Shown here piece by piece: positions 1 through 35,692 of a DNA stretch of 35,692 nucleotides (within the stretch, counting starts at the first letter, position 1; each line of letters opens with the position of its first letter). The position numbers and the translations under genes were made by a program. The notes under the pieces were generated by a model. The model did not search any database. It saw only the letters and a program-made list of their open reading frames with translations, and had not been told where the DNA came from. Source of the DNA: a virus; the IMG/VR virus record IMGVR_UViG_3300027816_000239, positions 1-35,692 of that record. One strand, 5' to 3'.

Positions 1-1
1 C

Positions 2-136
2 AAGGAACTGATATCAAAAGGGGTGCGGGATGAAATTTATATCTCGCTTTTAGAGAAAGAGATAGTTAAGAGGGTCGAGATGGGTACTTGGCGTGGCGTG
101 ATAAAAAAGGGGGTGACAAGTGAAGGGACTGTTTAA
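2..136 (+). CDS. C-terminal fragment of an unidentified protein (partial at left edge)
   Basis: An open frame enters from the left edge and reads 44 residues to a TAA at 134-136. The visible part is rich in Lys, Glu and Val and has no motif I recognise. It overlaps the GTG start of the next small gene by 17 bases, the dense packing seen throughout this arm, which is the main reason to believe it is coding. Too little is visible to assign a role, and it could be chance open frame. Confidence 0.4.
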   Translation, partial: KELISKGVRDEIYISLLEKEIVKRVEMGTWRGVIKKGVTSEGTV

Positions 137-284
137 GCGCACCTATATGTGTGGCATAGGCGGTATGAAGTGCCCATGTTGCGGTAAGCGCAAGGATCCA
201 AGAGCACGACGGTTATACCATCGGCAAGCCAAACGACGGTTAGCCGAGCACATTAAACAATTGGAGAAATCAGATGAAAACTAA
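120..284 (+). CDS. Small basic protein with a CPCC motif (54 aa)
   Basis: The gene starts at a GTG preceded by an AAGGGGG ribosome-binding site six bases upstream, and encodes 54 residues. It has Cys at 11, 18, 20 and 21, with the CPCCGKRK stretch in the middle, followed by a strongly basic, Arg-rich helix-like tail. This resembles tiny phage zinc-binding or nucleic-acid-binding proteins, but with only one clustered Cys group a proper zinc finger is not certain. It overlaps both neighbours (17 bases upstream, 11 downstream), consistent with an operon of coupled small genes. Function unknown; zinc or nucleic-acid binding is inference. Confidence 0.6.
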   Translation: MKGLFKRTYMCGIGGMKCPCCGKRKDPRARRLYHRQAKRRLAEHIKQLEKSDEN

Positions 285-402
285 TTGGTGGGTTGACTCA
301 GGCATGGCTGCTCAGGCTGCCCAAGAGTTAGTGTGGTTCGTAGTAATAGTGGTTGTTGGTATCGGTATAGTAATTTGGCTAGATATGAGAAAGGATAAAT
401 AA
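274..402 (+). CDS. Small single-pass membrane protein (42 aa)
   Basis: This ATG frame is preceded by GGAG seven bases upstream and encodes 42 residues. Residues 19-36 are almost wholly Val, Ile, Gly and Trp, a clear transmembrane helix, followed by a short charged tail ending DMRKDK. The positive C-terminal tail suggests the N-terminus is outside. It overlaps the previous gene by 11 bases and ends one base before the next start. No family is recognised; small membrane proteins of this sort are common among early phage genes and may act on the host envelope, which is inference. Confidence 0.6.
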   Translation: MKTNWWVDSGMAAQAAQELVWFVVIVVVGIGIVIWLDMRKDK

Positions 403-403
403 C

Positions 404-1396
404 ATGACTTGGGGAAGAACTAGTTTGCCGGACAATCTGCCGGAGTTAGAGAACTATGCGGATGCTCTGTATCGGTATAGCAAGACCGAGCCTCTGCGTG
501 CGGGGAAGGACAAGGGGCTTGTGCCGTTGGGTTGGAACCGGCGGTACAAGCGCAGTCAGATACTCAAGGTTGAAACCCTGCAGGGCAACGCCATTTTCTG
601 CAGATTCCATAGAACCGATGTCGTTAAGTTTTACGAGAACGGCATGGTGGAGTTTGGGGTTGGTGGATGGGACTCGCCCACAACGCTTATGTTTTTGCAG
701 GGTGTTTTTGGTATGGCTAAGTTTGCTAGGTACAAGGGCAAGATTTACTACAAGCAATTGAGTACCGGCAAATTCTTCCTTATTGGTAAAAATGGTCTGC
801 GGATTGATGAAACCGGCACGCCCATAGACCCGACACCCGAGGTTGCCAAGGTATTGAACCGAGCGAGGTGGAAGGATCTTTTGCAGAAACTTAAGCCGTT
901 CTCCGTATACGCATCTGATATGTCGAAACTTCTAGAGCCTAAATCAGGACATGAAATGTCGGGAGAGTTTGATGCCTTGGTGCGAACCTATGGAGAAGAG
1001 TATTGGCGCGGGCTTCTCCCCAAAGTCCAACCTAAATCGGCTAGTAGATTGGGGATTCCGTACTTGCCTATTTCTGCAAGGGAGATTCGGTACAACCGAA
1101 ACAACATCGCGCAGTCGCGGACTGAGTTTATCAACCGAGTCTTGGAAGCATCGCAGACAAACGATGCCGAGAAAATGTATCCGCTTCTTTTTACGATACA
1201 AGCGAGTGCATCAGAGCAACGGTGGACAGGCAACGGCTATGTGTCCGAGTGTAGCCCTGACCGAGTTAGGAAGTATCTGATGGAGTTATTGAAGTTAGAG
1301 TTTTGTGAAGGCCTATTTGATGATGTTGTTCAACCATTGGGGGAATTCGTAGCCGATAGCAATGCAAAGTATTTTGTCAACCGAAAGACAACCTGA
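404..1396 (+). CDS. Hypothetical protein upstream of the AAA+/VWA module (330 aa)
   Basis: The start is supported by AAAGGA eight bases upstream and by the one-base gap to the previous stop. The 330-residue product is soluble, with no signal peptide or membrane segment. Residues 50-130 contain alternating aromatic and charged residues (FCRFHRTDVVKFYENGMVEFGVGG) of beta-sheet character; the C-terminal half looks helical. I recognise no domain or catalytic motif. Its stop codon lies inside the first copy of the hairpin repeat described at 1387-1413. Position immediately before the MoxR-like ATPase suggests it belongs to the same unit and may be a substrate or adaptor of it; that is inference from context only. 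Confidence 0.8.
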   Translation: MTWGRTSLPDNLPELENYADALYRYSKTEPLRAGKDKGLVPLGWNRRYKRSQILKVETLQGNAIFCRFHRTDVVKFYENGMVEFGVGGWDSPTTLMFLQGVFGMAKFARYKGKIYYKQLSTGKFFLIGKNGLRIDETGTPIDPTPEVAKVLNRARWKDLLQKLKPFSVYASDMSKLLEPKSGHEMSGEFDALVRTYGEEYWRGLLPKVQPKSASRLGIPYLPISAREIRYNRNNIAQSRTEFINRVLEASQTNDAEKMYPLLFTIQASASEQRWTGNGYVSECSPDRVRKYLMELLKLEFCEGLFDDVVQPLGEFVADSNAKYFVNRKTT

Positions 1397-1413
1397 CATC
1401 CCGTCAGAATGTC
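1387..1413 (+). repeat. Hairpin repeat copy 1 (11-nt arm, 5-nt loop)
   Basis: Left arm GACAACCTGAC (1387-1397), loop ATCCC, then GTCAG-AA-TGTC (1403-1413). The arms pair at 9 of 11 positions, with two mismatches in the middle. The left arm is identical to that of the copy at 3367 and differs by one base from the copy at 6084. There is no T-run after it, so it is not a normal terminator. It covers the stop codon of the upstream gene and lies ahead of the ribosome-binding site of the MoxR-like gene. Confidence 0.7.
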
Positions 1414-1447
1414 GCAATCAAATCATTTAAATCAAGAGGAAATTATT

Positions 1448-2509
1448 ATGGAAATTCGTATGACATCAGAAGTATCTCTAGCAGAAGCCGAAGAATCTAT
1501 CATTGCTTTTGGCAACGAGAATGCGGTGCATTTGGTAGGTGAGCCTGGAGTTGGTAAGACCGCGATGTTCGAGCGTATCGTAGAGCGCACCGGCTACAAG
1601 GGTGTGTACATGGATGTGCCGAATCTAGAGTTGGGCGAGATTGGCATACCGATGCCGAACCATGAGACTAAGACAACGAGCCTGTACCCCAACGACGCAT
1701 GGGGGTTCCACAAGTCTGAGCCTATGGTGATCTTCTTAGATGAGTTTACTAAACCATCTAGCCAAGCGGTGCAGAACACCTTGCATCCCCTGCTCAACGA
1801 GAGGCGGATTGCTAACTTTAAACTGCATCCCGACACCATCGTGATAACGGCGGGTAACAACTCAAGCGACGGGGTGGGCGATAACTTAAAGGCACACTCG
1901 CTAAACCGCATTACTGTGATGCCGGTACGCAAGCCAACTGCAGAGGAATGGTTGGAGTGGGGTAGTCAGGGTGGGATCGCTCCCGAGATGTTGGCATGGG
2001 TCAAGGCTTATCCGCATGCTATGGCATCCTACCTAGATCCATCACAGGCTGACAATCCGTACATCTTCAATCCTAAGTTCCCGAAACGGTCATTCTTCTC
2101 GCCACGCTCAGGGCATCGTGCGTCAAACATCATCAAGAAACGCGACAAGATTTCCAAGAACGCTTTGATTGTTGGCTTGGTTGGCACGATTGGTGAATCT
2201 GCAGCGAGGGATCTGACCGCGTATGTCGATGTTGCTGATAGTCTACCAACATGGGAACAAGTGATGAATGACCCTGCCAACGCACAAGTCCCGACTTCCC
2301 CTGCTGCTCTATGCATCATGGCTTACGGCGCAATTCAACGGGTTGACCGAGCCAACATCAGCAAGTGGTTCACTTACCTGAAGCGCACGCCGACTGAGTT
2401 ACAGAGTGTGTTCTGCTTGTCTGCTACTAAGCACAGCGAGAAGAAGCAAGTGCTTATGACGAGTGGCGCATTTGTCGATTGGATGCGTGAGCATCAGTAC
2501 TTGTTCTAA
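1448..2509 (+). CDS. MoxR/CobS-like AAA+ ATPase (353 aa)
   Basis: This is a AAA+ ATPase of the MoxR group. Walker A is GEPGVGKT at residues 31-38, Walker B ends in FLDEF with D98-E99, and a sensor-type Asn lies in the VITAGNN stretch that follows. MoxR proteins form hexamers that remodel or load metal into partners, usually with a VWA-domain protein encoded nearby; the gene 2868-4115 is exactly such a partner. I chose ATG 1448 rather than the in-frame ATG 1409 because AAGAGGA lies seven bases upstream of it, and Walker A at residue 31 fits the family. The extra 13 residues from 1409 would place the start inside the hairpin repeat. Length is typical. The target in the host or phage is unknown. 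Confidence 0.9.
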   Translation: MEIRMTSEVSLAEAEESIIAFGNENAVHLVGEPGVGKTAMFERIVERTGYKGVYMDVPNLELGEIGIPMPNHETKTTSLYPNDAWGFHKSEPMVIFLDEFTKPSSQAVQNTLHPLLNERRIANFKLHPDTIVITAGNNSSDGVGDNLKAHSLNRITVMPVRKPTAEEWLEWGSQGGIAPEMLAWVKAYPHAMASYLDPSQADNPYIFNPKFPKRSFFSPRSGHRASNIIKKRDKISKNALIVGLVGTIGESAARDLTAYVDVADSLPTWEQVMNDPANAQVPTSPAALCIMAYGAIQRVDRANISKWFTYLKRTPTELQSVFCLSATKHSEKKQVLMTSGAFVDWMREHQYLF

Positions 2510-2511
2510 TC

Positions 2512-2706
2512 ATGGCTATCGAGTATGTGCTATATCAAGGCGATGTATGGGCTTTGTACAGACAAGATCACTTTGGTGACGACACTCTGTGGTTTGTTAG
2601 TGCAATCAATACCAAAGCGATATGGAATCGTTGGGTTCCCGCCAAAGACTGCATCGTACTTGACCCTGCATTGAATGTTTTATTTGAAAGGAAAGAAAAT
2701 GGTTGA
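2512..2706 (+). CDS. Hypothetical small protein (64 aa)
   Basis: The gene starts two bases after the ATPase stop and encodes 64 residues with many Trp and Tyr residues (four Trp, three Tyr) and a beta-like pattern, giving the look of a small beta-barrel or SH3-like fold. No motif is recognised. There is no obvious strong ribosome-binding site, so translation is probably coupled to the upstream ATPase. It overlaps the next start by eight bases. Its place between the ATPase and the VWA protein suggests it is an accessory of that module (inference). Confidence 0.65.
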   Translation: MAIEYVLYQGDVWALYRQDHFGDDTLWFVSAINTKAIWNRWVPAKDCIVLDPALNVLFERKENG

Positions 2707-2875
2707 AATTACTACGCTGTTTGCAACGCTATCGATGTTCTTAGCGTGGCGTCTATATGTTGTTAGCAAAAGGTTTGACATGGTAGAGACTATGCTACGA
2801 GGAATCGTATCGGGAAGAGTTGTAATAACCCGCACCGAAGATGGTGTAGAAATGGAGTTGAAAGATAATGGCTAA
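2699..2875 (+). CDS. Small N-terminally anchored membrane protein (58 aa)
   Basis: ATG 2699 follows AAAGGAAAGAAA and is preferred to the in-frame ATG 2675, which lies inside the previous gene without a ribosome-binding site. The 58-residue product has a hydrophobic segment at about residues 3-20 (ITTLFATLSMFLAWRLYVV) and a charged soluble tail. This is a likely single-pass membrane protein with a cytoplasmic C-terminus. It overlaps the VWA gene by eight bases. Function unknown; membrane tethering of the module is possible but unproven. Confidence 0.6.
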   Translation: MVEITTLFATLSMFLAWRLYVVSKRFDMVETMLRGIVSGRVVITRTEDGVEMELKDNG

Positions 2876-4115
2876 ACTAACTGCAGAGCAACGCATTGAG
2901 CGCACTCATGTGCAATTGATGCGGGAGAAAAACTTCTGCCTATTCTCAGGCGTGTTTATGATTGGCAAGGTAACCATCTCTGACAAAGTGCCTACTGCAC
3001 GCACAGACGGGCGCAATGTCGAGTATGGTCGTGCATTTGTGGATAGGATAAACGACAAACAGTTGGCTTTCCTAGTAATCCATGAAGCCATGCACAAGGC
3101 ATATCGGCACATGATGGTTTGGAAGAACATTGCCAAAGAGAACGCACGCTTGGCAAACATGGCGATGGACTATGTGATTAACTTACAGATCCAAGACTAT
3201 GACCCACAGCGCATCACAGTCGAGATGCCTCAAGATGAGTTAGGTAATCCCCTTGGTCTTATCGATGAGAAGTATCGTGGTATGGATACCATGCAAGTCT
3301 ACCAAATCCTAAAGAAGGAATGTAGTGATGGAGGTGGTAAAGGTGGTGATAAAGGTAAAGGTAATGGACAACCTGACAATTCGTCAGGTGGTCAAGGTGG
3401 TGACCCCCAAGAGTTTGACGAGCATGATTGGGAAGGCGCATCTGATATGTCTGAAGAAGATGAGCAAGAACTTGGTAAAGAGATTGACCATGCCTTGCGT
3501 GAGGGTGCGATCCTTGCCGGTAAGATGAAAGGCAATGTGCCAAGGGGCATCGAAGAACTACTGCATCCCAAGGTAGATTGGAAAGAAGCCCTGCGTGATT
3601 TTGTGAAGGCGCATACCAAAGGCTTGGATGAATCGACATGGCGCAGACCAAATCGTAGGTATCTTGGTGTGGACATCATCATGCCATCAACGATTGGGTT
3701 CAAAGCCGAGCGCATATCTATCGGGACTGACACATCGGGTTCGATTGGTGGAGAGATCCTTGGTAGGTTTCTAGGCGAAGCAAAACTTATCTGCGACGAT
3801 GTTGAGCCTGAGATCATCGACATGATGTATTGGGACACCCATGTGGCACGACATGAAATCTATGCGGGTGCGGAAGTCAGCAACTTTGTCAACTCAACTA
3901 AACCTGCGGGGGGTGGTGGGACAGACCCAGACTGTGTTCCTAATTTCCTATTAAAGAAGGGAATCAAACCACAATGCATCGTGATGTTGACTGACGGGGT
4001 GTTCTTTGGTCACGAGACTACGAAGTGGGAAGAACTTGGTGTGCCTGTGTTGTGGTGCGTGGTAGGCAACAATGAGTTTAAGCCCAAGGTCGGGCAAGCC
4101 GTTTGTGTTGAATAA
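2868..4115 (+). CDS. CobT-like protein: metallopeptidase-like domain plus VWA domain (415 aa)
   Basis: Two domains are visible. The N-terminal part (about 1-145) has an HExxH zinc motif, HEAMH at residues 72-76, as in the putative metallopeptidase family found with DUF2201-type VWA proteins. A Gly/Lys/Asp-rich linker (about 146-185) follows. The C-terminal part (about 280-415) is a von Willebrand A-like domain with a complete MIDAS metal site: D288-x-S290-x-S292, T352 in GGGGTD, and D376 in LTDGV. Such proteins work with MoxR/CobS-type ATPases, which sit two genes upstream. The linker DNA contains copy 2 of the hairpin repeat. The zinc motif is intact, so peptidase activity is plausible but not shown. 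Start supported by the overlap with the previous gene. Confidence 0.9.
   Translation: MAKLTAEQRIERTHVQLMREKNFCLFSGVFMIGKVTISDKVPTARTDGRNVEYGRAFVDRINDKQLAFLVIHEAMHKAYRHMMVWKNIAKENARLANMAMDYVINLQIQDYDPQRITVEMPQDELGNPLGLIDEKYRGMDTMQVYQILKKECSDGGGKGGDKGKGNGQPDNSSGGQGGDPQEFDEHDWEGASDMSEEDEQELGKEIDHALREGAILAGKMKGNVPRGIEELLHPKVDWKEALRDFVKAHTKGLDESTWRRPNRRYLGVDIIMPSTIGFKAERISIGTDTSGSIGGEILGRFLGEAKLICDDVEPEIIDMMYWDTHVARHEIYAGAEVSNFVNSTKPAGGGGTDPDCVPNFLLKKGIKPQCIVMLTDGVFFGHETTKWEELGVPVLWCVVGNNEFKPKVGQAVCVE
3367..3393 (+). repeat. Hairpin repeat copy 2, inside the VWA gene linker
   Basis: GACAACCTGAC (3367-3377), loop AATTC, GTCAGGTGGTC (3383-3393); 10 of 11 arm positions pair. The left arm is identical to copy 1. 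It lies in frame within the glycine-rich linker codons, where protein constraint is weak, and has no T-run. Confidence 0.7.
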
Positions 4116-4125
4116 GGAGAGTGAT

Positions 4126-4302
4126 ATGAAACTAGGAAGCCTGAAGTACAACACTAAAACAGAAGAGGGAGAAGTAAAAATAGATTGGACTCAAATGCCC
4201 GAAGATGTTGTTGGGCTAGATCTGTTGTCTGATTGGATTGCAGACTTAACGAAGATATACAACCGAGAATTAAATAATGTTTTTTCCAAGAAAGGAAAGT
4301 GA
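4126..4302 (+). CDS. Hypothetical small acidic protein (58 aa)
   Basis: ATG 4126 follows AAGGAGAG by five bases, an excellent ribosome-binding site, so the in-frame ATG 4072 inside the VWA gene is rejected. The 58-residue product starts with a short beta-like stretch and ends with an amphipathic helix (LLSDWIADLTKIYNRELNNVF). No family is recognised. It sits between the VWA protein and the DUF3150-like gene with one base to the next start, so it belongs to the same operon. Confidence 0.65.
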   Translation: MKLGSLKYNTKTEEGEVKIDWTQMPEDVVGLDLLSDWIADLTKIYNRELNNVFSKKGK

Positions 4303-4303
4303 A

Positions 4304-5170
4304 ATGACCTACGCACCATTTAACCTAAGCACAAGCGCCATGCTTGTAGAACTAAACATCAGCAATTGGACTGCTAGGAAACTAGACAAGAAGGTTTCCG
4401 AGGAAGTCGATGCAAGCAAGGCAACCAAGACCCGCGCAGGGAACTACCACAAGAACTTACTTGCCGGTAGCCAAGCCCTTGATGCGGTGATTAAGTACAC
4501 CAACAACGCACGCCTGTGGCATCACAAGCAGACGCTACCTTGGAGCGATTCGGGTTCGCGCATCATCACGATGGAGAACTTCTTGGACTACAAGGCGCAA
4601 CTAAGCGAGTGCGAAAATAATTACAACCGCTTGGTTAACAACTTCCTAGTAGCCTACCCAACGCTAATTAGTGCAGCAGCGTTCCAACTTGGTGATCTAT
4701 TTGATAGGAACGAGTACCCCGAACCCGACTTGATTGCCAAAAAGTTTCGGTTTAGTTATCTGTTCTCTCCCCTACCCAACGCGGGAGACTTCAGGGTAGA
4801 CATTGGCGAGCAGGCTGCGAAGGAATTGGTAGACCAATACGAAAACACTTTCAACAACCGAGTACAGGATGCGATGAAGGATATATGGGACAGGGTTCAC
4901 GACTGTCTGACACATATGTCAGATCGTCTTGCTGATAAAGAGGATGGGGAGCGCAAAGGCTTTCACAAAACCCTGCTGTCCAATGCGTCGGAACTAATTG
5001 ACCTGATGCAGAAACTCAACATCACTAAAGATCCTAAGTTAGAGGCTGCTCGTAAGGATCTTTCTCAGGCAATCCTTGGGGTAGAGATCGATGAGTTGAA
5101 GGAAAGCACCCATGTGCGTAAGCATGTGAAGAGTCAGGTCGATGAGATCTTAGGTAAATTTGATTGGTAA
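4304..5170 (+). CDS. DUF3150-like protein, third member of the AAA+/VWA module (288 aa)
   Basis: ATG 4304 follows AAAGGAAAGTGAA and is chosen over the earlier in-frame ATG 4277. The N-terminus has a LNISNWTARKLDKKVSEEV stretch followed by mostly helical sequence without catalytic motifs. This N-terminal pattern and the length resemble DUF3150 proteins, which I recall beside CobS-like and CobT-like genes in conjugative elements such as SXT/R391 and IncC plasmids. The similarity is from memory of the pattern, not an alignment. Adjacent genes encoding the ATPase and VWA protein strengthen the assignment. The product is probably cytoplasmic. A palindrome with the same CTGAC core as the hairpin repeats lies at 4907-4922 in this gene. 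Confidence 0.6.
   Translation: MTYAPFNLSTSAMLVELNISNWTARKLDKKVSEEVDASKATKTRAGNYHKNLLAGSQALDAVIKYTNNARLWHHKQTLPWSDSGSRIITMENFLDYKAQLSECENNYNRLVNNFLVAYPTLISAAAFQLGDLFDRNEYPEPDLIAKKFRFSYLFSPLPNAGDFRVDIGEQAAKELVDQYENTFNNRVQDAMKDIWDRVHDCLTHMSDRLADKEDGERKGFHKTLLSNASELIDLMQKLNITKDPKLEAARKDLSQAILGVEIDELKESTHVRKHVKSQVDEILGKFDW
4907..4922. repeat. Perfect palindrome CTGACA-CATA-TGTCAG
   Basis: Six-base arms with a four-base loop inside the DUF3150-like gene. It shares the CTGAC/GTCAG core with the three hairpin repeats but not their outer arms or five-base loop, so it is listed separately. Confidence 0.5.
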
Positions 5171-5193
5171 CCACAAAGGGATAGGTAACTACT

Positions 5194-6054
5194 ATGATAC
5201 ACAAAGGTGAGAAATTTAAAGGCAACGAGGTTTGTCCTGAGTTGGAAATGCTAGTGCAGCAGTTGTTTGCTGTGATGCCGAATCTAGAGTTTTACGCTAC
5301 CAACGCTGCCAACCTAGGATCAATTGGGGACGCCCGAAAGATCAATGTGTTTGATGTATTTAGCGGAGATCAGAAACTTGGTGTAGTAAGTTGGTATGAG
5401 AGTTACTCTAGAAGTAAGGGGCATTATTTTTCATACAGGATCTACTCTAGGAAGATTAGGAAAGAGCGGGGGGATGCCCATCTGAAAATGACGGGCAGCC
5501 TAAAGTCTGCGCTAAAGATTGCGGGGGAGGTATTTGTCAAAGATGCCCCGAATGTCTTGGCAGAAAAGTTTTATGAGGCGATGCGGTCAGAAATGAGTGG
5601 TCTAATCTACCATGCATCAAACGACATAGAGCATCGGTGCAGACCTTTTTTCCAAACGGCGTTTGCCTATACAGTTAGCGTAATACAGGGAAGCCCCGTG
5701 CCCATAGATGCAAAACTTTTGCAAGAGGTAACAAGCCCAAGGTTTGAAGAAGCGCAAAACACTTGCCGAATAGCAAAATCGGTAGGTAATGCCTTGTCGT
5801 CTCGGGAAGGTGTAATTGTCTATGTTGATAGGGAAGAGAAACTAACCGTGGTGGACTTGCAAACATATACGATTAGTAAGTTGGAGTCTACCTACGACTT
5901 GCCCAAGAACTACCAAGAAAAGTTTACTATCTTGAAAGTCATGGAGGACAATCAACCAATCGAAGGGACAGGCATCAAGATGAAGGTATCTGTCGATGAT
6001 ATGAAGTTACATCTTTTCTATCTTGTCTCAGGAAATGTCATAGTAACTCACTAG
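5194..6054 (+). CDS. Hypothetical protein, last gene of the AAA+/VWA unit (286 aa)
   Basis: The gene follows the DUF3150-like gene after 23 bases and is the last before the terminator at 6082. The 286-residue product is soluble, with no signal peptide. Residues 50-95 have a beta-rich pattern with many Tyr and Ser (FSGDQKLGVVSWYESYSR); the middle is helical and the C-terminal part returns to beta (GVIVYVDREEKLTVVDL). No catalytic or binding motif is recognised. The ribosome-binding site (AAAGGGATAGG, 9 or more bases upstream) is weak. Its role is unknown; membership in the same transcription unit suggests, but does not show, a shared function. Confidence 0.75.
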   Translation: MIHKGEKFKGNEVCPELEMLVQQLFAVMPNLEFYATNAANLGSIGDARKINVFDVFSGDQKLGVVSWYESYSRSKGHYFSYRIYSRKIRKERGDAHLKMTGSLKSALKIAGEVFVKDAPNVLAEKFYEAMRSEMSGLIYHASNDIEHRCRPFFQTAFAYTVSVIQGSPVPIDAKLLQEVTSPRFEEAQNTCRIAKSVGNALSSREGVIVYVDREEKLTVVDLQTYTISKLESTYDLPKNYQEKFTILKVMEDNQPIEGTGIKMKVSVDDMKLHLFYLVSGNVIVTH

Positions 6055-6081
6055 CAATCTAGTAGTTTAGTCTTATCTAGC

Positions 6082-6117
6082 AGGACAATCTGACCAAGCG
6101 TCAGGTTGTCCTTTTTT
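6082..6117 (+). terminator. Rho-independent terminator; also hairpin repeat copy 3
   Basis: Stem AGGACAATCTGAC (6082-6094) with GTCAGGTTGTCCT (6100-6112), 13 base pairs with one G-T pair, five-base loop CAAGC, followed by six T. It closes the first rightward unit. The inner 11 bases of each arm are the same repeat as at 1387 and 3367, but only this copy has a T-run. Confidence 0.9.
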
Positions 6118-6140
6118 ATTGGTGTTTTTACCTAGCCCCC

Positions 6141-6169
6141 TTGCTTTTGTTTATCCCTTGGTGTAATCT
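6141..6169 (+). promoter_or_regulatory. Possible sigma-70 promoter for the replication operon
   Basis: TTGCTT (6141-6146) and TAATCT (6164-6169) are separated by 17 bases in the gap between the terminator and the VRR-NUC gene. The boxes match consensus only partly, so this is a candidate based largely on position: a new unit must start here after the terminator. Confidence 0.4.
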
Positions 6170-6178
6170 TGCGTTAAG

Positions 6179-6196
6179 TATCTCCGAAGTGAGATA
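6179..6196 (+). promoter_or_regulatory. Palindrome, possible operator (TATCTC-N6-GAGATA)
   Basis: A perfect six-base inverted repeat with a six-base spacer lies directly after the candidate promoter and 27 bases before the first start codon of the replication operon. The position suits a repressor site or a small 5' leader hairpin. No other copy was noticed in the window. Confidence 0.4.
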
Positions 6197-6223
6197 AGGA
6201 TCTAATACCAAGAGGATATAGTT

Positions 6224-6547
6224 ATGGGGTTTACACCCGAAGGCAAGGTCAAGGCGCGAATCCGTCGCATCTTGGAAATCAATAAGGTCTATCACTTCAT
6301 GCCCGCAACGGGCGGTTATGGTCGAAGTGGCGTTCCCGACATCATTGGCTGCTACCGAGGTTACTTCTTTGCCATCGAGTGCAAGGCGGGGAACAAGCGC
6401 CCTACCGCGTTACAGGAAAAAGAACTCCAACGGATTCGTGACTCAGGCGGTCAGGTTTTTGTCATCAACGAAGAGAATGTGAAGGACATCGAGATTTGGC
6501 TAAATATGATGACCGTTCCTGAGAAAAGGATGGGCAGCGATGCGTGA
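6224..6547 (+). CDS. VRR-NUC domain nuclease (107 aa)
   Basis: A stand-alone VRR-NUC protein of the PD-(D/E)xK superfamily. The core motif is GVPDIIG with D39, then E52-x-K54 in FAIECKAG, and Q64 in the following helix; an N-terminal Glu at 6 is also present. Length is typical for the phage single-domain form. Such proteins are thought to act on branched or structured DNA during replication or recombination. It opens the replication operon; AAGAGGA lies upstream of the ATG. Its TGA overlaps the next start by eight bases. Confidence 0.92.
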   Translation: MGFTPEGKVKARIRRILEINKVYHFMPATGGYGRSGVPDIIGCYRGYFFAIECKAGNKRPTALQEKELQRIRDSGGQVFVINEENVKDIEIWLNMMTVPEKRMGSDA

Positions 6548-6854
6548 TAGGTTTGTTAGCCCCCAAGTGCGCATATTGCTTGAGCGCATGGACATGTGCC
6601 CCGAAGAGTTTGTACACCCTTTTGAGTCACGTCATGTAGAAACTAAGTGGAACAGTATATTGTTGGAAGGTCGTTTTAATTGGATTGAAAAGTTTCTAAT
6701 AAAGCGCAAATACGTTAGGTTAAAGCGTCAGGCTACGCGAGAAGCCATTATGGCTACCATTATGCATAATGAATCAAAAGACTCACCTAATTATTTCTTT
6801 GATGCTGTATCCCGCGTAGTCGCAAAAACTAAGAAACAAACATATGATTATTAG
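6540..6854 (+). CDS. Hypothetical basic protein upstream of DNA polymerase (104 aa)
   Basis: The gene overlaps its neighbours on both sides (8 bases with VRR-NUC, 11 with the polymerase), a strong sign that it is coding. The 104-residue product is basic and largely helical, with a KRKYVRLKRQATREAIM stretch in the middle that could bind nucleic acid. No domain is recognised. It may be a replication accessory factor, judging from position only. Confidence 0.75.
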   Translation: MRDRFVSPQVRILLERMDMCPEEFVHPFESRHVETKWNSILLEGRFNWIEKFLIKRKYVRLKRQATREAIMATIMHNESKDSPNYFFDAVSRVVAKTKKQTYDY

Positions 6855-8673
6855 CGTAGATTTTGAGACGTATTACGACAGAGAGTTTTCGCTCTCAAAA
6901 ATGACCACAGAAGAGTATGTGCGTGACGACAACTTTGAAGTGATAGGGGTTGGCGTAAAGGTTGACGATGCCGAGACAGAATGGTTTAGCGGTACATACT
7001 CTGAGACCATGCATTTCCTAGGTAAGTTTAAGTGGTCTGAGGCGTTTGTCTTGGCGCATAACACCATGTTCGATGGCGCGATCCTTACTTGGAAGTTTGG
7101 TATCAAACCTATGGCATGGCTAGACACCTTGTGCATGGCTAGGGCGATTGACAACGAAGTATCAAATAGCCTTGCAAAACTTGCAGATCGTCTCGGGGTA
7201 GGCCAAAAGGGCAACGAGGTCATCATGGCTATGGGTAAACGACGGGTCAACTTTACCCCCGAAGAACTAGCACAGTACGGCAAGTATTGTTGCAATGACG
7301 TAGACCTTTGCTACAACATCTACAACATCCTGAAGCAGAACTACAAACTTAAGGAGCTTAAGTTAATTGATCTAACTTTGAAGATGTTTACTGACCCCGT
7401 ATTACAGTTGAACCTACCCATGCTTGAACAGCACTTGGGGGAAGTTAAACACCGCAAAGAAGCATTGATTGAGAAGGCCATGTCTGACCGCGAGACATTG
7501 ATGAGTAATCAAAAGTTTGCTATGAAACTAGCAGCCTTGGGTGTGCGCCCCCCGACTAAGATTAGCCCTACCACAGGCAAAGTGGCGTTGGCATTAGCCA
7601 AGAGTGACAACGGTTTTAAAGATCTAGCAGAGCACCCAAACGAAGAAGTACAGGCGTTAGTGGCTGCTCGACTTGGGGCAAAAAGCACTTTGGAAGAGAC
7701 AAGGACAGAACGATTTATTTCAATAGCGAAGCGCGGGAGCCTCCCTGTCCCCCTACGATACTACGCTGCGCACACAGGCAGATGGGGTGGAGACGACAAA
7801 GTTAATCTTCAGAACCTGCCAAGGAAATCCAAACTCAAAGATGCCATCATCCCGCCCGAAGGCTATGTACTAATCGATGCCGACTCCTCTCAGATTGAGG
7901 CACGGACTGTTGCTTGGTTAGCGGGGCAGACTGATTTGGTAGATGCATTTGAAAACGGCGAAGATGTTTACAGAATCATGGCATCTAGGATTTACCACAG
8001 GCCGATTGACAAGATCACTACCGCAGAGCGATTTGTGGGTAAAACAACCATCTTGGGCGCAGGCTATGGCATGGGGTGGAAAAAGTTTCAGGCACAGTTA
8101 AAAACTTTTGGCGTTGAGATGACCGACCCACTCTGTAAACACATTGTTGATACCTATCGTGGGGTATACCCAAGGATACCGAACTTGTGGGCACAAGCCG
8201 AAAAATGTCTAGATGCTTTGGCTAGTGAGGATCTTAAGACTTGTGATTTTGGTACGCAACCACAGGCAGTAAGTTTGCTCCCCGGAGTTGGGTTTGATCT
8301 ACCAAGCGGACTGCCTTTGAAGTACATGAATCTGCGTGCAATTGAAGAGCAGAACCCCAAGAGTGGGGTGTGGGAAAGGCACTATATATACAACACCCGC
8401 AAGGGTACAACCAAGATTTATGGCGGTAAGGTGGTGGAGAACATCTGCCAAGCCGTAGCCCGTTGCGTAATCGGTGAACAGATGCTTCGGATATCTAAGA
8501 AATACCGAGTTGTTCTTACGGTGCACGACGCAATTGCGTGCGTTGTTAAGAAAGAAGAAGTGGATGAAGCGACAAAATACATTACCGAATGTATGAAGTG
8601 GCGACCAAAATGGGCAGAGACTTTGCCCTTATCGTGTGAAATTGGACATGGAGATAGTTATGGTGAATGTTAG
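6844..8673 (+). CDS. Family A DNA polymerase with 3'-5' exonuclease domain (609 aa)
   Basis: The replicative polymerase. The N-terminal third is a DnaQ-like 3'-5' exonuclease: D6 and E8 in SVDFETYY, AHNTMFD further on, and CNDV later. The C-terminal part has all three family A motifs: motif A with D345 in DADSSQIE, motif B (O-helix) R396-x3-K400-x4-G405-x2-Y408-G409, and motif C H561-D562 in VVLTVHDA. There is no 5'-3' exonuclease domain. At 609 residues it is shorter than T7 polymerase but normal for phage enzymes of this type. In motif A, SSQIE keeps the Glu (E352) that discriminates against ribonucleotides. Start at ATG 6844 overlaps the previous gene. Confidence 0.97.
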   Translation: MIISVDFETYYDREFSLSKMTTEEYVRDDNFEVIGVGVKVDDAETEWFSGTYSETMHFLGKFKWSEAFVLAHNTMFDGAILTWKFGIKPMAWLDTLCMARAIDNEVSNSLAKLADRLGVGQKGNEVIMAMGKRRVNFTPEELAQYGKYCCNDVDLCYNIYNILKQNYKLKELKLIDLTLKMFTDPVLQLNLPMLEQHLGEVKHRKEALIEKAMSDRETLMSNQKFAMKLAALGVRPPTKISPTTGKVALALAKSDNGFKDLAEHPNEEVQALVAARLGAKSTLEETRTERFISIAKRGSLPVPLRYYAAHTGRWGGDDKVNLQNLPRKSKLKDAIIPPEGYVLIDADSSQIEARTVAWLAGQTDLVDAFENGEDVYRIMASRIYHRPIDKITTAERFVGKTTILGAGYGMGWKKFQAQLKTFGVEMTDPLCKHIVDTYRGVYPRIPNLWAQAEKCLDALASEDLKTCDFGTQPQAVSLLPGVGFDLPSGLPLKYMNLRAIEEQNPKSGVWERHYIYNTRKGTTKIYGGKVVENICQAVARCVIGEQMLRISKKYRVVLTVHDAIACVVKKEEVDEATKYITECMKWRPKWAETLPLSCEIGHGDSYGEC

Positions 8674-8899
8674 AGGTGTGCAAGCATATAACAATGTAGC
8701 GTCATTACAGGGTGCAACTATGAAAATAGACACAGCATTAAATTACACGGCTCACGAATTGAAAGTAAAAGAGTTATTAAAAGAAATCCACGTACACTTA
8801 CTTGAGAATGACCATGTAGCAGCAGCATCTACAATCGAGCAAGCAATCGTTGAACTGCGGCTAATGAGGGCGGCTGTTAAAAGCCATATCAAAGAATGA
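8660..8899 (+). CDS. Hypothetical small protein (79 aa; 59 aa if the later start is used)
   Basis: Two starts are possible. ATG 8660 has GGAG six bases upstream and gives 79 residues overlapping the polymerase end by 14 bases. ATG 8720 gives 59 residues and removes an N-terminal stretch of less regular sequence. From residue 21 on (MKIDTALNYTAHEL) the protein is an alpha-helical hairpin, with no recognised motif. I favour 8660 by ribosome-binding site, with low certainty. It overlaps the next gene by four bases (ATGA). Function unknown. Confidence 0.65.
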   Translation: MVNVRGVQAYNNVASLQGATMKIDTALNYTAHELKVKELLKEIHVHLLENDHVAAASTIEQAIVELRLMRAAVKSHIKE

Positions 8900-9567
8900 A
8901 ATATACTTGGTCATACAGCAGCATCTCCCTGTTTCAGCAATGCCCTCGCAAGTATTATCGAATGCGGATTGTCAAAGATATTGTTGAACCGCCGACTCCA
9001 CATCTTGACTATGGCACAGAGGTTCACAAAGCAGCCGAAGATTATGTATGTGGGGACAAGTCACTAGACCCCAAATACGCTTTCATAAAGCCGACGCTAG
9101 ATGCGCTCAAGGCGCTTCCCGGTATTAAGTTGTGTGAGTACGAGATGGGGCTGACTAAAGACTTTGAGCCGGTTGGGTTTAAAGATGAGAATGTGTGGTT
9201 CAGAGGTATCGCTGACTTGCTAATTATTGATGGCGATCATGCTCACCTTGTGGACTACAAGACGGGCAAGTCTTCTCAGTATGCTGATACTAAACAGTTA
9301 GAACTTCTGGCGCTATTAGTTTTCAAGCACTTCCCCCATGTGCAGTCGATAAAAGCAGGGTTGGTATTTGTTGTAGCCCAAGACTTAGTCAAAGCCTCAT
9401 TTGTAAACAACATACAAGAAGATGCGTGGGGGCGATGGTTGCCTGAGATTCAAAGGCTTGAGGCTGCTATGACAAACGACGTATGGAACGCAAGACCGAA
9501 CTTCACATGCAGAAAGTTTTGCCACGTAAAAGACTGTGAGCACAATGGAAAAGGACAATGGAGATGA
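8896..9567 (+). CDS. Cas4/RecB-like PD-(D/E)xK nuclease (223 aa)
   Basis: A RecB-family nuclease. It begins with the typical SYSSISLFQQCPRKYY motif, has GTEVH with the conserved His near residue 44, D107 in GIADLL, D120-x-K122 in VDYKTG, and a QLELLAL helix. Four Cys, C16 at the front and C205, C209, C214 at the back, are placed like the iron-sulphur ligands of Cas4 and AddB, although the C-x3-C-x4-C spacing is not the usual one. It probably processes DNA ends in replication or recombination, next to the polymerase. No Cas genes or CRISPR array are present, so a CRISPR role is unlikely. Confidence 0.9.
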   Translation: MKYTWSYSSISLFQQCPRKYYRMRIVKDIVEPPTPHLDYGTEVHKAAEDYVCGDKSLDPKYAFIKPTLDALKALPGIKLCEYEMGLTKDFEPVGFKDENVWFRGIADLLIIDGDHAHLVDYKTGKSSQYADTKQLELLALLVFKHFPHVQSIKAGLVFVVAQDLVKASFVNNIQEDAWGRWLPEIQRLEAAMTNDVWNARPNFTCRKFCHVKDCEHNGKGQWR

Positions 9568-9731
9568 CAGCCAAGAAAACCCCCAAAGTTGAAGAGGTTA
9601 CTTTCCCTTTAAATGATGTACCTTATGAAATGCGTAAATTAGCGTGGCCCTTTAAGACTCCAAAAGAGCATGAACTAATTCTTAAGTGGGCTAGAAAACA
9701 AACCAAGATAAGGAGAATTGTGTTTCCATGA
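9564..9731 (+). CDS. Hypothetical small basic protein (55 aa)
   Basis: A frame from ATG 9564, with AAGGA eight bases upstream, to a TGA that overlaps the DUF3310 start by four bases (ATGA). It encodes 55 residues, starting TAKKTPKVEEV and ending in a basic KWARKQTKIRR tract. It also overlaps the nuclease stop. The tight coupling on both sides supports coding; no family is recognised. Confidence 0.6.
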   Translation: MTAKKTPKVEEVTFPLNDVPYEMRKLAWPFKTPKEHELILKWARKQTKIRRIVFP

Positions 9732-9937
9732 GCGCAAATGATGAACAGGTTGGCGGTACGCATTACAAGGACAAGTCTATTCAGCCTTGGGATTACATAG
9801 CTGCCAACAACATCGGGTACTTTGAGGGCAACATTATTAAGTACGTTTCTCGGTGGCAAAGCAAAGGTGGCGTTGATGATTTAAATAAAGCCGCGCACTA
9901 CCTTGAAAAATTAATTGAGTTGCAAAAGGAGCAATAG
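9728..9937 (+). CDS. DUF3310 protein (69 aa)
   Basis: A close match to the phage DUF3310 family: GGTHYKDKSIQPWDYI, then GYFEGNIIKYVSRW, then GGVDDLNKAAHYLEKL. The family is widespread in phage replication and nucleotide-metabolism clusters, sometimes loosely annotated as nucleotide-kinase related, but its activity is not established to my knowledge. Length is typical of the single-domain form. It is coupled to the upstream gene by an ATGA overlap. Confidence 0.92.
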   Translation: MSANDEQVGGTHYKDKSIQPWDYIAANNIGYFEGNIIKYVSRWQSKGGVDDLNKAAHYLEKLIELQKEQ

Positions 9938-9938
9938 C

Positions 9939-10364
9939 ATGTCATACGAACTAGACTACAGGGCACAGGGTACAGCCAATCGTAGGTTGCTATCTGCAGT
10001 TGTGGCTTTAGCGATTCAAGATGCGCAATCAAAACCCCGCAGACTAGGGAGACTGCGTATACCCACAGATGAGGCAATTTCTGCAATCTACTTTTTGTTC
10101 CAGCATTCTGATACTTATTTGAGCATTTTAGACATAGATCCTCAGCAGTTTCGTGAAAGATTATTGAAGTTGATGTTTGACATGAATAGAAAGATTGCTC
10201 AGTTTGACCCGATTAAGCGCCGAAACTTTAGATATAACTATGAATGGATGCGACGTAAAGAAAACATACTAGACCTAACCAAGGCTTACGAAGCAGAACT
10301 TGAAAAACTAGATGAGGATGAAGAAAATATATTAGAAACCAAACTAAAGGAGAAGAACACATGA
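9939..10364 (+). CDS. Hypothetical helical protein (141 aa)
   Basis: ATG 9939 follows AAAGGAGCAATAGC, a strong ribosome-binding site, so it is preferred to the in-frame ATG 9915 within the DUF3310 gene. The 141-residue product is charged and mainly helical, ending in an acidic coiled-coil-like tail (KAYEAELEKLDEDEENILE). It has no recognised motif. It overlaps the next small gene by four bases. Confidence 0.72.
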   Translation: MSYELDYRAQGTANRRLLSAVVALAIQDAQSKPRRLGRLRIPTDEAISAIYFLFQHSDTYLSILDIDPQQFRERLLKLMFDMNRKIAQFDPIKRRNFRYNYEWMRRKENILDLTKAYEAELEKLDEDEENILETKLKEKNT

Positions 10365-10516
10365 AGAATCGTGAATGGCAAGAACTAAATGTAAACGAAG
10401 TAATTCAATTAATTAGTGAAAACATAACCGACCCAAGCCCCGAGTTATTACAAGAACTTTATGGTTTGGTAGCGGATGTAGATAGATGGTTACAGGAGAA
10501 GAACAGTGGCAATTGA
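10361..10516 (+). CDS. Hypothetical small acidic protein (51 aa)
   Basis: ATG 10361 overlaps the previous stop (ATGA) and has AAAGGAGAAG upstream. The 51 residues are acidic and helical (NVNEVIQLISENITDPSPELLQELYG), with no motif. It overlaps the next GTG start by 11 bases. Coupling and a good ribosome-binding site are the evidence that it is real. Confidence 0.6.
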   Translation: MKNREWQELNVNEVIQLISENITDPSPELLQELYGLVADVDRWLQEKNSGN

Positions 10517-10712
10517 GATGACCAATTTTGAAGAGAAGGTGTGGAAGTATCTACTTTCTCACCCCAAAACTCCCGTTCAGGCAAAGACTATTGCAAGGGA
10601 ATGGATTGCAAGCGAGGGCAAAGTAGGTCGTACCTTAAACAGGTTTGTTGAGAACGGTATCGCGGACTTAATACGAATGGGTTCCAAGAAGTTTTATAAG
10701 GTGAAAGAATGA
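10506..10712 (+). CDS. Small winged-helix-like DNA-binding protein (68 aa)
   Basis: The start is a GTG with AGGAG seven bases upstream. The 68 residues have the order helix, short turn, helix-turn-helix (KTIAREWIASEGKVGRTLNRFVENG), and a C-terminal beta wing (ADLIRMGSKKFYKV), the layout of a compact winged helix. It could be a transcription regulator or a replication-associated DNA-binding protein. The fold call is by eye; no specific family is recognised. It overlaps the next gene by four bases (ATGA). Confidence 0.7.
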   Translation: MAIEMTNFEEKVWKYLLSHPKTPVQAKTIAREWIASEGKVGRTLNRFVENGIADLIRMGSKKFYKVKE

Positions 10713-10939
10713 CTCCCCTAGTTTGGATGAACAAATACGGGCACGTTGCGTCGTTTAAAAACGAAGAATATACCGACCCTCTTTACCTTATACCCGTTGA
10801 ATACAAAGCCGAAATCGAGCGGTTACACAAAGAAGTTGAGCATTTAAGACAGGCATACCACAGGGTCAAGGATGAGAACGAGAGGCTGTCCCTTGACTTA
10901 GGTATCAAAAATAATCCACAATTTGGGAAACCTTATTAG
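10709..10939 (+). CDS. Small coiled-coil protein (76 aa)
   Basis: ATG 10709 overlaps the previous stop. The first 30 residues contain a Tyr- and Pro-rich segment ending in LYLIPVEY; residues 33-63 form a clear heptad-like coiled coil (EIERLHKEVEHLRQAYHRVK). It probably dimerises. No function is recognised. Confidence 0.65.
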   Translation: MTPLVWMNKYGHVASFKNEEYTDPLYLIPVEYKAEIERLHKEVEHLRQAYHRVKDENERLSLDLGIKNNPQFGKPY

Positions 10940-10948
10940 GAGACTACC

Positions 10949-11257
10949 ATGCCCTACGCAAACAAAGCTGACCGCAACTACAAGCAAGAATACGAAAACT
11001 ATGATGGCACCGAGATGGTTAAAAAGAAACGTGCCGAGCGCAACCGAGCACGGCGAATCATGGAAAAGGCTGGCAAAGTTAGCAAGGGGGATGGCAAAGA
11101 CGTACACCACGTTAAGGCGCTGTCTAAAGGTGGTTCACATAAAGACGGTTTAAAAGTTACGTCAGCAGCCAATAATCGTTCGTTTGATCGTGACTCCAAA
11201 CAGAAGTTAATTTCAGAAGTTAGCCCACGGGAAAAGAAGCGTGCAAATAATAAATGA
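10949..11257 (+). CDS. HNH-like basic phage protein (102 aa)
   Basis: The first half is highly basic (KKKRAERNRARRIMEKAG), followed by GDGKDVHHVKALSKGG, a short gap and an NNRSFDRDSK segment. This order matches small phage HNH proteins in which a basic N-terminus precedes a DGKDVDH-type motif and an Asn-rich segment. Here the central pair is His-His and Cys ligands are absent, so activity is plausible but uncertain. It overlaps the helicase start by 17 bases. An AGGAG-type site lies upstream of the ATG. The product could nick DNA during replication or packaging; inference. Confidence 0.65.
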   Translation: MPYANKADRNYKQEYENYDGTEMVKKKRAERNRARRIMEKAGKVSKGDGKDVHHVKALSKGGSHKDGLKVTSAANNRSFDRDSKQKLISEVSPREKKRANNK

Positions 11258-12794
11258 CCGGATACTGCTGGTTAAGACTAAGTTTCCTAGCCGTATTACA
11301 GAAACAATTAAGAAGAGCAAAGTTGTACAAAAAGAGGGGGAAGTTAGTGAGGTAGCCGTCAACTGGGGGCTGTCTGAAGCCCAAGCTTTGCGTAAGTTAC
11401 GGATTAAAAAAGTACCGTCCCCAATTCAGCGTGACTACGATTGGCCGGGGCTGCATAAGCCAATGGAGCATCAAAAAGACACAGCATCGTTTCTGACCCT
11501 ACACAAACGGGCGTTCTGCTTTAACGAGCAGGGCACTGGCAAAACGGCCTCTGCCATATGGGCTTCTGACTACCTGATGGATGCAAAGATTATCCGTCGA
11601 GTGCTAGTTATCTGTCCCTTATCTATTATGCAATCTGCATGGCAAGCAGACCTATTTAAGTTTGCAATCCACAGGCACGTAGACGTTGCTTATGGAGCCA
11701 AGCAGAAAAGAGCCGAAATCATCAACGGCGGGGCAGACTACGTCATTATTAATTTTGATGGGGTAGAGGTTGTAAAAGACGATATCAAAAATGGGAAGTT
11801 TGACCTAATCATTATTGACGAGGCAAACGCCTATAAGAGTTCCCGCACTCAGCGTTTCAAGATAATGAAAGATATTATCCAACCAACCACATGGCTATGG
11901 ATGATGACCGGCACTCCTGCTGCGCAGTCCCCGCTTGATGCTTACGGGCTTGTCAAATTGTGCGTACCCGAAAGAGCGCCGATGACCTTGGGTGGATTTA
12001 GAGATACTGTTATGTATCAATTGACTAGGTTTAAGTGGATACCAAAGCCGAAAGCAAACGAAGTCGTGCATGACCTGTTGCAGCCAGCCATTCGGTATAC
12101 GAAAGAAGAATGCCTTGACTTGCCGGAAATGCTTTACACATCTCGGTATGTCCCCATGACCCCGCAGCAAGAGAAATACTACCGGCAGTTAAAGAAAGAT
12201 ATGCTTATTGCCGCTGCTGGAGAAGAGGTATCGGCTGTCAACGCCGCCTCAAGCCTGACTAAATTACTACAGATTTCAGGCGGTGCGGTCTACACCGACA
12301 ACGGCAACGTAATTGAATTCGATGTATCAAACCGTCTCAAGGTAATTCAAGAAGTAGTTGAAGAAGCCTCACATAAGGTATTGATTTTCGTACCTTTTAC
12401 TCACACTATTAATCTACTAAAAGATTACCTCACCAAACAAGGGATAGAGTCGGAGGTTATTAACGGCTCTGTAAGCGTCAATAAACGCACAGACATCTTC
12501 AAGCGCTTTCAGGAAAACCCTAACCCCAAAGTTTTATTAATACAGCCACAAGCCGCTGCACATGGAGTAACATTAACTGCTGCAAACGTTGTTATATGGT
12601 ATGCCCCAGTGACATCTATCGAGACATACTTGCAGGCTAACTCGCGTGCGCACAGGCAAGGACAAAAGAATCCTGTAACTGTGGTGCATATCGAAGGTAG
12701 TCCTGTAGAAACAAAGTTGTATGCGATGCTGCAGAGCAAATTAGATTTCCACACTAAGATAATTGATTTGTACAAAAAAGAATTAGATACTTGA
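11241..12794 (+). CDS. SNF2-type DNA helicase/translocase (517 aa)
   Basis: A superfamily 2 helicase of SNF2 type. Walker A is NEQGTGKT with K101, preceded by a Q-motif-like EHQKDTASFL. Motif II is IIIDEANAY with D193-E194; the fourth residue is Asn instead of the usual His (DEAN). Motif III is MMTGTPA. The C-terminal domain has VLLIQPQAAAHGVTLTAA and motif VI QANSRAHRQGQ with R469 and R472. It starts at a GTG preceded by GGAAAAGAAG and overlaps the previous gene. Phage SNF2-like proteins are common beside family A polymerases and probably remodel DNA or strip proteins at forks; no chromatin role is implied. Confidence 0.93.
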   Translation: MQIINDRILLVKTKFPSRITETIKKSKVVQKEGEVSEVAVNWGLSEAQALRKLRIKKVPSPIQRDYDWPGLHKPMEHQKDTASFLTLHKRAFCFNEQGTGKTASAIWASDYLMDAKIIRRVLVICPLSIMQSAWQADLFKFAIHRHVDVAYGAKQKRAEIINGGADYVIINFDGVEVVKDDIKNGKFDLIIIDEANAYKSSRTQRFKIMKDIIQPTTWLWMMTGTPAAQSPLDAYGLVKLCVPERAPMTLGGFRDTVMYQLTRFKWIPKPKANEVVHDLLQPAIRYTKEECLDLPEMLYTSRYVPMTPQQEKYYRQLKKDMLIAAAGEEVSAVNAASSLTKLLQISGGAVYTDNGNVIEFDVSNRLKVIQEVVEEASHKVLIFVPFTHTINLLKDYLTKQGIESEVINGSVSVNKRTDIFKRFQENPNPKVLLIQPQAAAHGVTLTAANVVIWYAPVTSIETYLQANSRAHRQGQKNPVTVVHIEGSPVETKLYAMLQSKLDFHTKIIDLYKKELDT

Positions 12795-12818
12795 CAAAGT
12801 ACAGTTTTTAGATACAAT
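12791..12818 (+). promoter_or_regulatory. Strong sigma-70 promoter inside the replication operon
   Basis: A perfect TTGACA (12791-12796) and TACAAT (12813-12818), 16 bases apart, about 27 bases before the next start codon. The -35 box contains the stop codon of the helicase gene. It would separately boost the downstream genes, including the putative ssDNA-binding protein, which is needed in large amounts. Confidence 0.8.
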
Positions 12819-12844
12819 AGTAAAAAACAACCAAGAGGACATAT

Positions 12845-13234
12845 ATGGATAAAGCCATAGATAAAATCGTCGCCGTTTACATCAAAATTCGTAACGCTAA
12901 AGAAGATTTAACACGCGAGTACGATGGTAAAATTGCGACCCTTGATGAACAGATGCGAACTCTGAAAGAAGAGTTGCTAAAGATATCTAAAGAAACCGGC
13001 GTCACAAGTTTTAAAACCGAGAATGGCACAGCCTACCGAACAATTAAGAATCGGTACTGGACTAATGATTGGGAAAGTTTCTACGGCTTCATGCGTGAAC
13101 ATGGTGCTATGGAGTTGTTGGAAAAGCGCATACATCAAACAAATATGCGTGAGTTTTTAGAGGATCGACCCGATGTGCATCCACCGGGATTAAATGTGGA
13201 TCAAGAGTACGAAATCACCATTAGGAGAAAATAA
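12845..13234 (+). CDS. Hypothetical protein partnered with the ssDNA-binding protein (129 aa)
   Basis: The first gene after the strong promoter, with AAGAGGA upstream of the ATG. Residues 1-55 form a coiled coil (KEDLTREYDGKIATLDEQMR), followed by a beta-rich segment with TENGTAYRTIKNRYW and a C-terminal half with KRIHQTNMREFLEDRPDVHPPG. I remember similar sequences next to phage ssDNA-binding proteins but know no function. Its stop overlaps the next start (TAATG). A role in binding or loading the ssDNA-binding protein is inference. Confidence 0.78.
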   Translation: MDKAIDKIVAVYIKIRNAKEDLTREYDGKIATLDEQMRTLKEELLKISKETGVTSFKTENGTAYRTIKNRYWTNDWESFYGFMREHGAMELLEKRIHQTNMREFLEDRPDVHPPGLNVDQEYEITIRRK

Positions 13235-14100
13235 TGAGCAACGTTGCTTTGTTTAATCAAAATCTGCCCGACTACCTTAAAGAAGTTGAACTTGATGACT
13301 TAACTAAGTCTTTGGCGGGTAATACAGCACTAAAACGTATTTCTATTCGTGGCGGTGTATTCCGCATGATGGTTAGCGGTGAAGAGATTGCTAAGAACGA
13401 AAACCGTGCGATGAACGTAGTTATTGTTAACGGCAATCCGCACGTATCCCGACAGTTTTACTCTGGTGCTTATGTTGCTGGAGAGTCGGTTGCGCCTGAC
13501 TGCTGGTCAAACGACGGTATTACGCCTGACTCAAGTATCGAGTCTGCACAAAATAAGACCTGTGATGGGTGCCCCCAAAACATTAAAGGGTCTGGTTCGG
13601 GCGACTCCCGCGCTTGCCGGTTCCAACAAAGGCTTGCTGTGGTTCTTGAGAGCGACATAGGTGGAGACGTATTCCAACTAACGCTGCCTTCTACTTCAAT
13701 CTTTGGTCGTGGCGATTTGGATAAGATGCCCTTCCAGCAGTACGCTAAGTATGTAGGGTCGCAAGGCAAGAACATCAACACCCTAGTCACCGAGATGAAG
13801 TTTGACTCGGACAGTGCAACCCCCAAGCTGACCTTTAAGCCGGTTAGGTTTTTGGAGCGTGAAGAGTGGTCAGTTGCTAAGGAGAAAGGTAACAGTCCGG
13901 CTGCTAAGTCTGCAGTCGTACAAACCCCAACGCAAACTGATGGGCCGAAGTCAAAGACCATATCGGTATCGGCAAAGCGGGTAGATGTTGCTGACGAAAT
14001 AGCCGAGCCGACCAAGAAAACGGCTAAGAAAAATGTTGAGCCAGCAGCCAAGAAAGAATTTGCTGATGTCCTCAATGAGTGGTCTACCGACGATGAGTAA
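13234..14100 (+). CDS. Putative phage ssDNA-binding protein with a zinc site (288 aa)
   Basis: The 288-residue protein has a beta-rich N-terminal core and four Cys (C90, C110, C113, C127) in a CDGCPQNI-type arrangement that could bind zinc. A C-terminal Lys/Ala/Pro-rich linker (about 225-275) ends in an acidic tail (DVLNEWSTDDE). Acidic C-terminal tails on a flexible linker are typical of ssDNA-binding proteins and mediate partner contacts. Position between helicase, primase-helicase and a dedicated promoter supports this role. I cannot place it in a named family with certainty. Confidence 0.7.
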   Translation: MSNVALFNQNLPDYLKEVELDDLTKSLAGNTALKRISIRGGVFRMMVSGEEIAKNENRAMNVVIVNGNPHVSRQFYSGAYVAGESVAPDCWSNDGITPDSSIESAQNKTCDGCPQNIKGSGSGDSRACRFQQRLAVVLESDIGGDVFQLTLPSTSIFGRGDLDKMPFQQYAKYVGSQGKNINTLVTEMKFDSDSATPKLTFKPVRFLEREEWSVAKEKGNSPAAKSAVVQTPTQTDGPKSKTISVSAKRVDVADEIAEPTKKTAKKNVEPAAKKEFADVLNEWSTDDE

Positions 14101-14102
14101 GC

Positions 14103-14357
14103 ATGGCAGAAACACGCGGCTACTCGTTTCGGCTAATAGAAACTAACAAACGCGCAATCGCAACCCACCCCGGTGTCATGCTGGGGAGGTTGTGTATTGC
14201 TCAAGATATCCCAGTCTCGGACGCAGCACAGTTCTTCGGCGTAAGCCGTATGACCGTATACAAGTGGTTTAAGGGTCAAGAAATGCCTCGCAAAAAACAG
14301 ATTGAGAAGATTGAGGAAGTCATTGCGAAACTTAAAACTAAAGTCCACTTGGATTAG
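14103..14357 (+). CDS. Helix-turn-helix (XRE-like) protein (84 aa)
   Basis: A clear helix-turn-helix with the order GVMLGRLCIAQDIPVSDAAQ, FFGVSRMTVYKWFKG. The second part is the recognition helix. The C-terminus is a Lys/Glu-rich helix. It may be a transcription regulator or, given its place directly before the primase-helicase, an origin- or replication-linked DNA-binding protein. It begins two bases after the previous stop, with only a weak ribosome-binding site, suggesting coupled translation. Confidence 0.82.
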   Translation: MAETRGYSFRLIETNKRAIATHPGVMLGRLCIAQDIPVSDAAQFFGVSRMTVYKWFKGQEMPRKKQIEKIEEVIAKLKTKVHLD

Positions 14358-14359
14358 GA

Positions 14360-17239
14360 ATGGCTACAACAGACCTATTGTCGGCGGTGCTATCCACAGA
14401 GGGGTGGTACTGCATTGTCGGCTTGAAGAAAAAAGGACTGCCCAAACAGGTCTTTGTACAGACGCTGGTAGAAGCAGACCAAGAAATACAATCCCTTTTA
14501 AGCAAGCACTATGATGTTTATTTTGCCTGCTCGAAGTACGAAAAGCCTTCCACACGAACAGCGGATAACGTAAAAAATATTAAGTCGTTTTGGCTTGATA
14601 TCGATTGCGGAGAAGGAAAACCTTATGCAGATCAGGCTGATGGGGCTTTAGCCCTGCTCAACTTTTGCAAAGCATTAGGACTTCCTAAGCCGACTATTGT
14701 TAATTCAGGGCGGGGGCTTCATGTCTACTGGCCTTTGATATCGGCTGTCCCTCGGCTTGATTGGAAGCGTGTAGCGGAGAAACTAAAGAAACTTTGCGTC
14801 GATTACAACCTCGAAGCCGACCCTGCTCGTACATCAGATGCAGCATCTATCTTAAGAATACCGGAGACCTTAAACTATAAACCTGATCCCCCTGCGCAAG
14901 TCCAACTACAGCACCTCTCTCAACCAGTAGACTTTGAGTCGTTTAAAACTTTATTGGGTGTGTCCGACACAGACGGAGAGGCGCCTGACTATGCTACTAG
15001 CAATTTAAATGAACTAACCAAAGCCTTGATGGGTAACCGGCAATCTCGGTTCCAAACCATTTGGCTAAAAACTCAGAACAGCGAGGGGTGTGCTCAGATA
15101 AAGTATGCGATGGATAACCAAGAAAGTTTGGAAGAGCCGCTTTGGCGTGGCGCGTTATCAATTGCAGCATACTGTGTAGATAGTGATACAGCCGTACATG
15201 AGATATCTAAAGGGCACCCAAACTACTCTGAGCAAGAGACTGAAAACAAAGTTAAGTTAATTAAAGGCCCCTATACCTGCGAAGTATTTAATAAAAACAA
15301 CCCCAACATCTGCGACAAGTGCCCGCATTGGGGTCAGATCAAATCGCCTATTGTGCTTGGTGCCGAGATTGCTGAAGCCGCACCGGAAGATAATGTTGTC
15401 CAAGTTACCCCACCGGCTGCGTTTATGCCGGTTACATACACTATTCCTGAGTACCCGTTTCCATTCTTTAGAGGTAAGAACGGCGGAGTTTATTCCCGCC
15501 CCGCCGAAGATGGCGAAGAGCCAGACCTAATTTATGAGCATGACCTGTATGTAGTAAAGCGTATGCGTGACCCCGAGTACGGCGAAATGGTTTGGATGAG
15601 GCTGCACACACCAAAAGATGGAGTCAAAGAATTTGCATTGGCGGCTATGGATTTACTTGCAAAAGAGAAACTGCGGGACAAACTTGCTTATCAAGGAATC
15701 GTTGCCATGACTAAGCAGATGGAAGCGATTATGTTCTATGTTGTGCGGTTTACTAAGGAGTTGCAGTTCAAACACGAGGCAGAAATTATGAGAACGCAGT
15801 TTGGTTGGACAGATAAATATAAATCTTTTGTAGTAGGCGACACAGAAATTTGCGCCGACGCCGACAGGTATAGCCCACCGTCTAGTTACACTAAAGAATT
15901 AGCGCCGTGGTTTGAGCCACAAGGCACGCTAGAAGAGTGGCAGTCTGTTATTAATGTCTACAACAACCCCGGCTTTGAGCCTATGGCATTTGGCTTCTTT
16001 ACGGCTTTTGGTGCCCCCCTTATGAAACTGCTGAATCTCAAGGGCGCCATCATCAATCTAATTAACAACGAGTCCGGTACAGGTAAAACTACGACGCTGA
16101 AGGCTATGCATAGTGTGTACGGCCACCCCGAGGAGTTGATGCTGATTCAAAGGGATACTATGAACGTCAGGCTCCACCGGCTTGGGGTTATGAACAACCT
16201 CGGGTTAGGCTGTGACGAGATTACCAAGATGACTCCAGACGACTTCTCCGACTGGGCATACGCTGTTTCTCAAGGCCGAGGCCGTGGCCGGATGAAGTCT
16301 AGTGCCAATGAAGAGCGTAAAAACTTTGCCCGTTGGGAGACTATCCTCCTGTGCTCGTCAAACGCATCGGTGGTAGACAAGTTGAAGTCCTTGACTAAAT
16401 CGGCAGACGGAGAGTTAATGCGGGTTATCGAGTATGAAATCCCGTCAGTTAAGTTGCTGAGCAAGGAAGAAGCGGATGAAATTTATCCTAAGTTGTATAC
16501 AAACTATGGTCACGCGGGGCGTATATACCTGCGCGACTTGGTTTCTAACTTGGAAGAACGGCTTGAAGAAGTTCGTCAAATCCAAAAGATCATCGATAAA
16601 AAGGTTGGATTCACAAACCGTGAACGTTTTTGGTCAGGTGTTGCTGCTTGCAATATTGCTGGGGCTTTATTTGCTAGGCGTTTGGGGCTTTTTGATATTG
16701 ATGTTGGCAGAGTGTTCAAGTGGATGCTCACCCATTTTGGGGAAATGAAAGAGGAGATTAAGCCACCCCTGACGAGCCAAGCCAGTGTCATCGGTGAGTT
16801 TTGGAATATGCACCGCAACAATACGCTGGTTATTAATGGTGAGGTTGACAAGCGAACCGGGGTAGAAATGTTGCCGATTCTAGAGCCACGCGGGGAGTTG
16901 ATGATCCGCATGGAGCCGGACACCATGAAGTTGTTTATTACGGCTACCGCACTGCGGAAATACTGTACCGAGCATCGGATCACGCTAAAGGATGTCCTGA
17001 CTTCTTTGACCGCCGAGGGTGTCTATGGGGGCGCTACGAAGAAACGGATGTCCAAGGGCACTAAATTAAGCGCTGTACCGCCCGTAGATGTGTACGTCTT
17101 TGACTGCTCTAGGGGCGATTTCCTTGACCCAGACGTCTTTATCGCCGCCGCTCAGCACGGTTTAGATGACCCTGATGCGGCTCAGGAAGAGGTTCAGGAG
17201 GAGGCTCCGGCGGAGGAAACACCGAAAGATGCAGGTTAA
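14360..17239 (+). CDS. Primase-helicase: AEP-like primase plus DUF927-type helicase (959 aa)
   Basis: The N-terminal part (about 60-200) looks like an archaeo-eukaryotic primase (prim-pol) domain: D80-x-D82 in FWLDIDCG, then NSGRGLHVYW with H121, then D154 in DPARTSDAASILRIPE. A Cys-rich knot (about residues 309-325, ending CDKCPHWG) follows. The C-terminal half has Walker A ESGTGKT with K576 and Walker B-like LGCDE with D619-E620, in the setting typical of DUF927/D5-like helicases. An acidic Glu/Ala-rich tail follows. The protein would unwind DNA and make primers for the family A polymerase. It starts two bases after the HTH gene. Confidence 0.9.
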   Translation: MATTDLLSAVLSTEGWYCIVGLKKKGLPKQVFVQTLVEADQEIQSLLSKHYDVYFACSKYEKPSTRTADNVKNIKSFWLDIDCGEGKPYADQADGALALLNFCKALGLPKPTIVNSGRGLHVYWPLISAVPRLDWKRVAEKLKKLCVDYNLEADPARTSDAASILRIPETLNYKPDPPAQVQLQHLSQPVDFESFKTLLGVSDTDGEAPDYATSNLNELTKALMGNRQSRFQTIWLKTQNSEGCAQIKYAMDNQESLEEPLWRGALSIAAYCVDSDTAVHEISKGHPNYSEQETENKVKLIKGPYTCEVFNKNNPNICDKCPHWGQIKSPIVLGAEIAEAAPEDNVVQVTPPAAFMPVTYTIPEYPFPFFRGKNGGVYSRPAEDGEEPDLIYEHDLYVVKRMRDPEYGEMVWMRLHTPKDGVKEFALAAMDLLAKEKLRDKLAYQGIVAMTKQMEAIMFYVVRFTKELQFKHEAEIMRTQFGWTDKYKSFVVGDTEICADADRYSPPSSYTKELAPWFEPQGTLEEWQSVINVYNNPGFEPMAFGFFTAFGAPLMKLLNLKGAIINLINNESGTGKTTTLKAMHSVYGHPEELMLIQRDTMNVRLHRLGVMNNLGLGCDEITKMTPDDFSDWAYAVSQGRGRGRMKSSANEERKNFARWETILLCSSNASVVDKLKSLTKSADGELMRVIEYEIPSVKLLSKEEADEIYPKLYTNYGHAGRIYLRDLVSNLEERLEEVRQIQKIIDKKVGFTNRERFWSGVAACNIAGALFARRLGLFDIDVGRVFKWMLTHFGEMKEEIKPPLTSQASVIGEFWNMHRNNTLVINGEVDKRTGVEMLPILEPRGELMIRMEPDTMKLFITATALRKYCTEHRITLKDVLTSLTAEGVYGGATKKRMSKGTKLSAVPPVDVYVFDCSRGDFLDPDVFIAAAQHGLDDPDAAQEEVQEEAPAEETPKDAG

Positions 17240-17426
17240 TGGGGTCAACTACGAGGTCGATTGGACTAAGTTTAGGGTAGGCAGATCCTTCTTTGTGCCC
17301 TGCCTAGATGTAGAGGAAGCCCGAGCCGTTGTAAAAAACACTATGGACAGACTGGGATTTGAGGTCAAAGTAAAGTTAGTAGTGGAGGACGGGTTCCGTG
17401 GCTTGCGTATTTGGAGAATTGGGTAG
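17229..17426 (+). CDS. Hypothetical small protein, last of the rightward arm (65 aa)
   Basis: ATG 17229 overlaps the primase-helicase stop by 11 bases. The 65 residues look like a compact alpha/beta fold: a beta hairpin (NGVNYEVDWTKFRVGRSFFVP), a helix (VEEARAVVKNTMDRLG) and a final beta pair. This pattern is common in small phage proteins. No family is recognised. The hairpin cluster and terminator follow it. Confidence 0.7.
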   Translation: MQVNGVNYEVDWTKFRVGRSFFVPCLDVEEARAVVKNTMDRLGFEVKVKLVVEDGFRGLRIWRIG

Positions 17427-17437
17427 TACACTTCGAC

Positions 17438-17501
17438 CTGACAGTGCCTCCTCGCTGTCGGTGCCTATGGCACTCCTCTTGGTGGTTGAACTCCTTCAAC
17501 C
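17438..17501. repeat. Three consecutive inverted repeats in the convergent gap
   Basis: Three small hairpins lie back to back: CTGACAG/CTGTCGG (17438-17461, 7 pairs with one G-T), GTGCC-TAT-GGCAC (17461-17473) and GGTTGAA-CTCC-TTCAACC (17484-17501). None has a T-run on either strand. They may block read-through or protect 3' ends of the converging transcripts. Confidence 0.6.
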
Positions 17502-17505
17502 TTGC

Positions 17506-17533
17506 ACCCCCGCCCAGCGCGGGGGTCTTTTTT
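17506..17533 (+). terminator. Rho-independent terminator of the rightward arm
   Basis: Stem ACCCCCGC with GCGGGGGT (17506-17526), eight pairs, loop CCAGC, then C and six T (17528-17533). The T-run reaches the stop codon of the leftward giant gene (17532-17534). On the minus strand no T-run follows, so leftward termination here is not evident. Confidence 0.88.
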
Positions 17534-20500
17534 ACTCTCTGCCGTATTCCAACATTGGGGAAACCCGTGGGCGTAGTTTCTTCTGAATCTGCGCACCAAA
17601 CACTTCGGCTTCCATTTGGTTCTGTCCCCGACGCTTGAAAGAGTCGATTACATCTTTTGGTTCAACTGCGTACTCTGGGTACTTTTGATTAAACTTTTGG
17701 ATGTTTTCAATGGTGTCTGCATAAGCATCGGTATTGCCGCGCTCCATCCATAGTCTATTCATTAGGGTATTACGCTTGTCAATTACTTTTTGCTCGTAGG
17801 TCTTAGCCTCAATGGCTGCTTTCTGTTTTTGAGCAAGGCGCTCAGGCTGCAGTCCAATTGATTGTATTGCAAGTTCCCAAGCCGAAAAGTTATCTACTAG
17901 CGTAATTCCAGATCTAGTTTTAGCCCCCTCATCAGCCATGCGATAGGCAGCAGCAGGTTTAGACACAATTGCCGGAGCGGCTTTCTCAAAGGCACGTTGG
18001 TATTGTCCTTGCTCCATTAATTCGATAGCCTCGGCCCAATTTACCCCTAACCCAACTACAGGGCCAGCATTGGCAATTACACTCTCCACCACATTCTCTC
18101 GGGTATCGGTAGAGAACCGAGGATCACGCAACCATAAATTTACGGGGTCAAGGCTGACACGCTCACTCAGTGAGCCACCAGTTGCAACTGAAGCCGGGCC
18201 ACGGACAACTGCCTCCATAGTTCCACGGCCAGCCTTACGGGCAGTATCTTCACCCATGCCCATCTTCTTGTATATGTCGGCTACATAACCACCAAGTTCG
18301 ACTTCCATGTAGTTCTTAAACCAGTTATCCCAGTCAAAGAACTCATCGTCGTCATCATTTGCCGCTAATTTAACTATGTTACCAATTAACAAAGTAAAAA
18401 ACGGTAAAGCCTCTGCACCGCCAAGCAAGAATGTCACACCTAAAATACCAGCCAACCGACGACGCCCTTCTTTGTAAGTCTCTCGGCGCTGAGCATCGGC
18501 TTCGGCAATCCGCTGGTCTATGATGTTCTGCGGAATCTTGTCTTCGATCATCTGCCGCCGAAACTCTTTTATCTCAGCTTTACGGAATGGGGCGGCAAGA
18601 GTAAAGTAAAAGTTACGGGCTACGACGTAAGTAGCTAACACAGAGTATTGTTTAAATTTAGTCAACACCGAAAGCAGCGGGGGCGTAAAGTACCGTGGCT
18701 TCATCTGACGAGTAAAGTCACCCAAAGACAGGCCAGCAATATCTTTAGCTTCCGTAATTGCTAACTCAAAGGCTTCGTCTGGTGTATTTGGTATTGGGTT
18801 ACCTGCATTATCACGCTGGATAACGCCACGTAAATTTTTCTTAGGTTCATTTAAGAACTTGTCGTAGGCTAACTCAAACACAGACAGTAGCGTTACTTCG
18901 CGGTTTAGCCTTTCAGACTGATGAAACAATGCAGCAATAGTCCGTTTTACTGTGTTGTACCGCCCTGTATAAAGCTCTGATGGTCGACCACCAATGTCCA
19001 TAATGTCATTGGTCTGCGAGATATTGATATCGTTATCTTCAATAAATCGGTCTGCCGCTCGTTGCATCAATGGGTCTAAGTTGCCGCCTTCTACAATCGA
19101 CGGGAACTCCATCTGCATAATTTGTCCTTTAAACGCCGGACTAATTGTACGTTTCGGCATTGTGGCTGTGTACCGACCAAGATTTTTAAGCATTACAGCA
19201 TTTGCTTTAGCATATCCATATCGGCCACCAATATAAGGCATTGTGATCGCAGCCATACCTAAAAGGTTTAGCATAGCCGAGAACGGCGCAGACAGCATAA
19301 AATAAAACGTAGCATCTGATAGTTTGCCTGCTACTACCGCAGACATGCTGGTATCTTCGTTGCTTAGAATTGTCGGCGTGCGCTTCTCTACTTCCTTGAT
19401 GTAATCGTCGTAGACATCCGAGTTAGGTAAATTTTTGACGTATTCCTTGGCATTAATTAAGTTATTAATAAATCTTTCTGAATATTTAAACCGCGACTGT
19501 TGATAAGCAGTATGTACAGCCGTAGTAGCAAAAACACGGATCATATCTTCACTAGCACCTTGAATTGACTGCCGGTTGATAAACATTTTCCGAACACTTT
19601 GCTGGGGGAGCAAAATATAAATTAACTGATTAAGACTTTCTTTAAGTTCTTTCTTTGTATTTTCTACAGCAAATACTTTTTCTACTTCTTCTTGGGTTGG
19701 GATTTGGCCCATTTGTTTAGTTAGAGCTTTTTCAATTTCTTGATACTCTTTTTGAGTAGGTTTAGTTATGGCGCCTACAGAGTCTATAATATCTTGAACG
19801 TCTTTAAGAACTTGAGTCGAACTAGCATTTTGATTGTATAGCTCTGAGATGCCGTTACCTTTGCGCATGGTTTCGGCTAAGTTTTGCTGCTGTGCGTTGC
19901 CATTTGATAGCTGTCTTTTACGCTTACGAAACGCTAACTCTCTACCCAATACAGTTTCAAACTCATAGAACTCTTTAAAGTTGCCTTTGCCGACTTGGAA
20001 CCAATAGTTACCAAAACGACGTAGGGGGAAGTAAGGTGCGACTAACTTATCACGACCAAACTTATCATTGATTTCTTTAATAACCTTTTGACGCTCGGCT
20101 TTGGGCAACTGCAACGCACGCTTCTTCATCTCCGAAACCATTGTATTAATGGAGTCGGCGTAAAAATCTCTTACACGGCGATAAATAGTTTTAAACTCAG
20201 GATTTAGTCCATCCCAAGCTGCTTGCATTGCTGGGTTTAAAGAACCTGCTTGTGCTGTATCTGGATCAATCCCTCGGATAGTAGACTCCAACATAATTCG
20301 ACCCATGAGCCGAGACTGTTTCGGATAACGTGCTTGCAAGCGAGTCCATTCGGCTAAAATGTCTTTAGCCTTGGTCATTGTGCGGTTCCGATCAGCAATC
20401 ATCTGCTCAATAATTCGGATAGCACCGCTAATCTGAGGGAACTTAGTCTTGGTTAGGTCATCAATTTGACGTAAGTTAGAAAAACCAAGAATAGACCGAC

Positions 20501-23500
20501 GGAATATAGTATTGCCTGCATCCCACATTGGCGCAAGAATATCAGAACGTAATTTATCCCATGTTTCGTGCCCTTTAATAGCACTTTCAATTTCACCAAC
20601 AAGTTTTACTGCGACTTGTTCTGCAGAACGCCATGTTGTTGAAATTGGCCCCTGAATACGTTTACCTTTTGGGGCGAATCGAGCACCTGCCGCTGTGGGG
20701 GTACGGGTGCGCACTGCCGAGAACAACTGTGTAGCCGTAGCCATAGCGTTACTAGCAAGGTTATCTATGCCAACCATTTGATAAATTGCACGGACTAGGC
20801 GTGTAAAGAACGGCATCTTAGCCGGTTTGTACATCATCTTTCTAAGTCGGTCTTGGAATGACTTATTAGTAAAGACCTCAGATACAAACTCGTGGATATC
20901 AGTTAGACCATACAAGTCCAGCGGAATATTAGCAACTGCATACTCATACATCTTTTGGAGTTCTTCACGAGCAGCACGCTGCCCTTCCGTAAGCGTATTG
21001 GGGTCGGCGTTAAGGATAGCCTCAGTAGCCGCGTGCAGTACTTCGTGTAAGAAGACGTCGTTTGTAGAGTTATCAAGGTCTATCGTAATAGCATCGAATG
21101 CCGGGTAGTAAGCACCGGCAACCTCCAACCCACGGATGTTGTCTTCAAAGGCTTTGTTAACATCGGTAAATTCTGCAATTACCGGCTGCATGTTATAGCG
21201 AGGAGAGCGTAGTTCTTTTATACCTCTATAGACTTTTTCAAGGTTTTCATCCCGGTCATAGTTTTCAAAATATTTGTTATACAAATCCGGGTAGGTAAGC
21301 TGAACGTAATTAAACATTCGCTTCTGTTGATGATGTGTTTTTAAGTCAATCTGGCGACGGGTTAAGTCTCGAGCGCTGTTGAAGCTAATCGTAGTTGGTA
21401 GGTCTAACGCTGCTAGTTTTGCGGCTAGTTCTTTGTATAGCGGATTAGTAAGCCGAGTTGAGAGTACCTCAAGAGCACGCTTTAAATTGCCTTTGGCTAT
21501 CTCATCGGCAACTGCAGGGGCAATATTTCGGGGCTTAGCAAGTCGATTTATTACTTGGTCTTCGATGCTTCCCGGCGTAGTTTGCCCAGAAAATCTGGCA
21601 CGCTCGCGCTCTTCTGCAAGGTATTCAGGGCTAAGTTCAACTCCTCCAGATACTCCGGGTTCGCCTGCTGCTGTTCCCCCAAATCTCTCCACGCTGTCAG
21701 CACGGCGTTCATTTCTCCTTTGGTAGGAGCCAGAATCTTGGAAGCGTTTTCCACGAGGTTTAGCGTTTGCATCTGTATTTACCTTTCGAATAAATTCAAA
21801 AATATTTTTATTATCACGTAAAATTTTAAATACACGACGTTTAATATCACTTATTGTAGTGTCGCCAAATTCAAGTTCTTGACCTTCCATCCTATACGTA
21901 ATTCGCTGCATCTCAGCAGGGAAATCGGCGTTGTGGCTACGCACTTTATGATGAGCAAGTTCATGGATCATTGTCCCCACTAACCCAGCAGCGGCATCAC
22001 CCATTTTTTCTGCTTCGGTTACAGCCGGATTTATATACGAACCGTTAAAAGGCAATCGAATGCTTACGCCTCGATACTCTGTGTCAAAACTTATGCCAAT
22101 AGCCTCGTTGCGAAGGTCATCGTACCCCATAAGGTCGGCAACATAAGATCTAAGTTTTTGGAACTCATCACCGATTTCGTATATGAACTTGTCAAAACGT
22201 TGACCAAATTTGTCTCGGGCCATTTCAACTAAAGATGAACCCTTAACATTTGTTATCTTACGTTCAATTTCAACTTTTTTAGATTCCCATTCAGTATCGG
22301 TAAGTTTATTGTCATACCAATCAGACCTAGCATCTTCCAGTTCTTTTTTAAGTTTCTTAATTTCTTCTTGATCTGGAAGTTCGACGTTATCGTGCAACAT
22401 AACACGTTTAGCATCAACGTTGGCTTGATCAATCTTAAACTCATCAAGGTTAATTCTAGAATTCTTAAGGTCATCTTGAGACAGTTCAGGGATAACCCGA
22501 CCTTTAACAATTAAGCGGCCTTCTTTAACCTCAATGACATCGCCTTCAGAGATGTCAGAAGCAACTTTTACAATCCCAGCATCGCCTTTAGGAGCAAGTT
22601 CTTCTGGTGCAGTTGCTTTAATAGTTCCTCTGTCGTCATACAGATACTGTATTGACCCAAAGTTTTTAGCGTCATTCCCTAAATCAACAGCCCCATAAAC
22701 TAAGTTTAAATAACTAGTTAACTGCTCAAACCCTTTTTCCGTCGTTGGCGAAAACCGTTGCCGATTTAAATCAAACGGATAATTAGAATCTTCTGGCTTT
22801 ACATTTTTATTAGGTGATACGTCAAGATAAAAATTTCTTGGCACTATTTTAGCATCGAAGCCCGTACCTACTGCAATCTTCCCATCAAACTGCCACAATC
22901 CATTAGAGAGTATGTGCAGGTTATCGCTGTACATATACCGTTGAGGGTTTTTCTGAACATAAATTCGTGCAGTACCCCAATCAAACTTAACGTCAGCAAA
23001 TTGAGTGTAGCTGTCATACGGAAATTGATCCCCTATGCGAACAGTATCACCGTTAAAAGAAACAGAAATATCTGCAAATAACGGGCTTTTTTCTAAAACT
23101 GCGTATCCAAACTCGCTATCGGGGATTTTGATAGCAACGTCTTCCCCAGTAGAAGAATCCTTGTACGACTCTGGTACAACAACTTCGGCAAAAGTGCCGT
23201 GCCCATCCGGAAACATTTGAAGGTATTGAGGGGGTATCTGATCGCCTTTGTACACCCGAACATCAGGCGCAAGGTTAGGATCATCCATCGCCTCTTCAAG
23301 TTCTGACCCCGTACTTTCCAAAACACTTAGCACACCATCACGGTACGTAACTACTTTAATACGCTCGTTATTAAACAAAAACTGCATCTTGGCAATACCC
23401 AAACCGCCAGAATCTCGAGTACCTTCTTTTTTAGTACCAGCAATAGTTAAGAATGTAGTCGATAGCGTCTCGGGAGACATACCAGTGCCGTTATCTAATA

Positions 23501-25748
23501 CAGAAATAATCCGTGAACCCGCGTCAACTTTTATGTCTATAACGCCCTTAACTAATTGCCCTTTTTCTTGCATCGGCTTAATGGCGTCAAACGAGTTCTG
23601 CACCATCTCTTTAACCGAAACCTTTGGCATTTCTTTGGGTTCGCCATATAGTTTGGGGCCAAGAAGTTTTGACAAGCGACGTACATTTGCACCCGGCTTT
23701 GCCTTAATAGTTTCCCCAGACGGGCGCAGGTCAGCGGGCTTTGAAGTAGCCGCTAGTTCATCAAGTAGGGCTTCGCCTTCAGGTGACAATGAGTTATTTG
23801 ATAAGGCTAGACCAGAATCCCTAAGTGCCTTTAAGGCTTGAAATTTAACCGCACCGACCTTGCCAGCACGCAGTTTGGTAGCCGCATCTAAAAACTGTGC
23901 GTCATTCATTCCTCTTGGCAACGCAGTTGGTGCAACTTCTGAAGGTGGCGTTGGGGTTGTGACTGCTTCGAGTTGTTTTGGGTAACGTATCAATCCTTGA
24001 TAAGACAACCCCATATCTGCACGTTCTTTAGACTCAGGGGTAGGCTCAAAGCCAAGGCGCTCATAAAAATTAATGAGGTCTTTTTGTTTGTTCGGTTTAT
24101 CTGCTGCTGCTGTTAACTGTAACGTGGCGTTATTTTGATCTGCCCAATCTGTAAGTGCTTGCCCAAATTGAGTTCCTTGACCTTTACCAGAAGTTTTTGC
24201 CTTTACCCCGGTTACTTTCCAAACATTAGGTTCACGTTGGGTATCGCGAGTAAGTTGCGCACTAGCCCCAAACCCTTCTGCTTTTACAGTTTCAACAGGT
24301 AAGTTTGCATATTCTGGAAGGGGTGCAACAGGAGTAAATGTTAGTTCTTGAGTGGGTTTAGTCTTACCTTCTTCGGCTAATGGACTTGGCTTAGCCGTTG
24401 CTCCAACTCCAACCCCACCAGTAGGAACCCCAGAAACCTCCACTCCTCCGGCTCCAGTTTCAGTAGGCTGCTCGGTAATTCCTGCTCCGACACCTGTTTC
24501 GTCAGGTACCTGAAGGCTAGGCTCAATTCTTCCGGCGGCATCCGCTGTAGCAACTCCTCCTGCCAGTTCTCGTTCTCCATAAGCCTTCACCAATTGGTCG
24601 AGTTCTTCATTAGTGGCGTCACGCCCGTACATCTGCTTAAAGCCGGTGGCAAATGCTGTCCTAACTTCAGGGGTAGTTGCTACGGGTTCCGCAGCGGTTT
24701 CACTTGCCGAAAGGGCATCGAGTCCAGCTATAAGTCGTTCTTCGGGAGTTTGTAGCCCAGCAAATTTTTCAGCACCTTTTTGCATGGCTTTACCAACGAT
24801 GACATTACCGCCAGTGCCAACAACAGTTGCAATAAAAGTTTGCGCTGCAGCAGAAGGGCGGTCTGCTAAATAACTAGAGAACGGTTTTTCAGGGTTTAAT
24901 ACAGCCCATTCATTTAAGTCTTGCAGTATGGTCGCAAGTTGCTCTCCGGGTATTTCTTTCTTTAACTGATTAAGCAGCATCCGACCAAAGCCGGTCTTTT
25001 GATTAATGTCGTTAAGTAGACTGCCAAGAGGCATTTTTTCAGTAGCAACCTCAATAACACCTTGGGATGCAGCGAAAGGTAATGCTTGCTCAGGTCTTAG
25101 ACCTTTTTCTCTAGCCTCTTGATATGCCTGACCACCAGTCATTCCACCAAATGCCGTAAGTACAGCAGCCTGACCGCCGGGAAGCATTGCAGCAGGCAAA
25201 AGAGCTAAATTTCGCCCAAAACTTTCAAGGCCGGATTCGACACCACTAAGTATTAGTCCTTGGTCGGCAGGGGGTTTTATTTTTTCACTTTCTGCTAACT
25301 GACCAAGTTCGGCCATATTTTGGGCAAAAGCTGCAGCGGGATCTTGTTTCCCAATAGTGCCAGTTAATGCTTGATAAAAACGCCCAGCAGGTGTTTCTTG
25401 ATACGCCTTGCTGCCAAATTCACCGATGCTACGAAACACGCCAGCAGCATCGCTGCTCATACCTCTTGGCACATTACGGGCTACACGCCCTAAAAAGTCA
25501 GTAATTGAGTTTTCTGATGTTGTGGGGGGAGGCGCAACCTCTTCAGGAGTAGCCGGGGCTACTGGTGCTTCTTCTACCTTTGGCGCAGGCGCAGTCGGCG
25601 CAGCGGGGGCAACACCCAACCCGATACGGCCTGCAAAATCCTCAAACGGTAAATCAGAGTAAAACTTTTTATGGAATCCCGCTGCTAAGTCTTGGTCTGA
25701 TAAATCATTGTATTGAGGGTATTGTTTGCGAAGTTCTTGAATATTCAT
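17532..25748 (-). CDS. Giant polyvalent virion protein: GNAT-like, GHKL ATPase, two zincin motifs, membrane segments (2738 aa)
   Basis: Domains in order: an N-terminal NIQELRKQYPQYNDLSDQDL motif seen at the front of large phage virion proteins; a Pro/Ala linker; a Gly/Ala hydrophobic stretch (about 179-206); a GNAT acetyltransferase-like domain (about 490-590, GKGQG at 521-525 and FYERLGF); an Hsp90-type GHKL ATPase (about 690-900, N718 and D721 in the N-box, DNGTGM 752-757, GGLGIAKM 781-788); a coiled coil; zincin 1, HELAHH 1262-1267; zincin 2, HEVLH 1568-1572; helical regions resembling large polyvalent-protein domains; and hydrophobic segments near 2146-2172, 2354-2386 and 2430-2462. Such proteins are thought to be packaged and injected. 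Start overlaps the upstream stop (TAATG). One unbroken frame, no frameshift seen. Confidence 0.9.
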   Translation of the reverse strand: MNIQELRKQYPQYNDLSDQDLAAGFHKKFYSDLPFEDFAGRIGLGVAPAAPTAPAPKVEEAPVAPATPEEVAPPPTTSENSITDFLGRVARNVPRGMSSDAAGVFRSIGEFGSKAYQETPAGRFYQALTGTIGKQDPAAAFAQNMAELGQLAESEKIKPPADQGLILSGVESGLESFGRNLALLPAAMLPGGQAAVLTAFGGMTGGQAYQEAREKGLRPEQALPFAASQGVIEVATEKMPLGSLLNDINQKTGFGRMLLNQLKKEIPGEQLATILQDLNEWAVLNPEKPFSSYLADRPSAAAQTFIATVVGTGGNVIVGKAMQKGAEKFAGLQTPEERLIAGLDALSASETAAEPVATTPEVRTAFATGFKQMYGRDATNEELDQLVKAYGERELAGGVATADAAGRIEPSLQVPDETGVGAGITEQPTETGAGGVEVSGVPTGGVGVGATAKPSPLAEEGKTKPTQELTFTPVAPLPEYANLPVETVKAEGFGASAQLTRDTQREPNVWKVTGVKAKTSGKGQGTQFGQALTDWADQNNATLQLTAAADKPNKQKDLINFYERLGFEPTPESKERADMGLSYQGLIRYPKQLEAVTTPTPPSEVAPTALPRGMNDAQFLDAATKLRAGKVGAVKFQALKALRDSGLALSNNSLSPEGEALLDELAATSKPADLRPSGETIKAKPGANVRRLSKLLGPKLYGEPKEMPKVSVKEMVQNSFDAIKPMQEKGQLVKGVIDIKVDAGSRIISVLDNGTGMSPETLSTTFLTIAGTKKEGTRDSGGLGIAKMQFLFNNERIKVVTYRDGVLSVLESTGSELEEAMDDPNLAPDVRVYKGDQIPPQYLQMFPDGHGTFAEVVVPESYKDSSTGEDVAIKIPDSEFGYAVLEKSPLFADISVSFNGDTVRIGDQFPYDSYTQFADVKFDWGTARIYVQKNPQRYMYSDNLHILSNGLWQFDGKIAVGTGFDAKIVPRNFYLDVSPNKNVKPEDSNYPFDLNRQRFSPTTEKGFEQLTSYLNLVYGAVDLGNDAKNFGSIQYLYDDRGTIKATAPEELAPKGDAGIVKVASDISEGDVIEVKEGRLIVKGRVIPELSQDDLKNSRINLDEFKIDQANVDAKRVMLHDNVELPDQEEIKKLKKELEDARSDWYDNKLTDTEWESKKVEIERKITNVKGSSLVEMARDKFGQRFDKFIYEIGDEFQKLRSYVADLMGYDDLRNEAIGISFDTEYRGVSIRLPFNGSYINPAVTEAEKMGDAAAGLVGTMIHELAHHKVRSHNADFPAEMQRITYRMEGQELEFGDTTISDIKRRVFKILRDNKNIFEFIRKVNTDANAKPRGKRFQDSGSYQRRNERRADSVERFGGTAAGEPGVSGGVELSPEYLAEERERARFSGQTTPGSIEDQVINRLAKPRNIAPAVADEIAKGNLKRALEVLSTRLTNPLYKELAAKLAALDLPTTISFNSARDLTRRQIDLKTHHQQKRMFNYVQLTYPDLYNKYFENYDRDENLEKVYRGIKELRSPRYNMQPVIAEFTDVNKAFEDNIRGLEVAGAYYPAFDAITIDLDNSTNDVFLHEVLHAATEAILNADPNTLTEGQRAAREELQKMYEYAVANIPLDLYGLTDIHEFVSEVFTNKSFQDRLRKMMYKPAKMPFFTRLVRAIYQMVGIDNLASNAMATATQLFSAVRTRTPTAAGARFAPKGKRIQGPISTTWRSAEQVAVKLVGEIESAIKGHETWDKLRSDILAPMWDAGNTIFRRSILGFSNLRQIDDLTKTKFPQISGAIRIIEQMIADRNRTMTKAKDILAEWTRLQARYPKQSRLMGRIMLESTIRGIDPDTAQAGSLNPAMQAAWDGLNPEFKTIYRRVRDFYADSINTMVSEMKKRALQLPKAERQKVIKEINDKFGRDKLVAPYFPLRRFGNYWFQVGKGNFKEFYEFETVLGRELAFRKRKRQLSNGNAQQQNLAETMRKGNGISELYNQNASSTQVLKDVQDIIDSVGAITKPTQKEYQEIEKALTKQMGQIPTQEEVEKVFAVENTKKELKESLNQLIYILLPQQSVRKMFINRQSIQGASEDMIRVFATTAVHTAYQQSRFKYSERFINNLINAKEYVKNLPNSDVYDDYIKEVEKRTPTILSNEDTSMSAVVAGKLSDATFYFMLSAPFSAMLNLLGMAAITMPYIGGRYGYAKANAVMLKNLGRYTATMPKRTISPAFKGQIMQMEFPSIVEGGNLDPLMQRAADRFIEDNDINISQTNDIMDIGGRPSELYTGRYNTVKRTIAALFHQSERLNREVTLLSVFELAYDKFLNEPKKNLRGVIQRDNAGNPIPNTPDEAFELAITEAKDIAGLSLGDFTRQMKPRYFTPPLLSVLTKFKQYSVLATYVVARNFYFTLAAPFRKAEIKEFRRQMIEDKIPQNIIDQRIAEADAQRRETYKEGRRRLAGILGVTFLLGGAEALPFFTLLIGNIVKLAANDDDDEFFDWDNWFKNYMEVELGGYVADIYKKMGMGEDTARKAGRGTMEAVVRGPASVATGGSLSERVSLDPVNLWLRDPRFSTDTRENVVESVIANAGPVVGLGVNWAEAIELMEQGQYQRAFEKAAPAIVSKPAAAYRMADEGAKTRSGITLVDNFSAWELAIQSIGLQPERLAQKQKAAIEAKTYEQKVIDKRNTLMNRLWMERGNTDAYADTIENIQKFNQKYPEYAVEPKDVIDSFKRRGQNQMEAEVFGAQIQKKLRPRVSPMLEYGRE

Positions 25749-27202
25749 TAACGAATGCCAAGGGGGTCATTAGACGAAGTAGGTGATTTAACAGGTTGCA
25801 TCCTACCACTACTTAAATCAACACCTTGTACTTTGTATAACTTAAATGTTTCTTCTTCTAATTTATCTTTAATTGCGTTAATCCTATCCTGCGCTGCTTT
25901 GTCACCACCCGCAGCCTTCCGCATATCTGCTTGTAACTTAGGATCAAATGAAAGTAACTGTAAAAATTCAGCTTTGGCATCTTTTGCCGCCGACGATACC
26001 GCAGTTCGAGTAGCGTTGTAAGTATCTTTTGGAGCAAGTGCCTGTGCAGCTTGAGAAACTGAGTCTAAGTACGACAATTTAGGATCATTCTTACGTAATT
26101 GTGCTGCTGCTTGAAGGGTTTTATCAGGAATGTTAGCAATTGCTAGGCGGTTTTCCCTATCCAAACGAGCAGTTTCTTCACGGCTTGCTCGGTCTAAAGC
26201 GCTTTCTTCGCCGCGAGCTTCTCGCTCTCTTTCTGACATTGCTATTCTTTCAGCCGATGAAATCGCGTCAAGTTTTTCTTTACGTGCAGCCTCTTCAAGT
26301 TGCAATTTAAGTTGCATATCAGCCATTGTCTGTTTACGGCGCTCCTTAATATCTTCAGCAAAACCTTTAACTGCGGCTTGGGAGCCTTTGCCAATATTAG
26401 TTAAAGCATAGGGGGACTCACCACCAAGAATGCCTAGACCTGCCTCTAGTGCACGAGTCCAAGCATCTGTCCGCACATCGGTATTTTTACGGGCTTGATT
26501 TGCAAGGTACTCTTTAATTGCTTCTCGCTCTGGGGGCGCTGGCGCTTCTCTTTCTCTAAGTACATTTCCACTAGTGAAAATATCTTCGACTGTTCTTGCT
26601 TTAAAAGGAATCCTTTGAGCAGGCATAGTAGCGCCTAAGCCAAACGCACTAGGATTAAACCCCGCTCCTTCGTTGTCAATTCGTTGTTGTGTTGCTCGAG
26701 AAAATCCTAAATCGTATCCGGGTCTTTCATAGTCTTCATCATTTGAAAGAGAATAATTTTTGGAACGGTCACGCTCTAAAGCCCTTAAATATTCTTCGTC
26801 ATTTAAATCTCCACCTGCCTGAAACGCAATAATTCCGCCACCTGCATACTCGTTGCCGTACATCTCTTCGGGTACAGGTAATGAGGCAACTCCCGTGTCC
26901 ATAGGCGGCATTTCTTGTTGCGGTGCCATAGCCATCATCTGTGGCTGCGCTTGGGGCGCTTCGGCTTGGGCATTAATTGCCATGTTTCTTTCAGTTACCG
27001 AGGCTGGCATGGGTTGTTGCATGGCCTGCATATTGGCAGCAGCCTGTGCCATTTCGGCTTTTTCATTCAGGATAATTGGTAGCATGTCAGCCGGTATACG
27101 ACCTTGCTGTGCCATAGCCATAAGTTGCTGCTGTGGCAATTGTGCTAGAGCATTGATTGGCCCTTCTTGGAGTTTAAGGGCTTGAGTTATTCCCATTGCC
27201 AT
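25748..27202 (-). CDS. Gln/Met/Ala-rich probable virion protein (484 aa)
   Basis: The N-terminal 120 residues are rich in Gln, Met, Ala and Pro. A YAGGGIIAFQAGG segment near residue 115 is of a kind I recall in podovirus-type structural or ejection proteins. The middle is a long helical, coiled-coil region rich in Arg, Glu and Ala (EEAARKEKLDAISSAERIAM). No enzyme motif is present. Its stop overlaps the giant gene start, suggesting the two are made together, perhaps as an internal virion or injection complex (inference). Confidence 0.72.
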   Translation of the reverse strand: MAMGITQALKLQEGPINALAQLPQQQLMAMAQQGRIPADMLPIILNEKAEMAQAAANMQAMQQPMPASVTERNMAINAQAEAPQAQPQMMAMAPQQEMPPMDTGVASLPVPEEMYGNEYAGGGIIAFQAGGDLNDEEYLRALERDRSKNYSLSNDEDYERPGYDLGFSRATQQRIDNEGAGFNPSAFGLGATMPAQRIPFKARTVEDIFTSGNVLREREAPAPPEREAIKEYLANQARKNTDVRTDAWTRALEAGLGILGGESPYALTNIGKGSQAAVKGFAEDIKERRKQTMADMQLKLQLEEAARKEKLDAISSAERIAMSEREREARGEESALDRASREETARLDRENRLAIANIPDKTLQAAAQLRKNDPKLSYLDSVSQAAQALAPKDTYNATRTAVSSAAKDAKAEFLQLLSFDPKLQADMRKAAGGDKAAQDRINAIKDKLEEETFKLYKVQGVDLSSGRMQPVKSPTSSNDPLGIR

Positions 27203-28143
27203 TATGATTTACCCATTAAGTTATACAGACTTAGACCAGATAACCCAAGGCCAGCCAACTGGCTTGCAAATGAGGGCGGTGGCGTAACTGTCTGTGTTGT
27301 GGTGTCGGTGAGCGGAATACCACGGATAAAGCCACTAAGTTTATCAAGTTGCTGCTCAGGATACTGAATACGCTGCAATAAGTTCTGGTAGTCAATATCT
27401 GTTTTTTGTTGCGCTACTGCACGCTCATAGTCACCATAAGCGCCAAGAGTTTTAAGACGGTCAATGTCTGCGGCTTGTTGCGCTACACCCAACTGACCAA
27501 ATTGTGAACCTAATGTGCCGTAGGTTTGAGCCTGTTGCAGACGAGCCGCACGCTCTGATTCCAGCCCCTTTTGCCCAGCCTCATAGGCAGCCTGAAGTCC
27601 CTTGGCTTGGATGTCACCGAGTTGGTTCTGGAGGTTGCGCTCACGTTCTGTGGTGGCAAGCAGTTGCCGTGCTCCGCCATAAGTACCTTGACGGGCTGCT
27701 CCTAAGTTAGTGGCTAACTGGGCTTTCTGGGCATCTGTTAGGGCTTGCTGTTTTTGAACGTCAATAACGCCCTGTGCATAGGGAGACATATACTGCTGCA
27801 TCACCCCTTGATCCAACATACTTGGAAGCCCGGTGGCGGCGGCATAGCCTGAGCCAAGAGCACCAGTCCCCATAGCGAACTGTCCGGGGGTCTGCATAGC
27901 AGAGAGTTGTGCGCCTACCTGTTGCTGACCGGGGGTTAAACCCGCTACCCGCTGTGCGCCACTATAAAGACCTGCGGCCTGTAATGGGCCTTGGATGTTG
28001 GCTTGGTAGTCGGCGGGGGTGCCTGCTCCGTAGAGTTTAAAGGCCGTTGGGATTAACCCGGGAACGCCTTGGGCACCGGTTTTATAAAACTCTTCAAACG
28101 CGGTAGGTAGTTGACTGGTTACGACTTGTGAGGTGGTTGCCAT
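27202..28143 (-). CDS. Gln/Ala/Gly-rich probable virion protein (313 aa)
   Basis: This protein has a repeated Gln-Ala-Gly pattern and the segment YMSPYAQGVIDVQKQQAL, followed by ARQGTYGGARQ and QGKGLQAAYEAGQ-like stretches (DIQAKGLQAAYEAGQKG). I recognise this order from uncharacterised structural proteins of aquatic podoviruses. It is largely helical with a hydrophobic C-terminus (ASQLAGLGLSGLSLYNLMG). It shares a stop/start base with the downstream gene. Probably an internal virion or tail component; not enzymatic. Confidence 0.72.
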   Translation of the reverse strand: MATTSQVVTSQLPTAFEEFYKTGAQGVPGLIPTAFKLYGAGTPADYQANIQGPLQAAGLYSGAQRVAGLTPGQQQVGAQLSAMQTPGQFAMGTGALGSGYAAATGLPSMLDQGVMQQYMSPYAQGVIDVQKQQALTDAQKAQLATNLGAARQGTYGGARQLLATTERERNLQNQLGDIQAKGLQAAYEAGQKGLESERAARLQQAQTYGTLGSQFGQLGVAQQAADIDRLKTLGAYGDYERAVAQQKTDIDYQNLLQRIQYPEQQLDKLSGFIRGIPLTDTTTQTVTPPPSFASQLAGLGLSGLSLYNLMGKS

Positions 28144-28153
28144 AATCTATCCT

Positions 28154-29830
28154 TTAAGCAGGCATCAAGCGACGAGTATTGACTTCAGGCGCCTGACGGG
28201 TTTTGCCTGTGCGTGATTTACGAATTCGATCCATCATTGCGTATAACTTTTTAGCCCCAGCATTAGAGGAGCCATTACCAAGGTGGGATACCACGTCAGC
28301 AGGGACTACAAACTCGCCATCAGCCAGACGGGCTTCTTGTTTGCCCTCAATATTAGCCTTAATAGAGTCGCTCATCCCGTCGCCCCCACCACGGAGATAT
28401 CGGGGAGGCAAACCGCCTTTGGCTAGGGAAGCAATGCCACCCTGCATCATATTGTCATCGCCACCGATTTCGTCGTCGTAAGAGTCGATCCGACCACCCA
28501 TAGCCATGCCACGCTCACGGCGAATATCTTCTTCAGTTAAGCGCTGGTAGTTATAGGGATAGTCACGAAGAACGCTCTGGGCAAACTCAATTTCTTCTTT
28601 TGTACGGTTTTCCCGATCAGCCAAAATGCGGTCAGCCTCGGCTTTCTGGTCATCAAGTTCTTGTTTAGTTTTATACGCACCATAAATGGTTGTACCAAGA
28701 GAAGTAATCCCCGCAGCATCTTTAATATCCTGTCTATCGGGGAGGTAATCTTTTACCACGTCATAGGCATCTTTAACCGGTTCAGGAATAATATTGCTAA
28801 TGCCTTGTTTTACATCGCTATAACCTTGTTTTAAAGTGTTAATCCCTTTTTGGAATGCATTTGGATCAGCGCTTGCTTCACTAATATCACTAGCAGCGCG
28901 ACCATAATCAAACGTAGGTACTTCCCCAACATCAGCATAAGAAGCAGGTTGACCCATCATATTGTCAAAATATTGTTCACTGTAAGTAGGTAAACGCTCA
29001 GGGGTGGCTGGCGTAGAGGGAATAGAAACCGGAGAGGCATCTGAAAATGGCACATCAGCACTTGCCAATTGCCCTAATGGTTCTCCAATCCCGCTACCGG
29101 GATAACGAATTGCTTGTGGCCCTGCGCTTGCCACTGCACTCTCTAAGGATCCAATTTCGCCCGGTATATTTGCGCTACCAGCAGCATCCATAGTTCCGCC
29201 TATAGACTCAAGTACAGACGGTGCCGACTCAGCAACACTTGAAAAACCTTCTACAGGAACTTGTTGCATCCCACTACCAAAAAGATCAGTTATTGAGCCT
29301 CTTGGCGTTAAGACATTTGAATCTGGAGCAGACAGGGCATTAAAAGCAGCGGTAGTAGCACCTGCCCTAATTGCACTTTTTGTATCAAAACTACTCCCCG
29401 GAGTTGCAACACCTTGATATATAGCCGAACCAATCGGGCCGCCATAGTAGGCAGCGGCAATTGAAGCAATCGGGCCAAGAATTTTATCTTTTGCTATGGA
29501 CTCAACGCCACGCTCAACTTCTTTACCGATAGAAGAACCTAGGTTGTATACATCTTTAAGTATGGGTGTGCTTTTAAAAAACTTCCTAATTGACTTATAT
29601 TCGGGTAAACCCGTATAAGGATTGATTGTCCCTGATCCACCCATAAGTTTGAGAATGCCAGCCTCTTCGGGGGATATGTGGGCAAGGACTGTATCGCCTT
29701 CCCGACCCTGTCGCCGGATCATCTCAGCAGCGTTCTCTAGGCCGTAGGTATCCTTAACCCGACCACCCCCTTCAAAGGCAGGCATGGGAGGGGCGTATGC
29801 GTATTGGGGGGTAGCAGGGGCTGAGTACAT
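28154..29830 (-). CDS. Glycine-rich probable virion protein (558 aa)
   Basis: The N-terminal region contains FEGGGRVKD and DTVLAHISPEEAGILKLMGG; the middle has an alanine/glycine membrane-like stretch (ILGPIASIAAAYYGGPIGSA); the C-terminal end has GGLPPRYLRGGGDGMSDSI and LADGEFVVPADVVSHLGNG, a motif I recall at the ends of several phage structural proteins. Probably a virion-associated protein, possibly delivered with the giant protein. AGGAT precedes the ATG. Ten bases separate it from the 313-residue gene downstream. No catalytic motif seen. Confidence 0.72.
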   Translation of the reverse strand: MYSAPATPQYAYAPPMPAFEGGGRVKDTYGLENAAEMIRRQGREGDTVLAHISPEEAGILKLMGGSGTINPYTGLPEYKSIRKFFKSTPILKDVYNLGSSIGKEVERGVESIAKDKILGPIASIAAAYYGGPIGSAIYQGVATPGSSFDTKSAIRAGATTAAFNALSAPDSNVLTPRGSITDLFGSGMQQVPVEGFSSVAESAPSVLESIGGTMDAAGSANIPGEIGSLESAVASAGPQAIRYPGSGIGEPLGQLASADVPFSDASPVSIPSTPATPERLPTYSEQYFDNMMGQPASYADVGEVPTFDYGRAASDISEASADPNAFQKGINTLKQGYSDVKQGISNIIPEPVKDAYDVVKDYLPDRQDIKDAAGITSLGTTIYGAYKTKQELDDQKAEADRILADRENRTKEEIEFAQSVLRDYPYNYQRLTEEDIRRERGMAMGGRIDSYDDEIGGDDNMMQGGIASLAKGGLPPRYLRGGGDGMSDSIKANIEGKQEARLADGEFVVPADVVSHLGNGSSNAGAKKLYAMMDRIRKSRTGKTRQAPEVNTRRLMPA

Positions 29831-29861
29831 AATTAGATTATCCTAGATTTGTCAAGTGATG

Positions 29862-31277
29862 TCACTGGGTTAAGTCATAGAAGGTAATACAGCCAACCCC
29901 ATCGCCGGTTGTAGCGCCAGCAATCGTTCGGACGCCCAAAGTATAGATGTCGCTAACGTTCGTCAGGGATACACCAAGTTGCTGATCCCAGTTAAACCCG
30001 GTAGGAGCCGTCGTGTCTGCTTGGCCTCCGCCACCCGAACTGGCAACGTAACCGGTCTGAACAATTGTGCCTGCCGTGGCAATCGCCGTAGCCGCAACAT
30101 CAAACTCAACGTTGGCATCAGAAGGAACAGTTGCCGCCCAAGTGGCTCCCGTAAGGACGGGGTTTTTAATCAGCGCAATCTCGTAGTCTTGCAGCGTGGT
30201 CGGCTGAAACTGTATACGGTTTGGAAGCACCACCGCGCCCAGAGCCGTCGAAGCCAGCCGGATCGAGACAACTGGGAGGAAGTTGGCCGCCGTGTTTATG
30301 GTGCCAAGCACCGTTGTCCGCCTTGCAACGTGCTCAATTGATGTGGCCTCAAAGCCTCCTTCGGATATTACCGACGAGCAAATCTGCGTGAGCGTAGCGG
30401 CAACTGCTGCCGTTGTAGTAGTGATTTCGTAGCGAATAGGCAATATAGCAGTGGTCATGTAGACCGTCGTGCCGAAGACGTTGGCGGTATTAAATGTATG
30501 ACAAAGGACGTATTGCCCATTAATAATGAAGCCGCACCGGACTGAACCGACACCAAGCCACTCAAAGTCCATCCACAAGATCTGTGGGTGGGTCAGGTCA
30601 AGCGTGTATCCAGAGGTGCCAGTACCGTCTAGTTTGTCGCCATTCCAGTCTGCTTGATTAACAAATCGTGCATCACTTGGCGTGCCAGAAGTGTTTGAAC
30701 GCAATACGAGCGCATTAACCCCTCCGGTACGACGGAAGAACAGCCCGTTTTGGGTATTAAAGTACCCAACACTTTGATTAAGGTTGGCAGAAGTGCCGTT
30801 GTCCATCTGAAAGGTTGCTAGAACCAACAGGCTTTTCCCCGGCTGATACAGCATATTGCGAAAGGACTGACGTACCACAGACCCAACGCCACCACCCGTC
30901 ACAGCCAGACTAACGCTGGACTGATTGGTATTAAATGTCGATGTCCCAGTACCAGATGTAGAAGTGCTAAATTGATTGTCAGCAGCGTAACGGCTTTGGC
31001 TGTCAAATAGGCTGTAGGGTTCGCTCACACGCAAACGCCCAAAAGCATCTACGTTAGTGCCGCCTATCGAAATTGGTAATGGGGTCATATTTCCCTCGCA
31101 AGCCGTTCCATTTAGTATGCCTGCTACGGCATTTTGAAAGTTGTCAATCTGGTTGAAGTACAGCCGCAAAACCCTAATAAGGTCTGTTGCATACTTTTGG
31201 TCGTACTCAACAGGCGGCACCGGTAGGGCAGGTGCAACGAAGGTCTTTTGAATATCATTATCAACACAGATGGTCAT
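29862..31277 (-). CDS. Probable tail or receptor-binding structural protein (471 aa)
   Basis: The protein is rich in Thr, Ser, Gly and Asn with mostly beta-strand character. It contains NVDAFGRLRVSEPYSLFDSQ, a motif I recall in phage structural proteins of unknown detail, then a jelly-roll-like or lectin-like region (LTHPQILWMDFEWLGVGSVR). No catalytic residues are recognised. The start overlaps the previous stop by four bases. A tail fibre, decoration or receptor-binding role is inferred from composition and from position beside the stabilisation protein. Confidence 0.72.
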   Translation of the reverse strand: MTICVDNDIQKTFVAPALPVPPVEYDQKYATDLIRVLRLYFNQIDNFQNAVAGILNGTACEGNMTPLPISIGGTNVDAFGRLRVSEPYSLFDSQSRYAADNQFSTSTSGTGTSTFNTNQSSVSLAVTGGGVGSVVRQSFRNMLYQPGKSLLVLATFQMDNGTSANLNQSVGYFNTQNGLFFRRTGGVNALVLRSNTSGTPSDARFVNQADWNGDKLDGTGTSGYTLDLTHPQILWMDFEWLGVGSVRCGFIINGQYVLCHTFNTANVFGTTVYMTTAILPIRYEITTTTAAVAATLTQICSSVISEGGFEATSIEHVARRTTVLGTINTAANFLPVVSIRLASTALGAVVLPNRIQFQPTTLQDYEIALIKNPVLTGATWAATVPSDANVEFDVAATAIATAGTIVQTGYVASSGGGGQADTTAPTGFNWDQQLGVSLTNVSDIYTLGVRTIAGATTGDGVGCITFYDLTQ

Positions 31278-33130
31278 CGTTTACCGTCCGGTCTACCATC
31301 AAGTCTTGGCGTACCTAACTGCCACTGCACATTTAAGTCTTCGGATTGAATCTTAAACCCCATCTGACGGGCACGGGCACGGATAAATACCTGATCGGTG
31401 TACTGCTCAATCGGCACCGTGGTAGATCGGGTAACTGATGGGTTATTGGTTGTTTTGTAGTTTGACCCCGGGAAGTTCCGTGGCCTCATCGTCATGTACA
31501 CGAGAGGGCTTGTTGCCGTAGACCCCTCAAAGTTAATATCAGGGATGATCCTTTTGATAAGTATGAATTGATCGCCATCTACTAAATCAATGTCGTTGGT
31601 CTGCACATAGGATGTCATTGGCAAGGTATCGTCGTTCGTGCCCTGCTCATGGTTATAGACGTAGTTCCCACCAACCGCCTGCGGATACTGACGTAGAGGC
31701 GTGTCAAGCCAAGCCGTGCGATTAATAGAGCCGTAGTACCAAATACGCTCCATGTAGTTATAGATCACGTAACTATCATTTACACCGGAGTTCTGGCTTG
31801 GGTAGAACCACCAAATCTCATGCCAGCCTTCGTTCGTGCCACATACAACCTGAGCCGCTTGGTTGTAGTTAAAGTTGTTAAATACAAAGTTCCGCAGGGT
31901 GCAAGGCAGTGTCTCGACTCGGCCTGAGTAGGCATAGAACTTATCCTGTCCCATCCAGTAAGTCACGTTGTTAGCCGTAATGCAAGCCCTTGGGGACATG
32001 ATTGAGGTGTTGTCAGCCAACTCCTGCAACGCAAACACATCTGTTGTACCTGTAAATTGGAACGAATACAGGTGTGAGTCAGTAAATACTAACGTCTCCT
32101 GCCGGGTAGGTAGCGCCCTGATAATCCTTGATCCGCGAGATACTCGGATAAAACCTGCGGAATTTGTCGCGGCTGGCGCCCAGTTAACAGGATCATCCTG
32201 ATTAGCCCACCTAATAAGAAGGGGGTCAAAATCACCAGCGCTACTAGAACCGTAAGGCACGCAGCCAAAAGCGAGTAGATGCCTATCGTTTTGTGATACA
32301 AGAATTTGCATGGCTTCGACGGGGACACTGGCGGCTCCTGTTAAAGAGGAAAGAAGAACGGCGCGAGTATTAAATACCCCCGTGTACTCCCAGATGTAGA
32401 TTGGGCCGTTGCGGATATTGGCAATTAAGTCATTGTCAAAGTTATCCATAAACCAGTCACGCTGCTGGTCTACAACCGGCGTAAGCGCACCCTCACCCCA
32501 TGTTAAACGGCCCCAAGCACCAGCACCCCAGCCGTATCCATAGGCGATATACGGGTTGCCGATATTGATCTGAAAGACCGCCGTGATGGCTGTACCACCG
32601 CCGTTAGTTGTCGTGCTAGTTGCGGCTGTGGTCGTTTGGATGGTGAAGTTATTGCCGTCCACCACAGTTTGGATCTGAAACTCTGCGTTGAACTGAGCCT
32701 GCGGGATTCCGCCTATCGGGCCAACAACACCTGAAAAGGTCACGTAGGAGCCAGCCGTAGCGCCGTGGCTAGCAATATTGACGTTTACTATTCTTGACAG
32801 ATTGGTGGTGTCAAAGCAGTTGTCTGTAGCGGGGCTAACAAAGGTTGCCCGAATTGGGGTTATATCAATTAAGTTGCCACCCGTCTCAAGATATAACTTT
32901 TCATTAGTACCCAAGCCCATAAGGTTGTCGGACTCGGTGGTGATGTAGTTATACATCTGGCGGCATATACCAGCCAGCGTAAACAGGCTATAGCGTAACC
33001 AGCCGCCAATCTTTTGGGGGAACCCTGACCGGAAGCGAACCTTGTCGCACTCGTAAAACCCACCCTCACCAGAGTAGTTCGTCTGGTCTCGGTTTAGTCC
33101 GGGTTTAAATTGGAGTTTTGATAAGGCCAT
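31274..33130 (-). CDS. P22 gp10-like packaged-DNA stabilisation / tail nozzle protein (618 aa)
   Basis: The N-terminus LQFKPGLNRDQTNYSGEGGFYECDKVRFRSGFPQKIGGW is the signature of the phage stabilisation family, to which P22 gp10 belongs; these form the tail hub or nozzle that holds DNA after packaging. The remainder is beta-rich with many Trp, Tyr and Gly, as in beta-propeller nozzles. Length is near the family norm. Its start shares a base with the stop of the lysin gene (TAATG). This is the main evidence for a podovirus-like tail. Confidence 0.85.
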   Translation of the reverse strand: MALSKLQFKPGLNRDQTNYSGEGGFYECDKVRFRSGFPQKIGGWLRYSLFTLAGICRQMYNYITTESDNLMGLGTNEKLYLETGGNLIDITPIRATFVSPATDNCFDTTNLSRIVNVNIASHGATAGSYVTFSGVVGPIGGIPQAQFNAEFQIQTVVDGNNFTIQTTTAATSTTTNGGGTAITAVFQINIGNPYIAYGYGWGAGAWGRLTWGEGALTPVVDQQRDWFMDNFDNDLIANIRNGPIYIWEYTGVFNTRAVLLSSLTGAASVPVEAMQILVSQNDRHLLAFGCVPYGSSSAGDFDPLLIRWANQDDPVNWAPAATNSAGFIRVSRGSRIIRALPTRQETLVFTDSHLYSFQFTGTTDVFALQELADNTSIMSPRACITANNVTYWMGQDKFYAYSGRVETLPCTLRNFVFNNFNYNQAAQVVCGTNEGWHEIWWFYPSQNSGVNDSYVIYNYMERIWYYGSINRTAWLDTPLRQYPQAVGGNYVYNHEQGTNDDTLPMTSYVQTNDIDLVDGDQFILIKRIIPDINFEGSTATSPLVYMTMRPRNFPGSNYKTTNNPSVTRSTTVPIEQYTDQVFIRARARQMGFKIQSEDLNVQWQLGTPRLDGRPDGKR

Positions 33131-33594
33131 TAGGCAACAAGTCCTTTTAGATACACCGTTTTACCGTTCTGCTTAGTAGCCGTCAAGTTCTCTTTCTTGA
33201 GGTTAGCAGAGTCGTAGGAGACGTGCACCCACCCCGAATCTGGCACCCCGGGGGTGTAGAACTCAAGGATTAACTGAGTGTAGTCAAGGTTGTCCATAAT
33301 CCACACGGCTAAGTCTGCGTTGGCAACACCGGGAATCTCAATGTCAGCGGCTTGTCCTTTACAATGGTCGGACGTTTTGGAGCCTCCCACCTTTGCGTTA
33401 ACTTCGGGGTGCCTGAATCCTGAGTTGACCTTAACTCCGGTTTGGAAGTGATCACGGACGGGCTGCAATACCTTTTCACAGAGTGTTTTAAGATTAGCAA
33501 TCTCAGCCTCCCCCGGTGTGTTGTCCATGTCATGCCGCAGTGCAGTATCAGACTTCACCATCTCGGCAAGAGAAAAGTTGGCGGTCAGGTTCAT
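33130..33594 (-). CDS. Endolysin, M15 peptidase family (154 aa)
   Basis: A small M15-type zinc peptidase that cuts peptidoglycan peptide bridges. Zinc ligands are H77 and D84 in SDHCKGQAADIEI and H124 in WVHVSY; E111 in LILEF may be the catalytic base. The preceding VNSGFRHPEVN segment is also typical. There is no signal peptide, so release depends on the holin encoded just upstream, with which it overlaps by four bases (ATGA). Length fits the single-domain phage form. Confidence 0.93.
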   Translation of the reverse strand: MNLTANFSLAEMVKSDTALRHDMDNTPGEAEIANLKTLCEKVLQPVRDHFQTGVKVNSGFRHPEVNAKVGGSKTSDHCKGQAADIEIPGVANADLAVWIMDNLDYTQLILEFYTPGVPDSGWVHVSYDSANLKKENLTATKQNGKTVYLKGLVA

Positions 33595-33992
33595 TTCTGC
33601 TTGGCCTTCATGTCCATGACCTTCTCAAGGGTGCGTCCCCCAAAATAAAATGACATCACCAGCATGCCCCACTGGCCCAGCAAAGATACGAAATTGTCAG
33701 AAATATCCAGCCCCATAGCATCCATCACGGCTAGGGCTAAGTAGGCAGTCAGGATGTAGATCAGCGTCATAGGCCGGATGTTCTTAGATAGCCACGAGTC
33801 CGACTTCATGTCAGCCTCAGCCCGCTTGGTCAGGTTATCCTGCTCGTTCATGTCCGCTTGTAGTTGGGCTAGTTCACCCTTTTGCTGCATCTCTATAAGC
33901 ATGGCCTGCGCCTTGGCACGAGCCTCTGGATCTGGGAGAACCTTGTCGAGAACCTTCTCACCGATGGATAACAAAGCAGCGACTGGGAACAT
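33591..33992 (-). CDS. Holin, GTA holin 3TM-like (133 aa)
   Basis: The protein matches the layout of the gene-transfer-agent-type holin family: an amphipathic N-terminus, an Asp/Glu/Lys-rich helix (about 15-65), then two strong membrane segments (about 73-95 and 101-120, MTLIYILTAYLALAVMD and LLGQWGMLVMSFYFGG) and a basic C-terminus. A third, weaker N-terminal segment may complete the bundle. It forms the membrane lesion that releases the endolysin. It overlaps both neighbours, as expected of a lysis cassette. Confidence 0.85.
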   Translation of the reverse strand: MFPVAALLSIGEKVLDKVLPDPEARAKAQAMLIEMQQKGELAQLQADMNEQDNLTKRAEADMKSDSWLSKNIRPMTLIYILTAYLALAVMDAMGLDISDNFVSLLGQWGMLVMSFYFGGRTLEKVMDMKAKQK

Positions 33993-34606
33993 TATTTCTT
34001 ACTCCTTGAAAGCATGGTTGCGGCGATATTGAGCATCGCCCGGGTCTGGTCTAAATCAGCGGGGGGCTTGTCCCATCCCACGGTAATCTGCCCTATGAAC
34101 CGACTCGGCTCAGGCGGGATACTGATCCTGCACCCAAACCGCATACCCTTCTCGATGTACCACAGGCCAATCTCAGACTGTGCCGCCTTGTACTCCCCAC
34201 ACGGGGTGGTGCCTGCCATCAGGTTTACTACGTCCTGATTGTTGGATTGGTTGGTCGTAAAGAGTCCTACGTCCAGCCCGTCGTTCGTCTTGTCCCTGCC
34301 CTCTTTGGTATACGCCCGATACTGCACCCGGGTTCCCAGCAGGGGGTTTACTTTAAATACCGCCACGGTAGTCGCACCCGTGGTTTTAAATAGGTGGGCT
34401 ACAGCGTCCTCAACCCGGTCTTCCACGATGTCTGGCAACTTCTGGTGTTCTTTATAGGTGCCTACGATCAGGTCTTTGTTGTCGTACAGCATCCAGCCAC
34501 CGAAGGCCAGCACCGCCATGAGAATCAGGGCAATAAGTTTAAATGGTGAGTCAACATACGCCAGCACCTTTGAAAGCGTGTCATTAGCGTTTAGTTTCTC
34601 AGCCAT
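33992..34606 (-). CDS. N-terminally anchored membrane protein of the lysis cassette (204 aa)
   Basis: ATG 34606 shares a base with the upstream stop (TAATG), so the longer in-frame start at 34666 is rejected. One membrane segment lies at about residues 22-40 (FKLIALILMAVLAFGGWML), followed by a soluble domain of mixed beta and alpha content, with Cys at about 137 and 158. This topology would place the soluble domain in the periplasm. It might be a spanin-like or lysis-regulating protein, but it lacks a lipobox partner and I recognise no family; the role is inferred from position. Confidence 0.7.
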   Translation of the reverse strand: MAEKLNANDTLSKVLAYVDSPFKLIALILMAVLAFGGWMLYDNKDLIVGTYKEHQKLPDIVEDRVEDAVAHLFKTTGATTVAVFKVNPLLGTRVQYRAYTKEGRDKTNDGLDVGLFTTNQSNNQDVVNLMAGTTPCGEYKAAQSEIGLWYIEKGMRFGCRISIPPEPSRFIGQITVGWDKPPADLDQTRAMLNIAATMLSRSKK

Positions 34607-35064
34607 TACAGATGACCCCTCATGATGTAATAAATGGTGACCACCAGAAACGCCAGCATCACACAAATAATCTGCAACTCTCGTAACTTCGCTACATCCC
34701 TACCCAGTGCATCCTTGCTTTTGGCATGACGGGCCATCATGTCTTCTTTAATCTTCTTGACCTTCTCAAACTCTTCTGTACCCTTAAACTCACCAAACTG
34801 CTGGATCAGAAAGTCTTTTACTTCCAACTCCATGCGGCGTATTTGGTCTAGCCTACGCCACTCCGCCATAGCGGTCATGATTGTTATTTCGCCCTGCTGA
34901 CTCTTGCGTACTGCTTTAAAGGCATGACGGGCTTTGACCTCCGCCATTCCAAAGTTTTGTATCGACTCGACTGCTGAACTTATTTCCTTACCTGATTGGA
35001 TAGCAGACTTAATGCTCTGGGTTGCCGCCTTTGCGGTATCGATAATCGGGTCTAAATCTGACAA
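34606..35064 (-). CDS. C-terminal tail-anchored coiled-coil protein (152 aa)
   Basis: The protein is helical and charged (residues 1-130, with KVKKIKEDMMARHAKSKDALG) and ends in a membrane segment (LQIICVMLAFLVVTIYYIM) with a short basic tail RGHL. The pattern is the mirror image of the neighbouring N-anchored protein. It shares its stop base with that protein's start. A role in lysis timing or membrane attachment is possible; no family is recognised. Confidence 0.7.
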   Translation of the reverse strand: MSDLDPIIDTAKAATQSIKSAIQSGKEISSAVESIQNFGMAEVKARHAFKAVRKSQQGEITIMTAMAEWRRLDQIRRMELEVKDFLIQQFGEFKGTEEFEKVKKIKEDMMARHAKSKDALGRDVAKLRELQIICVMLAFLVVTIYYIMRGHL

Positions 35065-35075
35065 AATTCATCCTT

Positions 35076-35285
35076 TTAGAACACCCCGCCGCCAGCAGCA
35101 GGTAGTGTTGTCGTATGGATTGCTACGTTTTGCTGGAGGTCTAGGTCAACTCCACAGTCGGCGCAGGTGTCGGCCTCTAACTCAGACTCATCCAAGTCAT
35201 ACCCACAGGCTTTGCAAAGCAGTTCTACTTCGTGCTTTGGCACTATGGTTCCGTCAATGTCCTGCGCTTCGACTATGCGTTTCAT
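35076..35285 (-). CDS. Small zinc-ribbon protein (69 aa)
   Basis: Two Cys pairs, CKAC and CADC, 14 residues apart, form a typical zinc ribbon; the rest is acidic (DESELEADT) with a short Ala/Gly tail. It probably binds zinc and may contact nucleic acid or protein. It starts two bases after the stop of the upstream gene. The ribosome-binding site is a GGGG tract upstream of the ATG. Confidence 0.75.
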   Translation of the reverse strand: MKRIVEAQDIDGTIVPKHEVELLCKACGYDLDESELEADTCADCGVDLDLQQNVAIHTTTLPAAGGGVF

Positions 35286-35287
35286 AT

Positions 35288-35692
35288 TTACCCCTGAACT
35301 GCAATCATTAACTGTTCAACCGTTGTGCAGGCGGCAATCGCTGCCTCTTTCTCAGCACACAAAGCCACTACAGCGGCACGGTCAGCCATTACACCACCGG
35401 GAATCTCTACGTTGCGCTCGGCCTTACGGATCACCATCCAGTCGGTTTGGGCAAGTTCTGAGTTAGCAGCGGCTTTGGTTTGTGCGATCCACTGTGACTT
35501 GAGACCTTTGGTAACAACCTGTTCTGTGGTGTCCACCATCCCACCTTTGCCGCCGTTTGCAGCGGAGTCGAACTTTTGCACGTACAGAGGAGTACCGTCT
35601 TCCTTGGTCTCTAACTTGTCCTCAAGCGCCTTGGGAGTAGCCGTGTAGGTAGCCTCAACCGTCTGGTTGGTCTCGTTGACACGGTAGGACGG
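35288..35692 (-). CDS. Partial protein, N-terminus beyond the right edge
   Basis: The frame is open from the right edge (134 residues visible) and ends at 35288. The GTG at 35581 lies inside the continuous frame and has no reason to be the start: sequence upstream (SYRVNETNQTVEATYTATP) is coding-like. The visible part has Thr- and Val-rich strands then Ala-rich helices (AAVVALCAEKEAAIAACTTVE). No family is recognised; a minor structural or tail-associated protein is possible from context. Confidence 0.65.
   Translation of the reverse strand, partial: PSYRVNETNQTVEATYTATPKALEDKLETKEDGTPLYVQKFDSAANGGKGGMVDTTEQVVTKGLKSQWIAQTKAAANSELAQTDWMVIRKAERNVEIPGGVMADRAAVVALCAEKEAAIAACTTVEQLMIAVQG

Follow-up and report, generated by a model that had tools for sequence, protein, structure and literature searches.

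A giant phage protein that may deliver a GHKL-transducer-metallopeptidase module on an ejection-type scaffold

The giant gene and its neighbours

The window, i.e., the whole stretch of viral DNA analysed here (35,692 nucleotides; IMG/VR record IMGVR_UViG_3300027816_000239), encodes on its minus strand a protein of 2738 residues, referred to below as the giant. Its ATG overlaps the stop codon of the upstream gene. Scanned against Rfam and for tRNAs, the window gave no matches. The relevant genes are as follows.

17532..25748 (-), P0001, 2738 aa, putative giant ejection-type polyvalent protein (translation and motif check)
25748..27202 (-), 484 aa, conserved upstream neighbour in many relatives (synteny)
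27202..28143 (-), 313 aa, PHROG 4287 "DNA ejection protein" (PHROG and synteny)
28154..29830 (-), 558 aa, same cassette (synteny)
29862..31277 (-), 471 aa, virion structural protein (PHROG 1645)
31274..33130 (-), 618 aa, virion structural protein (PHROG 3287)

The giant gene thus forms the end of a conserved virion/ejection cassette. Upstream of the giant gene, homologues of at least one of the 313, 558, and 618 aa genes occur in 22 of 30 clusters; none was found in the other eight, some of which are cut by contig ends. Because scans for the portal (PF12236) matched none of seven related records, with no match in control genomes either, and scans for the terminase (PF03237) matched one of the seven below the cut-off (5.9e-4), the short-tailed morphology of the phage is an inferred one, and probable. 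Gene context and homology suggest that the giant is a virion protein.

A script-based check agreed with the original prediction in finding a single open reading frame with GKGQG at 521, YERLGF at 562, N718, DNGTGM at 752, and GGLGIAKM at 781. HELAHH at 1262 and HEVLH at 1568 are the sole two HExxH motifs of the chain; given 16 His in 2738 residues, 0.007 would be expected by chance. Composition shuffles yielded two HExxH motifs in 0 of 20000 cases and DNGxGM in 0.1%. The following segments were delineated.

25605..25748 (-), N-terminal tag of about 48 residues (RKQYPQYND...), shared with other ORFs
24777..25448 (-), residues 101-324, 48% identical to bbp10 of Bordetella phage BPP-1 (sequence match)
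23949..24281 (-), residues 490-600, GNAT-like cassette replaced in close relatives (sub-threshold Pfam GNAT)
23109..23681 (-), residues 690-880, GHKL ATPase domain with N-box E714/N718, DNGTGM 752, and GGLGIAKM 781 (Pfam, profile, conservation, fold model)
22449..23108 (-), residues 881-1100, S5-like transducer with invariant R996 (fold match over ATPase and transducer to topo VI-B, Hsp90, GyrB, and MORC3)
21759..22211 (-), residues 1180-1330, zincin 1, HELAHHxxxxH, presumed ligands H1262, H1266, and H1272, presumed base E1263 (conservation, profile)
20709..21221 (-), residues 1510-1680, zincin 2, HEVLH 1568-1572 and downstream EF(V/I) (match to PhiM1 gp48, 9sfn, and 23sg; HELVH 2228 of N4 vRNAP aligned)
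20118..20498 (-), residues 1751-1877, LPD39 domain (Pfam, 56.3 bits, cut-off 27)
19245..19301 (-), residues 2150-2168, hydrophobic segment (Kyte-Doolittle)
18372..18455 (-), residues 2432-2459, hydrophobic segments (Kyte-Doolittle)
17574..18494 (-), residues 2419-2725, C-terminal PLxRFG region (NCBIfam NF032893, 300 bits, curated cut-off 100)

The giant therefore combines unrelated enzyme domains with an LPD in one chain, LPD39 and GHKL scoring above their cut-offs, the zincin motifs being conserved, and GNAT falling below, and its gene lies among virion genes. LPD39, the PLxRFG domain, the ejection cassette, and the similarity to PhiM1 gp48 around zincin 2 support the predicted polyvalent-type ejection protein.

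The GHKL-transducer-zincin module

The GHKL assignment is solid. Pfam HATPase_c_3 scores 35 bits in the giant (cut-off 25) and is detected at E<=0.1 in 30/30 members, and a profile built from alignment A3 (30 rows: the window and 29 of 32 references, the identical or near-identical L001, L013, and L047 having been dropped) matches TRAP1/Hsp90 at 1.5e-10. The ATPase-transducer model (pLDDT 76.5, pTM 0.60) retrieves TRAP1 in Foldseek at 4.8e-13, and VIA-align places it at Z 19-20 over ATPase and transducer (19.6 for topo VI-B and 19.5 for Hsp90, 297-299 residues), which supports a predicted Bergerat fold followed by an S5 domain. The Hsp90-type ATPase claimed earlier from motifs thus holds at the level of family, profile, and predicted fold, the fold search being the check proposed with that claim. 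E714, N718, D752, G754, G756, G781, G784, and K787 are each found in 30/30 rows, as is R996 of the transducer, a candidate for the basic S5 residue that contacts ATP; for E714 and N718 this conservation is partly built in, because the viral scan pattern (A1) contains the N-box.

Zincin 1, of the HExxHxxxxxH type and fused to the ATPase, lies outside that pattern, though inside the one used for the genome-contig scan. H1262, E1263, and H1266 occur in 30/30 rows and H1272 in 29/30, and the catalytic residues are retained down to 24% overall identity. Such conservation, together with that of the zincin 2 HExxH (23/23 rows that hold the site, at least 45% identity), speaks against these domains being relics kept for shape or zinc binding. 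In the parts of the literature available, ejection-linked zincins do appear without reported enzyme activity, but we give this non-catalytic reading very little credence.

In a PDB profile search, the best five rows for zincin 1 are all zincins (E 0.0036-0.024); Wss1 (0.0082), WLM protease (0.096), and Spartan (1.2) appear among others. The zincin family with the most matching members is WLM (18/30 at E<=0.1; YgjP, 16/30). Membership in either family was rejected, as WLM/Wss1 reaches 17.9 bits and YgjP 14.6-17.3 bits against Pfam cut-offs of 26. Comparison of 27 zincin 1 segments (alignment A6, 27 of the 30 A3 rows) with PHROGs gave scattered weak matches only, and none for the window protein. 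Zincin 1 was fold-searched within a joint model, for which GHKL rows fill the match list.

These matches bear on the possibility of an ATP-gated DNA clamp, in which the GHKL-transducer dimer would clamp DNA as MutL, gyrase B, topo VI-B, and MORC do, and zincin 1, sharing the HExxH...H type of Wss1 and Spartan, would cut DNA-bound proteins, e.g., defence or nucleoid proteins that the entering genome encounters. It would agree with topo VI-B being the best VIA row, tied with Hsp90, and with the recovery of Wss1, WLM, and Spartan; set against it are the unreached WLM cut-off and snake-venom metzincins, which score slightly above Wss1. We regard a DNA clamp as improbable.

ATPase, transducer, and zincin 1 are complete in all 30 clusters of GHKL giants (29 from IMG/VR contigs, one from a MAG). 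An independent C-terminal scan gave, for the 30 of 35 clusters with a complete 5' end, 16 with a complete module, 14 without it, and none with a partial one. On this sequence evidence, the three parts are a single all-or-none module. Among module-less relatives, L056, L064, L074, L076, L084, and L085 have another HExxH upstream of zincin 2, which is absent in L053 and L059.

The additional HExxH of those six relatives would suit self-processing, in which the two zincins would serve only to split the giant into functional fragments, either within the capsid or following entry, and the ATPase would help the chain to refold once it is through the narrow tail. Such processing has been proposed for polyvalent metallopeptidases in the available part of PMC5512222, and refolding may be needed because the PhiM1 ejectosome must thread an aperture of about 30 Å, according to the part of PMC11440229 available. 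On the other hand, the inseparability of GHKL and zincin 1 in our set exceeds the needs of simple processing, and N4 vRNAP has an HExxH domain, yet no cleavage is reported in the source sections at hand. Self-processing as the whole role is somewhat unlikely.

At the sensitivities used, a search of 50,697 public phage records with the module gave no match except one rIIA ATPase, the GHKL portion of the protein from a Vibrio phage (2e-3; HMM 9.5e-8). In BFVD, A0A516L4L2 matches nearly the whole module (1.4e-52, 733 columns, 30% identity), and 12 of 50 names among the matches listed are RIIA or RIIA-like. In the part of PMC7824862 available, rIIA is described as a GHKL domain with a variable C-terminus acting in phage counter-defence. 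The GHKL domain might accordingly be a delivered rIIA cousin that senses or blocks host defence, with the zincin as output. The Vibrio phage rIIA, however, lacks HExxH and matches neither transducer nor zincin 1, and the model fits Hsp90 and topo VI-B well too; we consider an rIIA-like role highly doubtful. Literature searches combining GHKL with metallopeptidase, zincin, phage, or ejection returned no GHKL-zincin/metallopeptidase fusion among the matches listed, and those on SprT/WLM and phage no phage GHKL fusion among the matches listed.

The exchangeable N-terminus and the C-terminal scaffold

The N-terminal tag recurs in 61 distinct ORFs of the fetched loci, at their N-terminus or close to it; fragments and near-copies are included in this count. 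A second copy at the giant's own C-terminus is not claimed (0.3 bits only). The GNAT-like segment, predicted from its motifs, scores below every curated Pfam cut-off (19.5 vs. 27, 17.9 vs. 23.6, and 17 vs. 20.7 in the window; overall 12.6-19.5 bits vs. 20.7-27), and Pfam membership was rejected. The motifs can nevertheless be recognised, and one divergent giant, L091, carries the segment at 74% identity (there scoring 21.4 bits vs. a cut-off of 23.6). Other sequence occupies the site in L003, L004, L006-L010, and L013, and L005 stops short of it. The GNAT-like part thus appears to be a swap cassette, not a fixed component. At E<=0.001, Pfam detects nothing in the N-terminal parts of 15 relatives but LPD23 (L078) and ART-PolyVal (L033).

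The C-terminal part was compared in alignment A4 (36 rows: the window, residues 1502-2701, and 35 of 45 others, ten copies, near-copies, or fragments having been dropped). Profile matches of the zincin 2 segment in PDB are 8vb2 (PhiM1 gp48, 3.2e-9), 9sfn (1.9e-6), and 23sg (2.6e-4), the 8vb2 match spanning about 130 residues around zincin 2. VIA-align superimposes the C-terminal model on 8vb2 in register at Z 8.5 with an rmsd of 19.4, and on T7 9jyy_I at Z 6.3. Since this rmsd is so large and Foldseek finds no PDB match for the model at E<=0.001 (best E 0.34), the case for homology to ejection proteins depends mostly on the zincin 2 segment. The structural match to N4 (Z 9.2) covers N4 residues 2375-2590, away from HELVH 2228, and was rejected as support for zincin 2, being out of register with the N4 HExxH. 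No C-terminal scaffold is detectable in 8 of 30 module-bearing clusters, some of them cut by contig ends.

Zincin 2 probably belongs to this ejection scaffold. Of the two predicted zincin motifs, both are conserved, but they are not equivalent: zincin 1 forms a unit with the ATPase, zincin 2 is part of the scaffold. Membrane-like segments predicted near the C-terminus correspond to the hydrophobic stretches at 2150-2168 and 2432-2459, which barely exceed the Kyte-Doolittle threshold of 1.5 (peaks 1.63-1.68).

A possible mechanism and related systems

Our best reading is a GHKL-zincin cargo, of which no earlier description was found, carried by a gp48/N4-vRNAP-type polyvalent ejection protein; we assign the whole explanation, with scaffold, cargo, and ATP-gated protease, a probability of about one half. 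The giant would serve an uncultured, probably short-tailed phage as its large ejection protein. Its C-terminal ~1200 residues (zincin 2, LPD39, a helical hub, the PLxRFG end, and two hydrophobic stretches) would form a delivery scaffold lining or anchoring the envelope channel, and its N-terminal half would be cargo, made up of a docking tag, an exchangeable effector (GNAT-like in this case), and the fixed module. As far as is known, capsid and periplasm hold little or no ATP, so before entry the GHKL clamp would be open and zincin 1 idle. On arrival of the N-terminal half in the cytoplasm, ATP would close GHKL dimers between adjacent subunits and switch zincin 1 on, which would then cut either linkers, so that the cargo is released from the channel, or a target in the host. 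Modification, remodelling, and cleavage of host proteins, as originally envisaged, are conceivable, and self-processing or action on DNA-bound proteins may take their place. More speculatively, and unlikely in our judgement, a GHKL-zincin machine inert in the virion and armed by cytoplasmic ATP may clamp the DNA and strip off or cleave host defence proteins bound to it during genome entry. We know of no earlier GHKL-driven metallopeptidase; if true, that of the giant would be the first known.

Ejected phage proteins are among the earliest viral proteins to face host defences, and their cargo is mostly uncharacterised. With the fixed ATPase-zincin pair, activation by cytoplasmic ATP can be put to the test on a specific example.

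Hsp90/TRAP1, MutL, topo VI-B, and MORC share the GHKL and transducer fold and the ATP-site motifs with the giant; to our knowledge, they have no fused zincin. In Wss1/WLM, Spartan/SprT, and YgjP, the third His lies six residues past the second His of HExxH, the same spacing as in zincin 1, and the profile matches, though weak, are common to all three; zincin 1 differs in its linkage to GHKL and in falling below the WLM and YgjP cut-offs. T4-type rIIA likewise has a GHKL domain, N-terminal in its case, but only this part matches, and the Vibrio phage rIIA examined has 753 aa.

Polyvalent proteins, whose most frequent domain is the zincin (Iyer et al., 2017; PMC5512222, as far as available), resemble the giant in size and multidomain build, in LPD39, zincins, and a GNAT-like domain, and in their position beside virion genes; the terms GHKL, HSP90, and HATPase are absent from the main text of that paper as available. 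PhiM1 gp48 (8vb2), 9sfn, and 23sg share the HExxH segment. The tetrameric helical hub protein gp48, with HEAAH at 385-389, is shorter (1263 aa vs. 2738 aa) and is absent from the best 60 of 166 matches to the GHKL-zincin profile. Its authors, in the text available, describe residues 268-528, which hold HEAAH, as an endolysin/exotransglycosidase-like insertion in the hub, a label for which we suggest a re-reading. The N4 virion RNA polymerase gp50, described in the accessible source text as having an HExxH domain C1 followed by a large helical C2, is likewise huge and ejected, and its HELVH 2228 aligns with HEVLH, but it carries an RNA polymerase and its structural match is out of register. N4 vRNAP, the PhiM1 ejection protein, and the giant may thus share, in their HExxH segments, one scaffold element.

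Architecture of the giant and predicted fold of its ATPase

Our preferred reading of the giant, at roughly even odds (about 0.5), is a cargo protease gated by ATP and carried by an ejection scaffold: it would be ejected, would oligomerize, and would cleave its targets under the control of ATP. The reading frame opens with an ATG that overlaps the preceding gene's stop codon, and its extent and N-terminal tag are as follows:

17532-25748, minus strand: open reading frame of the giant, 2738 residues
25605-25748: N-terminal tag of about 48 residues (RKQYPQYND..SD..LA..HKKFYSD), shared with the relatives' loci L015-L021 and L099-L153

The 2738-residue chain and all seven motifs of the original prediction were recovered at the residues claimed. 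HExxH occurs exactly twice, with 0.007 occurrences expected by chance in a chain of 16 histidines, and none of 20,000 shuffled sequences contained two. The proposed Hsp90-type (GHKL) ATPase holds, as Pfam HATPase_c_3 scores 35 bits (cut-off 25). LPD39 is likewise above its Pfam cut-off (56.3 bits vs. 27), and the C-terminus is a PLxRFG tail-700 domain (NCBIfam, 300 bits vs. 100). Pfam GNAT, WLM, and YgjP all score below cut-off in the giant.

The ATPase (residues 690-880), the transducer (881-1100), and zincin 1 (1180-1330) constitute what we call the module. A model of residues 660-1410 based on 30 sequences (pLDDT 76.5, pTM 0.60) has TRAP1 as its top Foldseek match (4.8e-13), and VIA-align over the ATPase and transducer yields topo VI-B (Z 19.6), Hsp90 (19.5), GyrB (18.3), and MORC3 (18.0); the fold search proposed earlier thus supports a GHKL fold for the predicted structure. 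A DNA-clamp role ranks behind both the cargo protease and self-processing of the giant. The consulted part of the MORC paper (PMC2292703) contains no peptidase or protease term. The closest viral model, A0A516L4L2, aligns over 733 columns at 30% identity, nearly all of the 751 residues; further named viral models below it, among the matches listed, include topoisomerases and Hsp90-type proteins, and 12 of the best 50 viral-model rows are RIIA or RIIA-like, many others carrying no protein name.

In the 30-row alignment of the module (mean column identity 35%, lowest identity to the window 24%), E714, N718, D752, G754, G756, G781, G784, K787, and R996 are invariant, as are H1262, E1263, and H1266 of zincin 1, while position 1272 is His in 29 rows and Glu in one. 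Conservation of the N-box is partly built in, because the viral scan patterns contained it; zincin 1 lies outside these patterns. The best PDB rows for the zincin 1 profile are snake-venom metzincins (0.0036-0.0053), Wss1 (0.0082), and proabylysin (0.024), with Spartan at 1.2 and designed helical proteins also among the rows. At the superfamily level, sequence comparison supports zincin 1 as a putative zincin, without singling out one family within it. Self-processing comes second among our readings of the giant, at a lower probability than the cargo protease.

Unity and distribution of the module

Co-occurrence was assessed with region-by-region HMMs over the fetched loci, clustered at 95% identity. 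GHKL, transducer, and zincin 1 are all present in 30/30 clusters of GHKL giants. The C-terminal scaffold (the last ~1200 residues) was detected in 22/30, and a cassette gene of 313, 558, or 618 aa lies upstream in 22/30, including four of the eight clusters without detected scaffold (L031, L032, L035, L038). Since the GHKL-giant loci were partly found via the module, the C-terminal scan is the better test of unity: of the 30 clusters (out of 35) whose 5' end is complete, 16 contain the whole module, 14 lack it, and in none is it partial. In six module-less relatives (L056, L064, L074, L076, L084, L085), another HExxH lies on the N-terminal side of the zincin 2 motif, at a distance of 338-401 residues, as if the slot took alternative peptidases; no additional HExxH upstream of zincin 2 was found in module-less L053 and L059.

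Two frames deserve mention. In L047 (6089-20800), a 4904-residue open frame holds the module plus a zincin 2-like region. In L004, the first 138 residues (7157-7570) are in another frame than the remainder of the giant (7534-15228), reflecting either a frameshift or an assembly error.

IMG/VR searches returned 21 loci for the whole giant (seven sharing the N-terminus only), 26 for the 670-1400 alignment, 44 for the C-terminal alignment, three for the GNAT segment, and 62 for the N-terminal tag; these sets overlap, many contigs recurring. When 84,980 species genomes were scanned with one pattern, 240 matches came up but just one relative was confirmed, and it sits on a MAG contig of 6.4 kb. Against 50,697 phage records, the whole giant had 38 matches at E<=1e-5, none covering the GHKL-zincin region. 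At E<=0.01, the sole match of the module alone was a Vibrio phage rIIA (2e-3), and the module of L062 had none. An rIIA-like role also ranks after the cargo protease and self-processing.

Scaffold, probable exchangeable slot, and tag

The zincin 2 HExxH (HEVLH at 1568) is retained in all 23 rows holding the region (identity at least 45%), the site being a gap in 13 of the 36 rows of the C-terminal alignment. Both predicted zincin motifs are therefore conserved, but they are not an equivalent pair: zincin 1 goes with the ATPase, zincin 2 with the ejection-protein segment. The best PDB sequences for the 1502-2701 profile are PhiM1 gp48 (3.2e-9), internal virion protein 9sfn (1.9e-6), and 23sg gp10 (2.6e-4), each aligning at its own HExxH. 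The model of this region (pLDDT 73.4) had no Foldseek match at 0.001. VIA placed N4 vRNAP first (Z 9.2, out of register with the N4 HExxH), followed by PhiM1 gp48 (Z 8.5, rmsd 19.4, in register) and by one core protein each from T7 (6.3) and phage E1004 (5.7). On this scale, chance may account for any Z below 8, and in helical folds for any below about 13. N4 gp50 has a single HExxH, at 2228, which aligns with zincin 2 at 7.6 bits. The HExxH segments of the giant, gp48, and gp50 may represent one shared scaffold element.

PHROGs tie the giant to large phage proteins of unknown function. Among five scanned upstream neighbours, two match virion structural families and another matches a family of DNA ejection proteins. 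Residues 101-324 (window 24777-25448) are 48% identical to bbp10 of Bordetella phage BPP-1, two genes away from bbp12, annotated as an internal virion protein.

The suggested acetyltransferase-like domain stands in part: L091, a giant that has zincin 2 and the scaffold and gives no module match, carries a 74% identical copy, but the Pfam score is below cut-off and other sequence occupies the position in L003, L004, L006-L010, and L013. In L033, an ADP-ribosyltransferase (ART-PolyVal, 94 bits; residues 1291-1435) directly precedes the GHKL-zincin module. The position would be a slot for exchangeable effectors.

The tag begins 61 different ORFs, which range from 109 to >3378 aa when fragments and near-copies are counted. 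LPD38 giants are among them, as are members of families whose label is virion structural or major head protein, and four of the ORFs carry a second, C-terminal copy. It is possibly a virion-docking signal. Three forms of the motif gave no hits in a literature search.

Comparison with known systems

In the portions consulted, the polyvalent-protein paper includes zincins, GNATs, and LPD39 (PMC5512222), its main text there containing no GHKL, HSP90, or HATPase term; no GHKL-zincin fusion appeared among the matches listed in the open literature searched. The N4 gp50 authors note the HExxH motif in domain C1 (PMC12633501, preprint, consulted in part), and the PhiM1 authors term gp48 residues 268-528, which contain HEAAH at 385-389, endolysin/exotransglycosidase-like (PMC11440229, likewise). 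In the jumbo-phage paper, as far as consulted, rIIA combines GHKL with a variable C-terminus and has a role in counter-defence (PMC7824862). Elsewhere in the window (1409-4115), a DUF2201 metallopeptidase-VWA gene adjoins a gene for a putative P-loop ATPase (GEPGVGKT by direct reading), a pair resembling the MoxR-vWA-metallopeptidase pair that the latter paper describes in jumbo phages.
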